Of a DNA stretch of 64,000 nt, positions 1 through 64,000 are shown piece after piece (positions within the stretch are counted from its first letter, which is position 1; each line of letters starts with the position of its first letter). The notes beneath the pieces are model-generated. The model did no database searches, had not been told where the DNA came from, and saw only the letters and a program-made list of their open reading frames with translations. The stretch lies in NCBI RefSeq assembly GCF_019904295.1, contig NZ_CP065359.1:1327001-1391000 (forward strand), written 5' to 3'. Origin of the DNA: Ruegeria sp. SCSIO 43209. GTDB taxonomy: Bacteria; Pseudomonadota; Alphaproteobacteria; Rhodobacterales; Rhodobacteraceae. A program made the translations under genes and the position numbers.

Positions 1-1
1 T

Positions 2-1327
2 GCGGCCGGTGCGACCGATTTCCTTGGCTACGATACTGAAAAGGCCGAAGGGCAGGTCGCTGCGTTGGTGGTCGATGGTGTATTGGTCGACAAGATCGAG
101 AAGGGTGGTACCGGCTGGGTCGTAGTCAATCAGACACCGTTCTATGGCGAGGCCGGCGGCCAGGTCGGCGACACCGGTGAAATTCGCAGGCTGGATGAGC
201 GCGACGATATCGCCCGCGTTGAAGACACCAGAAAGTTTGCTGATGGCAAAGTCTATGCTCACAAGGTCACGATTGATCATGGGGCGATCTCAAAAGGTGA
301 CGCAGTTGAGCTGGAAGTCGATCACGCGCGCCGCACGGCCATTCGTGCCAACCACTCCGCGACGCACCTTCTGCATGAAGCTCTGCGCGAGACATTGGGT
401 GACCACGTGGCGCAGCGCGGGTCGCTCAACGCATCAGATCGTTTGCGGTTCGATTTCAGCCATTCCAAGGCTCTGACACTGGAAGAAGTGCAGAAAGTTG
501 AGCGAGAGGTGAACGCATTCATCCGGCAAAACTCAACCGTGGAAACCAGGATTATGACACCTGATGACGCCCGTGAACTGGGCGCTCAAGCTCTGTTCGG
601 TGAGAAATACGGGGATGAGGTGCGCGTGGTTTCGATGGGCAAAGCACCCACCGGCAAAGGCCAGGATGGCGAAACATGGTCGATTGAACTGTGTGGCGGT
701 ACCCATGTGCGCCAGACCGGTGATATCGGAACCTTCGTCGTGCTGGGCGACAGTGCCAGCAGCGCGGGCGTGCGGCGGATCGAGGCTTTGACCGGTGATG
801 ACGCATTTAAGTATCTGTCGAAACAGGATCATCGCCTTTCCTCAATTGCGCTTGAGTTGAAAGCGCAGCCTGATGACGTTGTGGCGCGTGTAAAGACTCT
901 GCTGGATGAGCGTAAGTCGCTGCAAAACGAAGTTGCGCAGTTGCGCCGTGATCTGGCGATGGCCGGAGGTGCGGGGCAGGGCAGTGGCGCTGAAGCGCGC
1001 GATGTAAACGGTGTGGCGTTCTTTGCGCAGTCGCTCTCGGGTGTTTCCGGAAAGGACCTGCCTGCATTGATTGATGAGCACAAAAGCCGTTTGGGTACGG
1101 GCGCAGTATTATTGATTGCTGATACTGGGGGCAAAGCGGCTGTCGCAGCGGGTGTCACTTCGGACCTGACAGACACGGTATCTGCGGTGGATCTGGTCCG
1201 CGCGGCGGTGACTGAACTTGGCGGCAAGGGCGGTGGTGGACGGCCTGACATGGCACAGGGTGGGGGCAAGGATGCCTCGAATGCAGAGGCTGCAATCAAG
1301 GCCGCTGAACAGGTTTTGGGAGGATAA
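2..1327 (+). CDS. alaS: Alanine--tRNA ligase, C-terminal half (cut by window start)
   Basis: The reading frame is open from the first bases, so this is the 3' part of alanyl-tRNA synthetase, which charges tRNA-Ala in the cytoplasm. About 441 residues remain of a family length near 880, so the catalytic aminoacylation core lies outside the window. What is present is the editing (second additional) domain with its zinc-type motif HSATH (bases 353-367) and the CGGTH motif near base 693, which clear mischarged Ser/Gly-tRNA. Then come a coiled-coil linker and the C-Ala domain ending in the glycine-rich stretch [16 protein letters not shown]. The motifs are intact, with no frameshift. The DUF1330 gene starts 1 base after the TAA stop, and its GGAGG sits inside the alaS end, so the two are probably co-transcribed. 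Confidence 0.96.
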
Positions 1328-1328
1328 G

Positions 1329-1616
1329 ATGCCAGCACTTTGGATCGCACACGTCACTGTGACAGACGCCGATGCTTATGGAAAATACGCCGAGCTTGCA
1401 GGGCCGGCAATTGCGGCGCATGGGGGTGAATTCATCGCCCGCGCGGCTCGTTACGTGCAGTTAGAGGGCAAAGAGCGACCACGCAATGTGGTCGCCCGCT
1501 TCCCAACCGTCGAGGCTGCGGTAGAGTGCTACAATTCTCCTGCATATCAGCAGGCACTGGATCATGCCCGTGGCGCCAGCGAGCGAGAGCTGGTGGTCGT
1601 TGAAATTACCGACTGA
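1329..1616 (+). CDS. DUF1330 domain protein
   Basis: A 95-residue protein that begins MPALWIAHVTV and matches the small DUF1330 dimeric alpha/beta-barrel (ferredoxin-like) family in length and pattern. The signs are a WIAHV start, KYAELAGPAIAAHGG in the middle and a FPTVEAAVECYNSPAYQ stretch near the end. The biochemical role of the family is not settled. The start is fixed by GGAGG at 1319-1323, six bases upstream. It lies directly behind alaS and is probably translated from the same message. There is no signal peptide or membrane segment, so it is cytoplasmic. Confidence 0.85.
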   Translation: MPALWIAHVTVTDADAYGKYAELAGPAIAAHGGEFIARAARYVQLEGKERPRNVVARFPTVEAAVECYNSPAYQQALDHARGASERELVVVEITD

Positions 1617-1976
1617 GAATCAGGCTCAATCTACCTTCGCATGAAATTTGCAAATTCTGCCCGGCCCAGAGCCGTGCGACCTGCCATGCATTTTAGTGTG
1701 GGCGGCTCTTCACGATCGCTCTGAATTTATACACATTATTACAATGGGTTGTGCGTGCTTCCTGTTGATTTTGAACATATTTCTCTGTCCGATTGTGGCA
1801 CTTCGCGCCACTTTCTTGCGCGGAAATGGTCACGAAATGTGACGAATTTCCGCCGTTTTTTCCGCTCAATCTCGGATTTGATTGCGTGACAACCACGGTT
1901 TGCGGATATGGTCCGGTATACAGATGGGTTCTGATCCACGCAGTTTGCAGGGACTAATAGGACTCGAGGGACAGGC
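1617..1976. other. Intergenic region, no gene seen
   Basis: This 360-base gap separates the DUF1330 gene from the transglutaminase-like peptidase gene. The one structured element is the nested inverted repeat and T-run at 1821-1861, listed separately, plus a small hairpin (GTGGC/GCCAC) at about 1796-1812. The rest presumably holds the promoter of the 1977 gene. No convincing short ORF was seen. Confidence 0.6.
1821..1861 (+). terminator. Nested inverted repeat followed by T6, terminator-like
   Basis: The outer arms CGGAAAT (1821-1827) and ATTTCCG (1846-1852) enclose the inner arms GTCAC (1829-1833) and GTGAC (1839-1843). Three bases after the outer stem comes TTTTTT. The shape fits a rho-independent terminator on the plus strand, though the inner GTCAC/GTGAC could also be an operator. 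It is more than 200 bases from the previous stop codon, so its gene is uncertain. Confidence 0.55.
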
Positions 1977-2597
1977 ATGAAATTCTTTGGTACGACCTTA
2001 GACGCCCACTTAAAGAGCGCTGCCAAGCTTGGCGGGCTGTTTGGTTTGGCTATCCTGATTAACGGTTCGCTGTTGTTTGGGACTGAAGCATCGGCGAAAG
2101 ATGCCGCGTTTATCCCGAGTATCGCTGCCTCGCCACCACCCTCGGGTGCGCGTCAGCTTTGCGGTAAATATTCCTGGGCATGTGCGCAAAAAGGTATCGG
2201 TTCCTTATCTACCAGCCAAGAATTGAAGCTTGTCAAAGAGATCAACCGCCGCGTTAATCGATCCACGCGAGAGGTCACGGATCAGTCGCAATACAAAACC
2301 AGTGAACTTTGGGCGCTTCCAACGTCGCGCGGTGGTGACTGCGAAGATTTTGCGCTTCTAAAGAAAAGAGATTTGATCCAGGCTGGTTTCGACCCTCGTA
2401 AACTACTGCTCGCGACAGTGTTGGATACGCGCAGAAACTCTCATGCTGTTTTGGTCTATCGGTCAAGCGACGGCGATCTGGTTCTGGATAATTTGACCAA
2501 TCAGATCAAGCCTTGGAAGGCGACGCGCTATCTGTTCCTGAGGATGCAAGATCCTAAGCAGCCCGCCAGATGGCTGGGAGTTTATGGAAAAAGCTGA
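1977..2597 (+). CDS. Bacterial transglutaminase-like cysteine peptidase (BTLCP/C93 type)
   Basis: A 206-residue exported protein. Residues 1-40 form a signal region, with a hydrophobic stretch LFGLAILINGSLLFG and a likely cut after ASA. The mature part carries a papain/transglutaminase-fold triad: C122 in GGDCEDFA, H156 in NSHAVLV and D171 in VLDNL. This is the pattern of the BTLCP family (Pfam PF06035), which in other bacteria includes LapG-like periplasmic proteases that cleave biofilm adhesins. Whether this copy is a true LapG cannot be said, because no LapD or adhesin gene is nearby. It stands alone, with a long gap upstream and convergent to the next gene. Confidence 0.85.
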   Translation: MKFFGTTLDAHLKSAAKLGGLFGLAILINGSLLFGTEASAKDAAFIPSIAASPPPSGARQLCGKYSWACAQKGIGSLSTSQELKLVKEINRRVNRSTREVTDQSQYKTSELWALPTSRGGDCEDFALLKKRDLIQAGFDPRKLLLATVLDTRRNSHAVLVYRSSDGDLVLDNLTNQIKPWKATRYLFLRMQDPKQPARWLGVYGKS

Positions 2598-2618
2598 GTT
2601 CTTCGACCTCAACTAGAG

Positions 2619-2645
2619 TGGGCGGGTGCATCTGCACGCCGCCCA
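2619..2645 (+). terminator. Hairpin after the BTLCP gene
   Basis: The arms TGGGCGG (2619-2625) and CCGCCCA (2639-2645) enclose a second stem GTGCA/TGCAC with a two-base loop. Together they form a stem of about 12 bp with a single bulge, 22 bases after the stop codon. There is no T-run, so it is a likely but imperfect terminator or 3' stabiliser between two convergent genes. Confidence 0.4.
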
Positions 2646-2698
2646 TCCGCTATTCTCGTCAGTGGCGCTATGGTCGCGCACAACCCTGATCGAAGGAA

Positions 2699-3547
2699 TT
2701 AATGACCGCGATCATCCTCTTTTTCGCGCTCAGCTCTGCGTTCTTGGGATTTGGCCCTGTCTTTGACCCGTTTGGCTTCGGCTATTGACAGTTTTCCCAA
2801 ACGCTCTTGCGACTGCCGGGCACTTTCCCGGTACATCTTGGCGTTAGCGGCATGTTGTTGTGCGTAGGCACGTTGCTCATTAGCCCAAGCTTGGCTTTCT
2901 TTGGCCCACCCAGCAAACAGTCGCGCTTGTTCCCTTGCCTGCTTCGCACCCTTTTTATCGCCAGCGTCACGTAGTTGCTTGGCTTTTTCAGAATAGTCTT
3001 TAGCCGTTTGCCGGTGCTGCTTGATTGTCTTTCTTTTATCTTTGACTCTTTCCCTGTATTCCCTTGCCTTTTCACGCTCTTCTTTCGCCTTTTTCCTGTT
3101 TTCCTTTGCCTTTTTTCTTTCTTCCTTAGCTTTTTCGTCGTCGCCGTTTGGCTTCTCAGGCGTATCGGGCGTGTCAGGCGTATCAGGCGTATCGGGTGTG
3201 ACCGGGGTATCAGGCCTATCGCGCTCGGTTCTTTCGTCTGAGGCACCGTCACCCGTGCGCTGCGGGTTAATGCCGATGCTCGCCGTAGGCAAGTCAGTCA
3301 AAACAGCTGCAAATCTCGGGCAATCAAGAATTGTACGCTCCAGGATCGACTCGAAGTCGGCGCGCCGTTGGATGTAACGGAGCATGCCTGAAGTAACCAC
3401 GTCGCAGGCACAAAGAGTGTTCGACGAAACAGACTGTTTGGCCGTGCTCACTGTGCAAGTACCAGCCGCCTGAGCGGAATTTCCGAAGATGAAGGGTAAG
3501 ATTGCGGAAGCAAAAGCAATCGATAACAGTTTGGATTTGATGCGCAT
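2699..3547 (-). CDS. Secreted protein with DTP repeats and charged coiled coil
   Basis: A 282-residue protein that I do not recognise. The start is placed at the ATG of MRIKSKLL because AAGGAG lies seven bases upstream; a GTG 18 bases earlier overlaps that site and is less likely. It has a signal peptide ending near NSAQA, then a cysteine-containing globular segment of about 75 residues (CTVS, LCACD, LDCPRF). Next is a run of five D-T/V-T-P units (VTPDTPDTPDTPDTP), then about 150 residues very rich in K, E, R, Q and A. That tail has a heptad-like pattern (EKAKEERKKAKENRKKAKEE) and should form a long coiled coil. A periplasmic or envelope location is inferred. It may be a structural or cell-wall-binding protein. 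Confidence 0.7.
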   Translation of the reverse strand: MRIKSKLLSIAFASAILPFIFGNSAQAAGTCTVSTAKQSVSSNTLCACDVVTSGMLRYIQRRADFESILERTILDCPRFAAVLTDLPTASIGINPQRTGDGASDERTERDRPDTPVTPDTPDTPDTPDTPEKPNGDDEKAKEERKKAKENRKKAKEEREKAREYRERVKDKRKTIKQHRQTAKDYSEKAKQLRDAGDKKGAKQAREQARLFAGWAKESQAWANEQRAYAQQHAANAKMYRESARQSQERLGKLSIAEAKRVKDRAKSQERRAEREKEDDRGH

Positions 3548-3704
3548 CGCACGCTCCTTAAGCACTCGTTAACTAAATTGCCGTATACTCAAACGGCGTC
3601 ACACTTTGAACACAAAGTCCTCTTTCTATCGCCTATTTTCAAGCAAACTTTCTGTTGGATTTCTGTGATCCAGCTCACTCAAACACGATTAATCCATAAA
3701 AAAC

Positions 3705-3741
3705 AAAAAGAAGACCTGCTGTTGCACCAGGTCTTCTTTTT
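3705..3741. terminator. Bidirectional rho-independent terminator
   Basis: The 14-bp perfect arms AAAAAGAAGACCTG (3705-3718) and CAGGTCTTCTTTTT (3728-3741) are separated by a nine-base loop. The A-tract and T-tract make it work in both directions. It lies 80 bases beyond the typA stop, so it should end typA transcription on the minus strand. Confidence 0.9.
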
Positions 3742-3820
3742 CTGTGTTGTTTCTAGCCTGACGCAAAAATGTCACGAATGTGGCAATGTTTCCAAAACGT
3801 GAACAAGTTCACAGCATTGA

Positions 3821-5638
3821 TCAGGCTGATTTTGACATTCGTTTACGCTCGTGCGGATCCAGATAACGTTTGCGAAGCCGGATCGCATTGGGTGTAACCT
3901 CGACCAGTTCATCGTCGTCGATATAGGCGATTGCCTCTTCAAGCGAGAACTGAATATGAGGGGTCAGCCTTACTGCGTCGTCCGAGCCGCTGGCACGCAC
4001 GTTTGTCAGCTTCTTACCTTTCAGCGGATTCACTTCCAGATCGTTGTCTCGCGAATGCTCTCCGATCACCATGCCCTGATAGACATCAGTTTGCGGGCCA
4101 ACGAACATGCGGCCACGCTCTTCCAAATTCCAAAGCGCATAGGCAACCGCCTGGCCGTTTTCCATCGAGATCAGAACACCTGCGCGTCGGCCGGGGATCT
4201 GTCCTTTATGGGCCGCCCAGCCGTGGAAGACACGGTTCAAGACACCAGTTCCACGTGTGTCGGTCAGGAACTCTCCGTGATAGCCGATCAGGCCACGAGA
4301 CGGCACGTGGGCGATGATCCGGGTCTTGCCTGCCCCTGCAGGGCGCATTTCAGCCAGTTCACCTTTGCGCGCACCCGTGATTTTCTCGATCACCGCGCCA
4401 GAATATTCATCATCCACATCGATCGTGACTTCTTCGATAGGTTCAAGGCGCTGGCCGTCCTCCTCGCGGAACAAAACCTGTGGGCGAGAGATGCTAAGCT
4501 CGAATCCTTCGCGACGCATGTTTTCGATCAGAACACCCATCTGCAATTCGCCGCGACCAGCAACCTCGAAGGCTTCGCCGCCGGGCGTGTCGCTGATGCG
4601 GATGGCTACGTTCGATTCGGCTTCTTTCATCAGGCGATCACGAATGACCCGAGACTGAACCTTTTTGCCGTCACGACCGGCCAGCGGGGAATCGTTTATG
4701 CCGAAGGTCACTGTGATGGTTGGCGGATCGATAGGCTGGGCAGGTAGGGCCTCTTCGACTTGCGGTGATACAAGGGAATCTGCCACGGTGGCTTTGCTCA
4801 TACCCGCAATCGTGACAATGTCGCCTGCTTCAGCGACGTCAATGGGTTGTTGAGCTAATCCACGGAATGCAAGGATTTTCGACGCGCGGAAGCTTTCAAT
4901 CTGGGTGCCATCTCGGCTGAGTGCCTTGAGGCTGTCACCTGCTTTCAGAGTTCCACTTTCCACACGACCGGTCAGAATGCGACCGATGAATGGATCGCTG
5001 CCCAAAGTGGTGGCGAGCATCCTGAACGGTTCGTCCTTTTTCTCGATCTGCTTGGGGGCGGGGACGTGATCAACGATCAGATCGAACAGGGCGGTCAAGT
5101 CCTTGCGCGGACCGTCAAGCTCCATATCGGCCCAGCCGGACCGGCCCGAAGCATACATGGCCGGGAAGTCCAGCTGATCGTCATCGGCGCCCAAGTTGGC
5201 GAAAAGGTCGAAACATTCGTCCAGCGCGCGATCAGGCTCGGCATCGGGTTTGTCGACCTTGTTCAGCACGACAATCGGGCGCAGGCCCAAAGCCAACGCC
5301 TTTGAGGTCACGAATTTGGTTTGCGGCATCGGGCCTTCGGCGGCGTCGACCAGCAGTACAACGCCGTCGACCATGCTGAGAATACGTTCGACTTCCCCAC
5401 CGAAATCAGCGTGGCCGGGGGTGTCGACGATGTTAATGCGGGTATCCTTCCACTCAACGCTGGTGGCTTTGGCCAGGATGGTAATGCCGCGTTCGCGTTC
5501 CAGGTCGTTGCTGTCCATGGCGCGTTCTGCCACGGCCTGGTTTTCCCGGAACGCGCCGGATTGTTTAAGCAGCTCATCCACCAGGGTCGTCTTGCCGTGG
5601 TCCACGTGAGCGATGATTGCGATGTTGCGCAGGTCCAT
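3821..5638 (-). CDS. typA: Translational GTPase TypA/BipA
   Basis: A 605-residue ribosome-binding GTPase of the EF-G/LepA class that helps 50S assembly and growth under stress. The G-domain motifs are intact: [10 protein letters not shown] at residues 10-19, RGIT at 50-53, DTPGH at 72-76 and NKVDK at 126-130. After these come the beta-barrel domain, the EF-G III/V-like domains ([17 protein letters not shown]) and the BipA-specific C-terminal domain with [18 protein letters not shown]. The length matches the family. The gene is single, with a strong terminator after it; the SMR transporter gene 77 bases upstream points the same way, so they may share transcription. Confidence 0.97.
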
Positions 5639-5714
5639 GAGAGGTCAGCCTTTGAACGGGAAGTTGCCGCGCGCATAACGCGGCGCGACAAAATATACCA
5701 GCCCTAACCGGCGG

Positions 5715-6050
5715 TCAGTAGCCCGCTGTGGCTGAAAACAGGTGGATGATCAGAATGCCACTCAAAATCATGCCCAAACCCAAGACTGCGGGCCAATCGA
5801 GTTTTTGGCCAAAAACCAGAAATCCAATCAGTGCGATCAGGGCAATACCAAGGCCCGACCAAATTGCATAGACAATGCCCACAGGCATGACCTTTAACGT
5901 GAGGGCCATAAGATAAAAGGCCGACCCATAGCCAACCACGACAAGAGCCGATGGCCAAAATCGCGTAAACTGATGGCTAGCCTGCAACGCAGTCGTGCCG
6001 ATGGTTTCCGCGATAACAGCCAACATTAGGATTAGGTAGGTCTTTGGCAC
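5715..6050 (-). CDS. Small multidrug resistance (SMR) family transporter
   Basis: A 111-residue inner-membrane protein with four predicted helices, the standard SMR size. E15, in AVIAETIGTT, is the proton/substrate-coupling glutamate of the family, and YAIWSGLGIALIALIG is the typical helix 3 signature. SMR proteins exchange cationic drugs or small organic cations for protons as antiparallel dimers. From sequence alone I cannot separate an EmrE/QacE drug pump from a guanidinium (Gdx) exporter, although the W-S-G-L-G stretch resembles the drug-pump branch. It lies upstream of typA on the same strand. Confidence 0.9.
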   Translation of the reverse strand: MPKTYLILMLAVIAETIGTTALQASHQFTRFWPSALVVVGYGSAFYLMALTLKVMPVGIVYAIWSGLGIALIALIGFLVFGQKLDWPAVLGLGMILSGILIIHLFSATAGY

Positions 6051-6119
6051 GAGCGATGCCTCTCTGAATTATCGCGAAAGGTTGAGCATACTTGCGATCA
6101 TTTGGGCAAGGGGATTCAC

Positions 6120-6161
6120 ATGCAGATGATCAAAACCCTAACTTTACCAAAGGTCAGGTAA
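6120..6161 (+). CDS. Possible 13-codon leader ORF before a small hairpin
   Basis: A start codon with a good Shine-Dalgarno (AAGGGG six bases upstream) opens a 13-residue ORF reading MQMIKTLTLPKVR. Two bases after its stop lies a short stem CCCGA/TCGGG (6163-6176) followed by CTTTT. The arrangement resembles a leader peptide with an attenuator, but the peptide has no run of one amino acid to explain control. Treat it as a candidate only; the next ORF on this strand starts at 6237. Confidence 0.25.
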   Translation: MQMIKTLTLPKVR

Positions 6162-6236
6162 ACCCGACTATTCGGGCTTTTGCATTCGTGCTAAACACTC
6201 GATTGTTTTTAGTGTGTTTTTAATGAGTTTGATAAG

Positions 6237-6368
6237 ATGACGACTTTTGCAAAATCGGTCATTATCGCTTCGGTTTTGATTGTGGCGTTGGGGTGGCTTG
6301 CAGACGGGGGGTCCGTCGACATTGATGCAGCCCAGAATGTTGAGCGGTTCACAGGTTTTCCGGTTTAG
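6237..6368 (+). CDS. Possible 43-residue membrane or exported peptide
   Basis: A short ORF that starts MTTFAKSVIIASVLIVALGW, which is an N-terminal hydrophobic helix, followed by an acidic, polar tail ending in RFTGFPV. It has a strong terminator 24 bases after its stop, and no other plus-strand gene explains that terminator. The Shine-Dalgarno is weak. It is not a family I know. A single-pass membrane micro-protein is possible, as is a non-coding RNA with a chance ORF. Confidence 0.4.
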   Translation: MTTFAKSVIIASVLIVALGWLADGGSVDIDAAQNVERFTGFPV

Positions 6369-6391
6369 GCGCCCACCGAGCGATATCCTCG

Positions 6392-6415
6392 AAAAGGAGC
6401 TTTCGGGCTCCTTTT
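6392..6415. terminator. Bidirectional rho-independent terminator
   Basis: The perfect arms AAAAGGAGC (6392-6400) and GCTCCTTTT (6407-6415) have a six-base loop, with more T on the plus strand. It sits between the 43-aa ORF (plus) and the 81-aa gene (minus), and should end both. Confidence 0.9.
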
Positions 6416-6440
6416 CTTTTCTTCAGACGCTAAGAAATCT

Positions 6441-6686
6441 TTACTGCTTTTCGATCGCTTTCAGCTTGGATCGGTGTTCAGACAGTCTTTTCACCACGAA
6501 TTGCCGCGCCTTGCGTTCCGCCAGCCTAACCCGGATTTCGGTCAAGAACGCTTCTTCCAGAGATTGCGAGGCTGCACCGAGAACGTCTCCAACCTCCACA
6601 AAGAATCGATCCTCGCCCGTCTCGTCCATAACCTTCATCGTGTCCTCGGCCAATCTGGCGGCGAGGGTAGTGATGGTATCGGACAT
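6441..6686 (-). CDS. Small conserved-looking hypothetical protein (81 aa)
   Basis: An 81-residue acidic, helical protein, MSDTITTLAARLAED onward, with no signal peptide, membrane segment or motif that I can name. Its ATG overlaps the TGA of the upstream alpha/beta hydrolase by one base, so the two are translationally coupled and form an operon that ends at the 6392-6415 terminator. The coupling and good codon structure support a real gene. A role tied to the hydrolase is inferred only from position. Confidence 0.75.
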   Translation of the reverse strand: MSDTITTLAARLAEDTMKVMDETGEDRFFVEVGDVLGAASQSLEEAFLTEIRVRLAERKARQFVVKRLSEHRSKLKAIEKQ

Positions 6687-7339
6687 CAGCGCGTATTCTC
6701 TGTCAGGCGGCGTTTCACGTAATCCGTCACATCTGTCATCAGCGTGTCCATGTGGCGGTCTTGGAAGAAGTGATCGGCACCTTCCACCTCATTATGGGTG
6801 ATGGTGATACCCTTTTGTTCATGTAGCTTTCCGACCAGAGACGCAGTGTCTGCAGGTGGTGCCACACGGTCCGCCAATCCGTTGATGATCAAGCCAGAAG
6901 ACGGGCAGGGTGCCAGGAACGAAAAGTCGTACATGTTTGCGGGCGGCGATACACTGATGAAGCCAGTGATCTCGGGGCGGCGCATCAGAAGCTGCATTCC
7001 GATCCATGCACCGAACGAGAACCCAGCGACCCAGCAATGCTTGGAGTTGTTGTTCATCGACTGAAGGTAATCCAGCGCTGATGCTGCATCGCTCAGCTCA
7101 CCTACACCCTGGTCATACTCGCCCTGGCTGCGACCAACGCCGCGAAAGTTAAAACGCAGAACCGTGAAGCCCATGTTGTAAAAGGCGTAATGCAGGTTAT
7201 AGACCACCTTGTTGTTCATGGTCCCGCCAAATTGTGGATGCGGGTGAAGCACGATAGCGATCGGTGCGTCTTTTTCCTTTTGCGGGTGGTAGCGGCCTTC
7301 CAGGCGGCCTTCGGGTCCGGGAAAAATCACCTCGGGCAT
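6686..7339 (-). CDS. Alpha/beta hydrolase
   Basis: A 217-residue cytoplasmic alpha/beta-hydrolase of the short-chain type sometimes annotated as a dienelactone-hydrolase-like protein. It shows the oxyanion-hole segment HPHPQFGGTM (33-42), the nucleophile elbow GFSFGA (Ser near 107), an acid in NGLADRVAPP and a late histidine in GADHFF, so the triad looks complete. The substrate is unknown. There is no signal peptide. It is the first gene of a two-gene minus-strand unit and lies divergent to the iscR-suf operon. Confidence 0.9.
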   Translation of the reverse strand: MPEVIFPGPEGRLEGRYHPQKEKDAPIAIVLHPHPQFGGTMNNKVVYNLHYAFYNMGFTVLRFNFRGVGRSQGEYDQGVGELSDAASALDYLQSMNNNSKHCWVAGFSFGAWIGMQLLMRRPEITGFISVSPPANMYDFSFLAPCPSSGLIINGLADRVAPPADTASLVGKLHEQKGITITHNEVEGADHFFQDRHMDTLMTDVTDYVKRRLTENTR

Positions 7340-7405
7340 GTGTGCTTTGGTCCTGTTTTTTGACGCGTCGGCCCCGAGATTATCTTGACGGTAATCCTCA
7401 GGTAC

Positions 7406-7422
7406 CTTAGAACGGTTCTAAT
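7406..7422. promoter_or_regulatory. Irr-type iron control element (ICE) upstream of iscR-suf
   Basis: The palindrome TTAGAAC-G-GTTCTAA (7407-7421) has two perfect 7-base half-sites around one base. It fits the ICE motif TTTAGAA-N3-TTCTAAA bound by Irr in alphaproteobacteria at all but the outermost positions. It lies about 96 bases before the iscR start. The predicted role is control of Fe-S assembly genes by iron and heme status. That is inference from motif and position; no Irr gene is in this window. Confidence 0.7.
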
Positions 7423-7517
7423 TACATTGTGTCGCGTGAAAACGCTGTCAGTGGGAGATACGCACTGGCTCGGGCGACGTCAATGTTTTCGCGCAGTTCT
7501 TGCCTGAAGGAAACAAA

Positions 7518-7976
7518 ATGAAGCTGTCGACCAAAGGCCGCTATGCGATGGTTGCGCTGGCGGATATCGCCCTTCAGTCCTCGGACAAACTTGTCACGTT
7601 GGGCGAGATTTCCGAACGTCAGGATATTTCACTACCGTATTTGGAGCAGCTTTTTGTGAAACTTCGCCGAGCTGATCTGGTCAGTTCAGTACGCGGACCG
7701 GGTGGGGGCTATCGCCTGGCGCGACCTGCCTCGGAAATCCGTGTGGTCGAGATACTGGCCGCGGTTGATGAGACGGTGGATGCGATGCACAAGGGGGCAG
7801 GTGCCTCGGGCGCGTCTTCGGGCAGCCGGGCGCAGTCACTGACCAATCGGTTGTGGGAAAGCCTGAGCGCGAATGTTTACGTATTCCTGCATCAAACGCG
7901 GCTGTCGGATGTAATCCGGAATGATCTTGCACCGTGTCCTGCTGTTCCCAGCTTGTTCGCAGTCGTGGACGATTGA
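7518..7976 (+). CDS. iscR: Rrf2-family regulator, IscR type, without the cysteine triad
   Basis: A 152-residue winged-helix regulator, first gene of the suf operon. The start is the ATG of MKLSTKGRYAMVALAD, with AAGGA seven bases before it; an in-frame start 18 bases upstream is unlikely. The Rrf2 DNA-binding part is clear (ISERQDISLPYLEQLFVKLRRADLVSSVRGPGGGYRLAR, residues 31-69). In Escherichia coli IscR three cysteines after the wing bind a 2Fe-2S cluster. Here that region (residues 84-115) has none, and the only cysteine is C140 near the C-terminus. IscR of the related Rhodobacter sphaeroides is known to lack most of these ligands. It probably represses its own suf operon. Confidence 0.92.
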   Translation: MKLSTKGRYAMVALADIALQSSDKLVTLGEISERQDISLPYLEQLFVKLRRADLVSSVRGPGGGYRLARPASEIRVVEILAAVDETVDAMHKGAGASGASSGSRAQSLTNRLWESLSANVYVFLHQTRLSDVIRNDLAPCPAVPSLFAVVDD

Positions 7977-8030
7977 TCTGATGACGTGTTTCTGTGTTCC
8001 GTCAAAACCCATCTTGGAAAAGATACATCT

Positions 8031-9074
8031 ATGAAACGGGTTTATCTCGACCATAACGCAACCGCCGCTCTGAGGCCCGAGGCCCGCGATGCAATGATCG
8101 CGGCGATGGATTTGGTGGGCAATCCGTCCTCGGTCCATGCCGAAGGGCGCGCCGCAAAAGCGGTGGTCGAGAAAGCGCGCACTCAAATCGCAACAGCGTT
8201 TGGGGCCGATGGTGCCGACATCGTGTTTACATCCGGCGCGACTGAGGCAGCGGCTTTGGCCATGGCGGGGCGCGATTTTCAAGGCGCAGCGATTGAACAT
8301 GACGCGGTAAGGGCCTGGATTGATGAGGTTTTGCCTGTGGCCCAGAGTGGGCATGTTGACGTGCTGAACGCGCCCCAATCCACGCTGCAACTGGCCAATT
8401 CAGAAACCGGGATTGTTCAGTCTTTGCCTGCCGGTCTTGCGGTCACTGACGCAACTCAGGCTTTTGGTAAGTTGCCGATAGCCTTCAACTGGCTGGGGGC
8501 TGAGATGGCGCTGATTTCAGCCCACAAACTTGGCGGGCCAAAAGGGATCGGGGCGTTGGTGATGAAACGCGGCACCGATCTTGCTGCGCAAATCAAGGGC
8601 GGCGGGCAGGAGATGGGGCGTCGCTCGGGCACAGAAAATGTCACTGGAATTGCGGGGTTCGGAGCAGCAGCTGAAGCCGCGTCCCGTGATTTAGCAAATG
8701 GCGTTTGGGAAAACGTTGCAGAACTTAGAAATATTCTAGAAAACGCTCTTGAGGCTGGTACGAAAGCTACTATTTTTGTCGGGAAAGACCAAGGGCGACT
8801 CCCCAACACTCTGTGCTTCGCCACACCGGGATGGAAGGGCGAGACACAGGTCATGCAGATGGATTTGTCAGGCTTCGCGATCAGTGCGGGCTCGGCCTGT
8901 TCCAGCGGCAAGGTTCGTGCAAGCGCCGTACTGACGGCCATGGGATTTGATGAGATGACGGCCTCCAGCGCAATCCGCGTATCGCTGGGGCCAGAGACGG
9001 CAGAAGAAGATGTGCTGCGTTTCGCGGAAACGTGGCTTGAAAAAGAGAAAAAGCATCGCGCGCGGGCCGCGTGA
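8031..9074 (+). CDS. Cysteine desulfurase, NifS/IscS-like class V aminotransferase
   Basis: A 347-residue PLP enzyme that removes sulfur from cysteine for Fe-S cluster synthesis. The ATG at MKRVYLDHNATAAL is chosen because the family begins with this YLDHNAT strand; the frame extends 15 codons upstream without a sensible protein. K166 in SAHKLGGPKG binds PLP, and C290 in SAGSACSSGKV is the persulfide cysteine in a mobile loop of the class I (NifS/IscS) kind, unlike the SufS at 13.97 kb. Two different desulfurases in one operon is usual for this group of bacteria. It is 54 bases from iscR and 18 bases before sufB. Confidence 0.93.
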   Translation: MKRVYLDHNATAALRPEARDAMIAAMDLVGNPSSVHAEGRAAKAVVEKARTQIATAFGADGADIVFTSGATEAAALAMAGRDFQGAAIEHDAVRAWIDEVLPVAQSGHVDVLNAPQSTLQLANSETGIVQSLPAGLAVTDATQAFGKLPIAFNWLGAEMALISAHKLGGPKGIGALVMKRGTDLAAQIKGGGQEMGRRSGTENVTGIAGFGAAAEAASRDLANGVWENVAELRNILENALEAGTKATIFVGKDQGRLPNTLCFATPGWKGETQVMQMDLSGFAISAGSACSSGKVRASAVLTAMGFDEMTASSAIRVSLGPETAEEDVLRFAETWLEKEKKHRARAA

Positions 9075-9092
9075 TCTGACGGAGGGTGAATT

Positions 9093-10613
9093 ATGGCCGC
9101 TTTGGACCAGACCCAGGTGAAAGAGGGTGTCGATCAGGAAACCGTAGACGCGGTTCGCGAGGTCAGCACTTATAAATACGGCTGGGAAACTGATATCGAG
9201 ATGGAGTATGCGCCAAAAGGCGTGAATCCCGATATCGTTCGTCTGATCTCGGACAAAAATGATGAACCTGAGTGGATGACCGAATGGCGTCTGGCCGCGT
9301 TCGAGCGCTGGACCCAGATGGAAGAGCCTAAATGGGCGATGGTGCACTACCCGCCGATCGACTTTCAGGACCAGTATTATTATGCCCGTCCGAAATCGAT
9401 GGAAGATAAACCCAAATCTCTGGATGAGGTCGATCCCAAGCTTCTGGCGACTTACGAAAAGCTGGGTATCCCTCTGAAAGAACAGATGATCCTGGCAGGT
9501 GTCGAGGGCGCTGAGAATGCACCGGCAGAAGGCCGTAAGGTTGCTGTTGATGCAGTATTTGACTCGGTGTCGGTCGGGACGACTTTTCAGGAAGAGTTGA
9601 AGAAAGCCGGCGTTATCTTCTGCTCGATTTCCGAGGCGATCAAAGAGCATCCGGAACTGGTCAAGAAATACCTGGGGACGGTCGTACCGGTCTCGGACAA
9701 TTTCTATGCCACGCTCAACTCGGCTGTATTCTCGGATGGTTCATTCGTCTACGTCCCGCCCGGCGTGCGCTGCCCGATGGAACTGAGCACATATTTCCGC
9801 ATCAATGCAGAAAATACCGGCCAGTTTGAGCGCACGCTGATCATCGCCGACAAGGGCTCTTACGTCTCGTATCTGGAAGGCTGCACCGCGCCCCAGCGCG
9901 ACACCGCTCAGTTGCACGCGGCGGTTGTCGAGATCATCGTCGAAGAAGATGCCGAGGTGAAATACTCGACCGTTCAGAACTGGTTCCCCGGAGATGAGAA
10001 TGGCAAGGGCGGGATCTACAACTTCGTGACCAAGCGCGCCGATTGTCGGGGTGATCGCTCCAAGGTGATGTGGACGCAGGTCGAAACCGGCTCAGCCGTA
10101 ACCTGGAAATACCCGTCCTGCATCCTGCGTGGCGACGATAGCCAGGGTGAGTTCTACTCGATCGCGATCACGAACAACATGCAGCAAGCCGACACCGGCA
10201 CCAAGATGGTGCATCTGGGCAAGAACACCAAGTCGCGGATCGTATCGAAAGGGATCAGCGCCGGTAAGGCGCAGAATACCTATCGTGGTCTGGTGTCGAT
10301 GCATCCAAAGGCCAAGGACAGCCGCAACTATACGCAGTGCGACAGCTTGCTGATTGGCGACAAATGCGGGGCGCATACGGTTCCGTATATCGAGGTGAAG
10401 AACAACTCATCTCGGGTCGAGCACGAGGCGACGACATCAAAAGTGGATGACGATCAGCTGTTCTATTGCCGTCAGCGTGGCATGGACGAGGAAGAAGCCG
10501 TGGCCTTGGTCGTCAACGGGTTCTGCAAGGACGTTCTGCAGGCGCTGCCGATGGAATTTGCGATGGAAGCGCAACAGCTTGTGGCAATCAGCCTTGAGGG
10601 ATCAGTCGGCTGA
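9093..10613 (+). CDS. sufB: Fe-S cluster assembly scaffold SufB
   Basis: A 506-residue core subunit of the cytoplasmic SufBCD scaffold, on which nascent Fe-S clusters are built. The C-terminal beta-helix is recognisable from [25 protein letters not shown] and [23 protein letters not shown], with conserved cysteines that can carry persulfide. The N-terminal part has [34 protein letters not shown], typical of SufB and not SufD. The length is normal. GGAGG lies eight bases before the ATG. The TGA overlaps the ATG of the next small gene by one base, so translation is coupled. Confidence 0.97.
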
Positions 10614-10816
10614 TGACACCAAAACCCCAACAGCGAATCCGAAAGGACGATGTCCTGACCGTGCTTGGCTATGCGTTGCCGGTGCTCGGCGGCCTGTTGG
10701 GGGTTGCTTACGTCAATACCAAGTACATGGACTTCATAAACCCGGTTTGGGCAGTGGGCGCAGGCGCGTTGCTTGGATGGATCATCGCCCGCGTGATCCG
10801 CAAGGTGCTGGGATAA
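10613..10816 (+). CDS. Small two-helix membrane protein in the suf operon
   Basis: A 67-residue protein with a basic, polar start ([13 protein letters not shown]) and two hydrophobic helices (VLTVLGYALPVLGGLLGVAYV and NPVWAVGAGALLGWIIARV) ending in RKVLG. It overlaps sufB by one base and lies 51 bases before sufC, so it is certainly co-expressed with the scaffold genes. I do not know a function; membrane proteins are not part of the characterised SufBCD complex. Confidence 0.8.
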   Translation: MTPKPQQRIRKDDVLTVLGYALPVLGGLLGVAYVNTKYMDFINPVWAVGAGALLGWIIARVIRKVLG

Positions 10817-10867
10817 GAACTTATCGGGGCCGCAATGCGCCCCTTGCGAGATGCTAAAGGACAGAAA

Positions 10868-11623
10868 ATGCTGGAAATCAATAACCTGCACGTCAAACTT
10901 GAGGAAGAAGACAAGCAAATTCTGAAAGGGGTCGACCTGACGGTTGAGCCTGGCAAAGTGCACGCGATCATGGGGCCGAATGGCTCGGGCAAATCGACGC
11001 TCAGCTACGTGTTGTCAGGCCGTGATGGCTATGAGGTGACCGAGGGCGGCGCGACGCTTGATGGCGAGGATCTGCTTGAGATGGAACCGGAAGAACGTGC
11101 AGCCGCAGGTGTGTTTCTGGCGTTCCAGTACCCGGTCGAGATTCCCGGTGTGGGCAACATGACCTTCCTGCGCACCGCCGTGAATGCGCAGCGAAAAGCA
11201 CGTGGCGAGGAAGAGCTGTCGGCGACGGATTTTTTGAAAGAGGTTCGTGCCAAGGCCAAGGCGCTGAAAATCGACGCTGAAATGTTGAAACGTCCGGTCA
11301 ATGTTGGCTTTTCGGGTGGTGAGAAAAAGCGCAACGAAATCCTGCAAATGGCGATGCTAGAGCCGAAGATGTGTATCCTGGACGAAACGGACTCGGGCCT
11401 TGACGTAGACGCGATGAAGCTGGTGGCCGAGGGCGTGAACGCGTTGCGTGATGAGGGGCGCGGGTTCCTTGTTATCACGCACTATCAGCGGCTTCTCGAT
11501 CACATCAAACCTGACGTGGTTCACATCATGGCGGATGGTCGCATCGTGAAATCCGGCGGCCCCGAACTCGCGCTGGAAGTGGAAAACAACGGCTATGCCG
11601 ACATTCTGGCCGAGGTGAACTGA
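10868..11623 (+). CDS. sufC: Fe-S cluster assembly ATPase SufC
   Basis: A 251-residue soluble ABC-type ATPase that drives conformational change in SufBCD. It has Walker A GPNGSGKST (36-44), signature SGGEKKR (149-155), Walker B MCILDETD (168-175) and a SufC-typical SGLDVDAMK after it. The start is the ATG of MLEINNLHVKLEEE, with AAAGGA six bases before; an upstream in-frame ATG at 10835 would add 11 residues not seen in the family. Its stop overlaps the sufD ATG by one base. Confidence 0.97.
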   Translation: MLEINNLHVKLEEEDKQILKGVDLTVEPGKVHAIMGPNGSGKSTLSYVLSGRDGYEVTEGGATLDGEDLLEMEPEERAAAGVFLAFQYPVEIPGVGNMTFLRTAVNAQRKARGEEELSATDFLKEVRAKAKALKIDAEMLKRPVNVGFSGGEKKRNEILQMAMLEPKMCILDETDSGLDVDAMKLVAEGVNALRDEGRGFLVITHYQRLLDHIKPDVVHIMADGRIVKSGGPELALEVENNGYADILAEVN

Positions 11624-12903
11624 TGGCTTTGCCCCAAGCAAAACAAACGGCGACCGAGGAACGGCTGGCAGCGCTGACCATGCCGGATGCGGGATGCACA
11701 CGGAAAGCGCGCGAAGCCGCAATTGCACGTGTACGCGCGATGGGTTTGCCCAGTCGTCGAGATGAATACTGGAAATATACCCGTCCAGACACTCTGGTTT
11801 CTGCGGAAGCTCCCAGTGCTGCTTTGTTCAAAACGGATGAACCGGCTCTGTTCCACGCGCTCGACCGGCTGAAGATCGTTTTCATTGATGGCGTATTCAG
11901 CCCGGAAGACTCTGATGATCTGTCTCTGGAGGGTGTAACGATCGATCGGCTGGAAGATATCTGTTGCAAAGATATCCATTGGGCCAAAGAGTTATACGGC
12001 GTTCTTGAAGCAAAAGGCCAAAATCCAGTGGCGCGTCCCTTGGCGGCGCTGAACACGGCCTATGCATCTGACGGCGTTGCCATTCATGTATCTGGCAAGC
12101 CGAGCAAACCGATTAACCTGATTTATCGCCATGAATCCGAAACGTCGGATGCAATCCTGCATCATGTCGTTCGGGTTGAAAGCGGTGCCGAAGTCACGAT
12201 CCTTGAAAACGGACCCGCAGCTTCGCGCTTCAACAAATGCATGGAGATCGATATCGCCGACAATGGCACACTGCATCATATCCGTGCGCAGGGTCGGGAT
12301 CATCAACGCCGTGCGGCAACTCATATGTTCTCGCGGCTTGGTAAAGAATCCGTCTATAAATCCTTCACGCTGACCGTGAACGGAGTTTTAACGCGAAACG
12401 AGCAAGTCGTCGAACTGACGGGTGACGATGCGGTCGCGCACGTGGCGGGTGCGTGTGTTGGAGATGGTGATTTTCTCCATGATGACACGGTCTTTGTCAC
12501 CCATGATGCGGTGAATTGCGAAAGCCGCCAAGTGTTCAAGAAGGTGCTTCGCAACGGGGCGACGGGTGTTTTTCAGGGCAAGATCTTGGTAAAGGAAGGC
12601 GCTCAGAAAACCGACGGTTACCAGATCAGCCAGTCGTTGCTTCTGGACGATGATAGTCAGTTCCTCGCCAAACCCGAGCTCGAGATTTACGCCGATGACG
12701 TTGCGTGTTCGCACGGTTCGACCTCGGGCGCCATTGATGAAACGGCTTTGTTCTACCTGCGCTCCCGTGGCGTCCCAACGGCAGAAGCAACCGACATGTT
12801 GACACTGGCCTTCCTGGCTGAAGCCGTTGATGAAATCGAGGACGAGGATCTGGCAGCTGATATCGTGTCCCGATTGCAAGATTGGCTGGCACGCCGACGC
12901 TGA
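11623..12903 (+). CDS. sufD: Fe-S cluster assembly protein SufD
   Basis: A 426-residue partner of SufB in the scaffold. The N-terminal region has LPSRRDEYWKYTRPD, the usual SufD helical segment. The C-terminal beta-helix carries DDDSQFLAKPELEIYADDVACSHGSTSGAIDETALFYLRSRGV, which is the SufD signature including the conserved His (CSHG) at the SufB-SufD interface where clusters form. It starts inside the sufC stop and ends inside the start of the next membrane gene, so the order sufC-sufD-12.9 kb gene is tightly coupled. Confidence 0.96.
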   Translation: MALPQAKQTATEERLAALTMPDAGCTRKAREAAIARVRAMGLPSRRDEYWKYTRPDTLVSAEAPSAALFKTDEPALFHALDRLKIVFIDGVFSPEDSDDLSLEGVTIDRLEDICCKDIHWAKELYGVLEAKGQNPVARPLAALNTAYASDGVAIHVSGKPSKPINLIYRHESETSDAILHHVVRVESGAEVTILENGPAASRFNKCMEIDIADNGTLHHIRAQGRDHQRRAATHMFSRLGKESVYKSFTLTVNGVLTRNEQVVELTGDDAVAHVAGACVGDGDFLHDDTVFVTHDAVNCESRQVFKKVLRNGATGVFQGKILVKEGAQKTDGYQISQSLLLDDDSQFLAKPELEIYADDVACSHGSTSGAIDETALFYLRSRGVPTAEATDMLTLAFLAEAVDEIEDEDLAADIVSRLQDWLARRR

Positions 12904-13388
12904 TGCCTGTCACAACTGATATCGTGGCCACGTATCGCGGACCGGGGCGTGTGGTGCGTCGGCTGCTTGATATGGGGCCGCGCGAAGATCGCGCATTGGC
13001 GTTTGTGATGGCGTTCTGTGTAATAGGCTTTATCGCACAATTGCCCGGACTTGCACGGAGGGCTCATCTGGAAGGGGTAGAGCTGAACATGCTGATGGGC
13101 GGGGCCCTGTTGGGCTCGGTCTTTATTCTGCCATTGTGCTTTTATCTTCTTGCTTGGCTCACCCATTTCATCGCGCGGATGATGGGGGGCGTTGGCACCA
13201 GCTATGGCGCGCGGCTAGCCTTGTTCTGGGCGCTTCTCGCGTCAGCGCCTTTGGTGTTGCTGAATGGGCTGGTATCCGGTTTCATCGGCCCAGGGTCAGC
13301 GCAAACACTTGTGGGGCTGTTATGGGTTGCGGTTTTTCTCTGGTTCTGGTTGTCGGGCCTCAAGCAATCGCAAAAGGCTGCTAAATGA
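12903..13388 (+). CDS. YIP1-family-like membrane protein (first of two)
   Basis: A 161-residue membrane protein with about four hydrophobic segments: ALAFVMAFCVIGFIAQLPG, LLGSVFILPLCFYLLAWL, LALFWALLASAPLVLLNGL and LVGLLWVAVFLWFWLSGL. The pattern and a GTSYGARLALFWALLASAPL stretch resemble the Yip1 domain family. The start is the ATG that overlaps the sufD TGA. Its own stop overlaps the next gene by four bases. Function unknown; its presence between sufD and sufS suggests a link with cluster assembly or just shared regulation. Confidence 0.8.
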   Translation: MPVTTDIVATYRGPGRVVRRLLDMGPREDRALAFVMAFCVIGFIAQLPGLARRAHLEGVELNMLMGGALLGSVFILPLCFYLLAWLTHFIARMMGGVGTSYGARLALFWALLASAPLVLLNGLVSGFIGPGSAQTLVGLLWVAVFLWFWLSGLKQSQKAAK

Positions 13389-13951
13389 ATTCCACCGCAC
13401 TGCTCAACCTGGTCGTTCTGACCCTGTCCAATCCAGCCGAAGCCGCAAGACGATTGCTCGCGTTGCGGCTGGGTACGGATGTACTGTGGCTCGCCTTCTC
13501 TCTCGCGGTGATCCTGAACGCTCTGGTCCAGTCTGCGTCCAGCTTCGTCCTGCCGCTTATCAGTCCGGATGTTCAGCAACTGGCTGAGCCACTATCGAGG
13601 ACGCTTTTTGTTTCCGTTGCGGCAATCATGATCAGCGTCGTGACGTTCCTGTTAGTGGGCCGCGTCCTGGGTGGAACGGGAACGTTCAATGACTTCATGA
13701 CGCTGATTGTCTGGTTGCAAATCCTGCAAATTGCGGGGCAAGCAATCATTCTAGCGCTGGTTGCAGCGCTGCCGTTTCTATTCTTACCGGCCAGTCTGGC
13801 GATGCTGGGTCTTAGCCTTTATATCACCCTGCATTTTCTCAACGAGGCGCATCGATTTAAGTCGTTGGGAAAGTCGTTTGTTGTGATCCTGATCTCTGGT
13901 CTTGTGGCCGTCCCGTTTGTTCTTTGGCTGATCCCCGCCGGGTCTGTATAG
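13385..13951 (+). CDS. YIP1-family-like membrane protein (second of two)
   Basis: A 188-residue membrane protein with around five hydrophobic segments; LGTDVLWLAFSLAVILNALVQSA and the DFMTLIVWLQILQIAGQAIILALVAALPFLFLPASLAML block are typical of Yip1-like proteins. It overlaps the preceding gene by four bases (ATGA) and precedes sufS by 13 bases. The two YIP1-like genes look like a diverged pair, of which this is the longer. Function unknown, inner membrane. Confidence 0.8.
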   Translation: MNSTALLNLVVLTLSNPAEAARRLLALRLGTDVLWLAFSLAVILNALVQSASSFVLPLISPDVQQLAEPLSRTLFVSVAAIMISVVTFLLVGRVLGGTGTFNDFMTLIVWLQILQIAGQAIILALVAALPFLFLPASLAMLGLSLYITLHFLNEAHRFKSLGKSFVVILISGLVAVPFVLWLIPAGSV

Positions 13952-13964
13952 GGAAGTCCTGTCT

Positions 13965-15185
13965 ATGTATGACGTACAAAAAATCCGCGCAGATTTTCCG
14001 ATCCTGTCACGTCAGGTCAACGGAAAGCCGCTGACTTATCTAGACAACGGGGCCTCCGCACAGAAACCCCAGGTGGTGATCGACGCGATCACGCAGGCCT
14101 ATGCGCACGAATATTCGAACGTGCATCGAGGGCTTCACTATCTGTCAAATCTCGCGACCGAGAAATATGAGGCCGTCCGTGGCACGGTTGCGCGGTTTCT
14201 GGGCGTATCAAACGAGAATGAGATTGTCCTGAATTCGGGTACGACCGAAGGAATCAATTTGGTCGCCTACGGTTGGGCAATGCCACGCCTGCAGGCGGGG
14301 GACGAGATTGTCCTCAGCGTGATGGAACATCACGCCAACATCGTGCCGTGGCACTTCCTGCGCGAACGGCAGGGCGTGGTGCTGAAATGGATCGACGTCG
14401 ATGCGACCGGCCATCTTGACCCTCAGGCGGTAATCGACGCCATTGGCCCCAAGACAAAGCTGGTTGCGGTGACCCAATGCTCGAACGTGCTGGGCACTGT
14501 GGTTGATGTCAAAGCAATCACGCAAGGCGCCCACGCCAAAGGCGTTCCGGTTCTGGTGGATGGCAGCCAGGGCGCGGTTCATATGCCCGTCAATGTCGAT
14601 GACATCGGATGTGACTTCTATGCCATCACGGGTCATAAACTGTACGGCCCGTCCGGTTCTGGTGCAATTTTTGTCAAATCGGACCGCATGGCTGAAATGC
14701 GCCCCTTTATAGGTGGCGGTGACATGATCAAAGAGGTTTCAAAGGATCAGGTGATCTACAACGATCCTCCAATGAAGTTCGAGGCCGGAACCCCCGGCAT
14801 CGTGCAGACCATCGGGTTGGGTGTGGCGCTTGACTATATGATGGACCTTGGCATGGAGAGCATCGCATCGCATGAGGCCGGATTGCGCGACTATGCGATG
14901 CAACGGTTGAATGGATTGAACTGGCTGCAGGTTCAAGGCACCACAGCGAACAAAGCCGCGATATTCAGCTTTACTTTGGATGGGGCAGGGCATGCCCATG
15001 ATGTTTCAACCATTCTGGACAAAAAGGGTGTCGCCGTGCGCGCAGGCCACCACTGCGCCGGGCCGCTGATGGATCATTTGGGGGTCACTGCTACCTGTCG
15101 TGCCAGCTTTGGGCTCTATAACACGACGGATGAGGTCGACACTCTGATCGATGCGTTGGAGCTTGCCCACGATCTGTTTGCCTGA
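13965..15185 (+). CDS. sufS: Cysteine desulfurase SufS
   Basis: A 406-residue PLP enzyme of the class II (SufS/CsdA) kind, which passes sulfur from cysteine to the SufBCD scaffold through a carrier. K225 in ITGHKLYGPSG binds PLP; C364 in RAGHHCAGPLM is the catalytic cysteine in the short, structured loop that separates SufS from IscS. The length matches the family. It is the last gene of the operon seen here; no sufE or sufT follows before the tRNA gene, so the sulfur-transfer partner must be elsewhere. Confidence 0.97.
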   Translation: MYDVQKIRADFPILSRQVNGKPLTYLDNGASAQKPQVVIDAITQAYAHEYSNVHRGLHYLSNLATEKYEAVRGTVARFLGVSNENEIVLNSGTTEGINLVAYGWAMPRLQAGDEIVLSVMEHHANIVPWHFLRERQGVVLKWIDVDATGHLDPQAVIDAIGPKTKLVAVTQCSNVLGTVVDVKAITQGAHAKGVPVLVDGSQGAVHMPVNVDDIGCDFYAITGHKLYGPSGSGAIFVKSDRMAEMRPFIGGGDMIKEVSKDQVIYNDPPMKFEAGTPGIVQTIGLGVALDYMMDLGMESIASHEAGLRDYAMQRLNGLNWLQVQGTTANKAAIFSFTLDGAGHAHDVSTILDKKGVAVRAGHHCAGPLMDHLGVTATCRASFGLYNTTDEVDTLIDALELAHDLFA

Positions 15186-15242
15186 TCGTACTGCGGATTT
15201 GCAGTTGCACCCGGATTGGAACGAGGGTAGCTAACGGCCAAG

Positions 15243-15319
<77 letters not shown>

Positions 15320-15390
15320 TTTCACCCTTGCTAGTCGTCATATTACGCAGAACTGACGGTGCACGAACCTGTTCTTTCCAGGCAAAACAA

Positions 15391-15420
15391 AACCCCCGCC
15401 AGAACTATCTGATGGGGGTT
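15391..15420 (-). terminator. Rho-independent terminator of the DUF882 gene
   Basis: The arms AACCCCC (15391-15397) and GGGGGTT (15414-15420) are followed, on the minus strand, by TTTTGTTTT. It lies about 30 bases past the stop of the minus-strand gene at 15449. Confidence 0.75.
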
Positions 15421-15448
15421 GTGCAAAAGCGAAAGATGAAATGCTCGA

Positions 15449-16018
15449 TTAGCCGCGCCACGAGCGGATGACCCCGCAATCCATGTGAACGAAATTCGAA
15501 CGATAATACTGTCCAACGCCACCGGCACGGCAGGCCATCGCTGCTTTGCCCATTTGCGAGACCGAGCGTGATGACAGTCGCAGATCAGCAGCCTGACCCT
15601 TCATATGAAGCGAATTCTTGGCAACACCCCGCGAGCGGCGGCGCAGCATTGCGTTGGTTTGCGGTGAGCGGTAACCCGACAGCAGCATGTATGGCTCGCT
15701 GACATCCAGAAGGTTATGAGTGGCCGCCATGATGTCGACGGTCCTCAGGTCCACGGACTTGACTTGATCGCTGCGCCAGTCGCGCATGAAGTGGTTGACC
15801 TCTTTCACCGCGTCTTTGATGTATTTGCCATCAACCCAATAGACCATATCGATACGTTCACCGGTACGGCCGGAATACATGCGGATACGGCGAATATCAC
15901 CTCCGCCGCGAAGGAAACCTGCTGCGTTGGAATATGTGGGGGCTGCAACAACTGCGGTTGCGGCGAATGCGCCCAATAGGGCACGCCGGGTCAGGCCCGA
16001 GGTACTGCTCTTGGTCAT
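15449..16018 (-). CDS. M15-type (DUF882/YcbK) peptidase with Tat signal
   Basis: A 189-residue exported protein, started at MTKSSTSGLTRRALLGAFAA because the twin-arginine motif and hydrophobic stretch (to about residue 33) make a proper Tat signal; longer in-frame starts add only unlikely residues. The mature domain shows the zinc-peptidase pattern of the M15/DUF882 group: SGYRSPQTN, then SLHMKGQAADL (His and Asp ligands) and FVHMDCG (last His). Members cut or bind peptidoglycan peptides in the periplasm. It sits near the L,D-transpeptidase gene but on the other strand. The exact bond cut is unknown. Confidence 0.9.
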   Translation of the reverse strand: MTKSSTSGLTRRALLGAFAATAVVAAPTYSNAAGFLRGGGDIRRIRMYSGRTGERIDMVYWVDGKYIKDAVKEVNHFMRDWRSDQVKSVDLRTVDIMAATHNLLDVSEPYMLLSGYRSPQTNAMLRRRSRGVAKNSLHMKGQAADLRLSSRSVSQMGKAAMACRAGGVGQYYRSNFVHMDCGVIRSWRG

Positions 16019-16363
16019 TTTTTGTTTCGTCCCGTACTGTTCCTGCCTGCACACGATGTTACGCGCGCCGTATTAATTTTTTCCCATCCCAGATGCGGGA
16101 TTTATGGCACAGTAGGAATCAACAGCCAAGAAATCTTTGGTCGCAGCCAAATCTAGGGGGAAATTTCGGCAGTTTTTTGCGCAACTGATGCAAGTATGCT
16201 TGCTTTTGGCGCAGTTCGCGCGTCGGCGATGCAAACGCGCACCAGGGGTCAAAGAAGCGGCCTGGTGATGAATTTGTGAATAGACATCAGGCGCTCAGCA
16301 AAACATTATTTTCAGACGCCGCTTATAGGGCGTGACAAGTCATTGAAGAAACAGGGCCATCCT
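16019..16363. other. Intergenic region between divergent cell-wall genes
   Basis: A 345-base gap that should hold the promoters of the DUF882 peptidase gene (minus) and the L,D-transpeptidase gene (plus). The only structure seen is a small hairpin GCAAG-TATG-CTTGC-TTTT at about 16189-16206, flanked by TGCGC/GCGCA. No gene or clear operator was found. Confidence 0.5.
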
Positions 16364-17965
16364 ATGTCATTTGTTACCCGTGCTCGTTCAAGTGTTTTTA
16401 TCGCCGCTTTCCTTGTGGCTTCGGCCTCAGTCGCGCAGGCGGGGACGGATGGCACAGCGTTTCAAATGGCCGTTGCGGAAAGTGTGTCCAACAGCCCGGC
16501 AATTGCTGAGTTTTATCGCACAAACGGGTTTGATCCGGTTTGGGTTGGCGATACGCCCGAACATGCTGCACGACGCAAAGCCCTGATCGAAGCGCTTTCG
16601 ACGACCGATCTGCATGGATTGCCTGGGGCACGTTACGACGTCCAGACTTTGAAGACAAAGATGCAGGACGCGCGCAACACCCGTGATCTGGGCATGCTCG
16701 AGGCCGAGCTGACTCGGGTTTTTGTCAAATATGCCAGAGACTTGCATTCCGGTTCTGTAACGCCTTCGCAGATTGATCCCGGCCTAGTGCGGGCGGTGGA
16801 ACGACGCAGCGCCGCAGAGCATCTTGAACTGCTCGTTTCCAGCCAGGGTGATACCTATTTCAGGGATATGATGCCTCAATCGCGCCAGTATCTTGCGCTG
16901 TTGAAACAGAAGAAGGCGCTGGAAGCGCTGATGACACAAGGTGGCTGGGGCGAGACCGTTCCTGTCTCCAAGCTTGAGCTTGGGGACACAGGGAACAGTG
17001 TCATCAGGCTGCGCAATCGACTTGTCGCGATGGGTTATCTGAAGCCTACTGCCAGCCCAAACTATGATGATGCGCTGTTTGCGGCGGTGCAATCCTTTCA
17101 GGCTGCTCATGGTCTTGAGGCGGATGGCGTAGCTGGCAAAGGCACTATTTCCGAGATCAATCGCCCAGTTTCAGACCGCTTGAAAGCTGTTTACGTTGCG
17201 CTTGAACGGGAGCGCTGGTTACCCAAAGACCGTGGTGAGCGGCATATTCTGGTGAATCTGGCCGATTTTTCTGCCAAGATCGTCGATGACGGGCAGGTCA
17301 CGTTTGAGACTCGTGCCGTGATCGGCAAAAACACACATGATCGCCGAAGCCCAGAGTTCTCGGATGAGATGGAGCATATGGTGATCAACCCAAGTTGGTA
17401 TGTGCCACGCTCGATCATCACGAAGGAATATCTGCCGCAATTACGGGCCAATCCAAATGCTGTCGGCCATATCCAGATCACCGACCGCCGTGGCCGTCAG
17501 GTTAATCGTGGAGCGGTTGACTTTACCCAGTTCACTGCGCGTAATTTCCCGTTTTCCATGCGTCAGCCCCCCAGCAAAAGCAACGCACTGGGGCTGGTGA
17601 AGTTCATGTTCCCTAATAAGTACAACATCTATCTGCATGATACGCCTCAGAAATCTCTGTTCGCACGCGAGGTTCGGGCATTCTCGCATGGATGCATCCG
17701 TTTGGCGCAACCGTTCGAGTTTGCCTATAAGCTGCTGGCCAAGCAGGAAGAGGATCCAAAGGCGTTTTTCCACCGCGTGCTGAACACGGGCAAAGAAACG
17801 AAGGTTGAACTGGATAAAAAAATTCCGGTGCATCTGATTTATCGCACGGCCTATATTGGCCCCAAAGGCGAGGTGCAGTATCGCCGCGACGTGTATGACC
17901 GGGATCGCAAGATCTGGGAAGCGCTGCAAAAGGCAGGGGTGGTCCTGCCGGACGTTCAAGGGTAA
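16364..17965 (+). CDS. L,D-transpeptidase (YcbB/LdtD-like)
   Basis: A 533-residue periplasmic enzyme that makes 3-3 cross-links in peptidoglycan or attaches proteins to it. The start is the ATG of MSFVTRARSSVFIAAF, which gives a clean signal peptide (cut near ASVAQA); a TTG 21 bases upstream is less likely. The order is an N-terminal scaffold domain, a peptidoglycan-binding module (IRLRNRLVAMGYL to FQAAHGLEADGVAGKGT, about 16.99-17.16 kb), then the YkuD catalytic domain. That domain has an INPSWYVPRSI insert and the active-site motif FSHGCIRLAQP, with the catalytic cysteine codon at 17693-17695. The large size and module order match the YcbB class. It is monocistronic or leads into lpxD, 34 bases later. 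Confidence 0.92.
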   Translation: MSFVTRARSSVFIAAFLVASASVAQAGTDGTAFQMAVAESVSNSPAIAEFYRTNGFDPVWVGDTPEHAARRKALIEALSTTDLHGLPGARYDVQTLKTKMQDARNTRDLGMLEAELTRVFVKYARDLHSGSVTPSQIDPGLVRAVERRSAAEHLELLVSSQGDTYFRDMMPQSRQYLALLKQKKALEALMTQGGWGETVPVSKLELGDTGNSVIRLRNRLVAMGYLKPTASPNYDDALFAAVQSFQAAHGLEADGVAGKGTISEINRPVSDRLKAVYVALERERWLPKDRGERHILVNLADFSAKIVDDGQVTFETRAVIGKNTHDRRSPEFSDEMEHMVINPSWYVPRSIITKEYLPQLRANPNAVGHIQITDRRGRQVNRGAVDFTQFTARNFPFSMRQPPSKSNALGLVKFMFPNKYNIYLHDTPQKSLFAREVRAFSHGCIRLAQPFEFAYKLLAKQEEDPKAFFHRVLNTGKETKVELDKKIPVHLIYRTAYIGPKGEVQYRRDVYDRDRKIWEALQKAGVVLPDVQG

Positions 17966-17999
17966 TCACGAGGCAAATCCCGCCACGAGGACGCCCGAC

Positions 18000-19091
18000 A
18001 TGCAGTTTACCGTTCAACAAATCGCCGATTCCCTGGGGGTCGTCGCAGAAGGCCAGACTGGCCTGACCATCTTGCGGGCAGCCGAGCCGGGAGATGCCGG
18101 GCCAACCGATCTGGCCATGGCGATGTCGCCAAAATATGCTGAAGCTTTGGAGACCGGTTCAGCACGGGCCGCGGTTTTGTGGGATGGCGCGGACTGGAAA
18201 GCACTGGGGCTTGAGGCCGCCATTTTTGTGCAACGCCCCCGCATGGCGATGGCAGGGATCACCGCGATGCTGGATCGCGGGCAGGGGATTGCGCCGGGAA
18301 TTCATCCATCGGCTGTCATTGATGAAACCGCCGAGATCGGGGTAGACGTATCGGTCGGCCCGCTTGCTGTTATCGGTGCGCGCGCGCGCGTCGGCGCGGG
18401 TTCGGTTATCGGCGCGCATTGCGTGATCGGTATGGATGCGTCGCTTGGTGAAAACGCTCTGCTGCGCGAAATGGTCAGCATCGGTGCGCGGGCTCAAATC
18501 GGTGATCGCTTTATCGCGCAGCCGGGTGCCCGTATCGGCGGGGACGGTTTCAGCTATGTCACACCAGAAGTCTCGGGTGCCGAAAATGCGCGGAAAACTC
18601 TGGGTGATCAGGGGGATGCAAAGGCGCAAAGCTGGTTGCGCATCCATTCGCTGGGTGCGGTCGAGATTGGCGACGACGTCGAAGTCGGCTCGAACTGCAC
18701 TGTCGACAACGGGACCATACGCAATACTGTAATCGGAAGTGGATCGAAACTGGATAATCTTGTCCACGTGGGACACAACACCCGAGTCGGGCAGGATTGT
18801 TTGTTATGTGGTCAAACCGGCGTTTCTGGTTCGGTCGAGATTGGCAATAACGTGGTACTGGGTGGTCAGACTGGTGTTGTCGATAATATTTTCATCGGTG
18901 ATGGCGTGATTGCCGGTGGCGGCACCAAGATTCTGTCAAATGTTCCAGCTGGTCGCGTGATCATGGGCTACCCGGGCATTAAAATGGAAAGCCATACCGA
19001 GATATATAAAGCCCAACGTCGTCTGCCCCGATTGTCGCGCGACGTCGAGGCGTTGAAAAAGGCTGTTTTCAAACAGCCTTCAAGTGATTAA
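18000..19091 (+). CDS. lpxD: LpxD-type UDP-3-O-acyl-glucosamine N-acyltransferase
   Basis: A 363-residue left-handed beta-helix acyltransferase. LpxD adds a 3-hydroxyacyl chain from ACP to the 2-amino group of UDP-3-O-acyl-glucosamine, the third step of lipid A synthesis. The start is ATG after GAGGA. It has an N-terminal uridine-binding domain, many I/V-G-x-x hexapeptide repeats (residues about 105-320), and the catalytic His in DNLVHVGHNTRVG. The usual lpxD neighbours (bamA, fabZ, lpxA) are absent. Instead an acyl carrier protein and a ketosynthase follow at once, so this may be a second, specialised LpxD. Its last codons contain a 10-bp inverted repeat (19059-19080). Confidence 0.85.
   Translation: MQFTVQQIADSLGVVAEGQTGLTILRAAEPGDAGPTDLAMAMSPKYAEALETGSARAAVLWDGADWKALGLEAAIFVQRPRMAMAGITAMLDRGQGIAPGIHPSAVIDETAEIGVDVSVGPLAVIGARARVGAGSVIGAHCVIGMDASLGENALLREMVSIGARAQIGDRFIAQPGARIGGDGFSYVTPEVSGAENARKTLGDQGDAKAQSWLRIHSLGAVEIGDDVEVGSNCTVDNGTIRNTVIGSGSKLDNLVHVGHNTRVGQDCLLCGQTGVSGSVEIGNNVVLGGQTGVVDNIFIGDGVIAGGGTKILSNVPAGRVIMGYPGIKMESHTEIYKAQRRLPRLSRDVEALKKAVFKQPSSD
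19059..19080 (+). terminator. Inverted repeat at the 3' end of lpxD
   Basis: The perfect arms AAGGCTGTTT and AAACAGCCTT are separated by two bases, inside the last codons of lpxD and 43 bases before the acp start. It could partly stop or slow transcription and set the lpxD to acp ratio, or stabilise the upstream message. There is no U-tract, so full termination is unlikely. Confidence 0.35.
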
Positions 19092-19123
19092 ATCATCCCC
19101 AAGGCGAAAATCAGGGGATCGAG

Positions 19124-19381
19124 ATGAGCATCAGCGACCGCGTCATAGCAATCATTGCCGAACAGGCCGTGCTTGAGCCTTCGGATGTGACGCCCGACAG
19201 TACGCTCGAAGAATTGGGCATCGATAGCCTGGGTCTTGTTGAGAGTATCTTTGCCATCGAGGAAGAGTTCGATATCACCGTGCCCTTCAACGCAAACGAG
19301 CCCACATCCGGCGATTTCGACATTTCGAATGTGACAGCGATCATTGCGGGTATCGAAAAACTCGTGTCTGAAAAGGTCTGA
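19124..19381 (+). CDS. Acyl carrier protein (specialised)
   Basis: An 85-residue acidic helical protein with the phosphopantetheine site DSLG (Ser35) in LGIDSLGLVESIFAIEEEF. It carries acyl chains for a synthase. It differs clearly from a housekeeping AcpP: it lacks the DSLDTVE motif and has the insertion NANEPTSGDFDISNVTAI. It lies between lpxD and a ketosynthase, eight bases before the latter, so it very likely serves that enzyme. A dedicated ACP for a particular lipid A or other envelope acyl group is a reasonable inference. Confidence 0.9.
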   Translation: MSISDRVIAIIAEQAVLEPSDVTPDSTLEELGIDSLGLVESIFAIEEEFDITVPFNANEPTSGDFDISNVTAIIAGIEKLVSEKV

Positions 19382-19389
19382 CCGCTGGT

Positions 19390-20598
19390 ATGAAACGCGT
19401 CGTCATTACGGGTGCTGGCACCATTAACGCGTTGGGCCATTCCGTCCCCGACACTCTGGAAGCCATGCGCGAGGGTCGTTGTGGTATCTCCGAGCTTGAG
19501 TTTCGTGATGTGGATCGCCTGTCGATCAAGATCGGCGGTCAAGTCCGGGGTTTTGAGGCCGAGGGCCGTTTCAACCGCCAACAGATGACGCTGTATGATC
19601 GGTTCACGCAGTTCACGTTAACCGCCGCCAAAGAAGCGATCGATCAATCCGGTATCGTATTCTCGGGTGACACAGCCGCGCGGTCGGGGGTGGTGCTGGG
19701 AACGGCTGGTGGTGGCGTCTCCACCTGGGATGACAACTACCGCTCGGTTTACGAGGATGGCAAAAATCGCGTGCATCCTTTTGTCGTGCCCAAGCTGATG
19801 AACAACGCGGCGGCCAGCCACGTTTCGATGGAGCACAACCTAAAAGGCCCTAGCTTTACAGTATCAACAGCGTGTGCGTCCTCGAACCATGCAATGGCGC
19901 AGGCATTTCAGATGGTGCGCAGCGGGGCAGCGCCCGCAATGGTGACCGGTGGGTCCGAGTCGATGCTGTGCTTTGGTGGCGTCAAGGCATGGGAAGGGCT
20001 TCGCGTCATGTCAAAAGATGCCTGTCGGCCCTTTAGCGCAAACCGAAACGGGATGGTGCAAGGCGAAGGTGCGGGTGTTTTTGTGTTCGAAGAATACGAA
20101 CACGCGCGCGCGCGCGGAGCAGATATCCTGTGCGAGGTCGTGGGCTTTGCCATGTCCTCGGACGCGGCCGACATAGTTATGCCGAGCAAACAGGGTGCAG
20201 CACGGGCCATGGCCGGGGCGCTATCGGATGCACGGCTGAATGCAAGCGATGTGGGTTACATAAATGCCCATGGGACCGGCACGGCTGCAAATGACAAAAC
20301 CGAATGTGCAGCCGTTGCTGGTGTGTTTGGTCCGCACGCCGACGATCTGATGATTTCGTCAACAAAGTCCATGCACGGACACCTGATCGGCGGTACCGGC
20401 GCAGTTGAGCTATTAGCCTGTATCATGGCCCTGCGCGACGGGGTGATCGCCCCGACCATTGGCTATGAAGAGCCCGACCCCGAATGCGCGCTAGATGTGG
20501 TGCCAAACGAGGCGCGTGAGGCGAAAGTTAATGTCGCCCTTAGCAATGCTTTCGCCTTTGGTGGGCTGAACGCCGTTCTTGCGTTGAAGCGTATATGA
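19390..20598 (+). CDS. Beta-ketoacyl-ACP synthase (KAS II/FabF type)
   Basis: A 402-residue condensing enzyme with the full Cys-His-His triad: C162 in STACASSNHAMA, H294 in NAHGTGT and H331 in MHGHLIGGTGAVE. It extends an acyl chain on ACP by a malonyl unit with loss of CO2. The sequence is less close to FabF than a housekeeping copy would be (MTLYDRFTQFTLTAAKEA at the gate). With the dedicated ACP and LpxD before it, it probably makes an unusual acyl chain for one product. A strong terminator follows four bases after the stop region. Confidence 0.9.
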   Translation: MKRVVITGAGTINALGHSVPDTLEAMREGRCGISELEFRDVDRLSIKIGGQVRGFEAEGRFNRQQMTLYDRFTQFTLTAAKEAIDQSGIVFSGDTAARSGVVLGTAGGGVSTWDDNYRSVYEDGKNRVHPFVVPKLMNNAAASHVSMEHNLKGPSFTVSTACASSNHAMAQAFQMVRSGAAPAMVTGGSESMLCFGGVKAWEGLRVMSKDACRPFSANRNGMVQGEGAGVFVFEEYEHARARGADILCEVVGFAMSSDAADIVMPSKQGAARAMAGALSDARLNASDVGYINAHGTGTAANDKTECAAVAGVFGPHADDLMISSTKSMHGHLIGGTGAVELLACIMALRDGVIAPTIGYEEPDPECALDVVPNEAREAKVNVALSNAFAFGGLNAVLALKRI

Positions 20599-20600
20599 AG

Positions 20601-20630
20601 AAGCCGCCGTGTTATCACGGCGGCTTTCTT
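20601..20630 (+). terminator. Rho-independent terminator of lpxD-acp-KAS
   Basis: The perfect arms AAGCCGCCGTG (20601-20611) and CACGGCGGCTT (20616-20626) have loop TTAT and the tail TCTT. It directly follows the ketosynthase stop. Confidence 0.9.
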
Positions 20631-20650
20631 ATTCGATGCTTTTGCGGGGC

Positions 20651-21250
20651 TTAGTTTATGGAAACGTTCAGTCCGTCAAATCCTGCTGTGAAGCCAGACA
20701 AAGACATGTCCATATTCAGAACCTGATCTGGCAGGCGCGCAGGAACCAGCGACAGCACTGCCTTTTGGCCTGATTTCATCGCGTCGATATCACCCTGTGT
20801 CAAACCCAGTTGCGCCACGCAGCCAACTGGAATGCAGTGGTGATAATTGTAAAGCTTGCGCGGTGCCCCATCGATCGACATAGCCAATTGCGCCTGCAGC
20901 AGGGTTTCGAGCGGTACAACAACATTCGCCCAAGCAACAGCGGCACCGCCTTCGGGCAGTTTTCCGATCGAAACTTCGGCAATCGGATCACCCTGTTGGT
21001 TATTGAGGATCTGAACCATCGCGCAGGGATCGTCTTCGCCTTCGGTTTTGATGCAGGAAATATTCCATTCACCCGTTTGTTCTTTGACGTATTGCTCGCC
21101 AACACGGGGACCGGATTCACCCAGATCCAGATCGCTGCCAACTTCGGCTTCAGCACCGGCTTCAGGTTGCTGTGTGGTTTCCTGCGCAAATGCTGTTCCG
21201 CACAAAAGTGCTGCGGCCGCCACATTAAAAGGGACAAGTTTCCTGATCAT
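20651..21250 (-). CDS. Invasion-associated locus B (IalB) family protein
   Basis: A 199-residue exported protein of the IalB family (Pfam PF06776), common in alphaproteobacteria. The start is the ATG of MIRKLVPFNVAAAALL, with GAGG six bases before; the frame runs further upstream but without a plausible protein. A signal peptide ends at GTAFA, then an acidic linker (QPEAGAEAEVGSDLDLGESG), then the conserved domain. The domain has four cysteines (ISCIK, DPCAMVQ, HHCIPVGC), likely in two disulfides. Named for Bartonella invasion, but in free-living relatives the role is unclear. Confidence 0.88.
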   Translation of the reverse strand: MIRKLVPFNVAAAALLCGTAFAQETTQQPEAGAEAEVGSDLDLGESGPRVGEQYVKEQTGEWNISCIKTEGEDDPCAMVQILNNQQGDPIAEVSIGKLPEGGAAVAWANVVVPLETLLQAQLAMSIDGAPRKLYNYHHCIPVGCVAQLGLTQGDIDAMKSGQKAVLSLVPARLPDQVLNMDMSLSGFTAGFDGLNVSIN

Positions 21251-21385
21251 GAATGCCTCATCTAACTGATCCTGTTTTTTGTTTCCTCTATCACCGCAAT
21301 TCAGTGGTGTCAGGGTAAATCCGAATTCCAGACCGGGAATTGATCGTTTTTTGCCGAAATGCGTGGGAAACACCGCGATCTGCAA

Positions 21386-21416
21386 CGAAAAAGGGAGCCG
21401 GTGGAGCGGCTCCCTT
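21386..21416 (-). terminator. Minus-strand rho-independent terminator
   Basis: The arms AAGGGAGCCG (21391-21400) and CGGCTCCCTT (21407-21416) have a six-base loop. On the minus strand the stem is followed by more T (CCCTTTTTCG); on the plus strand there is no T-run. Confidence 0.7.
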
Positions 21417-21542
21417 CCTGAATATTTTCTCCCCGTCGGACTGGCCGACTTAGTTATGCGCAGACGTTACGAAAGGGGAACCCGTTGGTCAACTCCTAAC
21501 CCTAAAAAACTATTCTTGCGTCTTTCGGTTTTTGTAGAATTT

Positions 21543-21569
21543 AAAAAAAGCCGTGCCAAAAGGCACGGC
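21543..21569 (-). terminator. Minus-strand rho-independent terminator
   Basis: The perfect arms GCCGTGCC (21550-21557) and GGCACGGC (21562-21569) around AAAA are followed on the minus strand by seven T (21549-21543). This is the best-formed terminator in the window that has no known gene in front of it. Confidence 0.8.
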
Positions 21570-21690
21570 CAGTCGACAGGGAGGAAGTTTGCCCCCGCAG
21601 CCAGGCCACGAGAAGCAACATTTACTCTCGCAGCGAAAGGTTAACTTTGTATGCTTGCAGCAGATCGGTAGAATTCGGGACAGATTTTCA

Positions 21691-23238
21691 ATGGACAACA
21701 AGATCTTCGTAGGCGGTGGTGGCGACGGCTATTCAGTGGCACAGGGGCTGTCGCTGAAATATGCGAACCGCCATGGCCTGATTGCTGGTGCGACCGGTAC
21801 GGGCAAAACGGTTACGCTGCAAATTCTGGCTGAAGGCTTCTCACAGGCGGGGGTTCCAGTGTTTCTGGCCGATGTGAAAGGTGACTTGTCGGGGCTGGCG
21901 CTGCCTGGAAGCGAAACCCACAAATTACACCAGGCTTTTTTGGATCGGGCCGCGAAGATCGGGTTCGGCACATTCTCTTACGCCGCGTGTCCAGTCACGT
22001 TCTGGGATCTGTTTGGCGAGCAGGGGCATCCGGTCCGGACCACAGTAACCGAGATGGGCCCACTGCTGCTATCGCGATTGATGGAACTGAGCGAGGCGCA
22101 GGAAGGCATTCTGAACATCGCCTTTCGGGTCGCAGACGAAGAAGGCATGCCGCTGCTTGACCTGAAAGACCTGCAGGCATTGCTGGTCTGGATAGGCGAG
22201 AAACGTGCCCAACTATCGCTGCGCTATGGCAATGTCTCGACATCTTCGATCGGTGCTATTCAACGCCGCTTGCTGGTTCTGGAAAATCAGGGCGGTACCA
22301 ATCTGTTTGGCGAGCCTGCGTTGGACCTGGCCGACCTGATGCGGACAGATGCGAACGGGCAAGGGATGGTGAACATTCTGGCCTCTGACAAGCTGATGGG
22401 CTCTCCGCGTCTGTACGCGACTTTCCTGTTGTGGCTGCTTAGCGAATTGTTTGAAGAACTGCCCGAAGTGGGGGACTCTGAAAAACCGAAACTGGTGTTC
22501 TTCTTTGATGAAGCGCACTTGCTGTTCGAGGACGCCCCCAAAGTGCTGGTGGACAAGGTCGAGCAGGTGGCGCGCCTGATCCGATCAAAGGGCGTTGGCG
22601 TTTATTTCATCTCGCAGAATCCGGCGGACATCCCGGAAGATATTCTGGGTCAGCTGGGCAACCGGGTCCAACATGCGCTGCGGGCCTTCACAGCGCGCGA
22701 CCGCAAGAATCTGCGACTTGCTGCTGAGACCTATCGTGAAAACCCAGCTTTCGATACTGAGACCGCAATCCGAGAGGTGGGCGTGGGCGAGGCCGTGACG
22801 TCGATGCTGCAAAAGAAGGGTGTACCGGGCGTGGTCGAGCGCACTTTGATCCGGCCACCGGGCTCCCAACTTGGTCCGATTACCAAAGCTGAGCGTCAGT
22901 CGGTGATCAAAGCTTCGCCGATGGATGCAAAATACGGCAAGCGTATCGACCGCAAATCGGCGTTTGAGATTCTGCAGGCGCGCGCGGATGCCGCTGCGAA
23001 TGCGGCGGAACAGGCGGAATCCGACGAAGTTCTGGAACAGCAGAGCCCGGCAGAACGCGAATACGCCTCGGCCCGAAGGTATTCGGGCAACCGCGTTGGG
23101 CGATCGTCTTCTCGTCTTTCGCGCAAAAAGGATACCTTCGCCACAGCCATGAGCGAGGCCGTGATCAAAGAACTGAAAGGAACAACTGGCCGCCGCATCG
23201 TCAGGGGCATACTGGGCGGCTTGTTCCGCAATCGCTAG
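21691..23238 (+). CDS. HerA-like P-loop ATPase (DUF853/YjgR family)
   Basis: A 515-residue ATPase. The start is the ATG of [16 protein letters not shown]; upstream in-frame codons run through the minus-strand terminator region and are unlikely. It has Walker A GATGTGKT near residues 33-40, Walker [13 protein letters not shown] near 268-279, and a late arginine-rich tail. The family (DUF853, E. coli YjgR) is related to HerA/FtsK translocases, but its cellular role is not established. The C-terminal 60 residues are charged and of low complexity ([21 protein letters not shown]), and may bind nucleic acid. It stands alone on its strand. Confidence 0.9.
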
Positions 23239-23283
23239 AATCCGGAGTGCGGCGCGCGCCGAACCAGTCGCGCGCCCATATTG

Positions 23284-23538
23284 TTATCGATTAAGCCGGC
23301 GCAGGCCTTCCTGTCTGCAATAATTATCCGCCTCGGGCACCGACATTTTGGTGGCCGGAAAATCGATTGCGCGGTCCCAGGTGACGCGGTCCTGGCGGTA
23401 AAGCTGACAGGTCACAACACCTTTGGGCGTCTGGACCTTGACCGGGCTGGTCTCTAATTGTTCAGGTGAGGGAATACACGCTGATAGCGTTGCCATCAGC
23501 GGGATCCCGATTGCGAAAACTCTGAGTGGTTTAATCAT
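23284..23538 (-). CDS. Small lipoprotein
   Basis: An 84-residue protein started at MIKPLRVFAIGIPLMATLSAC, with a lipobox (ATLSAC) that predicts lipid attachment at Cys20. The mature part is small and polar, with VTCQLYRQDRVTWDRAIDFPATKM and two further cysteines. Earlier in-frame starts would hide the signal peptide. It is convergent with the HerA-like gene and separate from the liv operon. Function unknown; envelope location inferred from the lipobox. Confidence 0.8.
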   Translation of the reverse strand: MIKPLRVFAIGIPLMATLSACIPSPEQLETSPVKVQTPKGVVTCQLYRQDRVTWDRAIDFPATKMSVPEADNYCRQEGLRRLNR

Positions 23539-23671
23539 TGCGACTACGGTGCTCTCATCTTGGTTAACTGTCAGATCGTTACAACTCCGCACCAAACAAA
23601 CATGGTATGGGGCACAGCGCGATGTGGTGGATCACGATACACCGATTTAGAGCGTTCTGACTCGCCGCACA

Positions 23672-23698
23672 ATAAAACGCACCGATTAACGGTGCGTT
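23672..23698 (-). terminator. Rho-independent terminator of the liv operon
   Basis: The arms AACGCACCG (23676-23684) and CGGTGCGTT (23690-23698) are followed on the minus strand by TTTTATT. It lies 26 bases beyond the livM stop. Confidence 0.85.
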
Positions 23699-23723
23699 AG
23701 GGGAATTTCGCAGGAAATTTTGC

Positions 23724-25037
23724 TTATTTCTCGGGGATCAGCCCTCTTGGACTGAATCTGAGAACAATCAAAAGAATCAGCCCCATGGTGAACAGGCGCA
23801 TATGTGCGGCGCTATCGATCAGATGCGTCTTAAGTGCGCTGCCGTCAGGCATGCCTGAGGTTATCAGGTTCATCAGCCACAGGCCCATGGGTTCAACCTG
23901 AACCCACAGGAACCAGATCAGGAACGCTCCCAGTACGGCTCCGAAATTGTTGCCCGACCCGCCGACGATCACCATGACCCAGACAAGGAAGGTAAAGCGA
24001 AGCGGGTTGTAAGTGCCCGGCGTCAGCTGCCCGTCCAAAGTGGTCATCATCGCACCGGCGATGCCGCAGATGGCTGAGCCCAGAACAAAGATCTGTAGAT
24101 GGCGACGGGTGACGTCCTTGCCCATCGCCTCGGCGGCGACCTCGTTGTCGCGGATGGCGCGCATCATGCGGCCCCAAGGGCTTTTCAACGCCATCTGAGC
24201 CATCCACAGCAGCACCAGGAGCACGAACAGGAACAGCAAAGAGTAGCCCAGCTTGACGGAAAGCGTCGAGGCAGTAACCGGATCCAGCCCGAACCACTCG
24301 GCCCGTGCAAGGAAAGTTGGGTCTTGCTGCAATTCAACTTCGTAGCCAACCACCGGTGAGGGGCGTGGAATGCCGTAGACGTTCTTGACCCCACGTGCCA
24401 GCCAGTCCTCGTTTTTCATGACGGCGATGATGATCTCGGCGATACCAAGTGTGGCGATTGCCAAATAGTCCGAGCGCAGGCCCAGCGCTGTTTTTCCGAT
24501 CAGCCATGCTGCGCCCGCCGCCAAAAGTCCCCCGGCAGGCCAAGCGAATAGGACAGGAAGGTTCAAACCGCCGATATTACCAGCGACAGCAGGATCAATC
24601 GCTTCGATCGCAGCTACGTTGGGATCAAAAATTGCGCGGTAAACAAAAAAACCTACGACCAGAATACCGATGATCGCAAAGGTTTGTGTGCGTCCCTTGG
24701 GCATTTTTTGGGCCACCATCACAGCTGCAACCACGGTTGCCGCACCCATCAAAAGCGACAGGATGACGCCATACCCGCCACCAGACCAGGCGCCGGGGGT
24801 TGGGGGTGTCGAAACCAGCACAACCGCTAGCCCGCCCAGCGCGACAAAGCCCATGACACCAACGTTGAAGAGGCCAGCAAAGCCCCATTGCAGGTTGACG
24901 CCAATCGACATGATGGCCGAGATCAAGCCCATGTTCAGGATCAGGATTGCGGCGTTCCAGCTTTGGGTGAATCCGGTCAACAGGATGAGTGCGCCGACGA
25001 CCACAAAAAGCAGCGTGTTTTTGACGGGCTCGCTCAT
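23724..25037 (-). CDS. livM: Branched-chain amino-acid ABC transporter permease LivM
   Basis: A 437-residue inner-membrane permease with about ten helices; one of two permeases of the HAAT transporter. The family signature follows the EAA loop: MMRAIRDNEVAAEAMGKDVTRRHLQIFVLGSAICGIAGAM. The length is above E. coli LivM owing to a longer loop after helix 3-4 (QKMPKGRTQTFAIIGILVVG). It overlaps livH by four bases and ends the operon. The ligand need not be Leu/Ile/Val, since HAAT systems also carry urea, amides and other amino acids. Confidence 0.93.
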   Translation of the reverse strand: MSEPVKNTLLFVVVGALILLTGFTQSWNAAILILNMGLISAIMSIGVNLQWGFAGLFNVGVMGFVALGGLAVVLVSTPPTPGAWSGGGYGVILSLLMGAATVVAAVMVAQKMPKGRTQTFAIIGILVVGFFVYRAIFDPNVAAIEAIDPAVAGNIGGLNLPVLFAWPAGGLLAAGAAWLIGKTALGLRSDYLAIATLGIAEIIIAVMKNEDWLARGVKNVYGIPRPSPVVGYEVELQQDPTFLARAEWFGLDPVTASTLSVKLGYSLLFLFVLLVLLWMAQMALKSPWGRMMRAIRDNEVAAEAMGKDVTRRHLQIFVLGSAICGIAGAMMTTLDGQLTPGTYNPLRFTFLVWVMVIVGGSGNNFGAVLGAFLIWFLWVQVEPMGLWLMNLITSGMPDGSALKTHLIDSAAHMRLFTMGLILLIVLRFSPRGLIPEK

Positions 25038-26044
25038 AACACTTTTCCTTTGAACAAGCCGGTTGGCTTAAACAGAAGTACGATCAGCAAAATGGCAAAG
25101 CTGACAGCGAATTTGTAATCGGTGGACAGGAACTGCACCAAACCTGACGGCTCCAGATTTTCAGGTGCCAGATAAGTCAGCACTTTCTTCCACGCGTAGG
25201 TGATCGTCACCTCAGAAAACGCGATGATGAAACCGCCTGCGATGGCTCCCAGAGGGTTTCCGAGGCCACCCACGATAGCCGAGGCAAAGATCGGCAGCAA
25301 AAGCTGGAAATAGACAAATGGCTTGAAGCTTTTGTCGAGGCCGTAAAGCACGCCCGCAGTGGTCGCCAGCGCGGCAACGATGATCCATGTGATCATCACC
25401 ACGCGCTCGGGGTTGATACCGGACAGCAACGCAAGATCCTCATTGTCAGAATAGGCCCGCATTGATTTGCCGGTGCGCGTTTTGTTCAGGAACCAGAACA
25501 ACAGCGCCACGGCGACAACCGCCACGATCACCGTGATGCCCTGGGAGGTCTTGATTGCCAGCCCCTCACGCAGCCCAGTCATCGCCTTGAAATCTCGCGC
25601 CGAGACGATGAAACGCGCTCCGTCCGAGAACCTTTGGTCATCCGGACCGATGATGAAACGAACCAGCCCGTTCATGATGAACATCACACCCATCGAGACG
25701 ATCACCAGAATGACCGGTTTGGCCTTCTGTTCCCGATAGAAGCGATAGACCAACCGGTCGGTGATCAGCACCAGAACGATACAGCCCAGAATGGCAAAGG
25801 GCAGGGCCAGCAGAGCGGTCGGTAACGGCCCGAAGCTGACCCCGGCGGCCTGCAGACCCCATGTGACCAGCACGGCGATCATCGCGCCAAAGGCCATCGT
25901 ATCGCCATGGGCAAAGTTCGAAAACCGCAGGATGCCGTAAATCAGCGTCACCCCCAAAGCGCCCAGCGCCAACTGGCTGCCATAGGCGATTGCGGGAACA
26001 AGAACGAAGTTGGAGAGCGCCACAAGGGCGTTGAGAAAGTCCAT
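25034..26044 (-). CDS. livH: Branched-chain amino-acid ABC transporter permease LivH
   Basis: A 336-residue inner-membrane permease with about eight helices, partner of LivM. The signature GKSMRAYSDNEDLALLSGINPERVVMITWIIVAALATTAGVLYG is the EAA-type loop. It begins inside the stop of the small secreted-protein gene (one-base overlap) and ends inside the livM start (four bases), so the order livG-livF-26.0 kb gene-livH-livM is translationally linked. Confidence 0.94.
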   Translation of the reverse strand: MDFLNALVALSNFVLVPAIAYGSQLALGALGVTLIYGILRFSNFAHGDTMAFGAMIAVLVTWGLQAAGVSFGPLPTALLALPFAILGCIVLVLITDRLVYRFYREQKAKPVILVIVSMGVMFIMNGLVRFIIGPDDQRFSDGARFIVSARDFKAMTGLREGLAIKTSQGITVIVAVVAVALLFWFLNKTRTGKSMRAYSDNEDLALLSGINPERVVMITWIIVAALATTAGVLYGLDKSFKPFVYFQLLLPIFASAIVGGLGNPLGAIAGGFIIAFSEVTITYAWKKVLTYLAPENLEPSGLVQFLSTDYKFAVSFAILLIVLLFKPTGLFKGKVL

Positions 26045-26436
26045 TAGTTGTCACCTCCAAACGCAGAGCATTGCCCATGCCATTGGGAGACTACAAACTC
26101 ACCAGCGATTGACGTATGTCGAGAATGAACTGCCGCGCCGTTCTGCAAAATCGAAGTCGATTGAACTACACCAGTTCCGAGAGGTTCCACGAATGAGTGG
26201 GCAGTATCACCTACTAACGGCATGACTTGGACAAGATCTACGTTTCCTTGCATGAAAGCTTGTCCTTGTTCATCGATGAAAAATGTCAGGTCCATATTCT
26301 TCTTCTCGCATCCATCTTCGATGGTGCATTCGACAACGAAATTACAAACGAACGAGGTCGCCTGTGCTTCTGATGCCTGAGGTAGGATCATGAGGGCGGA
26401 AGCCAGCGAGGCGCATATTAATTGCCTCATCCTCAC
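26044..26436 (-). CDS. Secreted protein of unknown function inside the liv operon
   Basis: A 130-residue protein with a signal peptide (MRMRQLICASLASALMILPQ, cut near SEAQA) and a small mature domain with four cysteines (FVCNFVVECTIEDGCEKK and HGQCSAF), probably disulfide-bonded in the periplasm. It overlaps livF by four bases and livH by one, so it is clearly part of the operon even though HAAT transporters do not normally have such a component. I do not recognise a family. It could be an accessory ligand-handling protein or a passenger; position alone cannot decide. Confidence 0.8.
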   Translation of the reverse strand: MRMRQLICASLASALMILPQASEAQATSFVCNFVVECTIEDGCEKKNMDLTFFIDEQGQAFMQGNVDLVQVMPLVGDTAHSFVEPLGTGVVQSTSILQNGAAVHSRHTSIAGEFVVSQWHGQCSAFGGDN

Positions 26437-27263
26437 CCCCCCAAGAAACTCTTACGCACTTCGGGATCGGCAAGAAGTTCCTTGCCCGTACCGGTATAGG
26501 CATTTCGCCCCTGAACCAGCACGTACCCTTTGTCCGCGATCTCCAGCGCTTGTCGGGCGTTCTGTTCGACCATCAGGATCGGCAACCCGGTGCGGGAAAC
26601 CTCGATGATCCGGTCAAACAGCTCATCCATTACGATGGGTGAGACGCCAGCGGTGGGTTCGTCAAGCATCAGCACCTTGGGCTGAGTCATCAGCGCACGG
26701 CCAACGGCGACCTGTTGACGTTGACCACCTGACAGCTCTCCGGCGGCCTGATTGCGTTTGTCGCGGAGAATGGGGAAGAGGTCATAGACCTGTTCCATCG
26801 TCTGGCTGATGTCGTCGCGCCGGATGAAAGCACCCATCTCTAGGTTCTCTTCCACTGTCATCGACGTAAAAATGTTCGAGGTCTGCGGGACAAAGCCCAT
26901 GCCGCGTACCACGCGGTCTTGCGGGCTGAGATTGGTGATATCTTCGCCATCCAGCCGCACAGACCCTTGGCGTACGTCCAGCATGCCAAACACAGCCTTC
27001 ATTGCGGTGGATTTGCCCGCGCCGTTGGGGCCGACGATCACCGCGATCTCGCCCTTATCAACGGCGATGGTGCAGTCATGCAGGATGTCTGGCCCTTTGC
27101 CATAGCCACCAGTCATAGTGTCGCCAATCAGGAAAGGACCGCCCTCGACCCGATGCGTTTCACCGCTTTTGCGATGCGCTGGAGTCATGGTGCCGACACC
27201 ATGCGTATTGGTGATCGAGGCGTCCTTGTTGCCCTTATCGTCCTGGTAGGGGTTGTCGCTCAT
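26433..27263 (-). CDS. livF: Branched-chain amino-acid ABC transporter ATPase LivF
   Basis: A 276-residue ATPase subunit with Walker A GPNGAGKST (78-86), signature LSGGQRQQ and Walker B VLMLDEPTAGVSP. It is about 40 residues longer than E. coli LivF owing to a polar N-terminal extension (MSDNPYQDDKGNKDASITN) before the fold begins near IGDTMTGGYGKGPDI. The extension may be an alternative start artefact, but it is coupled to livG by a four-base overlap, which supports this start. Cytoplasmic; works with LivG. Confidence 0.94.
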   Translation of the reverse strand: MSDNPYQDDKGNKDASITNTHGVGTMTPAHRKSGETHRVEGGPFLIGDTMTGGYGKGPDILHDCTIAVDKGEIAVIVGPNGAGKSTAMKAVFGMLDVRQGSVRLDGEDITNLSPQDRVVRGMGFVPQTSNIFTSMTVEENLEMGAFIRRDDISQTMEQVYDLFPILRDKRNQAAGELSGGQRQQVAVGRALMTQPKVLMLDEPTAGVSPIVMDELFDRIIEVSRTGLPILMVEQNARQALEIADKGYVLVQGRNAYTGTGKELLADPEVRKSFLGG

Positions 27264-28048
27264 GCGCCCGCCTCCAGCTTGTCTTTGTTCTTAAGGCCGG
27301 TGCCTAGGTAAGCTTCGATCACGTGCTCATTGGCCTTGATCTCGTCCAGAGTGCCTTCGGCAAGCACCTTGCCCTCGGCCATGCATATGACTGGGTCGCA
27401 AATCTTGCCGATGAAATCCATGTCGTGCTCGATAACGACGAAGGTATAGCCGCGCTCCTTGTTCAGGCGCAGGATCGTGTCGGCGATGGTCATCAGGAGC
27501 GTGCGGTTCACACCAGCGCCGACCTCGTCCAAAAACACGATCTTGGCGTCGACCATCATGGTACGGCCAAGCTCCAGAAGTTTCTTCTGACCGCCCGAGA
27601 CCTGACCGGCCTTGTGATCGGCCAGATGTTCGATTGTCAGGAACTCCAGCACCTCATCGGCTTTCGCCCTAAGTGCGCGTTCCTCATCCGCGATACGCTT
27701 ACGCCCGAACCATGTGTTCCACAGCGATTCCCCGGATTGTGCGCCGGGCACCATCATCAGGTTTTCACGGCAGCTCATCGACGAAAACTCATGCGCGATC
27801 TGGAAGGTGCGCAGCAGGCCCTTATGAAACAGCTCGTGCGGGGGTAGGCCAGTGATATCCTCACCGTCCATGTGTACCTTACCGCTAGTCGGTGGAAGTA
27901 CGCCCGCGATCACGTTGAATAGCGTGGTTTTTCCGGCCCCGTTCGGTCCGATCAGACCGGTGATCGAGCCCTTTTGGATTTCCAGCGATGCCCCGTCCAC
28001 CGCATGAAACCCGCCGAAATGCTTGTGCACGTCATCGACGACGATCAT
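27260..28048 (-). CDS. livG: Branched-chain amino-acid ABC transporter ATPase LivG
   Basis: A 262-residue ATPase subunit with Walker A GPNGAGKT (34-41), signature VSGGQKKLLELGR and Walker B KIVFLDEVGAGVN. In that last motif the usual EPxAGLN reads EVGAGVN, an unusual change of the Pro after the catalytic Glu. It also has the LivG-type extra segment LWNTWFGRKRIADEER. First of the membrane-complex genes, 125 bases behind the binding-protein gene, with a hairpin between them that could lower downstream expression. Confidence 0.93.
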   Translation of the reverse strand: MIVVDDVHKHFGGFHAVDGASLEIQKGSITGLIGPNGAGKTTLFNVIAGVLPPTSGKVHMDGEDITGLPPHELFHKGLLRTFQIAHEFSSMSCRENLMMVPGAQSGESLWNTWFGRKRIADEERALRAKADEVLEFLTIEHLADHKAGQVSGGQKKLLELGRTMMVDAKIVFLDEVGAGVNRTLLMTIADTILRLNKERGYTFVVIEHDMDFIGKICDPVICMAEGKVLAEGTLDEIKANEHVIEAYLGTGLKNKDKLEAGA

Positions 28049-28118
28049 CTTTTCCCCTAGCCGCCGTTTTCGGCGTTTTTACCATCCCCGTTAACCGGAG
28101 TGCGGCCTTTTTTCATTG

Positions 28119-28146
28119 AAACAGCCCGGACACAAGGGCCGGGCTG
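28119..28146 (-). terminator. Attenuating hairpin between binding-protein gene and livG
   Basis: The arms CAGCCCGG (28122-28129) and CCGGGCTG (28139-28146) are followed on the minus strand by only three T. It is a weak terminator, placed so that the binding protein is made in excess of the membrane subunits, as is common for ABC importers. On the plus strand it is followed by a T5 run, but no plus gene precedes it. Confidence 0.65.
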
Positions 28147-28173
28147 CTTGTTTTTATGACTTTTAATCTTGGA

Positions 28174-29355
28174 TCAACGGAAGTTGACGGTCTTGTTTTC
28201 GCCGTCGGTCACCTCGATCTCGCGATAGGAACCTGCGCTTTCACCAGGGCCGATCAGCTCAACGCCCGATGCGCCGACATAATCGATGTCCTGACCGGCA
28301 GCCAACAGCTCCAGACCTTTAGCCAGTTCTCCGGGGAAGATTTGCTCACCCGGAGCATTGGCGACATCCATGATTTTCGCGCCGTATTCAGCGGGGTTGG
28401 TCGAACCTGCGGCCTGCATCGCCAGCATGAACAGCGCGGCGGCGTCATAGCTTTCCGGCGAGTAGGGCGACGAACCGTCAAAGCCCGCAGCTTCAGCCAT
28501 GGCAAAGTACTTCTCGGCACCTTCACCGCCCGAGCCAGCGATCTGACCGAACGAGCCGTTCAGGTCGGGGCCAACGTTTGCCGGCAGCGAGTCACCGATC
28601 ATGCCGCCCGGCAGACCGAACGTGTCAAACGCTCCGCTGTCCAGAGCCGACTGGATGATGCCCAAACCACCTTGGTCCAGATATCCTGCGACCACGAGAA
28701 TATCGCCACCGGCCGAGGCCAGCGCGCCAACTTCGGCCGAATAGTCGGCCTTGCCGTCTTCGTGCGCGGCAACGATGGTGACTTCGCCGCCCGAAGCCTC
28801 GAACGAGGACTGGATCGCGTCCGCCAGTCCCTTGCCATAGTCGTTGTTGGTGTACGTCAGAGCAATCGAGCTGATGCCACGGTCATTCAGGATGTCTGCC
28901 ATTACCTGACCTTCACGCGCATCCGACGGCGCGGTGCGGAAGAACAGGCCGTTGTCTTCCATGGTCGACAGACCCGGAGATGTGGCCGACGGCGAGATCA
29001 TGACCATGCCGTTCGGGATCGCGACGTTCTGCAGGATTGCGCCAGTGACGCCCGAGCAGTCGCCGCCGATGATACCGGCAACGCCATCGGCAATCATACG
29101 TTCGCCGTTCGAGGTGGCCAGACCATTGTCGATACAGCCGGTATCGGCGCGGGTTCCGGTCACGCTTGCGCCGTCCAGCAGTTTGCCGGATTCGGTGACC
29201 TCAGCCATCGCCATTTCAGCGCCCGAACCCATGGCCGGGGCCAGCGATTCAATCGGGCCTGTAAAGCCGAACAGCACGCCCAGCTTCACGTCCTCGGCCA
29301 TAGCGGTACCCGCCAGCAGAGCGGTTGCTGCAGTAGCGGTAAGCAGCTTTTTCAT
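28174..29355 (-). CDS. HAAT-family substrate-binding protein (LivK-like)
   Basis: A 393-residue periplasmic binding protein with the signal peptide MKKLLTATAATALLAGTAMA. The fold is that of leucine/amide binding proteins: VKLGVLFGFTGPIESLAPAMG at the N-terminus, ADGVAGIIGGDCSGVTGAIL, then YTNNDYGKGLADAIQSSFEASGG. Two cysteines (TGCIDNG and GGDCSG) could make a disulfide. It delivers its ligand to the LivHMGF complex encoded downstream. The exact ligand is not predictable by eye. First gene of the operon; its promoter region contains the 29433-29482 inverted repeat. Confidence 0.93.
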   Translation of the reverse strand: MKKLLTATAATALLAGTAMAEDVKLGVLFGFTGPIESLAPAMGSGAEMAMAEVTESGKLLDGASVTGTRADTGCIDNGLATSNGERMIADGVAGIIGGDCSGVTGAILQNVAIPNGMVMISPSATSPGLSTMEDNGLFFRTAPSDAREGQVMADILNDRGISSIALTYTNNDYGKGLADAIQSSFEASGGEVTIVAAHEDGKADYSAEVGALASAGGDILVVAGYLDQGGLGIIQSALDSGAFDTFGLPGGMIGDSLPANVGPDLNGSFGQIAGSGGEGAEKYFAMAEAAGFDGSSPYSPESYDAAALFMLAMQAAGSTNPAEYGAKIMDVANAPGEQIFPGELAKGLELLAAGQDIDYVGASGVELIGPGESAGSYREIEVTDGENKTVNFR

Positions 29356-29432
29356 TAGGTTACTCCCTATTTATCGTTTGAACGTCGTCGTTCTGGGCAT
29401 GACCCTAGGCAAGCTGTCCGAAAAAGAAAAGT

Positions 29433-29482
29433 CCTAACAAAAAAGTGCTTTTGAAAGCAGCAATCCTATCTGTTTTGTTAGG
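29433..29482. promoter_or_regulatory. Inverted repeat between divergent genes, possible operator
   Basis: The perfect 10-base arms CCTAACAAAA (29433-29442) and TTTTGTTAGG (29473-29482) are separated by 30 bases, with a second inverted pair TGCTTT/AAAGCA inside. It lies in the promoter region shared by the binding-protein gene (minus) and the sugar dehydrogenase gene (plus). It could be an operator for a dimeric regulator or a structured leader. No regulator is assigned. Confidence 0.45.
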
Positions 29483-29525
29483 CTAGGTCAGTTTGTTGCG
29501 GTGCACCACTAGGGATTGGGTCGAT

Positions 29526-30620
29526 ATGATCAGAACTTTTGCGATTCTCATTCTGTCGTGCTGGTCGATTGCAGGCTGGTCCGATGTCATCAACACAACC
29601 GGCGGGCCGGTTCAGGTTACTCAGGTGGTCAGAGGCCTTGATACACCTTGGGCGATTGGCATTCTTCCGGATGGCAGCTTTGTTGTCACTGAGCGAGATG
29701 GCGAGCTTTTGTACGTTGCCGGAGGTGAGGCGAAGCGCATCAAGGGTCTGCCAAAAGTGGTCGCGAACGGGCAGGGCGGTTTGCTAGATGTCACCATCGC
29801 GCGTGACTTTAATCAGACCCGCGAGCTTTTTCTGACTTTCTCCAAATCGCAACGAGGCGGTGCAGGCACCGCTGTCGCTGTCGCTCGTTTATCGGAAAAC
29901 GGAGAACGTCTAACCAATCTGCGCGTGATATTCGAGGCCTCTCCCGGTGGCTCAGGCGGGCGCCACTTTGGTTCTCGCGTCGTTGAAGCGAATGATGGCA
30001 CGTTGTTCGTCACTATCGGTGACCGAGGTGATCGCCCGGCTGCGCAGGATCGAACGAACCACATGGGTACGGTCATTCGGATCAACCGTGATGGTTCAGT
30101 TCCCAGTGATAACCCGTTTGTGGGCAATCCCGGTGTCCGCCCCGAGATCTGGTCGTTTGGTCACAGAAACGCTCAGGGTGCCAATTTGGATCAGCAGGGC
30201 CGGCTTTGGGTTTCGGAACACGGGGCAAAAGGCGGGGATGAGGTTAATCTGATCAGACCCGGTGCCAATTATGGCTGGCCAGTGATTTCGTATGGCGTTC
30301 ATTATTCGGGTCAGAAGATCGGTGAAGGCACGTCGAAGCAAGGAATGGAACAGCCCGAGCATTATTGGGATCCTTCCATCGCACCCTCTGGCTTGATGGT
30401 CTATTCCGGGAAACTTTGGCCGGAATGGAAGGGGAATCTGTTCGTTGGCTCTTTGAAATTCGACTACATTGCACGTTTGGCGGGCGATCCACTGCGTGAG
30501 GCTGAGCAGATCGAAGGCCCCGAGACCGAACGTGTTCGCGACATCGCCGAATCACCAGATGGGTCGATCTGGTTCATTTCCGTCGGGCAAGGCGCGGTTT
30601 ACCGAATGACGCCCCTCTGA
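29526..30620 (+). CDS. PQQ-dependent soluble sugar dehydrogenase (GSDH/YliI family)
   Basis: A 364-residue exported protein with signal peptide MIRTFAILILSCWSIAGWS; the in-frame sequence before this ATG is not signal-like. It forms the six-bladed propeller of the glucose/sorbosone dehydrogenase family: LDTPWAIGILPDGSFVVTERDG, GGSGGRHFGSRVVEANDGTLFVTIGDRGDR, FGHRNAQGANLDQ, WVSEHGAKGGDEVNLIRPGANYGWP. E. coli YliI (aldose sugar dehydrogenase) is the nearest named type. Such enzymes oxidise sugars in the periplasm with PQQ. The substrate is unknown, and no pqq genes are in the window. Confidence 0.88.
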   Translation: MIRTFAILILSCWSIAGWSDVINTTGGPVQVTQVVRGLDTPWAIGILPDGSFVVTERDGELLYVAGGEAKRIKGLPKVVANGQGGLLDVTIARDFNQTRELFLTFSKSQRGGAGTAVAVARLSENGERLTNLRVIFEASPGGSGGRHFGSRVVEANDGTLFVTIGDRGDRPAAQDRTNHMGTVIRINRDGSVPSDNPFVGNPGVRPEIWSFGHRNAQGANLDQQGRLWVSEHGAKGGDEVNLIRPGANYGWPVISYGVHYSGQKIGEGTSKQGMEQPEHYWDPSIAPSGLMVYSGKLWPEWKGNLFVGSLKFDYIARLAGDPLREAEQIEGPETERVRDIAESPDGSIWFISVGQGAVYRMTPL

Positions 30621-30708
30621 CGGTATAAAACGGGGTTAGGGCGTTTGCATCTATGCCATTCGGTCACGGTGTATCTGTTCCGGGCTTCAGTGTGATCAGG
30701 AGATTTGA

Positions 30709-31236
30709 ATGTGTGATTTTGTAATCGAGCTTTGTGAAACAATGCCGCCAAAGCGCGAACTGAATACGATCCTGGCACAATATTATGCGCTTATCGTGCA
30801 ACGAATGCAGGATATGGGCTTTGAGATTGATCCAGCGGCCCCCGAAAGCGCATTGGCGGAGTTTTGGGCGCATTCAGATGATTACCTACCCCCGAATGGA
30901 TGTCTTGTGGTGGCGCGAAACGATGCCGGAGACATCATTGGATGTGGGATGCTGAAACGATTTGATCACCAAACCGGTGAACTTAAGCGGGTTTTTGTGA
31001 CCGAGGAGGCACGGGGGACCGGTGCCGGGCGTGCCTTGATCGAAGCCCGGGAACAGGCCGCGCGTGATATGGGTTTGAAACGCCTCATCGCCGATACGCT
31101 TACACCGAATGTCGAAATGCGCGACCTATACCCCAAACTTGGTTTTGTTGAACTGGACTCACCAATCGAAACCACGACCTATCTGGATCAACCGATGTTA
31201 CGGCCGCACCTGCACTACTTTGCGAAAGATTTGTAA
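30709..31236 (+). CDS. GNAT-family N-acetyltransferase
   Basis: A 175-residue cytoplasmic acyltransferase. The acetyl-CoA binding loop is RVFVTEEARGTGAGRALIEARE (about residues 94-115), followed by KRLIADTLTPNVEMRDLYPKLGFVEL, a standard GNAT motif A/B arrangement. The substrate cannot be inferred. It is a single gene with GGAG seven bases before ATG and convergent with the GlxA-type regulator gene. Confidence 0.9.
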   Translation: MCDFVIELCETMPPKRELNTILAQYYALIVQRMQDMGFEIDPAAPESALAEFWAHSDDYLPPNGCLVVARNDAGDIIGCGMLKRFDHQTGELKRVFVTEEARGTGAGRALIEAREQAARDMGLKRLIADTLTPNVEMRDLYPKLGFVELDSPIETTTYLDQPMLRPHLHYFAKDL

Positions 31237-31256
31237 GGTTTCCCTGCGGCTTTGGA

Positions 31257-32261
31257 TTAAACAGACAACCGACCGCTCTGTGCACCGCGTTCGCGATAAG
31301 GCGTGGTGTTGTAATGCGCCCGGTAGCATTTGGAGAAATGCGACGGGCTGGCAAAGCCGCAAGCCAGCGCCACATTGATGACGCTCATATCGGTCTGCAT
31401 CAGCAAGTTCCGCGCTTTATGCAGGCGCAGTTCCATGTAGTAGCGCTTGGGCGAGCGGCTGAGATAGCGGCGGAACAGACGTTCTAGCTGGCGCGTCGAC
31501 ATGCCTACGTCCTTGGCTAGAATAGAAGGCGAGATTGGCTCTTCTATGTTCTTTTCCATCATCAGGATAACCTGACTGAGCTTGGGGTGGCGCACGCCGA
31601 TCCGTGTAGGTGTCGACAAACGTTGTGTGTCCTGATCCGTACGTATCGAAGAATAGATCATCTGATCAGCGACCGCGTTGGCCAGATCTTCTCCGTAATC
31701 TTCGGCAATCAGCTTGAGCATCAGGTCAATCGAGGATGTGCCGCCTGCAGTTGTCATTCGGTTGCCATCAACCAAAAACACCGACTTGGTCAGCTCTACT
31801 GTGTCGAATTCTTCGGCAAAACTGTCTGAGTTTTCCCAATGGATCGTTGCGCGCTTGCCTTCCAGCAAACCGGCTTTGGCCAGCGTATAGGCCGCGGTGC
31901 AAAGACCGCCGATTTTCAACCCTTTACGCGCTTCGCGGCGTACCCAATTCAGAATGCGCTTGGTGGTTGCCGCTTGTACATCGACCCCCCCGCAGATCAG
32001 GACGACGTCGTCACGCTGTAATTCGGTCAGATCAGAATCAAGATTGAAAGAAGTACCGGCTGAACAAGTCACTGTTTCACCGCCTTCGCCCGTCAAGGTC
32101 CATGTATAAAGCTCTCGGTTGGCCATTCGATTGGCGATCCGCAGACTGTCCAAAGCCGAAGCGAATGACAGAAGGGAAAACTTGTCCAAAAGCACAAATA
32201 CAAAGTTATGCGGCTTGCCTGTGCTATGATCCACAGTGACAACTTGGCGTTGCTCTTGCAT
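31257..32261 (-). CDS. GlxA-family transcriptional regulator (DJ-1/PfpI domain plus AraC HTH)
   Basis: A 334-residue regulator. The N-terminal 190 residues form a DJ-1/PfpI-like ligand domain (FVFVLLDKFSLLSFASALDSLRIAN, GGLCTAAYTLAKAGLL). The C-terminal 110 are an AraC-type pair of helix-turn-helices (SPSILAKDVGMSTRQLERLFRRYLSRSPKRYYMELRLHKARNLL and VINVALACGFASPSHFSKCYRAHYNTTP). This architecture is shared by GbdR, CdhR and ArgR-type regulators of glycine betaine, carnitine or arginine use; closest in feel to GbdR. No target genes are adjacent, so the ligand is not assigned. Confidence 0.92.
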   Translation of the reverse strand: MQEQRQVVTVDHSTGKPHNFVFVLLDKFSLLSFASALDSLRIANRMANRELYTWTLTGEGGETVTCSAGTSFNLDSDLTELQRDDVVLICGGVDVQAATTKRILNWVRREARKGLKIGGLCTAAYTLAKAGLLEGKRATIHWENSDSFAEEFDTVELTKSVFLVDGNRMTTAGGTSSIDLMLKLIAEDYGEDLANAVADQMIYSSIRTDQDTQRLSTPTRIGVRHPKLSQVILMMEKNIEEPISPSILAKDVGMSTRQLERLFRRYLSRSPKRYYMELRLHKARNLLMQTDMSVINVALACGFASPSHFSKCYRAHYNTTPYRERGAQSGRLSV

Positions 32262-32430
32262 GGCGAACTGTCCTTGATTCGGCGCGCACCGGGATTTCCA
32301 CGGTGGCGGATATGCCAGTCACCATGCTCAAAGCTTGATTATGGCGTCAAGAGGCGCAAAAGGGATATGGCCTCTCATTCATGCATTTTGTATAGAGGCC
32401 ACCTGAAATACTTCAGCGGAGATAAAAGCT

Positions 32431-33801
32431 ATGACTGAATGGCAAAAAACGAACTGGCGCAACAAGCCCCGGGTTCAGATGCCAGACTATACCGACGCGG
32501 CCGCGCTGGCCAAAGTCGAGGCGCAGCTTTCGCAGTATCCCCCGCTGGTTTTTGCGGGTGAAGCGCGACGGCTGAAGCAGCATCTGGGAGCCGCGGGCCG
32601 TGGCGAAGCGTTCCTGTTGCAAGGCGGAGATTGCGCTGAAAGCTTTGAGCAGTTTAGCGCGGATGCGATCCGTGACACGTTCAAGGTGATGCTGCAGATG
32701 GCAATGGTGCTAACTTACGGCGCCAAGGTTCCCGTGGTTAAAGTTGGCCGCATGGCGGGCCAGTTTGCAAAACCGCGCAGTGCGCCGACCGAGGTTGTGG
32801 ACGGTGTGGAACTGCCCAGCTACCGCGGCGACATCATCAATGAGCTGGCCTTTACACCCGAGGCACGTATTCCGAATCCCGACAAGATGCTTCAGGCCTA
32901 TACACAGGCGGCGGCAACACTGAATCTGCTGCGGGCGTTCTCGACCGGTGGTTTTGCGGATATGAGCCACGTGCATTCGTGGACGCTGGGTTTTGCCGAC
33001 GGGCAAGACGTTCAGAAATACTCTGAGATCGCCGACCGCATTCAGGATTCGATTGACTTCATGGGGGCTGCGGGCATCACCGCAGATACCACACACGAAT
33101 TCTCGTCGGTGGAATTCTACACCAGCCACGAAGGCCTGCTGCTTGAGTACGAAGAGGCGCTGACGCGTCTGGATTCGACATCTGGCAATTGGTTGGCTGG
33201 CTCGGGTCACATGATCTGGATCGGCGATCGGACCCGTCAGCCCGACGGTGCGCATGTCGAGTTCTGCCGGGGTGTTCTGAACCCGATTGGTCTGAAATGT
33301 GGCCCGACAACCAGTGCCGAAGACCTCAAGGTTCTGATGTCCAAGTTGAATCCAGAAAACGAAGAGGGGCGTCTGACTCTGATCGCGCGCTTTGGTGCAG
33401 GTAAAGCGGGTGAGCATCTGCCGCGTCTGGTCAAAGCCGTGAAGGAAGAGGGCGCACAGGTGACTTGGGTCTGCGATCCGATGCATGGCAACACGATCAA
33501 ATCCGCGACCGGCTACAAGACCCGGCCGTTTGATTCCGTGCTGCGCGAAGTACGCGATTTCTTTGGCGTACATCAGGCTGAAGGCACGATCCCCGGTGGT
33601 GTTCATTTCGAGATGACAGGGCTGGATGTCACCGAATGCACCGGAGGTGTGCGCGCGGTGACAGAAGAGGATCTTTCGGATCGCTATCACACAGCTTGCG
33701 ACCCGCGCCTGAACGCCTCGCAGTCGCTGGAACTTGCATTCCTTGTCGCGGAAGAACTGACCAACCTACGTCGTGACCGCAGCAAGCGCGCTGCAAGCTG
33801 A
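32431..33801 (+). CDS. 3-deoxy-7-phosphoheptulonate synthase, class II
   Basis: A 456-residue DAHP synthase of the plant/actinobacterial (class II, AroAII) type, condensing erythrose-4-phosphate and PEP in the first step of the shikimate pathway. GGDCAESF (65-72) holds the metal-ligand Cys68; [31 protein letters not shown] MHGNTIKS and [18 protein letters not shown] are also present. The length is normal. It is monocistronic, with a strong terminator 27 bases past the stop. A type II dehydroquinase of the same pathway lies at 59.2 kb. Confidence 0.96.
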
Positions 33802-33827
33802 CTTCGAATACATCCTGAATTAGTAAG

Positions 33828-33853
33828 ACGGCGGGCCTCATGCCCGCCGTTTT
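33828..33853 (+). terminator. Rho-independent terminator of the DAHP synthase gene
   Basis: The arms ACGGCGGGC (33828-33836) and GCCCGCCGT (33842-33850) have a five-base loop and are followed by TTTCATTT. It lies between convergent genes. Confidence 0.88.
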
Positions 33854-33856
33854 CAT

Positions 33857-34528
33857 TTAGTCGTCACGTGATGATACCAACCTTAGGTGCGGTGCCCCTT
33901 TGAACGTGGTCTGGTCTTCAGCGAACCCCTCTGCTTGCTGTTGGACAGGCCTCGGAGGCTGTTGCAGTTCAGAGATCGGGTTGACGCGGCGATCCGAGAC
34001 GATGAAGCGACGCGGTGTCGCCCCGATGGTTCCGTCGCTGACCATAACCCCAAGAATGCGGCTGACGTCGCCCAGATCGCTTTTAAGCGGCAGCAGGATC
34101 ATGCGGGCCTGAAGGCTGGTTCGTCCGAGCTTGCCTTTCGAAAGCAAGCCCAGTTCAGCAACTGCGGGGCCGGTGAGGACTTGGCCCAGAATGGATTTGA
34201 CATCATCGCGGGCGCTCGGTTCGAAAAAAGCCGTTAGAGGCATACCGCGAACTTCCATGCCCGCCAGATTGTTCAGGTGACTTCCCGCCAGCCGAAACCG
34301 GGCCAAACCCGGCGCGATGCGTTCCAGTATGAAAGTGTATTCGAGAACATTCTCCAGGCCGCGCGGATCGATCTGCGAGCGCATCGGAACGCCTTCACCT
34401 GTCAGCAAGGCGGTCCAATAGGCTTCGGCCTGACGGATGGGAGAAAGGCTTCGCCCGCTGTCAAATCGGTCCATTGCGATGATCTTTCCAAGTTCTGAGC
34501 CGGAACCAGTCCCGAAAAAGGTTTTCAT
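33857..34528 (-). CDS. PAS-domain protein (PAS_5 type)
   Basis: A 223-residue soluble protein. Residues about 28-175 match the alphaproteobacterial PAS_5 family (SPIRQAEAYWTALLTGEGVPMRSQIDPRGLENVLEYTFILERIAPGLARFRLAGSHLNNLAGMEVRGMPLTAFF). There is no kinase, cyclase or HTH domain after it, so it is probably a sensory or adaptor protein. The last 45 residues are proline/glutamine-rich and likely disordered. It is divergent from yicC. A CtrA-type site lies 125 bases before its start. Confidence 0.85.
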   Translation of the reverse strand: MKTFFGTGSGSELGKIIAMDRFDSGRSLSPIRQAEAYWTALLTGEGVPMRSQIDPRGLENVLEYTFILERIAPGLARFRLAGSHLNNLAGMEVRGMPLTAFFEPSARDDVKSILGQVLTGPAVAELGLLSKGKLGRTSLQARMILLPLKSDLGDVSRILGVMVSDGTIGATPRRFIVSDRRVNPISELQQPPRPVQQQAEGFAEDQTTFKGAPHLRLVSSRDD

Positions 34529-34652
34529 TTCATCACCCTACCGTCAATCACTCGCGATTTTCCTAAAATGCCATCTAATGGGCAAAGCTGCGATCCGCCA
34601 GCTTTTCTGACTGTCAGATTGACACGGGTTAATACAATTTTGGAGCAATTCT

Positions 34653-34667
34653 TTAACGAATGGTTAA
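34653..34667. promoter_or_regulatory. CtrA-type binding site
   Basis: TTAA-CGAATGG-TTAA, followed by C, is a full TTAA-N7-TTAA motif of the cell-cycle regulator CtrA of alphaproteobacteria. It lies in the 232-base gap between the divergent PAS gene and yicC. Which gene it controls is inferred only; the PAS gene is the more likely target. Confidence 0.6.
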
Positions 34668-34760
34668 CCTCTTGGCATTGATTGGGGAATGAGCAAGGTC
34701 TTGCCCCTTGCTGGTCAATGGCATTAGGTGCGACCAGTGAATTTGACGGAAAGGGCAGGC

Positions 34761-35651
34761 ATGATCAAATCCATGACCGGTTTCGCCTCGGGCAAGGGGG
34801 CGTTTGGTCCCCATAGCTGGACTTGGGAATTGCGCAGCGTCAATGGCAAGGGGCTGGATCTACGTCTGCGGCTTCCCGATTGGTTGACAGGGTTAGAGGC
34901 CGCGCTGAGAGGCGATCTGTCGAAGCAGGTCAACCGAGGGAACATCACGCTGTCCCTTCGGATGGGACGGGAAGAATCCGCCGCGGATGTCCGGTTGAAC
35001 ACCCCAGCGATGGAAGCTGCGCTGGATGCACTGGCCCAGACCGAAGCGCTTGCAGGCGCGCGGGGCGTATTGTTGGCTCCGTCCAAAGCCAGCGATCTTC
35101 TTGCCTTGAAAGGCATGTTGGAAGCCGGAGCTGACGCGGATGATCCAGCCCAGCTTGTCGAGCACCTGAAGTCTGAGTTCGGTGGCTTGCTTGCTTCATT
35201 CATTGAGATGCGCGGTTCCGAAGGTGAAGCTCTGTCAGGCATTCTTGCGGGACAACTCGACCAAGTCGCAAAGCTGACGGATCAGGCCGCTGATCTGGCC
35301 GAGCGTCGCCGCGAGGAAATGGCGCAAAACATGCGCGAAAACCTGACACGCGTTCTCGACAATACGCAAGGTGCGGACCCTGATCGCGTTGCACAAGAAC
35401 TGGCCCTGATCGCGGTCAAGGCCGATATTACCGAAGAAATTGACCGGTTGAAGGCCCATGTCACTGCGGCGCGTTCCCTTTTGACGCAAGACGGCCCGGT
35501 TGGGCGTAAGCTGGATTTCCTGATGCAAGAATTCAATCGTGAGGCCAATACGCTCTGCTCGAAATCGCAGAATGCCGAACTGACGGCGGTTGGGTTGGAG
35601 CTGAAAGCGGTCATCGATCAGATGCGCGAGCAAGTGCAGAACGTGGAATAA
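34761..35651 (+). CDS. yicC: YicC-family endoribonuclease
   Basis: A 296-residue protein; the start is ATG of MIKSMTGFASGKGAFG, the family's conserved N-terminus (an in-frame start 33 bases upstream is rejected for that reason). The C-terminal half has GRKLDFLMQEFNREANTLCSKSQNAELTAVGLELKAVIDQMREQVQNVE, the YicC signature with the metal-binding acidic residues. E. coli YicC is an RNase that acts on sRNA. It is next to gmk (15 bases), the usual arrangement in Proteobacteria. Confidence 0.95.
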   Translation: MIKSMTGFASGKGAFGPHSWTWELRSVNGKGLDLRLRLPDWLTGLEAALRGDLSKQVNRGNITLSLRMGREESAADVRLNTPAMEAALDALAQTEALAGARGVLLAPSKASDLLALKGMLEAGADADDPAQLVEHLKSEFGGLLASFIEMRGSEGEALSGILAGQLDQVAKLTDQAADLAERRREEMAQNMRENLTRVLDNTQGADPDRVAQELALIAVKADITEEIDRLKAHVTAARSLLTQDGPVGRKLDFLMQEFNREANTLCSKSQNAELTAVGLELKAVIDQMREQVQNVE

Positions 35652-35666
35652 GGACGGGAACATCAC

Positions 35667-36308
35667 ATGGCGGATCGCCGCGGTCTATTAATCATACTGT
35701 CCTCGCCTTCGGGCGCAGGTAAATCCACTCTGGCCCGCCGTTTGATGCAATGGGATGTCGGTTTGGAATTCTCGATCTCGGCCACCACCCGTGCTCCGCG
35801 CCCGGGTGAGGAGCATGGCCGGGAGTATTACTTCCTATCCGAGGACGAGTTCAAACAGCAGGTGGCGGATGGGCAGATGCTGGAACACGCGCATGTGTTC
35901 GGCAACTTCTACGGCTCTCCTGCTGGACCGGTCCGCGAGTCCATCACACAGGGGCGCGATGTGCTTTTTGATGTCGATTGGCAGGGAGAAGTGCAGATCC
36001 GCAATTCGGATCTGGGCAAGCATGCGTTGTCGATTTTCATCCTCCCGCCCTCGATCCGCGAGCTTCGGCGCAGGCTGGAAGGGCGTGGGCAGGACAGTGA
36101 GGATGTGATCGCCAAGCGCATGTTGAAAAGCTGGGATGAGATCAGCCATTGGGGCTACTACGACTATGTTCTGATCAACGATGATTTGGATACCACCGAG
36201 GAAAAGCTGAAGACCATCGTCAGCGCAGAACGCATGCGTCGCATCCAACAGCCCAGCCTGCAGAACCACATCCGCTCGTTGCAGACCGAGTTCGAGGGCT
36301 TGTCATGA
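35667..36308 (+). CDS. gmk: Guanylate kinase
   Basis: A 213-residue cytoplasmic enzyme that phosphorylates GMP to GDP with ATP. The P-loop [10 protein letters not shown] is at residues 11-20; the GMP-binding segment is [28 protein letters not shown], and [13 protein letters not shown] follows. The length is normal. It overlaps the carbonic-anhydrase-like gene by four bases. Confidence 0.97.
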
Positions 36309-36826
36309 CCATCTATGCCTTGGGCGATCACTCGCCGCAAATTCACGAAGACACCTGGGTAGCCCCCGACGCCAACTTGATCGGCAAAGTAGTCCTGGAA
36401 CAAGGCGCTTCGGTCTGGTTCGGGTGCACCATCCGGGCCGATCACGAAGAAATCCGTGTGGGCGCAGGCAGCAATGTGCAGGAAAACTGCGTGATGCACA
36501 TCGATGCGGGTTATCCGCTGACCATTGGGAAGAACTGCACAATTGGTCACAAGGTCATGCTGCATGGTTGCACGATCGGAGACAATACGCTGATCGGTAT
36601 GGGGGCTATCGTTCTTAACGGAGCGAAGATCGGAAAGAACTGTCTGATCGGGGCGGGGGCGCTGATCACCGAAGGCAAAGAGGTTCCCGATAATTCGTTG
36701 GTTATGGGCTCGCCGGGCAAAGTTGTGCGGCGGCTTGATGAGGCGGCGGCCCAGAAACTAACGCTGAGTGCGCTGCACTATCAGGACAACATGCGCAAGT
36801 TTCGCCAAACATTGCGTCCGGTCTAA
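36305..36826 (+). CDS. Gamma-class carbonic anhydrase-like protein
   Basis: A 173-residue left-handed beta-helix protein of the YrdA/PaaY/CaiE type. The three zinc histidines of gamma carbonic anhydrases are present: H65 in CVMHID, H82 and H87 in IGHKVMLHG. Hexapeptide repeats run from about residue 20 to 125, then a C-terminal helix. Many of these proteins are weak carbonic anhydrases or thioesterases, so the reaction is not certain. It overlaps gmk by four bases and is six bases before phoR. Confidence 0.9.
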
Positions 36827-36832
36827 ACGCGC

Positions 36833-37864
36833 ATGACGGATACCCTGCTTGCCGAATTGGTTTCAGCCATTCCGATGCCCGCCGTGCTGGTTGGTTGGAC
36901 CGAGCGTATTGTCGCCGCAAATAGCGAGGCGCGGACGCTTTTGGGGCACGCAATCGAAGGCAGGCATTTTGCCACAATCCTGCGCCAGCCTCAGGTCATC
37001 GATGCCGTCGAACAATGCCTGCGCTCGAAGCAGCCCGGCAAAGCGCGGCATCTGTCCAATGATGGTGCTCAGGATACGACCTTTGAGGTGCAGTGCAGAT
37101 TCGTCGGCGGGACCGAGGCGGTATTGGCGGTATTTCAGGATATCACGCATCTGGAACAGGCCGGTCAGATGCGGCGCGATTTTGTGGCCAATGTCAGCCA
37201 TGAATTGCGCACGCCGCTAACGGCCTTGATGGGGTTTATCGAAACATTGCGAGGCCCCGCCCGCGACGACACCGCCGCCCGCGACCGCTTTCTTCAGATC
37301 ATGGCGGATGAGGCCAATCGGATGAACCGGCTTGTGGGGGATTTGCTGTCGCTCAATCGGGTGGAAAGTGAAGAACGGGTCAGACCTAAAGAGCCATTGG
37401 AACTGACAGGCCTGATTCAATCGACCTTAAACACTCTGCGACCGCTGGCGGATGATGCCAGTGTTGTTGTTTCGTTGGATGCCCCAAACGAGTCGATCGA
37501 GATGGTCGGAGACAGCGATCAGCTTCGCCAGGTGATAACCAATCTCGTTGAAAACGCGATCAAATACGGTGGCAGCGGTGGCAAGGTCGATGTGGTCGTA
37601 ACCCTGTCTGAGCGGGATACGGCGATGCGCGGTCCTGCGGTACGGATCAAGATCATTGATCAAGGGCCCGGTATTGATGCCAAACACCTGCCCAGGTTGA
37701 CCGAACGGTTCTACCGCGCAGACAGTCACCGCTCGCGCGAGTTGGGCGGAACCGGACTGGGGCTTGCAATCGTGAAGCATATCGTCAATCGCCATCGGGG
37801 CAGGTTGCGTGTGGAAAGTGAACCGGGGCAGGGAGCGACGTTTACGGTCATTCTACCACGCTAA
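36833..37864 (+). CDS. phoR: Phosphate-regulon sensor kinase PhoR, without membrane helices
   Basis: A 343-residue histidine kinase with a PAS-like N-terminus (residues 1-105), H-box NVSHELRTPL (phospho-His123), N-box NLVENAIKYGG, G1 IIDQGPGI and G2 GGTGLGLAIVKHIV. It phosphorylates PhoB when phosphate is low, on signal from PstSCAB-PhoU. E. coli PhoR has two N-terminal membrane segments; here none is visible, so it may be soluble or held at the membrane by PhoU/Pst contacts. It is upstream of the Pho box and pst operon, 181 bases from pstS. Confidence 0.92.
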   Translation: MTDTLLAELVSAIPMPAVLVGWTERIVAANSEARTLLGHAIEGRHFATILRQPQVIDAVEQCLRSKQPGKARHLSNDGAQDTTFEVQCRFVGGTEAVLAVFQDITHLEQAGQMRRDFVANVSHELRTPLTALMGFIETLRGPARDDTAARDRFLQIMADEANRMNRLVGDLLSLNRVESEERVRPKEPLELTGLIQSTLNTLRPLADDASVVVSLDAPNESIEMVGDSDQLRQVITNLVENAIKYGGSGGKVDVVVTLSERDTAMRGPAVRIKIIDQGPGIDAKHLPRLTERFYRADSHRSRELGGTGLGLAIVKHIVNRHRGRLRVESEPGQGATFTVILPR

Positions 37865-37934
37865 GGTCGTGCCAAACGCCGGCTTTACTGGGGTGACGCT
37901 TCGTCAAGTTAAGAATTTCTGAGAAATTCATGAG

Positions 37935-37967
37935 TTGTCATGAAACCGTTACATACCTGTCACAAAA
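37935..37967 (+). promoter_or_regulatory. Pho box with three heptamers, upstream of pstS
   Basis: Three heptamers at exact 11-base spacing, each followed by a four-base spacer: TTGTCAT-GAAA, CCGTTAC-ATAC, CTGTCAC-AAAA. This fits the PhoB site (CTGTCAT-A/T4 repeats). It lies 80-110 bases before the pstS start and should activate the pst operon in low phosphate. Confidence 0.88.
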
Positions 37968-38045
37968 GGCTTACGCAGGCGTCATAGTGCTGCGCTCAGA
38001 TCATCATGGGGATGATCAGTACCCATCCTTTTCAAGGAGACTGAA

Positions 38046-39086
38046 ATGTCCTTTGTAAAACTGTCGGCTTCTGCGCTGGCTATCGCTGCCGTCTCGGCAA
38101 CCACTGCTGCTGCGCGTGACAACGTTCAAGTTGCTGGCTCTTCCACCGTTCTGCCTTATGCGTCAATCGTTGCAGAACTGTTCGGTGAAAATACCGACTT
38201 CCCCACACCGGTTGTTGAATCAGGCGGCTCGTCCGCCGGTCTGAAACGCTTCTGCGAAGGCGTCGGTGAAAACACGATCGACGTTGCAAACGCATCGCGT
38301 GCCATCCGTGAAAAAGAGATTAAAGCATGCGCCGAAAACGGTGTGACCGACATCATGGAAGTCCGCATCGGTTATGACGGCATCGTATTTGCAAGCCAGC
38401 AGTCGGGTCCTGCCTTCACGGCGTTTGAGCCTGCGGATATTTACAATGCCATCGGATCGAAAGTGATGAAAGATGGCGCGCTGGTCGACAACAGCTTCAA
38501 CAGCTGGGCCGAGTTCAACGCTGACCTGCCGGATGTGGAAATCGCAATGTTCATCCCGGGCACCAAGCACGGCACCCGCGAAGTGTTCGAAGACAAAGTT
38601 CTGCTGGCGGGTTGTGAAGCGACGGGCGCGATGGAAGCCATGGTCGCGGGCGGCCTAAGCGAAGATGACGCCGAAGATGCATGCCTGGACGTGCGCACCG
38701 ACGGCAAATCGGTCGATATCGACGGTGACTACACCGAAACTCTGGCCCGCATCGACACCAACACCAATGGTATCGGCGTGTTTGGTCTGGCGTTCTACGA
38801 GAACAACACCGACAAGCTGAAAGTGGCTACGATGGGTGGTATCGCACCGTCGACCGAGAGCATCGCGTCGGGTGAATACCCCGTCTCGCGCCCGCTGTTT
38901 TTCTACGTCAAGAAAGCGCATATCGGCGTGATCCCCGGTCTGAAAGAATACGCCCAGTTCTTCACTCATGAAGAAATTGCTGGTCCCTCGGGCCCGCTGG
39001 CCAACTACGGTCTGGTTGCCGATCCTGAACTGGCAAAAACGCAGGACGCGATTGCCAACGAAGTAACCTTGGGTTCGGGCAGCTAA
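38046..39086 (+). CDS. pstS: Phosphate ABC transporter, binding protein PstS
   Basis: A 346-residue periplasmic protein with the signal peptide MSFVKLSASALAIAAVSATTAAA. Phosphate-binding segments are visible: AGSSTVLPYASIVAELF, ESGGSSAGLKRFCEG, DVANASRAIREKE and GTKHGTREVFEDK. It is a long PstS of the SphX-like kind common in marine bacteria, with cysteines (FCEGVG, KACAENG, AGCEATG, DACLD) that may pair. GGAG lies before the start. A terminator-like hairpin after the stop should keep its level above that of the membrane subunits. Confidence 0.95.
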   Translation: MSFVKLSASALAIAAVSATTAAARDNVQVAGSSTVLPYASIVAELFGENTDFPTPVVESGGSSAGLKRFCEGVGENTIDVANASRAIREKEIKACAENGVTDIMEVRIGYDGIVFASQQSGPAFTAFEPADIYNAIGSKVMKDGALVDNSFNSWAEFNADLPDVEIAMFIPGTKHGTREVFEDKVLLAGCEATGAMEAMVAGGLSEDDAEDACLDVRTDGKSVDIDGDYTETLARIDTNTNGIGVFGLAFYENNTDKLKVATMGGIAPSTESIASGEYPVSRPLFFYVKKAHIGVIPGLKEYAQFFTHEEIAGPSGPLANYGLVADPELAKTQDAIANEVTLGSGS

Positions 39087-39110
39087 TCCCTCACCCCGAT
39101 TGAATTGACT

Positions 39111-39143
39111 GGGGGCGGCGTTTTCTGTCGCCCCCAATTTTTC
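39111..39143 (+). terminator. Attenuating terminator between pstS and pstC
   Basis: The arms TGGGGGCG (39111-39118) and CGCCCCCA (39130-39137) are followed by ATTTTT. It lies 25 bases after pstS, in the middle of the pst operon, so partial read-through is expected. Confidence 0.8.
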
Positions 39144-39174
39144 CCTAATCCCGATCAAGACCTATGGGGGCGTC

Positions 39175-40647
39175 ATGCCAATTCTTTGGCTCATTCTGAT
39201 CGTGCTTGCGATCGCGGCAGTCGGATATGTTTTGGGGCGAATGCGCGCCTTGCAAAGTGCCGGAGGGGACAGCCGCAATCTGCATTCTCTTCCCTCGTTT
39301 TATGGCGCGAACGTCGCACTGAAAGTCATAGTTCCCGCCTTAGGTTTGTTGATCGTTTGGCTGCTGGTTCAGCCGCTCTACGTTAACTCTCAGGTCTCGG
39401 AGATGGTTCCCGAAACGGCGATCAAGGAAGGATCGTCGCGCAGTCTTGTTATGGCCGAGGTGCGTCGGACCGCAAATGGTCTGGACAGTGCCGTTGCCCA
39501 GGGACATCTCACCGAAACGCTCGCACAGGATGCGCGGGCGGATATTTCCGAGATGACCCAAAAGTTGAAGGACGCGGGTCAAGTCGTAACCTCGGACATC
39601 ACGCAGACGGTTTTGCATGCAGCTCAAGCCTATCGGGCGATAAATTCAACCGGTTACGCGATCATGTCCGTCGCTGTGATACTGGTCGCCTTGGCCGGTG
39701 CTGCGTTCAGTTGGTTCCAGACGCATTCTGAATATCGTGCCCGCAATGTGGTTGAGCAGGGAATTCGTGTGATGCTGCTGGCGGCTGCGTCGATTGCGAT
39801 CCTGACAACGGTCGGCATCGTCCTTTCGCTGGTTTTCAATACGTGGGAGTTCTTCAAGCTTTACCCGGCATCAGAGTTCTTTTTCGGTACTACCTGGGCG
39901 CCCAGTTTCTCGGGCCGTGGCGGGGCATCAGATCTGGGTATCATCCCCTTGCTGTGGGGCACGTTCTATATCTCGTTGGTGGCGTTGTTGGTGGCCGTGC
40001 CAATCGGTCTTTTCGCTGCGATTTATCTCAGTGAGTACGCTTCTTCGCGCGTGCGCTCGATCGCCAAACCGATGCTTGAGGTGCTGGCCGGTATCCCGAC
40101 CATCGTTTACGGCCTTTTTGCCCTGCTGACCGTTGGTCCGCTGTTGCTGAGCGTGTTCGGGGATGACGGATTGGGCTGGATGAAAGCCGGTACGGCCGTG
40201 ATGACCGCCGGTCTGGTCATGGGCATTATGCTGATCCCATTCGTTTCATCGCTTTCCGATGACATCATCAACGCAGTGCCGCAAGCGATGCGGGATGGCT
40301 CTTACGGTTTGGGGGCCACGCAGTCAGAGACCATCCGGCAGGTCGTTTTGCCCGCAGCCTTGCCCGGGATCGTGGGAGCGATCCTGCTGGCGGCATCGCG
40401 CGCCATCGGTGAGACCATGATCGTGGTTCTGGGGGCAGGGGCCGCTGCGCGTCTGGACCTGAACCCGTTCGAGGCCATGACCACCGTAACCGCCAAGATC
40501 GTCAGCCAGCTGACAGGCGACGCCGATTTCGCCTCGCCCGAGGCCCTCGTCGCCTTCGCGCTTGGCATGACGCTGTTCATCCTCACGCTGGGGCTGAACG
40601 TTTTCGCCCTTTATATCGTGCGCAAGTATCGGGAGCAGTACGAATGA
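39175..40647 (+). CDS. pstC: Phosphate ABC transporter permease PstC (long form)
   Basis: A 490-residue inner-membrane permease. The C-terminal ~300 residues are a normal PstC with the EAA-type loop DIINAVPQAMRDGSYGLGATQSETIRQVVLPAALPGIVGA. The first ~190 residues are an extension with helices (ILWLILIVLAIAAVGYVLG, LKVIVPALGLLIVWLLVQPLY) and a helical extracytoplasmic segment, seen in alphaproteobacterial PstC. It overlaps pstA by four bases. Confidence 0.95.
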   Translation: MPILWLILIVLAIAAVGYVLGRMRALQSAGGDSRNLHSLPSFYGANVALKVIVPALGLLIVWLLVQPLYVNSQVSEMVPETAIKEGSSRSLVMAEVRRTANGLDSAVAQGHLTETLAQDARADISEMTQKLKDAGQVVTSDITQTVLHAAQAYRAINSTGYAIMSVAVILVALAGAAFSWFQTHSEYRARNVVEQGIRVMLLAAASIAILTTVGIVLSLVFNTWEFFKLYPASEFFFGTTWAPSFSGRGGASDLGIIPLLWGTFYISLVALLVAVPIGLFAAIYLSEYASSRVRSIAKPMLEVLAGIPTIVYGLFALLTVGPLLLSVFGDDGLGWMKAGTAVMTAGLVMGIMLIPFVSSLSDDIINAVPQAMRDGSYGLGATQSETIRQVVLPAALPGIVGAILLAASRAIGETMIVVLGAGAAARLDLNPFEAMTTVTAKIVSQLTGDADFASPEALVAFALGMTLFILTLGLNVFALYIVRKYREQYE

Positions 40648-41960
40648 CCGACGCCAGCATGCAAAATACCTCGACCTCGCTGACTGCATCCGATGCCCGG
40701 ACCAAAAAACGCGCGGCTGCCGAAAAGCGTTTTCGCGCCTATGGGATCGTCGCCATCGCGACCGGACTGTTCTTTCTGATTGTGCTGTTTGCCTCAATCC
40801 TGTCGCAGGGCATCCCGGCCTTCCAGCGCACAGTTATCAGTTTAGAATTCACGCTGAGCGAAGCGCAGCGCGATGAAGCCGAAGGCACGATGTTCAAGAC
40901 AAAGGCCTACTCCAATCTGTTCATTGCGGAACTGAATGGACAACTGGCCGAAAGTGGCATCACCGTGGATTTCGATCAGGATGCCATCGAGCGTCTGTTG
41001 GGCAAAATCGGCGGTACGATCCGAACCTTCTATGCCGATAATCCTAGCAAGCTGGGTGAGCCGATCATGTTCGATCTGGCGGCTTCAAGCCGTGTGGATG
41101 GCTACTTCAAGGGTCGGGTGTCTCGCGACACACTGCAGGACAGCCGCTTCCTGCAACTCAGCGATCTGGATCTGGTGGACGCGCTGAAAGAAGCGGGGAT
41201 CATTAAACAGGCTTTCAACTGGCCGTTCATCACTGGTGCGGACTCGGGCGTGGATAACCCCGGTGGCGCGGGTATTGGTGCCTCGGTCGTCGGTTCGTTC
41301 TTCATGATGCTGGTGGTGCTGTGTCTATCGCTGCCCATTGGGGTCGCCGCCTCGATCTATCTGGAAGAATTCGCGCCTCAGAATAAATTCACCGACCTGA
41401 TTGAGGTGAATATCTCGAACCTGGCCGCCGTTCCGTCTATCGTGTTCGGTATCCTGGGTCTGGCCGTGTTCATCCAATTTATGCACCTGCCGCAATCGGC
41501 GCCGCTGGTGGGTGGTCTGGTGCTGACGCTGATGACCCTGCCGACAATCATCATCTCGACCCGAGCCTCGCTAAAGGCGGTTCCCCCGTCTATCCGCGAC
41601 GCGGCGTTGGGGGTAGGGGCCTCGAAGATGCAAGCCGTCTTCCACCACGTGCTGCCGTTGGCCGCGCCCGGTATCCTGACTGGTACCATTATTGGTCTGG
41701 CGCAGGCGCTGGGTGAAACTGCTCCGTTGCTGTTGATCGGCATGGTGGGCTTTGTCGCCCGAGGCTATCCCGATGGCTTTTTGGCGGGCTTCACCGAGCC
41801 GAACTCGGCCATGCCGGCACAGATCTACACCTGGGCCGCACGCGCCGATGTGGGTTTTTACGAGAAAGCCTGGGGTGGCATCATCATCCTTTTGATGTTC
41901 CTGCTGACCATGAATATCATCGCTATCATCCTGCGCCGCCGCTTTGAACGCCGCTGGTAG
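40644..41960 (+). CDS. pstA: Phosphate ABC transporter permease PstA (long form)
   Basis: A 438-residue inner-membrane permease. The family core starts near residue 210 (GIGASVVGSFFMMLVVLCLSLPIGVAASIYLEEFAPQNKFTDLIEVNISNLAAVPSIVFGILG), with the EAA loop AVPPSIRDAALGVGASKMQAVFHHVLPLAAPGILTG. The first 200 residues (one helix plus a periplasmic part) correspond to the extra N-terminal domain (DUF3333) of alphaproteobacterial PstA. It overlaps pstC by four bases and is 12 bases before pstB. Confidence 0.95.
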   Translation: MTDASMQNTSTSLTASDARTKKRAAAEKRFRAYGIVAIATGLFFLIVLFASILSQGIPAFQRTVISLEFTLSEAQRDEAEGTMFKTKAYSNLFIAELNGQLAESGITVDFDQDAIERLLGKIGGTIRTFYADNPSKLGEPIMFDLAASSRVDGYFKGRVSRDTLQDSRFLQLSDLDLVDALKEAGIIKQAFNWPFITGADSGVDNPGGAGIGASVVGSFFMMLVVLCLSLPIGVAASIYLEEFAPQNKFTDLIEVNISNLAAVPSIVFGILGLAVFIQFMHLPQSAPLVGGLVLTLMTLPTIIISTRASLKAVPPSIRDAALGVGASKMQAVFHHVLPLAAPGILTGTIIGLAQALGETAPLLLIGMVGFVARGYPDGFLAGFTEPNSAMPAQIYTWAARADVGFYEKAWGGIIILLMFLLTMNIIAIILRRRFERRW

Positions 41961-41972
41961 GAGGGGTTTAAA

Positions 41973-42770
41973 ATGAACGATATGACACGAGTGGAGAGAA
42001 CCGTGGACTCCAAAGACATCAAGATCAACGCCAAGCAGGTTCAGGTCTACTACGGTGAGACCCACGCCATCAAGGATGTGAGCGTCGATATCGAAGACAA
42101 GACTGTGACGGCTTTCATCGGACCCTCTGGCTGCGGCAAATCCACTTTCTTGCGCTGTCTGAACCGGATGAACGACACAATCGATATTTGCCGGGTGCAG
42201 GGTGATATCCTGCTAGACGGTGAAGACATTTACGACAAGCGCGTAGATCCGGTACAGTTGCGTGCCAAGGTCGGCATGGTTTTTCAAAAACCGAACCCGT
42301 TCCCCAAATCGATCTATGACAACGTGGCTTACGGTCCGCGTATCCACGGCCTTGCCAAGAATAAGGCAGAACTGGATGAAATCGTAGAGAAATCTCTGCG
42401 TCGTGGTGCGATCTGGGATGAGGTCAAGGACCGTCTGGATGCCCCCGGTACCGGCCTTTCTGGTGGTCAGCAACAGCGTCTTTGCATCGCGCGCGCCGTA
42501 GCCACCGAGCCTGAGGTGCTATTGATGGACGAACCCTGTTCGGCGCTCGACCCAATCGCAACCGCGCAGGTCGAGGAACTGATTGACGAACTGCGTTCAC
42601 GCTATTCAGTGGTGATCGTAACCCATTCGATGCAACAGGCCGCGCGGGTCAGTCAGAAGACAGCGTTTTTCCATCTGGGGAACTTGGTTGAGTTCGGCGA
42701 AACCGGGCAGATCTTCACCAACCCCGAAGATCCCCGAACCGAAAGTTACATCACCGGCCGGATTGGCTGA
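41973..42770 (+). CDS. pstB: Phosphate ABC transporter ATPase PstB
   Basis: A 265-residue ATPase with Walker [10 protein letters not shown] (50-58), signature LSGGQQQR and Walker [14 protein letters not shown]. It energises phosphate uptake through PstCA and takes part in PhoR signalling. AGGAGGGG six bases before the ATG is an unusually strong ribosome-binding site. Confidence 0.97.
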
Positions 42771-42786
42771 GCACAGGATAACTGCA

Positions 42787-43488
42787 ATGAGCGAACAACA
42801 TATTGCATCCGCGTTCGACCGCGACCTTGAGGCCATCCAAGCACACATCATGAAGATGGGTGGACTGGTCGAAGCCGCCATTATGGGCGCGGCCCGGTCG
42901 CTGGAGACCCGCGACGAAGAGCTGGCAAATGAAGTTCGTCAAGGCGACAAGGCCATCGACGCACTGGAAGAACTGATTGATGAAGAGACCGCGCGCCTGA
43001 TTGCCTTGCGTGCGCCGACGGCCAGCGATTTGCGGCTGGTGCTGTCCGTTCTGAAGGTTGCGACCAACCTTGAACGGATTGGAGATTACTCCAAGAACAT
43101 CGCCAAGCGAACGACCGTTCTGGTGAATGCCGGCGAAATCAACGGCAGTGCCGCCGCACTGCGCCGAATGGCGCGCGAGGTCGAGCGGATGCTGCGCGAC
43201 GCGCTGGATGCCTATATCCAGCGTGATGCTGAGCTGGCGCAGGACGTGATCGAGCGGGATCTGGAAGTGGACCAGATGTATAACGGCCTGTTTCGCGAGT
43301 TCCTGACCTTCATGGCGGAGGATCCGCGCAACATCTCATCGTGTATGCACCTGCATTTCATCGCAAAAAATATCGAACGCATGGGCGATCACGTCACCGC
43401 CATTGCCGAGCAGGTCGTCTATCTCGTCACCGGCGAGAGACCCAGCGAAGCGCGCCCCAAAGCCGACAACACGTCGCAAACGATCTAG
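42787..43488 (+). CDS. phoU: Phosphate signalling protein PhoU
   Basis: A 233-residue all-helical protein with two PhoU repeats, each with the metal-binding pattern (ALEELIDEETARLIALRAPTASDLRLVLSVLKVATNLERIGDYSKNIAKR, and EDPRNISSCMHLHFIAKNIERMGDHVTAIAEQV). It links the Pst transporter with PhoR and switches off the regulon when phosphate is high. The start is the ATG of MSEQHIASAFDRDLE; the longer in-frame start lies inside pstB. Confidence 0.96.
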   Translation: MSEQHIASAFDRDLEAIQAHIMKMGGLVEAAIMGAARSLETRDEELANEVRQGDKAIDALEELIDEETARLIALRAPTASDLRLVLSVLKVATNLERIGDYSKNIAKRTTVLVNAGEINGSAAALRRMAREVERMLRDALDAYIQRDAELAQDVIERDLEVDQMYNGLFREFLTFMAEDPRNISSCMHLHFIAKNIERMGDHVTAIAEQVVYLVTGERPSEARPKADNTSQTI

Positions 43489-43500
43489 GAGATCTCATTC

Positions 43501-44190
43501 ATGTCCGCTGATCAACCGACGGTACTGGTTGTTGAGGATGAGTTGGCCCAGAGAGAGGTGCTGGCCTATAATCTGGACGCCGAAGGGTTCCGGGTAATCC
43601 GTGCCGCTAATGGCGACGAAGCTTTGTTGCTGGTCGAAGAAGACCGCCCGGATATCATCGTTTTGGATTGGATGATGCCCAATCTGAGCGGTATCGAGGT
43701 TTGCCGCCGCTTGAAAACGCGGCCGGACACCCGATCAATTCCGATCATCATGCTGTCGGCGCGTTCAGAAGAGGTTGATAAAGTGCGCGGCCTTGAAACC
43801 GGTGCCGATGATTATGTGGTCAAGCCTTACTCGGTTGTCGAATTGATGGCACGTGTACGGACACAATTGCGCAGAGTCCGTCCAGCGACCGTGGGCATTC
43901 GGTTGGAGTTTGACGATATCATACTGGACTCTGAGACCCACAAGGTCAGCCGCGACAACAAGCTGTTAAAACTGGGCCCGACCGAGTTCCGGTTGCTGAG
44001 CACATTCATGGAAAAGCCCGGCCGGGTCTGGAGCCGCGAGCAGTTGCTTGACCGCGTATGGGGCCGCGATATCTACGTCGACACGCGTACTGTTGATGTT
44101 CATATCGGTCGTCTGCGCAAAGCGTTGACTCAACATGGCGGCGAAGATCCGGTGCGAACTGTGCGCGGGGCAGGGTACGCGCTCGGCTAA
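43501..44190 (+). CDS. phoB: Phosphate-regulon response regulator PhoB
   Basis: A 229-residue response regulator of the OmpR/PhoB class. The receiver acceptor is D56 in IIVLDWMMP; the conserved Thr/Ser and Lys follow (MLSARS, VVKPYSV). The C-terminal winged helix (LKLGPTEFRLLSTFMEKPGRVWSREQLLDRVWGRDIYVDTRTVDVHIGRLRKAL) binds Pho boxes such as the one before pstS. Last gene of the pst-pho operon; its stop overlaps the convergent LysR gene by four bases. Confidence 0.97.
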   Translation: MSADQPTVLVVEDELAQREVLAYNLDAEGFRVIRAANGDEALLLVEEDRPDIIVLDWMMPNLSGIEVCRRLKTRPDTRSIPIIMLSARSEEVDKVRGLETGADDYVVKPYSVVELMARVRTQLRRVRPATVGIRLEFDDIILDSETHKVSRDNKLLKLGPTEFRLLSTFMEKPGRVWSREQLLDRVWGRDIYVDTRTVDVHIGRLRKALTQHGGEDPVRTVRGAGYALG

Positions 44191-45098
44191 CGTGGCAGCG
44201 CTTCTTCGGTTTGGGCCTGAGAAGCAAGCCAGTGTCGAAACTCTCGCAATGATCCATCACCCGATTTTTCGCGCGGCCAAACCAGATAATATGCCCCCAT
44301 CGTCTCTATCGCGTCAGGGAAGGCTGCAACCAGCCTACCTGTCGCAAGGTCTTGTTCCACCAGATAGTTTGGCAACAAGGCAACACCCAGGCCGTGCAGC
44401 GCGGCCTGGTTGATGGTGTTGAACTGGTCGTGGACGGTGCCGGGCAGGGGATACGGGTGCGTGACACCCATCTGTTGAAACCAGTCCTGCCAGGCGCGCG
44501 GTCTTGTCTGGATATGCAGCAGCGGCAGTTTTAGCAGATCGCGGGGTGAGGTCGGAGTGCCTTTGGGTAAAAGCTCGGGTGCGCAGACGGGCAAAACCCG
44601 CTCGACACTTAATAGCAAGCGATCAGTTCCAGGCCAATCAGGTTCCCCAAAATGTAAAGCCGCATCAAAGGGTTCCGAAGCAAAACTAAACGGTCGCAAC
44701 CGCGTGGTCATGTTGATTGTGATATCCGGATGGCGGCGGGCGAAATCCGGCAGACGCGGTACCAGCCAGCGCATTCCGAATGTCGGCAGAATCGCCAGAT
44801 TCAATGTCCCACCGACAGGGGAAATGTGCAGTTTCAGCGCCGCCTGCGCGATCTGAGACAAGGCTGGCCGAATTTCTTGTACATAGTCTTGTCCAGCCTT
44901 TGTCAGTGACAATCGCTTGCGATCACGGCTGACCAATTCTGCGTCCAAATGCGCTTCAAGCGTCTGCAGTTGCCGACTGACCGCGCTCTGCGTCAGTGCC
45001 ATTTCATGCGCAACTGCCGAGGCTGATCCAAGGCGATCCAAAGCCTCAAGCGCGCGCAGCGCGGATATAGGCGGCAGGATAGGGCGCTTGGTGTCCAT
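44187..45098 (-). CDS. LysR-family regulator, probably of gcdH (GcdR/GcvA-like)
   Basis: A 303-residue LysR-type regulator: N-terminal HTH (SALRALEALDRLGSASAVAHEMALTQSAVSRQLQTLEAHL) and a C-terminal co-inducer domain (GGTLNLAILPTFGMRWLVPRLPDFARRHPDITINM) of the GcvA-like branch. It is divergent from the glutaryl-CoA dehydrogenase gene across 98 bases, the classic arrangement for a LysR regulator and its target, so control of glutarate/lysine breakdown is inferred. Confidence 0.88.
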   Translation of the reverse strand: MDTKRPILPPISALRALEALDRLGSASAVAHEMALTQSAVSRQLQTLEAHLDAELVSRDRKRLSLTKAGQDYVQEIRPALSQIAQAALKLHISPVGGTLNLAILPTFGMRWLVPRLPDFARRHPDITINMTTRLRPFSFASEPFDAALHFGEPDWPGTDRLLLSVERVLPVCAPELLPKGTPTSPRDLLKLPLLHIQTRPRAWQDWFQQMGVTHPYPLPGTVHDQFNTINQAALHGLGVALLPNYLVEQDLATGRLVAAFPDAIETMGAYYLVWPREKSGDGSLREFRHWLASQAQTEEALPR

Positions 45099-45196
45099 CT
45101 ATGCGTTTTGATCATGAAACAATGCAAATGTCTCGCTGTTTTTTGAATATTACTCAGATTATAGTTGCGCAAACCTAGTCAAGTCGGAGAAGCAAA

Positions 45197-46426
45197 ATGA
45201 ACGCTCCAGATACAAAGCCTGTCCTGCGCGCAAAAGATGCGCCTGACCTTGGACGTTTCAACTGGGACGACCCGTTTCGCTTGTCGGACCAGTTGGAAGA
45301 GGATGAACGCCTGATTGCCGACAGCGCGCGCGCTTACGCCCAGGAGAAATTGCAGCCGCGTGTCACCAAGGCTTTTGCAAACGAAGAAACCGATCCCGAG
45401 ATCTTTCGTGAAATGGGTGAAATGGGGCTGTTGGGCACGACAATCCCGGAAGAATATGGTGGGATCGGTGCGAGCTACGTATCTTATGGACTGGTGGCGC
45501 GGGAAGTTGAACGGGTGGATTCCGGCTATCGCTCGATGATGTCGGTGCAAAGCTCGTTGGTGATGTACCCGATTTTCGCCTATGGCAGCGAAGAACAGCG
45601 TCGCAAATATCTGCCGAAACTGGCAAGTGGCGAATGGATTGGGTGTTTTGGCCTGACAGAGCCGGATGCGGGTTCGGACCCGGCGGCGATGAAGACCCGT
45701 GCCGAGAAGATTGATGGCGGGTATCGTCTGACCGGCAGCAAGATGTGGATTTCAAACGCACCGATCGCAGATGTCTATGTGGTCTGGGCCAAGTCAGATG
45801 CGCATGACGGCAAGATTCGTGGATTCGTGCTGGATAAAGGCACCAAGGGCCTGAGCGCACCGAAGATCGAGAACAAGCTGAGCCTGCGTACTTCGATCAC
45901 AGGTGAAATTGTCATGGATGGCGTTGAGGTGGACGAGGGCGCTTTGCTTCCACATGTTCAGGGTCTCAAGGGACCGTTCGGCTGCCTGAACCGCGCACGC
46001 TATGGTATCAGCTGGGGTGCGATGGGGGCCGCGGAATGCTGCTGGCACGCAGCGCGTCAATACGGCTTGGATCGTAAACAGTTCAATCGACCACTTGCGC
46101 AGACCCAGTTGTTTCAATGCAAACTGGCAGAGATGCAGACCGAAATCTCTTTGGGACTGCAAGCAAGCTTGCGCGTCGGCCGACTGATGGATCAGGCTGA
46201 AGCTGCGCCCGAGATGATCTCGATCATCAAACGTAACAATTGCGGCAAGGCATTGGACATTGCGCGGATGTCGCGTGACATGCACGGCGGCAACGGTATC
46301 TCACTTGAGTTCCAGGTGGTGCGTCACATGATCAATCTTGAGACAGTCAACACCTATGAGGGCACGCACGACGTTCATGCATTGATCCTGGGGCGGGCGC
46401 AAACCGGACTACAGGCATTTTACTGA
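45197..46426 (+). CDS. gcdH: Glutaryl-CoA dehydrogenase
   Basis: A 409-residue FAD enzyme of the acyl-CoA dehydrogenase family that oxidises and decarboxylates glutaryl-CoA to crotonyl-CoA in lysine, tryptophan and glutarate breakdown. The acyl-CoA dehydrogenase signatures are [19 protein letters not shown] and the catalytic Glu388 in [20 protein letters not shown], the GcdH version of the active site. [20 protein letters not shown] at the N-terminus is typical too. Its stop lies only 12 bases before the dif-like left attachment site of the prophage. Confidence 0.95.
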
Positions 46427-46438
46427 GGCTGCACCTAT

Positions 46439-46466
46439 TACTCGTATAATCGGTAGTATGGTAATC
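46439..46466. repeat. attL, dif-like XerCD site
   Basis: It has dif architecture: an 11-base XerC-type arm TACTCGTATAA, a 6-base core TCGGTA and an 11-base XerD-type arm GTATGGTAATC. Compare E. coli dif with GGTGCGCATAA, TGTATA and TTATGTTAAAT. It shares ten identical bases (ATAATCGGTA, 46446-46455) with attR. The left arm should be chromosomal and the right arm phage-derived. Confidence 0.8.
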
Positions 46467-46494
46467 GCATTGCGACAACTACATCTTGTCCCAC

Positions 46495-46527
46495 GCCCTA
46501 TTCGTTTCACAGAAATCTGGATAGGGC
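46495..46527. repeat. Inverted repeat near attL (phage side)
   Basis: The arms GCCCTAT (46495-46501) and ATAGGGC (46521-46527) are perfect, 19 bases apart, then GGTTTTTCG follows. It could be an operator in the phage intergenic region or a weak terminator for gcdH. Confidence 0.4.
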
Positions 46528-46617
46528 AAGCGGTTTTTCGCTGTTAGGGTCTATTTTCTTTTTATGCATTGACGGTGTGTCTTTTCTACCACCGGTTGCG
46601 CTAGTTTCGCATTGAGA

Positions 46618-46662
46618 CAAGTGCGGTTATGCGCGCGCTTCGCGCGCGCATAACCGCACTTG
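46618..46662. repeat. Perfect 21-bp stem hairpin (phage intergenic region)
   Basis: The arms 46618-46638 and 46642-46662 are perfect reverse complements, with a three-base loop TTC. The arm begins CAAGTGCGG and ends in alternating GC. There is no T-run after it, so it is not a simple terminator. Such a stable hairpin in a microvirus intergenic region is a candidate for the second-strand (complementary-strand) origin or a packaging signal. Confidence 0.75.
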
Positions 46663-46702
46663 AAAATGAGCAGATTGTGCAGCAAAGCTGCCCATCATAG
46701 CT

Positions 46703-46760
46703 GCTTCGCGGTCCTCCGTGCTCAGGGGTGTACCACCCCCTCCGCGCGGAGACACGAAGC
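46703..46760. repeat. Cloverleaf-like fold in the phage intergenic region
   Basis: The outer stem GCTTCG/CGAAGC (46703-46708 with 46755-46760) encloses two hairpins: GGGGTG-TAC-CACCCC (46725-46739) and CTCC-GCGC-GGAG (46740-46751, which is also a perfect 12-base palindrome). It is not a tRNA. It could be a phage origin or packaging element together with the neighbouring 21-bp hairpin. Confidence 0.55.
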
Positions 46761-46971
46761 TTACCTCACCGTTTATTGTACGCTTAAACGCCGGTCTGGA
46801 TGCGTCGTCACTGTAGCGCTTAGTTACCGCACATGCGCGCAGACGCGCGCGTTATTTCGCTTAAATCAAGGCCGCTGAAATGTGTTTGTGATCATAGATC
46901 ACAAGCCACATGTCAGGACCTTGACCCCAAGCGACCACTACGCGTGGGGCGCGTTCGCCACGTGGCAGAAC

Positions 46972-46994
46972 GGATAAGCGCAAGCCGCTTATCC
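46972..46994. repeat. 9-bp hairpin before the plus-strand phage ORFs
   Basis: The arms GGATAAGCG (46972-46980) and CGCTTATCC (46986-46994) have a five-base loop and end 24 bases before the 58-aa ORF. Possible operator or leader structure of the plus-strand unit. Confidence 0.5.
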
Positions 46995-47018
46995 ATTCAG
47001 CAACGAAAGGTGACTATT

Positions 47019-47195
47019 ATGAACCGTAATTCCATGATCAAACGCATCGAGTCTGCCAAATATGATCTTGACGCTGTGATCCAGGATCTTAGGGAGGCCC
47101 AAGCCGAAGATTTCGCTCAAGGGTTCTATTTCAACGAAGCCTATGCGGAGGCCGCTATCCGTAAGATCCGCGTTGTTCTGGATGCTATTCGATGA
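47019..47195 (+). CDS. Prophage ORF, 58 aa, opposite strand to the phage structural genes
   Basis: MNRNSMIKRIESAKYDLDA onward: a small, charged, helical protein with no motif I can name. AAAGG lies eight bases before the ATG. The frame could be extended upstream to 46833, but that runs through the hairpin zone and has no Shine-Dalgarno. It overlaps the next ORF by four bases (ATGA), so the pair is a real operon. Microviruses normally code on one strand only, so this unit is unusual. A regulator for lysogeny is possible, but nothing in the sequence proves it. Confidence 0.65.
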   Translation: MNRNSMIKRIESAKYDLDAVIQDLREAQAEDFAQGFYFNEAYAEAAIRKIRVVLDAIR

Positions 47196-47386
47196 TGTCG
47201 CCCGAGGAACTGTCCGCCGTCACCCGCCGTTTATCTAAGCGGGTGTACGCGGATCGTGAACTTGCTAAACGCAATGGCGATAAGGAATGGCTAGACCGTC
47301 TCAACGAGGAACTTTATGTCCTGCGTCTAGCCCTTCGTTTGGATAGTAAGACGCTAAAGCGCCTTACTATGGGGAAGGATTTCTAG
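47192..47386 (+). CDS. Prophage ORF, 64 aa, coupled to the 58-aa ORF
   Basis: MMSPEELSAVTRRLSKRVYA onward: a basic, helical protein rich in R, K, L and E, with no Cys and no membrane segment. It starts inside the stop of the 58-aa ORF. The composition would fit a small DNA- or protein-binding factor. A hairpin with a short T-run follows at 47428-47460. Not recognised as a family. Confidence 0.65.
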   Translation: MMSPEELSAVTRRLSKRVYADRELAKRNGDKEWLDRLNEELYVLRLALRLDSKTLKRLTMGKDF

Positions 47387-47835
47387 GTCTTTTTGCACCA
47401 TGGGATGAATTCCCGACTTCCGCCCTTGCCCCGTCTTGCTTCGCGCGAGTCGGGGCGTTCTTTGCAAACCTTCCTTTCTCGTGCGCGTTCCGGTTCCCTG
47501 ATCGAATTTGCAAGATGCCCTTGCTCATGCACCGAAGGTTTCTTTGTGGGCGTCGTCGTTTTTGTAGGCGCAGTGATAGTTGCAGATGTCGAGACTGCGC
47601 CACCAGTCCTCGTAACTGCGCCGCTCTCCCTTGGCTCGCTTTTCCTGATATGAGTATCTGGCGATGTAATCCGCAGCCTTGAGGCCGTCCTTCGCTTCAG
47701 CGTTAAGTCCTCTGTAGCATTTGCGGCACGGGTAGATGCCGCCGCAGCGTTTGCGGATCTTCGCCTTCCAGTGGCCGAGTTTTTCTTGCCACGCTCTTTC
47801 GTCGTATTCTTGTTCGTATTCCTCGATTTCGCCAT
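47383..47835 (-). CDS. Possible overlapping basic ORF in the 3' end of rep
   Basis: A 150-codon ORF in the +1 frame relative to rep, beginning MAKSRNTNKNTTKERGKK, with AAGGA seven bases before the ATG. It runs 142 bases past the rep stop. The predicted product is very rich in R, K, S, T and A, which is what a DNA-packaging protein (like the small basic J protein of phiX174) would need. The overlapping part may be a chance shadow of rep codon use, so confidence is low; the unshared 3' part is the stronger hint. Confidence 0.25.
   Translation of the reverse strand: MAKSRNTNKNTTKERGKKNSATGRRRSANAAAASTRAANATEDLTLKRRTASRLRITSPDTHIRKSEPRESGAVTRTGGAVSTSATITAPTKTTTPTKKPSVHEQGHLANSIREPERARERKVCKERPDSREARRGKGGSREFIPWCKKT
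47428..47460 (+). terminator. Hairpin between convergent phage genes
   Basis: The stem GCCCCG (47428-47433) and CGGGGC (47451-47456) can extend by two pairs across a mismatch, and GTTCTTT follows on the plus strand. It probably ends the plus-strand two-gene unit. Confidence 0.55.
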
Positions 47836-48736
47836 AGATCAATCCTTCCCAATCTTTTTCCACTACTGACACGGACGCCAACAAAGCGTTCCATTGCGGG
47901 CAATCCTGCCCGTATTTCTGATTCCGTAGCTTGTTGATGTGATGCAGCCGATTCAGGAGATATTCGCGCTGCTTTCCCTTGGGATACCAATAGCCGGAAT
48001 AGTCGGGCACGTTCAGATTGAGCGTTACCGGCACAATCAGCTTGCGTTCCCATTCTTCACATTTGCGCTCTAACCACCGGAACCCGATGGGTGGCACCTT
48101 TGACATGCGGAAGTACGAGGCTCCGTCATTCTCTGACTTGGCCTCTCGCATGGTGCCTTTCGAGTTCACTACGTTGAACTGATCTTTCAGGGCGTACTTG
48201 AGCACATATGCCAAGGTTCCCTGATCGGGGTTATCTGTCGTTACGTGTCCATGCGGCCAGTACTGCCAGTGATCCCGGTAGTATTCCTTGCTATTCGGTT
48301 TTCGCCCTGGGCGATTGCCCGGGATTACCTTATCGTTGTTTTCGTCCTTCCACACACCAAGGTGCTTGAATGGACGCTCTCCGAATATGATCATGTGCCA
48401 ATGGACCCGGCCCCTCTTTGATCCGCGTTCGCCTGCAACGACATATGAAATCTCGCCGCGCGTGGTGTATGTTCTGTAATACTCTTCACGAAGGCTTTTA
48501 AGGAACGCTTGTACATCACTATAATGAAAGGCCTTTGCCCTTGGGGGCAGGGTGCCATCTGCATTGTTTCTGTAGGTGAGATTGATAACCAATGTCTCAG
48601 CTACAACTGTTTTTTCTGCCATCCCGCGCGCGACCCAATCGTTTTTCCGCGCTTTGATGCAGTCGTTACACCGACGGCAGGCAAACTGTATGTATTCGCC
48701 TTTGTCGTTGTACGTGTATTGAGGATTAGAGCACAT
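47525..48736 (-). CDS. Microvirus replication initiator (VP4, HUH endonuclease)
   Basis: A 403-residue rolling-circle replication protein. The N-terminal CxxC pair (CRRCNDCIKARKNDWVARG, residues 20-38) is typical of microvirus VP4. The HUH metal motif is H112-W-H114 in GRVHWHMIIFGE, and the nicking tyrosines are Y177 and Y181 in LAYVLKYALKD. It cuts the phage origin in double-stranded DNA and joins the ends after each round. It follows the 127-aa ORF by 12 bases on the same strand. Complete length, no frameshift. Confidence 0.93.
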   Translation of the reverse strand: MCSNPQYTYNDKGEYIQFACRRCNDCIKARKNDWVARGMAEKTVVAETLVINLTYRNNADGTLPPRAKAFHYSDVQAFLKSLREEYYRTYTTRGEISYVVAGERGSKRGRVHWHMIIFGERPFKHLGVWKDENNDKVIPGNRPGRKPNSKEYYRDHWQYWPHGHVTTDNPDQGTLAYVLKYALKDQFNVVNSKGTMREAKSENDGASYFRMSKVPPIGFRWLERKCEEWERKLIVPVTLNLNVPDYSGYWYPKGKQREYLLNRLHHINKLRNQKYGQDCPQWNALLASVSVVEKDWEGLIYGEIEEYEQEYDERAWQEKLGHWKAKIRKRCGGIYPCRKCYRGLNAEAKDGLKAADYIARYSYQEKRAKGERRSYEDWWRSLDICNYHCAYKNDDAHKETFGA

Positions 48737-48748
48737 TATGTTTTCGTC

Positions 48749-49132
48749 CTAAGTGTCAGTAAGTGCATACAGGATCAAGGGGGTATGGGGGCGCGATCCC
48801 GTCCGGTTTATCCAAACACGGACGTGATCGCTGTACAGGCGCTGGCGCATTTCATTTGCCACCACCTGATTTAACAAATCGCATTGGGTCGGGCAGGGCT
48901 TGCGCCCGCCCGGTGTGGCCCAGCTACCTAGTCCACCCTCATATTCATGTCCCCGTTGCTGATAGACGCGGTACGTCTCGCGATCGCGATTTGTGATGTA
49001 TTGCTTCCATGGCCGCTTAGGCGGCTCCGATCGCCGCTCATAGCTTGGCTTTGGCCCCGTACCTTTCGGCCAGTACAGATCGCTTGTCGCGGGCCGTACT
49101 GGCCATGGCGCGTATGGTGTTGGCCAGTTCAT
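48749..49132 (-). CDS. Prophage protein, 127 aa, unknown
   Basis: Starts MNWPTPYAPWPVRPATSDL; the N-terminal half is rich in Pro, Trp and Arg, and the C-terminal half is more globular (CDLLNQVVANEMRQRLYSDHVRVW). There is no signal peptide or membrane helix. It overlaps the M15 peptidase gene by four bases and is 12 bases before rep. It occupies the place of small non-structural genes (VP5-like) in other microviruses, but I see no similarity that would justify that name. Confidence 0.75.
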   Translation of the reverse strand: MNWPTPYAPWPVRPATSDLYWPKGTGPKPSYERRSEPPKRPWKQYITNRDRETYRVYQQRGHEYEGGLGSWATPGGRKPCPTQCDLLNQVVANEMRQRLYSDHVRVWINRTGSRPHTPLILYALTDT

Positions 49133-49746
49133 TTATGCTTGTACCCGCGCGCACAGCGTCGGGCCAATTCGGGCAAGACTTCCTCAAACCTTACCCAAAG
49201 CTCTAGCTGGTTGGGCGGGCGGGGCTTGCCCTCTAAGCCGATTGTAGCGCGGTGTCGGTCACGCTGTTTCTTCCAGTCTGCAAGCTGGATATGTGCAGCG
49301 TCATAGAAACGCTCTTCCGGATCGTCATAAACGGGAATGCCGTTGTCATTCCAATCGTGTCCATGGATCAGATTGACACCGTATTTCGCCTCTATGACGC
49401 GCATACAGGCATTGAGCGTTAGCCAGTATTTCCGGCTGACGTTCCAGCCCAATGACGGATGGATAATGTCCACCGCCTCATAATATTGGTGCGGGCTTTC
49501 CCATGGGCCCGCTTTTGTGCGGCCCTCTATGCGTAATTGCTTTTGTCGCTCAGGTGTTCGGTAACACTCGCTGATCTTAGCCGGATAACCGGCATCCTCC
49601 ATGGCCTTAACGATCTGTTGGCCGAGGTAGAACATGGGTCCGTCTTTGTAGCAGTACCGCGTCTGTCGTTTCGGCACCTGCATTTTCTCGTATGGCCACA
49701 CGTGACGTAGTGCGGCACGAAACAAACCTTGGGGTTTGAGTTTCAT
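49129..49746 (-). CDS. M15-type peptidase, endolysin-like, of the microvirus
   Basis: A 205-residue protein with the zinc-peptidase pattern of the M15 group: ISECYRTPERQKQL (59-72), then H86 and D93 in SPHQYYEAVDI and H152 in DAAHIQLADW. These are the zinc ligands of D,D-carboxypeptidase-like enzymes that cut the peptide part of peptidoglycan. The usual SxHxxGxAxD has Glu in place of Gly, but the ligands are intact. There is no signal peptide, so a release helper or virion location would be needed. Likely used for cell lysis or for entry. AAAGGA lies eight bases before the ATG. Confidence 0.85.
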   Translation of the reverse strand: MKLKPQGLFRAALRHVWPYEKMQVPKRQTRYCYKDGPMFYLGQQIVKAMEDAGYPAKISECYRTPERQKQLRIEGRTKAGPWESPHQYYEAVDIIHPSLGWNVSRKYWLTLNACMRVIEAKYGVNLIHGHDWNDNGIPVYDDPEERFYDAAHIQLADWKKQRDRHRATIGLEGKPRPPNQLELWVRFEEVLPELARRCARGYKHK

Positions 49747-49771
49747 TTTGTAGTTCCTTTGCTCGATGGGC

Positions 49772-49789
49772 GAGGGCCGTTAGGCCCTC
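49772..49789 (-). repeat. Intercistronic hairpin before the peptidase gene
   Basis: The perfect arms GAGGGCC (49772-49778) and GGCCCTC (49783-49789) have loop GTTA, in the gap between the 175-aa gene and the peptidase gene. No T-run. It may protect or cut the phage message, or lower expression of the distal genes. Confidence 0.55.
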
Positions 49790-49819
49790 TATCAACCACG
49801 GTTGCAGCTGCACCCGTTC

Positions 49820-50347
49820 TTACTCTGTTTGCGTTTCATTGACGTTTTGTTCCCGTGTTTCACGGGTTTCGCGCGCCGTCTCGGGGCTTTCCTGCGCCTC
49901 TTGCCGCTGGGTCGTTTCATTGGTTTCCTCCTCGATTACCTGCGGTTCTCTGGCCTGCGACCGCAGTACCTTTTCCATATTCGCCATTCGGCGTTCATTG
50001 GCCTTGTTTTGTGCCGTGGCGGCCTTCACGACCTTCATTAGTTCGAGATGCTCAGGGCTTGCCTTTGTCGGCTTGTATTCGGGGTTGGCTGCGGTGTTGA
50101 ACGCCGCTGCACCATAGCCCTGCGTTTGTACGCGCCGCCCGCTCGCTAGAAGGGCTGTCACGTTTTCTACAAGTTCGAATGTATCGCCCTTGTTCGCATA
50201 ACGGACGTATCCTATGCCCTCATGTACGCCGGGTGTTAGGCCCAGTACGAACTGGGTTTCACCCTTTTCATCTACGCAGGCGATATTTCCACCCGGATGC
50301 GCCACTGCCAGTTTTGCGGCTGCGAACTCTCGTTGTGTGAGTTTCAT
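49820..50347 (-). CDS. Prophage 175-aa protein with charged tail (scaffold candidate)
   Basis: Starts MKLTQREFAAAKLAVAHPGG. Residues 1-85 look globular. Residues 95-130 are an amphipathic helix (ELMKVVKAATAQNKANERRMANMEKVL). The last 45 residues are almost all E, T, R, Q and N (QEAQESPETARETRETREQ), highly charged and disordered. In microviruses the internal scaffold gene (VP3) is next to the capsid gene, and scaffolds are small, helical and charged, so scaffold is the best guess; sequence similarity was not seen. It lies 68 bases after VP1, with a hairpin between. Confidence 0.7.
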   Translation of the reverse strand: MKLTQREFAAAKLAVAHPGGNIACVDEKGETQFVLGLTPGVHEGIGYVRYANKGDTFELVENVTALLASGRRVQTQGYGAAAFNTAANPEYKPTKASPEHLELMKVVKAATAQNKANERRMANMEKVLRSQAREPQVIEEETNETTQRQEAQESPETARETRETREQNVNETQTE

Positions 50348-50380
50348 GTTGTTCTCCTATAACTTTGTTTCCGTGATAGC

Positions 50381-50404
50381 GGAAAACGCCAGCTGACGTT
50401 CTCC
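50381..50404 (-). repeat. Hairpin after the capsid gene
   Basis: On the minus strand GGAGAACG pairs with CGTTTTCC (one G-T pair) around an eight-base loop; 12 bases after the VP1 stop. Probably a partial terminator or processing site in the phage operon. Confidence 0.45.
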
Positions 50405-50415
50405 GTTATTGTGGA

Positions 50416-51972
50416 TTATTCGGTTTCCTCAAAAACGTCCTCGTCTCCGATTACTGCCAGTTCTTCGACCGGGGTAGGTCCGAAGATCAGCGGCGTATCC
50501 GCCCTGAATATGCTTGTGATGCTGTACTGACAGACTTCGACACCCGGGGAGTGATCCTTGAACGGGTAATGATCCAAATCCTCTGGATAGAGGATGTTGT
50601 CTGGATCAACCGATGCTGGCACCTCCAGTTGCCAGATTGCGGTTTTGTTCTCGACTGTCGTCGGATCGAGTTGCCTTGAGAACCCATAGTTCACATAGGT
50701 CTTTTTCAGGTGGTTGTTGCCGTTGTAGCAGACAATGGTTTCCTCATCCGCCTGCGCCACATCGGAGCGGATTTGACGCGCCATTACGGGCTGTGGGTCT
50801 ACGTTCAGTTCGTCTGCTACGTAGTTGATCTTGCCCCATGGCTGAGCAAGGATCGGGTGCGGCTGTGAACCCAGCGTCTCATCGGGCTTGATTACTGCAA
50901 AGGTGATTACCACACCGCCAAATTCTGACGCTGGGATCGGCACCGTAAACGCCAAGGTGTCCTCGGGTTCCGTTTGCTCCTGTCCGAGACTCGGGCCGTC
51001 CGTGGCGCTGATCATTCCACCGCCTAGGGTGATTTCGTTTTCATAGATCACAAACGGCTGCTTTTCGACTTCCAGCTTCAAGCCGTGTGCGTAACGAACA
51101 ACCTGTTCTTCACCGTATTGCGGATTATCATCGACCATTTTCCGCATCTTGCGTGTGAGCCGATCACGTTGCTCGGCAAGATAGAAATCCGTGACAGTCA
51201 AGCCTGTTGCGGGTAGATCTCCGTAGACATCGGGGTGGCCGGGATTGTTTGGGTCTTCTTTGATCCACCGTCCTTCTCCGCTGTCTGTTCGTGCCCAGTC
51301 ACCATCTTGGGTTTCCCCCTCTGTGACATTCACTGTTCCGGCTGTCGTGGTCAGTGTTCCGTCTGTAAAGCCGATACCCTTCATATTAATACGGCCTTCG
51401 ATGTGCACCGCGCCATTCACGCGATCATCGGGGTCCAGCACTGCGTTCAGCCGATCCAAGACGGTCGGGCCGATTAGGGCAGGGGTGACGGTCATGCAGG
51501 TGTTGTCCAGGAGCGTTGCCTTGACGTATTTGCGTTGCCGCAAATGGTTGATTGCCGCGATGTAGGACAGACGGACAATCTCACAGACCTTTTTTACGCC
51601 ATTAATCGAGATAGGCTCGACACTGAGGCGCTTGGTGATTTCGTTTTCATCCTCGTATCCAAACACAGGAGTGTCGGAGAGGTATTTTTCTCGGAAGATT
51701 TCCACGTTGCCGGGGTGATCAGCCTCGGGGTTTTTGATGATGTCCGCTGCGATCGCCGGGACATAGACCGAGATCAGTTCTGCAGTGATTTCCGTACGCA
51801 GCCGTCCCGCGATGGGGTCCAGTTCATATTCGCAGATTTGTGTGAGGCTTCCGACCTCACTGGGGCCGACTGCGACGGCCATAACAGGGGCTAGTTTGCC
51901 ACCTGCAAAGCGTCCGTGTGGGCTTTGCACCTCACGCCGCTTGTTCTTTGGGATCATATAATCTGAGCGCAT
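50416..51972 (-). CDS. Microvirus major capsid protein (VP1, F-like)
   Basis: A 518-residue protein, the usual length for a microvirus capsid protein that forms a jelly roll with long loops. Recognisable points are the start (PKNKRREVQSPHGRFAGGKLAPVMAVAVGPSEVG), the segment AELISVYVPAIAADIIKNPE, the VQVWQI-like IWQLEVPASVDPDNILYP and the C-terminal HSPGVEVCQYSITSIFRADTPLIFGPTP. Sixty copies build the T=1 shell. GGAG lies seven bases before the first ATG; a second in-frame ATG (MIPKNKRR) lies 15 bases inside. Confidence 0.93.
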   Translation of the reverse strand: MRSDYMIPKNKRREVQSPHGRFAGGKLAPVMAVAVGPSEVGSLTQICEYELDPIAGRLRTEITAELISVYVPAIAADIIKNPEADHPGNVEIFREKYLSDTPVFGYEDENEITKRLSVEPISINGVKKVCEIVRLSYIAAINHLRQRKYVKATLLDNTCMTVTPALIGPTVLDRLNAVLDPDDRVNGAVHIEGRINMKGIGFTDGTLTTTAGTVNVTEGETQDGDWARTDSGEGRWIKEDPNNPGHPDVYGDLPATGLTVTDFYLAEQRDRLTRKMRKMVDDNPQYGEEQVVRYAHGLKLEVEKQPFVIYENEITLGGGMISATDGPSLGQEQTEPEDTLAFTVPIPASEFGGVVITFAVIKPDETLGSQPHPILAQPWGKINYVADELNVDPQPVMARQIRSDVAQADEETIVCYNGNNHLKKTYVNYGFSRQLDPTTVENKTAIWQLEVPASVDPDNILYPEDLDHYPFKDHSPGVEVCQYSITSIFRADTPLIFGPTPVEELAVIGDEDVFEETE

Positions 51973-52014
51973 TTCGAGTCTCCGTTTTGCTCTGGTTTTG
52001 AAAAAGGGAAGGGG

Positions 52015-52839
52015 TTACGGATACAGCTTTCGCATGTGTTCCGTGTATTCTGGCGTTCCCCATTTTGGGGCGCGAATTAGTGATTTTCGCTTAGGTCGCG
52101 CCTTTGGGCGCCTAGGTCCCTTTATGGTCCCTAGTTCCGGCAGTTTTGAGCGGCGTTGCCCCTCTTTTTCTACCCACTTTTTGAAGTTCTTTACCGCATC
52201 GGCCCCCGCTATCGGGATGCCGATTATTGAGCCAAGTAAATCGCCATAGCGTTGCTCAAACTTTTCGGCGTCATCGAACTTATCTCGATCAAGCTCGAAG
52301 TCTCCGCCGCCAACCCGGAGATTACCCCCAGCAGGAACAGTACCCCCACTGTTATCATGATCGCCTTGAGCATTTGAACCTCGTTGATAAATACCGCCAT
52401 CCGGCACATTCAACTTATGCTCTTCATTGGCTTTTTCCAAGCGCTGTCTTTCAAGTTCCAGTCCAGCGCGTTCTGCCTGAAGGGCTTCGACCCCCAAAAG
52501 GGTATCTGAGGCTGCGGCCAAATGGTTGATGCGTTTTGACGACATGACGCCGCCTGTTACGGCCGATGATCCGCCGCCCGAATAGGCGTCAGGGGCACCG
52601 CCCAAGGGGTTGAACCCGGCCTTTTCCATGCCTTTACGCATGAGGCCCCATTTTTCGAGTTCCCATTGCTTTTGGCCTTGCCGTGCACGATTGAAAGCCT
52701 TCTTTGCGAAAGCGTCGTTTAGCTTGGCCATCCAACGGGTGTCGCTCTTGTCGAGACGATCACCTTTGCCGCCAAATAGTCCCTTAATGCCTTGGGCGGC
52801 ACTAAGGGCTATTCCGGCCCCCTCTAGGAAGCCGACCAT
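52015..52839 (-). CDS. Microvirus DNA pilot protein (VP2, H-like)
   Basis: A 274-residue minor virion protein that forms the tube for DNA injection. The N-terminal stretch has a small Gly/Ala-rich hydrophobic segment (FLEGAGIALSAAQGIKGLFGG). Then comes the hallmark VP2 motif WGLMRKGMEKAGFNPLGGAPDAYSGG (about residues 64-89) and a coiled-coil segment (LQAERAGLELERQRLEKANEEHK). The C-terminal tail is basic (RRPKARPKRKSLIRAPKWG). AGGAGG, located in the end of the 40-aa ORF, is seven bases before the ATG. A second ORF is embedded in another frame at 52224-52373. Confidence 0.92.
   Translation of the reverse strand: MVGFLEGAGIALSAAQGIKGLFGGKGDRLDKSDTRWMAKLNDAFAKKAFNRARQGQKQWELEKWGLMRKGMEKAGFNPLGGAPDAYSGGGSSAVTGGVMSSKRINHLAAASDTLLGVEALQAERAGLELERQRLEKANEEHKLNVPDGGIYQRGSNAQGDHDNSGGTVPAGGNLRVGGGDFELDRDKFDDAEKFEQRYGDLLGSIIGIPIAGADAVKNFKKWVEKEGQRRSKLPELGTIKGPRRPKARPKRKSLIRAPKWGTPEYTEHMRKLYP
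52224..52373 (-). CDS. Embedded membrane-helix ORF in VP2, lysis-gene candidate
   Basis: A 49-codon ORF in the +1 frame inside VP2, on the same strand. It has a single strong N-terminal membrane helix (MLKAIMITVGVLFLLG, then VISGLAAE) and a polar Ser-rich tail (SSLIEISSMTPKS). GAGG lies five bases before the ATG, a proper Shine-Dalgarno. The lysis gene E of phiX174 is likewise a small membrane protein embedded in another gene in a different frame. The host gene here is Gly-rich, and +1 frames of Gly codons can give hydrophobic codons by chance, so this remains a candidate. A longer start at 52409 exists without a ribosome site. Confidence 0.45.
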   Translation of the reverse strand: MLKAIMITVGVLFLLGVISGLAAETSSLIEISSMTPKSLSNAMAIYLAQ

Positions 52840-52962
52840 TTAGAAGCCTCCTGAACAGAAGGCTTGAAAGACGTGCGGTTGCAGGGTAGCTACCAAGCCA
52901 CCGGCAATACCAGCAATGACAGGGATCATTGCTTTTGCGCTGATTTCCTTTGCCTTTGACAT
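52840..52962 (-). CDS. 40-aa hydrophobic phage protein before VP2
   Basis: MSKAKEISAKAMIPVIAGIA onward: a basic start, then one Gly/Ala-rich hydrophobic helix, and a short tail ending FCSGGF. GGAG lies nine bases before the ATG, and its last codons contain the strong AGGAGG of VP2; VP2 starts directly after the TAA. First gene of the phage operon, 28 bases from attR. It could be a small virion or membrane protein. No family recognised. Confidence 0.7.
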   Translation of the reverse strand: MSKAKEISAKAMIPVIAGIAGGLVATLQPHVFQAFCSGGF

Positions 52963-52989
52963 ACCTGTTTTCTCCACTTGTGGTTTATA

Positions 52990-53017
52990 AAGTGGGATAA
53001 TCGGTATTATGTATAAT
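52990..53017. repeat. attR, dif-like XerCD site
   Basis: The XerC-type arm AAGTGGGATAA, core TCGGTA and XerD-type arm TTATGTATAAT. The right arm is close to E. coli dif (TTATGTTAAAT) and should be chromosomal, the left arm phage-derived. Joining the left arm of attL with this right arm gives a good dif site for the empty chromosome. Confidence 0.8.
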
Positions 53018-53029
53018 ACGTAGCGAGCG

Positions 53030-53063
53030 AGCCACGACTATAGAACACACATTGGTCGTGGCT
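53030..53063. repeat. Inverted repeat between attR and the SDR gene
   Basis: The perfect arms AGCCACGAC (53030-53038) and GTCGTGGCT (53055-53063) are 16 bases apart. It lies in chromosomal sequence 13 bases from attR and 48 bases before the SDR start. It may be an operator for that gene or part of the terminus region. Confidence 0.45.
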
Positions 53064-53110
53064 TGCCAATATGTTACGCTGTGTTTGAGAAGTAAGACAC
53101 GAGCTATGCA

Positions 53111-53878
53111 ATGGTTCTGATTGGGAAGACCGTCGTCATCACTGGCGCTGCAAATGGCATAGGTAAAGGTCTTGCCAAGCGGTTCTCAGAAGAAGGTGCG
53201 CATGTAGTCTGCGCCGATATCGACCTTGCCGGCGCGCAGGCCGTGGCGGCGCAAATTGGCGGTGATGCACTCAGCTGTGATGTGTCCAAGGAAAGTGATA
53301 TTCGAAATCTGATTGAGACTGTCGAGGATACGATCGCTCCGATTGATTTATTCTGTGCCAATGCGGGAATACTCACCTTAGGTGGATTTGAAGTGCCGGA
53401 TGCTGAATGGGACCGCATCTGGCAGATCAACGTGATGTCTCATGTCTGGACCGCGCGGCACCTGGTCCCAAGGATGGTTGCGCGTGGTGGTGGTTATTTG
53501 ATGATCACAGCATCAGCGGCTGGATTGCTCAATCAACCCGGCGCAGCCCCTTATGGCGTAACCAAACATGCGGCTGTGGGTTTTGCTGAATGGGTTGCGA
53601 TGACCTATGGCGATAAAGGTCTCAGGGTTTCGGTTCTGTGTCCACAGGCCGTTCGGTCGGAGATGATACGTGGACATGAGGATTCGGTCGCCGCGATTGA
53701 CGGAATAATTGAACCTGATGAGGTCGCCCAAGCCTGTGTCGAGGCGCTGGCGGATGAACGTTTTTTGATTCTTCCGCATCCACAAGTGCTTGACTATATG
53801 CGTTTAAAAACAGAAGACTACGACCGATGGTTAGGTGGAATGATGAAGCTTAATCAAAGGTTTGCTGACAGTTCTTAG
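53111..53878 (+). CDS. Short-chain dehydrogenase/reductase
   Basis: A 255-residue Rossmann-fold oxidoreductase with the NAD(P) motif TGAANGIG (11-18), CANAG in the centre and the active-site YGVTK after a Ser in TASAAG. ADID after the second strand suggests NAD over NADP. The substrate is not predictable. First chromosomal gene right of the prophage; its 3' end overlaps the convergent thioesterase gene by four bases. Confidence 0.92.
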   Translation: MVLIGKTVVITGAANGIGKGLAKRFSEEGAHVVCADIDLAGAQAVAAQIGGDALSCDVSKESDIRNLIETVEDTIAPIDLFCANAGILTLGGFEVPDAEWDRIWQINVMSHVWTARHLVPRMVARGGGYLMITASAAGLLNQPGAAPYGVTKHAAVGFAEWVAMTYGDKGLRVSVLCPQAVRSEMIRGHEDSVAAIDGIIEPDEVAQACVEALADERFLILPHPQVLDYMRLKTEDYDRWLGGMMKLNQRFADSS

Positions 53879-54741
53879 CGCGGTTTCCGTCTTCTGAGCA
53901 GGCCTTCTTGCGCGACGGATGCAACCAGTTTGCCATCCTGCGAGAAGATCGAACCCCGATTGAAGCTGCGCCCCTGCCCTGTCCACGGCGACTCCATCGA
54001 ATACAGATGCCAGTTTTGAAACTGCACGGGTGCATGAAACCAGATGGCATGGTCCAGACTGGCCCCATCAATTTCACCAGTGAACCAGCTCAGCCCATGG
54101 GGCCGCATTCCGGAACTGAGCAAGCTCATATCCGAGGCATAGGCCAATAGAAGATGTTGTGTGACGGTGTCCGCGTGGTTCGCTGCGCCCATGCGAAACC
54201 AGACGTGGTTCTTGTCATCTGCCTTGGCGGGTGCAAACAGGTCCAGCGGATCTATTTCGCGCACTTCGATCGGGCGCTCGCGCAGCAATTCAGCTTTCAG
54301 CTTTTCGGGAACGCGATCCAGGTATTTTTCGCGCAATTCGTCACGCGATGGATGGTGCTCGGGCGCTTGAACGTCCGGAATCGGATGCTGATGTTCCCAT
54401 CCGTCATCCTGCTTGTGAAACGAGGCCGACATGTTCAAAATTTGCTTGCCATGCTGGATCGCAACCACGCGGCGGGTTGTAAAAGAACCACCATCGCGCG
54501 CGCGATCCACTTGATATATAACCGGAATTGACGGATCTCCGGGCCTTATGAAATAGGCATGCAAGGAATGGCATAGACGATCCTCGACCGTCCTGTACGC
54601 TGCCGCAAGCGCTTGCGCGATCACCTGCCCGCCGAAGATACGCGTTGGTGTCTCGCCACCAGATCCGGTTCCGCGAAACAAATCGACCTCAAGCGGTTCG
54701 ATATTCAGCAGATCAAGCAATATGCGTTCGGCTTCGGTCAT
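53875..54741 (-). CDS. tesB: Acyl-CoA thioesterase II (TesB)
   Basis: A 288-residue double-hotdog thioesterase that hydrolyses medium- and long-chain acyl-CoA. The start is the ATG of MTEAERILLDLLNIEPLE, with GGAGAG eight bases before; a longer in-frame form (to 54816) lacks family support. FGGQVIAQALAAAYRTV, SLHAYFIRPGDPSIPVIYQVDRARDGGSFTTRRV and LDHAIWFHAPVQFQNWHLYSMESPWTGQGRSFNRGSIF match TesB, including the Asp/Thr/Gln active-site region. Part of an acyl-CoA-type gene group on this side of the prophage. Confidence 0.93.
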   Translation of the reverse strand: MTEAERILLDLLNIEPLEVDLFRGTGSGGETPTRIFGGQVIAQALAAAYRTVEDRLCHSLHAYFIRPGDPSIPVIYQVDRARDGGSFTTRRVVAIQHGKQILNMSASFHKQDDGWEHQHPIPDVQAPEHHPSRDELREKYLDRVPEKLKAELLRERPIEVREIDPLDLFAPAKADDKNHVWFRMGAANHADTVTQHLLLAYASDMSLLSSGMRPHGLSWFTGEIDGASLDHAIWFHAPVQFQNWHLYSMESPWTGQGRSFNRGSIFSQDGKLVASVAQEGLLRRRKPR

Positions 54742-54790
54742 TCGGGGCTCTCCGGCGTCTTGGCCTTTTCCGGTATCACTCAAACACCGA

Positions 54791-56008
54791 TCATTCAACG
54801 AGCGCCGCGTGAACAAGCGCCTTTAACTCGGCTCGGGATGGATAAGAGCTGGATGGCGAGAGCTGTGTAAAAAACACTGTTGAAAGCGCGTTGACCGGAT
54901 CGATCCAGAAATAGGTGGAGGCCATCCCGCCCCAGCCATAGTCGCCAACCGAGCTTGGGGCTCGGGTGCGCGCCGGGTTCAGTACCACCGCGCCTCCGAT
55001 GCCAAAGCCTGTGCCTTCCATGGGTTGCTCTGCAAAGCTTTGTGGACCCATGGATGCAATATCGTCCGGTAAATGGTTGCGAAACATGAATTCTACAGTC
55101 TTCGGCCCGAGCAATCGCGCGCCATTTGCGGTTCCTTTGTTTCGCAACATCTCGGCGAACTTGCTGTAATCGTCGATGGTACTGATCAATCCGCCACCGC
55201 CAGAAAAGGTCGTTGCCGCCTCAAACGGGGACTCTCCGGCCCGATCCACCAACCGCAATGTTTCGCCACCCGATTTTGCGGCATTCAGCGCCATGGCATC
55301 GCCTTCGAGCGGGGTGTAGAGCGAGGCAAATCGGTCCCCTGCCCCTTCAGGCACTGAAAACGCGGTTTCACTCATCCCAAGTGGTCGAAAGATGTGTTCT
55401 GTCAGAAACACGTCCAGCGGTTTGCCTGATACAACTTCTATCACGCGGCCAATCACGTCGATACCGACCGAGTACTCCCAGCGACTGCCTGGCTGAAAAG
55501 CCAGCGGCAACCCTGCCAGCACTTTAACCCGATCCGCCAGCGGGCCTTGTTTCGGGGAAAAGATCAGATCGAGCTCATCCATGGCCATTGGCAAAAGACC
55601 GGGATTGAACGGGTAGCTCAGCCCGCTGGTGTGCGTCAGCAATTGATGCAAGCTGGGCGTCGGCGCGTCCTCGGTCTGGTTCAACTGCGTTGCACCCGGG
55701 ACCAAAGCTTGCATCGTTGCAAACTCTGGCAGGAAATCGGAAACCGGGGCATCTAGATGAAACAACCCTTGTTCCACCAACATCATCAAAGCAACGGACG
55801 TCACAGGCTTAGTCATCGAATAGATCCGAACCAGGCTGTCGCGCTGGAACGCGAGGTCGGTTTCAATGCAGCGGCGGCCACATGCGTGAAAGAATGCCTC
55901 TTGCCCGTTCTGGTGGATCAGAAGGGCGCTGCCTGCGTATTTCCTCTGCTCCACATATCGGTGCATCCAATTGTGGATGTCGGTCTGCGCGGTCGGATCA
56001 AATCCCAT
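54791..56008 (-). CDS. Serine hydrolase of the beta-lactamase/class C family
   Basis: A 405-residue protein with the penicillin-binding-protein/beta-lactamase fold: SMTK at residues 64-67 (nucleophile Ser64), Y179-S180 as the second motif (WEYSVG) and a late GGMAST-type region (WGGMASTYFWIDP). No signal peptide, so it is cytoplasmic and probably an esterase (EstB-like) or related hydrolase, not an antibiotic-destroying enzyme. It lies between tesB and a phosphotransferase gene, all on the minus strand. Confidence 0.88.
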   Translation of the reverse strand: MGFDPTAQTDIHNWMHRYVEQRKYAGSALLIHQNGQEAFFHACGRRCIETDLAFQRDSLVRIYSMTKPVTSVALMMLVEQGLFHLDAPVSDFLPEFATMQALVPGATQLNQTEDAPTPSLHQLLTHTSGLSYPFNPGLLPMAMDELDLIFSPKQGPLADRVKVLAGLPLAFQPGSRWEYSVGIDVIGRVIEVVSGKPLDVFLTEHIFRPLGMSETAFSVPEGAGDRFASLYTPLEGDAMALNAAKSGGETLRLVDRAGESPFEAATTFSGGGGLISTIDDYSKFAEMLRNKGTANGARLLGPKTVEFMFRNHLPDDIASMGPQSFAEQPMEGTGFGIGGAVVLNPARTRAPSSVGDYGWGGMASTYFWIDPVNALSTVFFTQLSPSSSYPSRAELKALVHAALVE

Positions 56009-56115
56009 GAGGCAACTCCATCTTAATCAGGCCGATCTTGCCTTCGTGAGATCCGAGGCAACAGCGAATTCTGCTGATTTTTGCTGGATTTGTTGAAGGG
56101 CGCCGAGAATACTGC

Positions 56116-57147
56116 CTACGTTTTTTGCAGCGCAGATAATCCGTTTTGGGCGAAGACCGGCACATAGGCACCGAAAGCCTTAGCGCGTGCCGGGTCTGAC
56201 GCGTTTCCATCCAAGGCCCGCTTGTAGACACCTTGCAGAATACCGGCCATCCGAAAGAAGTTAAAAGCAAGGTAGAAGCCAAAATTCTCAATCCCCGTTA
56301 GGCCGCGGCGCGCGCAATACTCGGTGATGAAGTCCTGATCGGACGGCAGCCCGAGGCTTAACCGATCTACGCCAGCCAACCCCCGACCCTCCTTGCCCGG
56401 GGGCAGCTGCCACTGCATGATGACGGCCGCCAGGTCGGCATATGGATGGCCGATGGTCGATAGCTCCCAATCCAGCACTCCGATGCAGGCGGTGCCATGC
56501 GCCTCGAACATAAGATTGTCGATGCGGTAATCCCCATGAACCAGTGTTCTTTGATTATCATCCTCGGGGATCTGGCGCTCAAGCCCGGCGATCAGCTGAT
56601 CCATCTCGGCGATTTTTTCGGTCTCAGAGGCGCGATATTGTTTGGTCCAGCGAGCAATTTGCCGCTCGAAATAGTTGCCTGGAGGTCCGAAATCCGAAAG
56701 ACCCACCGCATCGATATCGACCATGTGCAGTTCGGCCAGTACGCGGTTCATCTCTTTCAGCACACCCGTGCGCGTCGCATTGTTTTCGCCTTTCATGACA
56801 GGGTCGACAAATGTGCGCCCTTTCAGATGCTCCATCACGTAAAAGGCAGAGCCTATGACGCTGTCATCTTCACAAAGCAGATGTACTTGCGGGACGGGCA
56901 CTTTGCTACCAGCCAGCGCTGCTTGTACGCGAAATTCCCGATCCACTGCATGTGCGGATTTCAGCAATATGCCCGGCGGCTTGCGTCTCAGAACATAGGA
57001 TTTGGCCGGCGTACGCAGCAGATAGGTTGGGTTCGACTGACCCACGGTGAATTTTGTAGCTTCAAGAGGGCCATGATACCCAACAAGATGCGTGTTTAGA
57101 TAAGCGTCGACGGACTTGATATCCAAAGTGTTTTCAGTGTGTGTCAT
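56116..57147 (-). CDS. Phosphotransferase family protein (APH/ACAD10-like)
   Basis: A 343-residue kinase-fold protein. The Brenner motif is LVHGDYRIDNLMF, the metal motif GVLDWELSTIGHPYADLA. It belongs to the APH family branch similar to the kinase domain of human ACAD10, often found with acyl-CoA dehydrogenases and thought to phosphorylate hydroxyacyl-CoA-type compounds. Here it is next to SDR, thioesterase and serine hydrolase genes, in keeping with acyl-CoA chemistry. It lies 27 bases after the SDR gene at 57.2 kb. Confidence 0.9.
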   Translation of the reverse strand: MTHTENTLDIKSVDAYLNTHLVGYHGPLEATKFTVGQSNPTYLLRTPAKSYVLRRKPPGILLKSAHAVDREFRVQAALAGSKVPVPQVHLLCEDDSVIGSAFYVMEHLKGRTFVDPVMKGENNATRTGVLKEMNRVLAELHMVDIDAVGLSDFGPPGNYFERQIARWTKQYRASETEKIAEMDQLIAGLERQIPEDDNQRTLVHGDYRIDNLMFEAHGTACIGVLDWELSTIGHPYADLAAVIMQWQLPPGKEGRGLAGVDRLSLGLPSDQDFITEYCARRGLTGIENFGFYLAFNFFRMAGILQGVYKRALDGNASDPARAKAFGAYVPVFAQNGLSALQKT

Positions 57148-57174
57148 ATATTCAGCCTGCGTATGAACCCACGG

Positions 57175-57993
57175 CTAAAGGGCATCGGCAAAGATATTGC
57201 CACCGGTCTGCACATTTATCCCGCCGGAGACAGGGATGACCGCGCCAGTGACATAGCTGCCTCCGCGACCGCATAGAAACAACATGCAACCAGCGATATC
57301 CTCGGCCTGGCCAACCCGGCCCAGTGGAACACCTTTGCCGACGCGCGCGCGCTTGGTTTCGTCTTCGGTGGCAAAGGCCGTCATGCGCGATACGAATGGT
57401 CCCGGGGCCAGCGCATTCACCGTGACTCTGTATGGTGCCAATTCTTTAGCCATGATTTTGGACAGGTGAATAACCGCCGCTTTGGACGCGGAATAGCTGT
57501 AGGCCCCGTCACCCATCGGAACTTCACCCATGACCGAACCTACATTGATGACCCGCGCAGGATCCTCGTCGGTTGCGGATTTCATCAGAAGTGGCAGCAA
57601 TTTTTGGGTCAGATCAAATACGCCTGCGACATTAACCGACATGACTTTGTCCCAAGCGAAATGAGGGAACTGCCCCATCGGCGCGCCCCAAGACACACCT
57701 GCATTATTCATCAGTATATCAATCGCTTGAGTGCGGTTTTTGACTTCATCCACCAGCGCATCTACACCCGCCTCACTGCTGATGTCGCCAGCAAACCCTT
57801 CGGCCGAACCTGGCGCGTCCAGAGCGTTCAACTCTGTTGCAACCTCCTCGCATGCCTCGCCTTTGCGAGAAGCGATCAGCACATGCGCCCCGGCACGTAC
57901 CAACGCCTCGGCCGCCATTCGGCCGATACCGGTGGCACCCCCAGTTACCAGTGCCGTCTTTCCACTGAGCGAAAACAAAGTCTCGGGCGTCAT
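57175..57993 (-). CDS. Short-chain dehydrogenase/reductase
   Basis: A 272-residue SDR. The start is the ATG of MTPETLFSLSGKTALVTG; earlier in-frame codons run into the divergent gene's promoter. TGGATGIG is the cofactor loop, MNNAGVSWGAP the central motif, YSYSASK the active site, and VIPVSGGINV near the end is typical of the FabG-like class. ASRKGE after strand 2 (Ser-Arg) suggests NADPH. First gene of the minus-strand cluster that includes the phosphotransferase, serine hydrolase and tesB. Confidence 0.92.
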   Translation of the reverse strand: MTPETLFSLSGKTALVTGGATGIGRMAAEALVRAGAHVLIASRKGEACEEVATELNALDAPGSAEGFAGDISSEAGVDALVDEVKNRTQAIDILMNNAGVSWGAPMGQFPHFAWDKVMSVNVAGVFDLTQKLLPLLMKSATDEDPARVINVGSVMGEVPMGDGAYSYSASKAAVIHLSKIMAKELAPYRVTVNALAPGPFVSRMTAFATEDETKRARVGKGVPLGRVGQAEDIAGCMLFLCGRGGSYVTGAVIPVSGGINVQTGGNIFADAL

Positions 57994-58101
57994 GTGCACT
58001 CCATTCAGGCGATCTGGGATTCTGGCGTGAGGTCTTCTTGACAATACCTGCTGACAATCCAACGATTTCAAAACAGGTGAAGCAAGAGGCAATTGAAAAA
58101 C

Positions 58102-59103
58102 ATGCAGGCATTACTCAGCGTCACACCAGGCGGCCCCGAGAGTTTGGAACTGACCACCCTGCCCGATCCAACCCCTGAGTCAGATGAAATTGTAATGCGT
58201 ATCCGCGCCGCCGGGGTGAACTTCCCTGATACGCTGATGATCCGGGACCTCTATCAGATAAAACCACCCCGCCCCTTTGCGCCAGGTGGTGAAATCGCCG
58301 GAGAAGTTGTCTCGGTCGGAGAAGGCGTTGCAGACTTCGCGCCTGGTGATCGGGTTCTGGCGCTGACAGGGCACGGAGGGTTCGCCACGCATCTGAAGCT
58401 CAAACCAGCGACTGCCGTCAAGATACCCGACGTGATGCCGTTTGAAGATGCGGCTAGCTTTGTCTTCACCTACGGCACTTCATACCACGCCCTCAAGGAC
58501 CGTGCGCTACTTAAGCCCGGCGAAAAAGTACTTGTTCTGGGGGCCGCCGGTGGCGTTGGGTCTGCGGCGATCGAGCTAGCCAAAGCGATGGGGGCACATG
58601 TGATCGCGGCGGTCTCGTCTGAAGACAAAGCATTGTTTTGCAGAGATATTGGCGCAGACCAGACGCTGATCTATCCACGCGATCTGGACCGCGAAGCGCA
58701 AAAGGCCCTGTCCGCCGAGATAAAGGCACTGGCCCTGGGCGAAGGTGTGGATGTGGTCTACGACGCGGTCGGCGGAGACTACGCTGAGCCCGCCTTGCGA
58801 AGTATGGCATGGGGCGGGCGCTATCTGGTTGTTGGCTTTCCTGCCGGCATCCCCAGCATTCCGCTGAACCTGACTTTGCTCAAGGGCTGTCAGATCGTCG
58901 GGGTGTTCTGGGGTGCGTCCGTATTTCGCGACCCGAAAGGGCACACACAGAACCTGGCCGAGTTGTTCCGCCTATATGGTTCGGGAGAGATTTCACCCCG
59001 TATCAGTGCACGATTTCCGCTAACCCAGGCGGCAAAGGCAATTGGCATGCTCGAACGGCGCGAGGCTCTCGGTAAAGTTGTGGTCACGATGGAAGATAAT
59101 TGA
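58102..59103 (+). CDS. NADPH:quinone oxidoreductase-like, zinc-independent MDR
   Basis: A 333-residue medium-chain reductase of the quinone oxidoreductase type (QorA/CurA-like), without zinc ligands. The N-terminal GroES-like part ends near residue 120; the nucleotide loop is LGAAGGVGSAAIELAKAMGAHVIA; FPAGIPSIPLNLTLLKGCQIVGVFWG is family-typical. A TTG nine bases upstream has a closer GAGG and could also be the start. Divergent from the SDR cluster; perhaps part of the same acyl-CoA or ketone metabolism. Confidence 0.9.
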   Translation: MQALLSVTPGGPESLELTTLPDPTPESDEIVMRIRAAGVNFPDTLMIRDLYQIKPPRPFAPGGEIAGEVVSVGEGVADFAPGDRVLALTGHGGFATHLKLKPATAVKIPDVMPFEDAASFVFTYGTSYHALKDRALLKPGEKVLVLGAAGGVGSAAIELAKAMGAHVIAAVSSEDKALFCRDIGADQTLIYPRDLDREAQKALSAEIKALALGEGVDVVYDAVGGDYAEPALRSMAWGGRYLVVGFPAGIPSIPLNLTLLKGCQIVGVFWGASVFRDPKGHTQNLAELFRLYGSGEISPRISARFPLTQAAKAIGMLERREALGKVVVTMEDN

Positions 59104-59232
59104 ATAGAGGATGGGATTGAGCCGATCCAGCAACCTGCATGCGTCAATGAAGCTCTACCCATAAGAGCGAAGGTCGCTGGACGACCTTTAAATTCATGTT
59201 TATGAAAAAAGGAAGATGGGGACAGTTTGAAT

Positions 59233-59682
59233 ATGCACAATATCCTGGTTCTGAATGGTCCGAACCTGAATTTGCTTGGTACACGGCAACCCGAGGTCTA
59301 CGGCGCAACGACGTTGCAGATGATCGAGGACCTGTGCGTTGCGCATGGTGAAACGCTGGGTCAAAACATAACCCATCTCCAATCCAATCACGAAGGCGCG
59401 CTAATTGATGCGATCCACGCGGCACGCGGCGCTCAGGATGGTATCGTGCTGAATGCAGGCGCATTCACGCATACATCGATTGCGCTGATGGATGCGATAT
59501 CTTCGGCCGAAGTACCCGTGGTCGAAGTTCATTTATCTAACATCCACGCGCGCGAGGCGTTTCGTCACAAATCACATATCGCACCAGTCGCGATTGGACA
59601 GATCTGTGGTTTTGGCGCGCAAAGCTATGTTCTTGCACTGAACGCGATTGCCGCGCATCTGGCTGAGAGGGACACAGGATGA
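59233..59682 (+). CDS. aroQ: 3-dehydroquinate dehydratase, type II
   Basis: A 149-residue cytoplasmic enzyme of the shikimate pathway (dehydroquinate to dehydroshikimate). NLNLLGTRQPEVYG holds the active-site Tyr23; LQSNHEGALID and VEVHLSNIHAREAFRHKS (His100) complete the site. The start is the ATG of MHNILVLNGPN, a family-typical beginning. It overlaps the LuxR gene by four bases, so both are made from one message. Confidence 0.96.
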   Translation: MHNILVLNGPNLNLLGTRQPEVYGATTLQMIEDLCVAHGETLGQNITHLQSNHEGALIDAIHAARGAQDGIVLNAGAFTHTSIALMDAISSAEVPVVEVHLSNIHAREAFRHKSHIAPVAIGQICGFGAQSYVLALNAIAAHLAERDTG

Positions 59683-60431
59683 CCCTCAAAGAGTATCTGA
59701 ATTTTCTGAGCTACACGAAAACTCTGGAAGAGCTTTGGGATGCACATTGCCGCCAGATGGAAAAGTATGGCTTCGACCGGTTGTTGTATGGGTATACGCA
59801 ATACCGAACGGCGACTTCGCTTGGCGATCCAGAAGACTTTGTAATCCTGACCAATCACTGCTCGGATTACTTGGAAGGGTTCCTTCAATCTGGCCTGTAT
59901 TTTCACGCCCCCATGCTGAAATGGGCGCTGAACAACGAAGGCGCTGCAAGTTGGAGCATGATACAGGACATGATGTCCAGCGGGGTCATGTCGAACGAAG
60001 AGCTTCGGGTTTTTGAGTTCAATAAGTCGCGCGATATTACAGTAGGTTATACGGTCAGCTTCAACTCGGTGTCGATGCGTTCCAAAGGGGCGATTTCGCT
60101 TGCGGCACGTAATCACAGCCAGGAGGAGATGGACGAGGTCTGGAACGAGCACGGCGACGACATCCTTCTGATGAACAATGTTGCCCATCTCAAAATCCTG
60201 ACCTTGCCATATCATGCCCCGAACCGCGCGCTGACCAAACGCCAGCGCGAAGCTTTGCAATGGGTCGGCGACGGAAAGACCACGCAAGACATCGCGCTAT
60301 TGATGGGTTTGACTTCGGCAACGGTGGAAAAACATCTGAGACTCGCGCGTGAGGCGCTTTCGGTTGAAACAACGGCACAGGCCGTGTTGAAGGCCGCGTT
60401 GCAGAATCAGATGTTTGTGATGGAAGCATGA
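59679..60431 (+). CDS. LuxR-family regulator with autoinducer-binding-type domain (solo)
   Basis: A 250-residue regulator. Residues about 15-165 resemble the LuxR acyl-homoserine-lactone domain (KYGFDRLLYGYTQYR, GLYFHAPMLKWALNNEGAASW); the C-terminal 60 are a LuxR/GerE helix-turn-helix (LTKRQREALQWVGDGKTTQDIALLMGLTSATVEKHLRLAREAL). No luxI-type synthase is nearby, so it is a solo. It is coupled to aroQ. A perfect 22-bp palindrome lies six bases beyond its stop. The ligand is not known. Confidence 0.88.
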   Translation: MTLKEYLNFLSYTKTLEELWDAHCRQMEKYGFDRLLYGYTQYRTATSLGDPEDFVILTNHCSDYLEGFLQSGLYFHAPMLKWALNNEGAASWSMIQDMMSSGVMSNEELRVFEFNKSRDITVGYTVSFNSVSMRSKGAISLAARNHSQEEMDEVWNEHGDDILLMNNVAHLKILTLPYHAPNRALTKRQREALQWVGDGKTTQDIALLMGLTSATVEKHLRLAREALSVETTAQAVLKAALQNQMFVMEA

Positions 60432-60437
60432 CCCTAT

Positions 60438-60459
60438 TTTGATGCTAATTAGCATCAAA
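60438..60459. promoter_or_regulatory. Perfect 22-bp palindrome behind the luxR gene
   Basis: The half-site TTTGATGCTAA is followed directly by its exact reverse complement. With no loop it is more like a protein-binding site than a terminator. It starts six bases after the luxR stop. It could be bound by a dimeric regulator, perhaps the LuxR protein itself, though the sequence is not a classic lux box. Confidence 0.5.
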
Positions 60460-60639
60460 TTGACCTAGGGTAAGGAATACATGACTTTCCGAATCTCCCG
60501 ATAAAATTGCAAATTGATATTGTTCCGTGAGTGGTGGCTTTAGCCAGGGAACGTTTTGATCGGATCTTTGTAATACCAAAGCTCTCTGATCGCTCTGACA
60601 CCGAGGCGTCTATTCGTCCACGTCTCTTTGTCGGGATTA

Positions 60640-60679
60640 TTGAGGGGCCCTTCCATCCCCATCATGCAGGGCCCCTCAA
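60640..60679. repeat. 11-bp inverted repeat, terminator- or RNA-like
   Basis: The perfect arms TTGAGGGGCCC (60640-60650) and GGGCCCCTCAA (60669-60679) have an 18-base loop. No T-run on either side. It may be the 3' end of the luxR message or part of a small RNA. Confidence 0.45.
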
Positions 60680-60722
60680 TTCACTAATCTTCGCAAGCAT
60701 TGGTTCACAGGCTTTTGACATG

Positions 60723-60752
60723 AAAAAAACCCGGCTGCGCTATGCAACCGGG
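60723..60752 (-). terminator. Rho-independent terminator of rpsB-tsf
   Basis: A nine-pair stem (60744-60752 with 60730-60738, one G-T pair), a five-base loop, then seven T on the minus strand. It lies 42 bases beyond the tsf stop. Confidence 0.92.
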
Positions 60753-60794
60753 CTCGGTATTTGTTGCAGCCTCCAACCGAAGCTGCAAAAGATT

Positions 60795-61670
60795 TTAGCC
60801 TTGGGCTGCCTTTGCAACTTCGGCAGCGAAGTCTTCTTTTTCGACCACGATGCCCTCGCCTACTTCCATGCGGACAAAACCGGTGATGGTAGCACCTGCT
60901 TCTTTGGCAGCCGCTTCGACGGTCAGATCAGGATTCACAACGAAGTCCTGGTTCAGCAGGGTCGCTTCGGCGACGAATTTCTTCATGCGACCGACGATCA
61001 TCTTTTCGATCACCTGCTCCGGCTTGCCGGATTCGCGAGCGATGTCCATCTGGACCTGCTTCTCTTTCTCGACAACTTCCGGATCCATGTCCGCCTCGGA
61101 CAGAGCCGCCGGGTTCACCGCTGCAATGTGCATTGCAACCTGCTTGCCGAAGGCTTCATCGCCGCCGGACAGAGCAACCAGAACGCCGATTTTGCCCATG
61201 CCGGTTGTCGCCGCGTTGTGAACGTAGGACACGACGGTATCGCCCGACAGTTTCGACATACGGCGGACCGACATGTTTTCACCAATGGTGGCGATCTTGT
61301 CGGTCAGGGTATCTGCAACAGACTTGCCGCCCAGATCGGCAGCCAGCAGCGCGTCGACGTCATCAACACCTTCGGCTGCGTAGGTGATCTTGCCGACCAT
61401 CTCTTGGAATTCGCTGTTTTTCGCAACGAAGTCGGTTTCCGAGTTCACTTCGACTGCAACACCGTTGCCGCCGTTGACGTGAACAGCAACCAGACCTTCC
61501 GCTGCAGTACGGCCCGATTTCTTGGCCGCCTTGGCCAGGCCTTTGGTGCGCAGCCAGTCAACGGCTTCGTCCATGTTGCCGCCGGTTTCGGTCAGCGCTT
61601 TTTTTGCGTCCATCATGCCTGCGCCGGTCGAGTCGCGCAGTTCTTTTACCATTGCTGCTGTGATTGCCAT
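60795..61670 (-). CDS. tsf: Elongation factor Ts
   Basis: A 291-residue guanine-nucleotide exchange factor for EF-Tu. [44 protein letters not shown] is the N-terminal UBA-like domain with the family signature; [16 protein letters not shown] is the second signature (core domain). The length is normal. It lies 76 bases behind rpsB in the classic rpsB-tsf order, and has its own terminator. Confidence 0.98.
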
Positions 61671-61746
61671 CTTTTGGCTCTCCTCAATTCAAACGGAATT
61701 GGGGCAGGTCTACCCTGCCCCATATGTCATTTACGTGACGGGCAGC

Positions 61747-62547
61747 TTACGCTTCGGCTTTGACTTCCGGCGCGGCTTCTTCAGCGGGTGCTTCTTCGGC
61801 TACGACTTCTTCAACCGGAGCTTCTTCGAATGCACCCAGGTCAACGCCAGCAGCACCCATCTGAGCGGTCATGCCGTCCAGAGCTGCACGTGCGGCCAGA
61901 TCGCAATACAGAGCGATTGCGCGCGCTGCGTCGTCGTTGCCGGGGATGATGTAGTCAACGCCATCGGGCGAGCAGTTGGTGTCGACAACAGCCACAACCG
62001 GGATACCCAGCTTGTTGGCTTCGGCGATAGCCAGTGCTTCTTTCTTGACGTCGATGACGAACAGCAGATCAGGAACGCCACCCATCTCGCGGATACCGCC
62101 CAGTGAAGCCTGCAGCTTGGCCTGGTCACGTTCCATGCCCAGACGCTCTTTCTTGGTCAGGCCTTCGGCACCCGACTCCATGGCTTCGTCGATCTGGTTC
62201 AGACGGTTGATCGACTGGGAAACGGTTTTCCAGTTGGTCAGCGTGCCGCCCAGCCAGCGGTGGTTCATGTAGTACTGAGCCGACTTTTCAGCGGCATCTG
62301 CGATCGGCTGAGCTGCCTGACGCTTGGTGCCTACGAACAGAACGCGGCCACCTTTTGCGACGGTGTCACGAACAGCCTGCAGAGCCTGATCCAGCATCGG
62401 AACGGTCTGAGTCAGGTCCATGATGTGGATGCCATTGCGCGAGCCGTAGATGAACGGGCCCATGCGGGGATTCCAACGCTGAGTCTGGTGACCAAAGTGA
62501 ACGCCAGCTTCTAGCAGCTGACGCATGGTGAACTCGGGAAGAGCCAT
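61747..62547 (-). CDS. rpsB: 30S ribosomal protein S2
   Basis: A 266-residue ribosomal protein. [45 protein letters not shown] at the N-terminus and [55 protein letters not shown] are the S2 signatures. The last 25 residues are an acidic Glu/Ala-rich tail ([22 protein letters not shown]), common in alphaproteobacterial S2. Upstream of tsf in one transcript. Confidence 0.98.
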
Positions 62548-62633
62548 GCTTTACTTTCCTTTTCCGGTTTACGCCTCGGCGGGGGTGAAAGAAGCGGATG
62601 CTCCAACCGGCGGGCCAGATAAGGATGTCTCCC

Positions 62634-62664
62634 TCAAAAAGCCCAAACCCCGCCTGCGGGTTTG
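62634..62664 (-). terminator. Rho-independent terminator of the olsA-like gene
   Basis: The arms CAAACCC (62644-62650) and GGGTTTG (62658-62664) are followed on the minus strand by GGCTTTTTGAG. It lies about 50 bases past the stop of the acyltransferase gene at 62716 and before the rpsB promoter region. Confidence 0.75.
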
Positions 62665-62715
62665 AATGGCGCGCGTATACGGCAGGTTTAGCATCAGCGC
62701 AAGGGCCAAATGCCC

Positions 62716-63570
62716 CTATTTTTCAAGCCGCGCCAGTGAATGCGCATGACGTACCGCGTCTTCGCAATGGGCTGCCAGAGCTTTGCGGTTTTCAAAGTCG
62801 CTAACCTTAGCTGGCGCGTGGTAGATCAATTCCACGGTGCCTTGTCGACGTGCCCCCAAAGTCTTAAGCAAATGCGGTCCGAAATCCATGTCGCCCCACC
62901 AGCCATAAAACCTATCGGGCTGACCTTGGGGAGCGTGAAAGATGACCGAAACCGGTTGAACATACATGAATTCCCGCAGCTCTTCAGTGAAGAACGCGGC
63001 AAAGAGTGTTGTTTTGAAGGGTAAAACTCGCTGTCCGTCGGTCGAAGTGCCTTCAGGAAAGAACAACAGCTTGTGCCCGGCTTTCAGACGTTCCTCGAAA
63101 ATCCGGGTCTGCTCGCGGGCTTTCTTGCGATCACGTTCGATAAAGACCGTACCCGTCGCGCGTGCCAGCCAGCCGATGCCGGGCCATTTTGCAACTTCGG
63201 CTTTCGATACGAAATACACGCGCTTACGGGCATTCAGCGCAAAGATATCCAACCACGACGTATGGTTTGCAACCACAGCGCCGCGTTCCTGCATGAGCGC
63301 GCCAGAGGTGCGAAATCTGATCCCGAGAATTCGAAATGCATTGCGACAAACGAACTGAGAAATGAACGGTGTCACCGGCCGTTGAACGCCATAAAGCGGT
63401 CGTTCGATGAGACGTATGGCCAATAAGACGAACAGCCCCCCAAAAACCAGAAGGGCCAGCGGCAGACCGCGAAGTATCACCAGGACCCAACCTAAGAAAC
63501 CAAGCTCAATTGGATCAGGAGCGTCTTCACTTTGCCACGATGGGTCGCTCACAGGGTTATGCTCCACCAT
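62716..63570 (-). CDS. olsA: Lysophospholipid/lyso-ornithine-lipid acyltransferase (PlsC family)
   Basis: An acyltransferase of about 284 residues with the HX4D motif in NHTSWLDIFA and the FPEGTSTDG motif, plus one N-terminal membrane helix (LPLALLVFGGLFVLLAIRL). Because it directly follows and overlaps an OlsB-like gene, the likely reaction is O-acylation of lyso-ornithine lipid (OlsA); a general PlsC role cannot be excluded. The start is uncertain: ATG at 63570 is given, ATG at 63591 and a GTG with GGTGGAG nine bases before it (inside the frame) are alternatives. Confidence 0.82.
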   Translation of the reverse strand: MVEHNPVSDPSWQSEDAPDPIELGFLGWVLVILRGLPLALLVFGGLFVLLAIRLIERPLYGVQRPVTPFISQFVCRNAFRILGIRFRTSGALMQERGAVVANHTSWLDIFALNARKRVYFVSKAEVAKWPGIGWLARATGTVFIERDRKKAREQTRIFEERLKAGHKLLFFPEGTSTDGQRVLPFKTTLFAAFFTEELREFMYVQPVSVIFHAPQGQPDRFYGWWGDMDFGPHLLKTLGARRQGTVELIYHAPAKVSDFENRKALAAHCEDAVRHAHSLARLEK

Positions 63571-64000
63571 AAATACGCCGCTGACGCTCATTCATGCGGG
63601 CTGTGTCAAGGATCAGACACACATCGGTTGTGTTGAAGGCATGATCGATAAATGCCCCCTCGCCCACGAATCCACCGAGGCGAAGGTAGGCCTTGATGAG
63701 AGACGGCACTTGAACCATCGCCGCGCGCCGATCCAGCGCGTCGGGTGCCAAAAGGTCCATTGATTGAAACACATCTGGCTGGGCCCGAACCCGCAAATCC
63801 AGCGGGGCAAGGTGGTTGTGATGCAGCATCGACAGCGGCTGCGCCAATTTGCTCACGTCGGTTCCGTGGAAACTCGCGACCCCGAACAAGACCTCAATAT
63901 CACGCTCGGTGACGTATGCAGCTAGACCATTCCACAGATGATACATCGCCGTGCCACCACGATAATCCGGATGCACGCACGAGCGTCCAAGCTCCAACAG
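63557..64000 (-). CDS. olsB: OlsB-like ornithine acyl-ACP N-acyltransferase (5' end cut by window)
   Basis: The last ~147 residues of a hemolysin/OlsB-family GNAT-type acyltransferase; the frame is open to the right window edge. ELGRSCVHPDYRGGTAMYHLWNGLAAYV is the acyl-ACP-binding motif region, then VPSLIKAYLRLGGFVGEGAFIDHAFNTTDVCLILDTARM, the OlsB C-terminal signature. OlsB joins a 3-hydroxyacyl chain from ACP to the amino group of ornithine, the first step of phosphorus-free ornithine lipids. It overlaps the olsA-like gene. Link with the pst-pho genes (phosphate stress) is plausible but not shown. Confidence 0.85.
   Translation of the reverse strand: MLELGRSCVHPDYRGGTAMYHLWNGLAAYVTERDIEVLFGVASFHGTDVSKLAQPLSMLHHNHLAPLDLRVRAQPDVFQSMDLLAPDALDRRAAMVQVPSLIKAYLRLGGFVGEGAFIDHAFNTTDVCLILDTARMNERQRRIYGGA

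What the first reader, a model, noticed from the sequence alone, without database searches (positions are those of the whole stretch)
46439..53017. Complete, apparently intact microvirus prophage in an alphaproteobacterial chromosome
About 6.55 kb with VP2, VP1, a HUH replication protein, an M15 peptidase and small ORFs, all in open frames. Temperate microviruses are known in Bacteroidetes and enterobacteria, while roseobacter microviruses have mostly been described as lytic. The gene order (40-aa ORF, VP2, VP1, 175-aa, peptidase, 127-aa, rep) and the size differ from the common gokushovirus layout. This could be a new lineage.
Basis: partly seen in the sequence, partly recalled or inferred. 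Interest (0 to 1): 0.93.

Follow-up and report, generated by a model that had tools for sequence, protein, structure and literature searches.

The report
Tainavirus prophage at chromosome dif site
A small single-stranded-DNA virus, of a kind already known from marine bacteria, sits apparently intact in the spot where the bacterium finishes copying its chromosome, and such viruses carry DNA signposts pointing the same way as the chromosome around them.

Summary
It is not a new lineage in the strong sense: its capsid protein is 49-54% identical to Ebor and ICBM5 and falls with them in a supported clade (proposed subfamily Tainavirinae). Its sister is a prophage of Ruegeria sp. THAF57 (59%). A temperate tainavirus, Ebor, is already published. 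No integrase was found. It sits in the primary chromosomal dif: KOPS-type GGGNAGGG motifs flip polarity there, and 27 of 28 genus relatives that I read have a dif-like site just upstream of the same dehydrogenase gene. The best mechanism is XerC/XerD capture of a dif-like attP. New here, as far as I could search: (1) tainavirus genomes carry KOPS almost only on the strand pointing to the rebuilt dif (57 against 5 in 24 genomes or near-genomes), so the prophage extends the chromosome arm; (2) a structured block shared with THAF57 precedes two coupled small ORFs on the strand opposite to the virus genes, which are unrelated between the two phages.

The parts
46439..46466 (+). attL: dif-like site; XerC arm 46439-46449 (host), centre TCGGTA 46450-46455, XerD-like arm 46456-46466 (phage); the host/phage split is inferred
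   Evidence: Shares ATAATCGGTANTATG with attR, only 2 places in the genome; its XerD arm scores 5.4 on a profile of 27 relatives' empty sites, whose own range is 13.9-18.1
52990..53017 (+). attR: rebuilt dif; XerC arm 52990-53000 (phage), centre TCGGTA, XerD arm 53007-53017 (host)
   Evidence: Same centre as attL; XerD arm scores 13.5; close to the published Rhodobacter sphaeroides chromosome 1 dif (PMC2731167, one passage)
52840..52962 (-). 40-aa ORF, first gene of the virus
   Evidence: tblastn relatives in L040/L094 (41%), L043 (39%), L082 (48%), L085 (45%)
52015..52839 (-). VP2/H DNA pilot protein, 274 aa
   Evidence: Ebor VP2 E 2.5e-5; THAF57 39%
50416..51972 (-). VP1/F major capsid protein, 518 aa
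   Evidence: solved chains 9ffg and 9ffh (major capsid protein) E 7.5e-152 and 3.7e-151
49820..50347 (-). 175-aa protein of unknown function with relatives in many tainaviruses
   Evidence: 22-36%
49129..49746 (-). M15-type peptidoglycan peptidase (endolysin), 205 aa
   Evidence: phrog_465 2.3e-13; PDB 2mxz L-alanyl-D-glutamate peptidase 2.9e-4; H86, D93, H152 invariant in 5 sequences
48749..49132 (-). 127-aa ORF of unknown function; its end overlaps the conserved element before rep
48752..48779 (-). 28-nt conserved element before rep, candidate viral-strand origin
   Evidence: CTTG in 17 of 18 microviruses compared, GACA in 16 of 18; weak likeness to the phiX174 origin
47525..48736 (-). VP4/A replication initiation protein, 403 aa, HUH (H112, H114)
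   Evidence: PF23343 1.1e-16; alignment of 4
47383..47835 (-). J-like basic protein, 150 aa, overlapping the 3' end of rep in another frame
   Evidence: 29% to Ebor Gp10, noted in its record as present in the virion by MS; tblastn hit in 17 of 21 loci
47192..47386 (+). 64-aa ORF on the strand opposite to the virus genes
   Evidence: two-helix model, mean pLDDT 83.9 without an alignment; no match in 393 other family genomes, plasmids, phages, Pfam, PHROGs, NCBIfam, PADLOC
47019..47195 (+). 58-aa ORF, its stop overlapping the start of the 64-aa ORF
   Evidence: two-helix model, mean pLDDT 91.9 without an alignment; no match in 393 other family genomes, phages, Pfam, PHROGs, PADLOC; one sub-threshold GapR-like hit, E 0.026; not searched in plasmids
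46833..47010 (.). Structured block in front of the opposite-strand ORFs, conserved in two parts
   Evidence: 88% over 91 bp and 97% over 30 bp with THAF57; 46834-47030 folds with z -7.3 as RNA, -8.8 as DNA; similar hairpin plan in THAF57
46618..46662 (.). Perfect 21-bp inverted repeat with a 3-nt loop, taken as non-coding
48545..48552 (+). GGGNAGGG motif (others start at 48891, 51477, 52006), all on + and none on -
45197..46426 (+). Host acyl-CoA dehydrogenase-like gene, left flank (name by recognition, no family call made)
   Evidence: 90-97% in genus relatives, 83% in Mameliella
53111..53878 (+). Host short-chain dehydrogenase, right flank
   Evidence: PF00106 3.1e-42

Best explanation
[quoted passage not shown] Shown by sequence: the gene set, no integrase hit, two dif-like junctions with an identical 6-bp centre, an occupied-against-empty locus in relatives, and KOPS polarity flipping at the prophage. 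Inferred: after infection the double-stranded replicative form recombines its attP with dif; the right junction keeps the host XerD arm and becomes the working dif, while the left junction carries the phage's weaker XerD arm. Excision by the same enzymes restores a 6,551-bp circle. Rep then nicks at the conserved element before its gene for rolling-circle replication, VP1, VP2 and the J-like protein build the virion, and the M15 peptidase opens the cell. KOPS motifs in the virus genome point to the rebuilt dif, so that FtsK is not misled by the insert.
For: VP1 clade with Ebor and ICBM5, VP1 identities 48-54% to eight relatives, 59% to THAF57. att pattern at two places only in the genome. Dif-like site upstream of the same dehydrogenase in 27 of 28 genus relatives read. 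KOPS in 20-kb samples: 28 forward / 2 reverse before the prophage (8 samples), 5 / 41 after it (12 samples), p 1.7e-13; window flanks 12/0 and 0/4. Two Xer-type recombinase genes in the host. A different tainavirus lies beside the same acyl-CoA dehydrogenase in Mameliella sp. CS4. Flanks of 14 other tainavirus prophages: 42/3 and 2/40. In 13 of 13 tainavirus prophages whose two junctions I scored, window included, the host-like XerD arm is at the virion 5' end (8.0 to 17.7 against -18.9 to 5.4). KOPS inside 24 tainavirus genomes: 57 on the complement, 5 on the virion strand. Ebor is an isolated, dif-flanked prophage of the same subfamily (PMC11980548, passages).
Against: No reads, so neither excision nor particles are shown. 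Both Xer-type genes score below the curated XerD cut-off, so which is XerC and which XerD is not settled. GGGNAGGG as KOPS in this genus is inferred from polarity only. One locus, L085, does not show the KOPS flip (0/2 and 1/1); its 5' boundary was guessed and it was not in the junction scoring. Three of the 14 loci had no motif on one side (L057, L082, L038). A cruder score over both arms put the window's left site slightly above the right one (17.2 against 16.5). Which half of each junction is host rests on comparison with relatives, not on an isogenic empty site.
Confidence: 0.9

Rival explanations
1. A decayed or domesticated remnant that no longer excises or forms particles.
For: No evidence of mobility could be tested; the left XerD arm departs from dif; other genomes do hold partial or interrupted copies (G327, G214, G436).
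Against: VP1, M15 and rep align over their length with relatives and keep the invariant residues; att centres identical; the overlapping J-like frame is open too.
Confidence: 0.12
2. A lineage of its own, at subfamily rank, rather than a tainavirus.
For: VP1 is only 49-54% identical to named isolates; M15 lysin and no methylase, unlike Ebor; several forks inside the clade are unresolved.
Against: Clade with Ebor and ICBM5 supported 99/99, with CRPss roseobacter, Rhizobium and animal-associated microviruses outside it; like gene order.
Confidence: 0.05
3. The KOPS bias in tainavirus genomes is a by-product of base composition or of coding, not selection for chromosome polarity.
For: The 56 G6-A-N patterns together lean the same way (478 on virion, 924 on complement); a reversed control motif leans slightly (9 against 21, p 0.04); the shortage on the virion strand alone is not significant in synonymous shuffles (63 of 1000).
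Against: KOPS ranks first of the 56 patterns (p 3e-12); third-order Markov expectation is 6.7 and 16.3 against 5 and 57; synonymous shuffles of 76 long frames give 7.3 (sd 2.4) against 20 observed, 0 of 1000 reach it; 19 of 20 genomes with unequal counts agree, 4 are equal; 4 of the 5 wrong-way sites have a right-way site within 60 nt and look like hairpin stems; in Pseudogemmobacter humi two prophages in opposite orientation on either side of one dif hold 5/0 and 0/4, each pointing to it.
Confidence: 0.2
4. The opposite-strand ORFs at 47019-47386 are not genes; the region is only an origin, packaging or complementary-strand start structure.
For: No homologues found; the shared part is the structured block, not the ORFs; no clear pair in the other tails read.
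Against: In both phages a stop-coupled pair (58+64 and 59+68 aa) follows the block with a ribosome-binding-like stretch; such pairs arise in 14 and 19 of 2000 shuffles; codon-position G+C is like that of VP1; confident helical models of the two window proteins without alignment.
Confidence: 0.35

Closest known systems
Rhodobacter phage Ebor (PP754850; proposed Tainavirinae)
   Same: VP1 51%, rep 35%, same order of VP2, VP1, small genes, lysin, rep, overlapping virion protein; dif-flanked prophage
   Different: Ebor's lysin gives no match to the M15 protein; it has a putative methylase gene and an extra 84-aa gene; its prophage lies in the cbbII operon; no opposite-strand gene pair seen in its tail
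Ascunsovirus oldenburgi ICBM5 (OM782324)
   Same: VP1 54%, M15 45%, rep 42%
   Different: No dif-like site found in it; its founding paper could not be read
Prophage of Ruegeria sp. THAF57 (L080)
   Same: Sister in the tree (96/95), rep 61%, VP1 59%, shared structured block and an opposite-strand gene pair
   Different: Lies on another, 210-kb contig; the two opposite-strand genes are unrelated in sequence
Enterogokushovirus prophages of E. coli (PMC7062461)
   Same: Microviruses that integrate at dif by XerC/XerD without an integrase; variable XerD arm on the phage side (passages)
   Different: Another subfamily, 4316-4692 bp
Vibrio phages VGJphi and TLCphi
   Same: Works like them: one dif-like attP, XerC/XerD, reversible; TLCphi too has a divergent XerD arm and a dif-like centre (PMC4246890, passages)
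   Different: A filamentous and a satellite phage, not microviruses

Membership tests
Microviridae | VP1, VP2 and VP4 homologues | tested here: met
Microviridae | Circular ssDNA genome in a T=1 virion | not testable with these tools
   Needs culture; VP1 matches the major capsid protein chains 9ffg and 9ffh
Tainavirinae (proposed) | VP1 in the clade of Ebor and ICBM5 | tested here: met
   99/99 support, 24 of 36 rows
Tainavirinae (proposed) | Protein-sharing network placement, as used for Ebor | not tested
Xer-using integrative element (IMEX) | No own integrase; dif-like junctions with identical centre | tested here: met
Xer-using integrative element (IMEX) | Insertion in a dif site of the replicon | tested here: met
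   KOPS flip and empty site in relatives
Xer-using integrative element (IMEX) | XerC/XerD needed for integration or excision | not testable with these tools
   Bench test required
Gokushovirinae | VP1 of gokushovirus type | tested here: inconclusive
   Only the two tainavirus records matched over at least 80% of the query even at E<=10, whereas the phiMH2K gokushovirus VP1 finds 3134 records at that cover; no gokushovirus was put in the tree

The most novel reading that the evidence does not exclude
Dif-integrating microviruses are built to be part of the terminus. Their genomes carry host KOPS with the one polarity that suits the arm they land in, so FtsK is led through the prophage to the rebuilt dif. 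The Ruegeria branch has added a cassette readable only from double-stranded DNA: a structured leader with exchangeable pairs of small proteins on the strand opposite to the virus genes, used in the prophage state, for instance for immunity or lysogeny control.
Probability: 0.35. Interest if true: 0.7.

Novelty: new member of a known kind. Interest (0 to 1): 0.5.

Why it matters
It adds an example of a tainavirus in the primary dif of a 3.65-Mb chromosome of the Ruegeria group, and the comparison suggests that tainaviruses commonly live at replicon termini. That gives a direct way to find them (dif and the KOPS flip). The KOPS polarity of an ssDNA phage genome, if selected, shows that prophage life shapes these viruses; an adaptation of this sort has been reported for lambda-like prophages (recalled, not read), but I know of no report for microviruses.

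Tried and rejected
Rejected: new subfamily (tree); assembly artefact (long contig); the idea that the extra DNA at the same locus in L046 is another dif element (11 kb with sugar-transport-like genes lies between the acyl-CoA dehydrogenase and the single dif-like site there; gene names by eye). A first VP1 tree is discarded: the script took wrong-strand frames for several rows; one search replaces it. In one search the Ebor attP was missed because its site is imperfect; its record marks it. A crude two-arm score for dif sites did not separate the window's two junctions; a profile of the XerD arm from 27 empty sites did.

Led nowhere: single-protein scans of public contigs (no confirmed relative); homologues of the two + strand ORFs and of one THAF57 ORF (three weak hits); Rfam; exact-pattern scans for the structured block and DNA searches for it. 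I wished to test KOPS polarity in E. coli gokushovirus prophages; I found no record to start from (one search listed 20 of 3497 records) and stopped. The likeness of the element before rep to the phiX174 origin is weak by score: 6 of 6546 28-mers on the same strand do as well or better, itself included, and the other strand has a higher maximum.

Not found in print: 'microviridae' with 'KOPS' gave one paper, unrelated by its title and abstract start; 'KOPS, prophage, dif, polarity' gave four papers, of which I read passages of one (PMC5357621); 'prophages, orienting polar sequences, lambdoid' gave none. The library lacks most subscription papers, and the founding Tainavirinae paper (10.1093/ve/veac070) is not held; what I know of its abstract and of the lambda-like prophage KOPS work is recalled.
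Full report
WHAT IS THERE. The same arrangement exists in Ebor, whose Gp10 is noted in its record as found in the virion by mass spectrometry; identity is 29% to Ebor and 38% to the THAF57 prophage, and tblastn finds it in 17 of 21 relatives (the other four are L092 and L094, which hold VP1 fragments, and viral contigs L097 and L100). Their shared 15-mer pattern is found at these two places only in the 4.6-Mb genome. No integrase family was hit by the nine prophage proteins scanned. The distance between the sites is 6,551 bp.

HOST. The contig is 3,653,432 bp with dnaA at base 398. Genome G442, which the tool calls 'same genus', has a 210,182-bp contig with VP1 at 17000-18517; that is the length and place of contig NZ_CAIWNQ010000009.1 of Ruegeria sp. 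THAF57. So the window's organism shares a genus with that strain (inference).

CLASS. VP1 gives two hits at E<=1e-5 among 50,697 phage records, ICBM5 and Ebor, and matches two major capsid protein chains, 9ffg and 9ffh, among solved structures. In a tree of 36 VP1 rows, 24 rows including the window, Ebor and ICBM5 form a clade (99/99); outside it fall three CRPss roseobacter phages, a Rhizobium phage, four animal-associated microviruses, three microvirus loci in alphaproteobacterial genomes, and one long-branched seep sequence. The window's sister is the THAF57 prophage (96/95). Loci fetched twice from the same contig (L035/L095, L036/L086, L037/L088, L038/L089) were entered once; the fragments L039, L040, L041, L058, L092 and L094 were left out. 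The Ebor paper places Ebor in the proposed Tainavirinae together with Rhodobacteraceae prophages, and reports that its integration site is flanked by dif motifs (PMC11980548, passages). Relatives: 9 of 394 genomes of the family, one being the window's own and some matches weak or partial; 3 of 54 in the genus, the window's own and a fragment among them; 16 loci in the named genome collection; 5 viral contigs.

WHERE IT SITS. In relatives the acyl-CoA dehydrogenase and the short-chain dehydrogenase are neighbours with a dif-like site between (16 of 19 relatives have both genes in the fetched stretch; the intergenic stretch was printed for six, 120-137 bp long). I read 28 of the 51 genus relatives that have the short-chain dehydrogenase; 27 have the dif-like site just upstream of it, the 28th being G442, whose best match is only 62% identical and may be a paralogue. 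GGGNAGGG, the motif that acts as KOPS in E. coli and probably V. cholerae (PMC5357621 and PMC2533119, passages), is polar in this genome: in 20 samples of 20 kb, 28 forward and 2 reverse before the prophage, 5 and 41 after it (p 1.7e-13); within the window 12/0 to the left and 0/4 to the right. GC skew changes sign between the samples on either side, though one later sample is again slightly positive. I take this as the primary dif. Around 14 other tainavirus prophages the flanks total 42/3 and 2/40; one, L085, does not fit, and three have no motif on one side (for L085 and L090 one boundary was guessed, and for L038 the left side was not counted). In Mameliella sp. CS4 a different tainavirus lies beside the same acyl-CoA dehydrogenase (83%), so the locus has been hit at least twice.

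HOW IT GETS IN. A profile of the XerD arm from the 27 empty sites (own range 13.9 to 18.1) gives the window's right junction 13.5 and the left 5.4. So the left XerC arm and right XerD arm are taken as host, the right XerC arm and left XerD-like arm as phage (inference). In 13 of 13 tainavirus prophages scored, window included, the host-like XerD arm lies at the virion 5' end (8.0 to 17.7) and the weak one at the 3' end (-18.9 to 5.4); the window's weak arm is the mildest of them. I scored only loci where I had found both ends. This is the pattern of enterogokushoviruses, whose downstream dif motifs vary most in the spacer and XerD arm (PMC7062461, passages), and of TLCphi, whose integration is reversible (PMC4246890, passages). 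Two Xer-type genes exist in the host. Which recombinase acts first cannot be told from sequence.

KOPS INSIDE THE VIRUS. The prophage holds four GGGNAGGG, all on the + strand, that is, pointing to the right-hand, rebuilt dif. Alone this proves nothing. In 24 tainavirus genomes or near-genomes (145 kb; three are partial, 17 integrated, 7 free) there are 57 on the complement of the virion strand and 5 on the virion strand; the complement points to the virion 5' end, where the host-like dif arm lies. KOPS is the most skewed of the 56 patterns made of six G, one A and one N; the whole set leans the same way (478 against 924), so part of the bias is composition. A third-order Markov model expects 6.7 and 16.3. 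Shuffling synonymous codons in 76 long frames gives 7.3 (sd 2.4) complement-strand motifs against 20 seen, none of 1000 shuffles reaching it; the lack on the virion strand is not significant there (0 seen, 63 of 1000 as low). By genome, 19 lean one way, 1 the other (L090), 4 are equal. Two dif-flanked prophages of another lineage give 9 and 0. In Pseudogemmobacter humi (L082) a prophage of each lineage sits on either side of one dif, in opposite orientation; they hold 5/0 and 0/4, each set pointing to the shared dif. Six phages without a dif-like match give 4 and 2, but five have lower G+C. I take selection for arm polarity as likely (about 0.8), though no experiment bears on it. A like adaptation of lambda-like prophages is recalled, not read.

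THE OPPOSITE-STRAND CASSETTE. The virus genes here run on one strand. Between the J-like gene and attL lie two + strand frames of 58 and 64 aa, the stop of the first overlapping the start of the second, after AAAGGTG. THAF57 has 59 and 68 aa in the same place. The proteins show no local alignment, but two blocks of the 180 bases before them are 88% and 97% alike; the stretch folds far better than shuffles (z -7.3 as RNA, -8.8 as DNA) and keeps a long hairpin in both phages even where the sequence differs (two sequences only, so no covariation count). Stop-coupled pairs of this size appear in 14 and 19 of 2000 shuffles. Both window proteins are modelled as two-helix hairpins with mean pLDDT 92 and 84 from single sequences; helices model easily, so this is mild support. 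The other 20 of the 22 tails listed show no clear pair, by eye. Virion ssDNA cannot serve as template for these genes until it is made double-stranded; a role in the prophage or replicative form is therefore likely, its nature unknown. My guess is immunity or exclusion, by place and variability only.

REPLICATION. A 28-nt element before rep is kept in 17 of 18 microviruses for CTTG and 16 of 18 for GACA (counted by eye). Its place and form suggest the viral-strand origin; the numeric likeness to the annotated phiX174 origin is weak.

VERDICT. A real, apparently intact prophage of a known kind, in an instructive place. The lineage claim is not upheld. The KOPS polarity and the opposite-strand cassette are the parts worth following.

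Noticed in passing
L082 (Pseudogemmobacter humi), 438-12793: Two microvirus prophages of two different lineages lie back to back, in opposite orientation, on either side of one dif-like site, with further sites at the outer ends.
   Followed up: partly
L046 (G411), 830-11820: About 11 kb with sugar-transport-like and regulatory genes (names by eye) lies between the acyl-CoA dehydrogenase and dif; three other relatives (L044, L045, L054) lack the dehydrogenase within the fetched stretch.
   Followed up: partly
PMC8224337, passages: The Microviridae prophage reported there as identical in three roseobacter genera (5.4 kb, with phiX-type capsid, A and J families) looks like phiX174 sequencing spike-in rather than a prophage; this is my inference, not tested.
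   Followed up: no
window 49129-49746 against L056: The M15 lysin is 66% identical to that of a Tritonibacter mobilis plasmid prophage while VP1 is 49%: lysin genes seem to be exchanged. Ebor's lysin gives no match.
   Followed up: partly
L056, L057, L058; L080: Tainavirus sequences also lie on plasmids (Tritonibacter mobilis p2, two Rhodovulum plasmids) and on the 210-kb contig of THAF57; KOPS flip at L056 and L080, L057 has motifs on one side only, L058 was not counted.
   Followed up: partly
L039/L040 (G327), L041 (G214), L115 (G436), L092: Partial or interrupted copies of tainavirus VP1, some at contig ends; not examined further.
   Followed up: no
window 46618-46662: Perfect 21-bp hairpin without a T run on either side; perhaps a complementary-strand start or packaging structure.
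   Followed up: no
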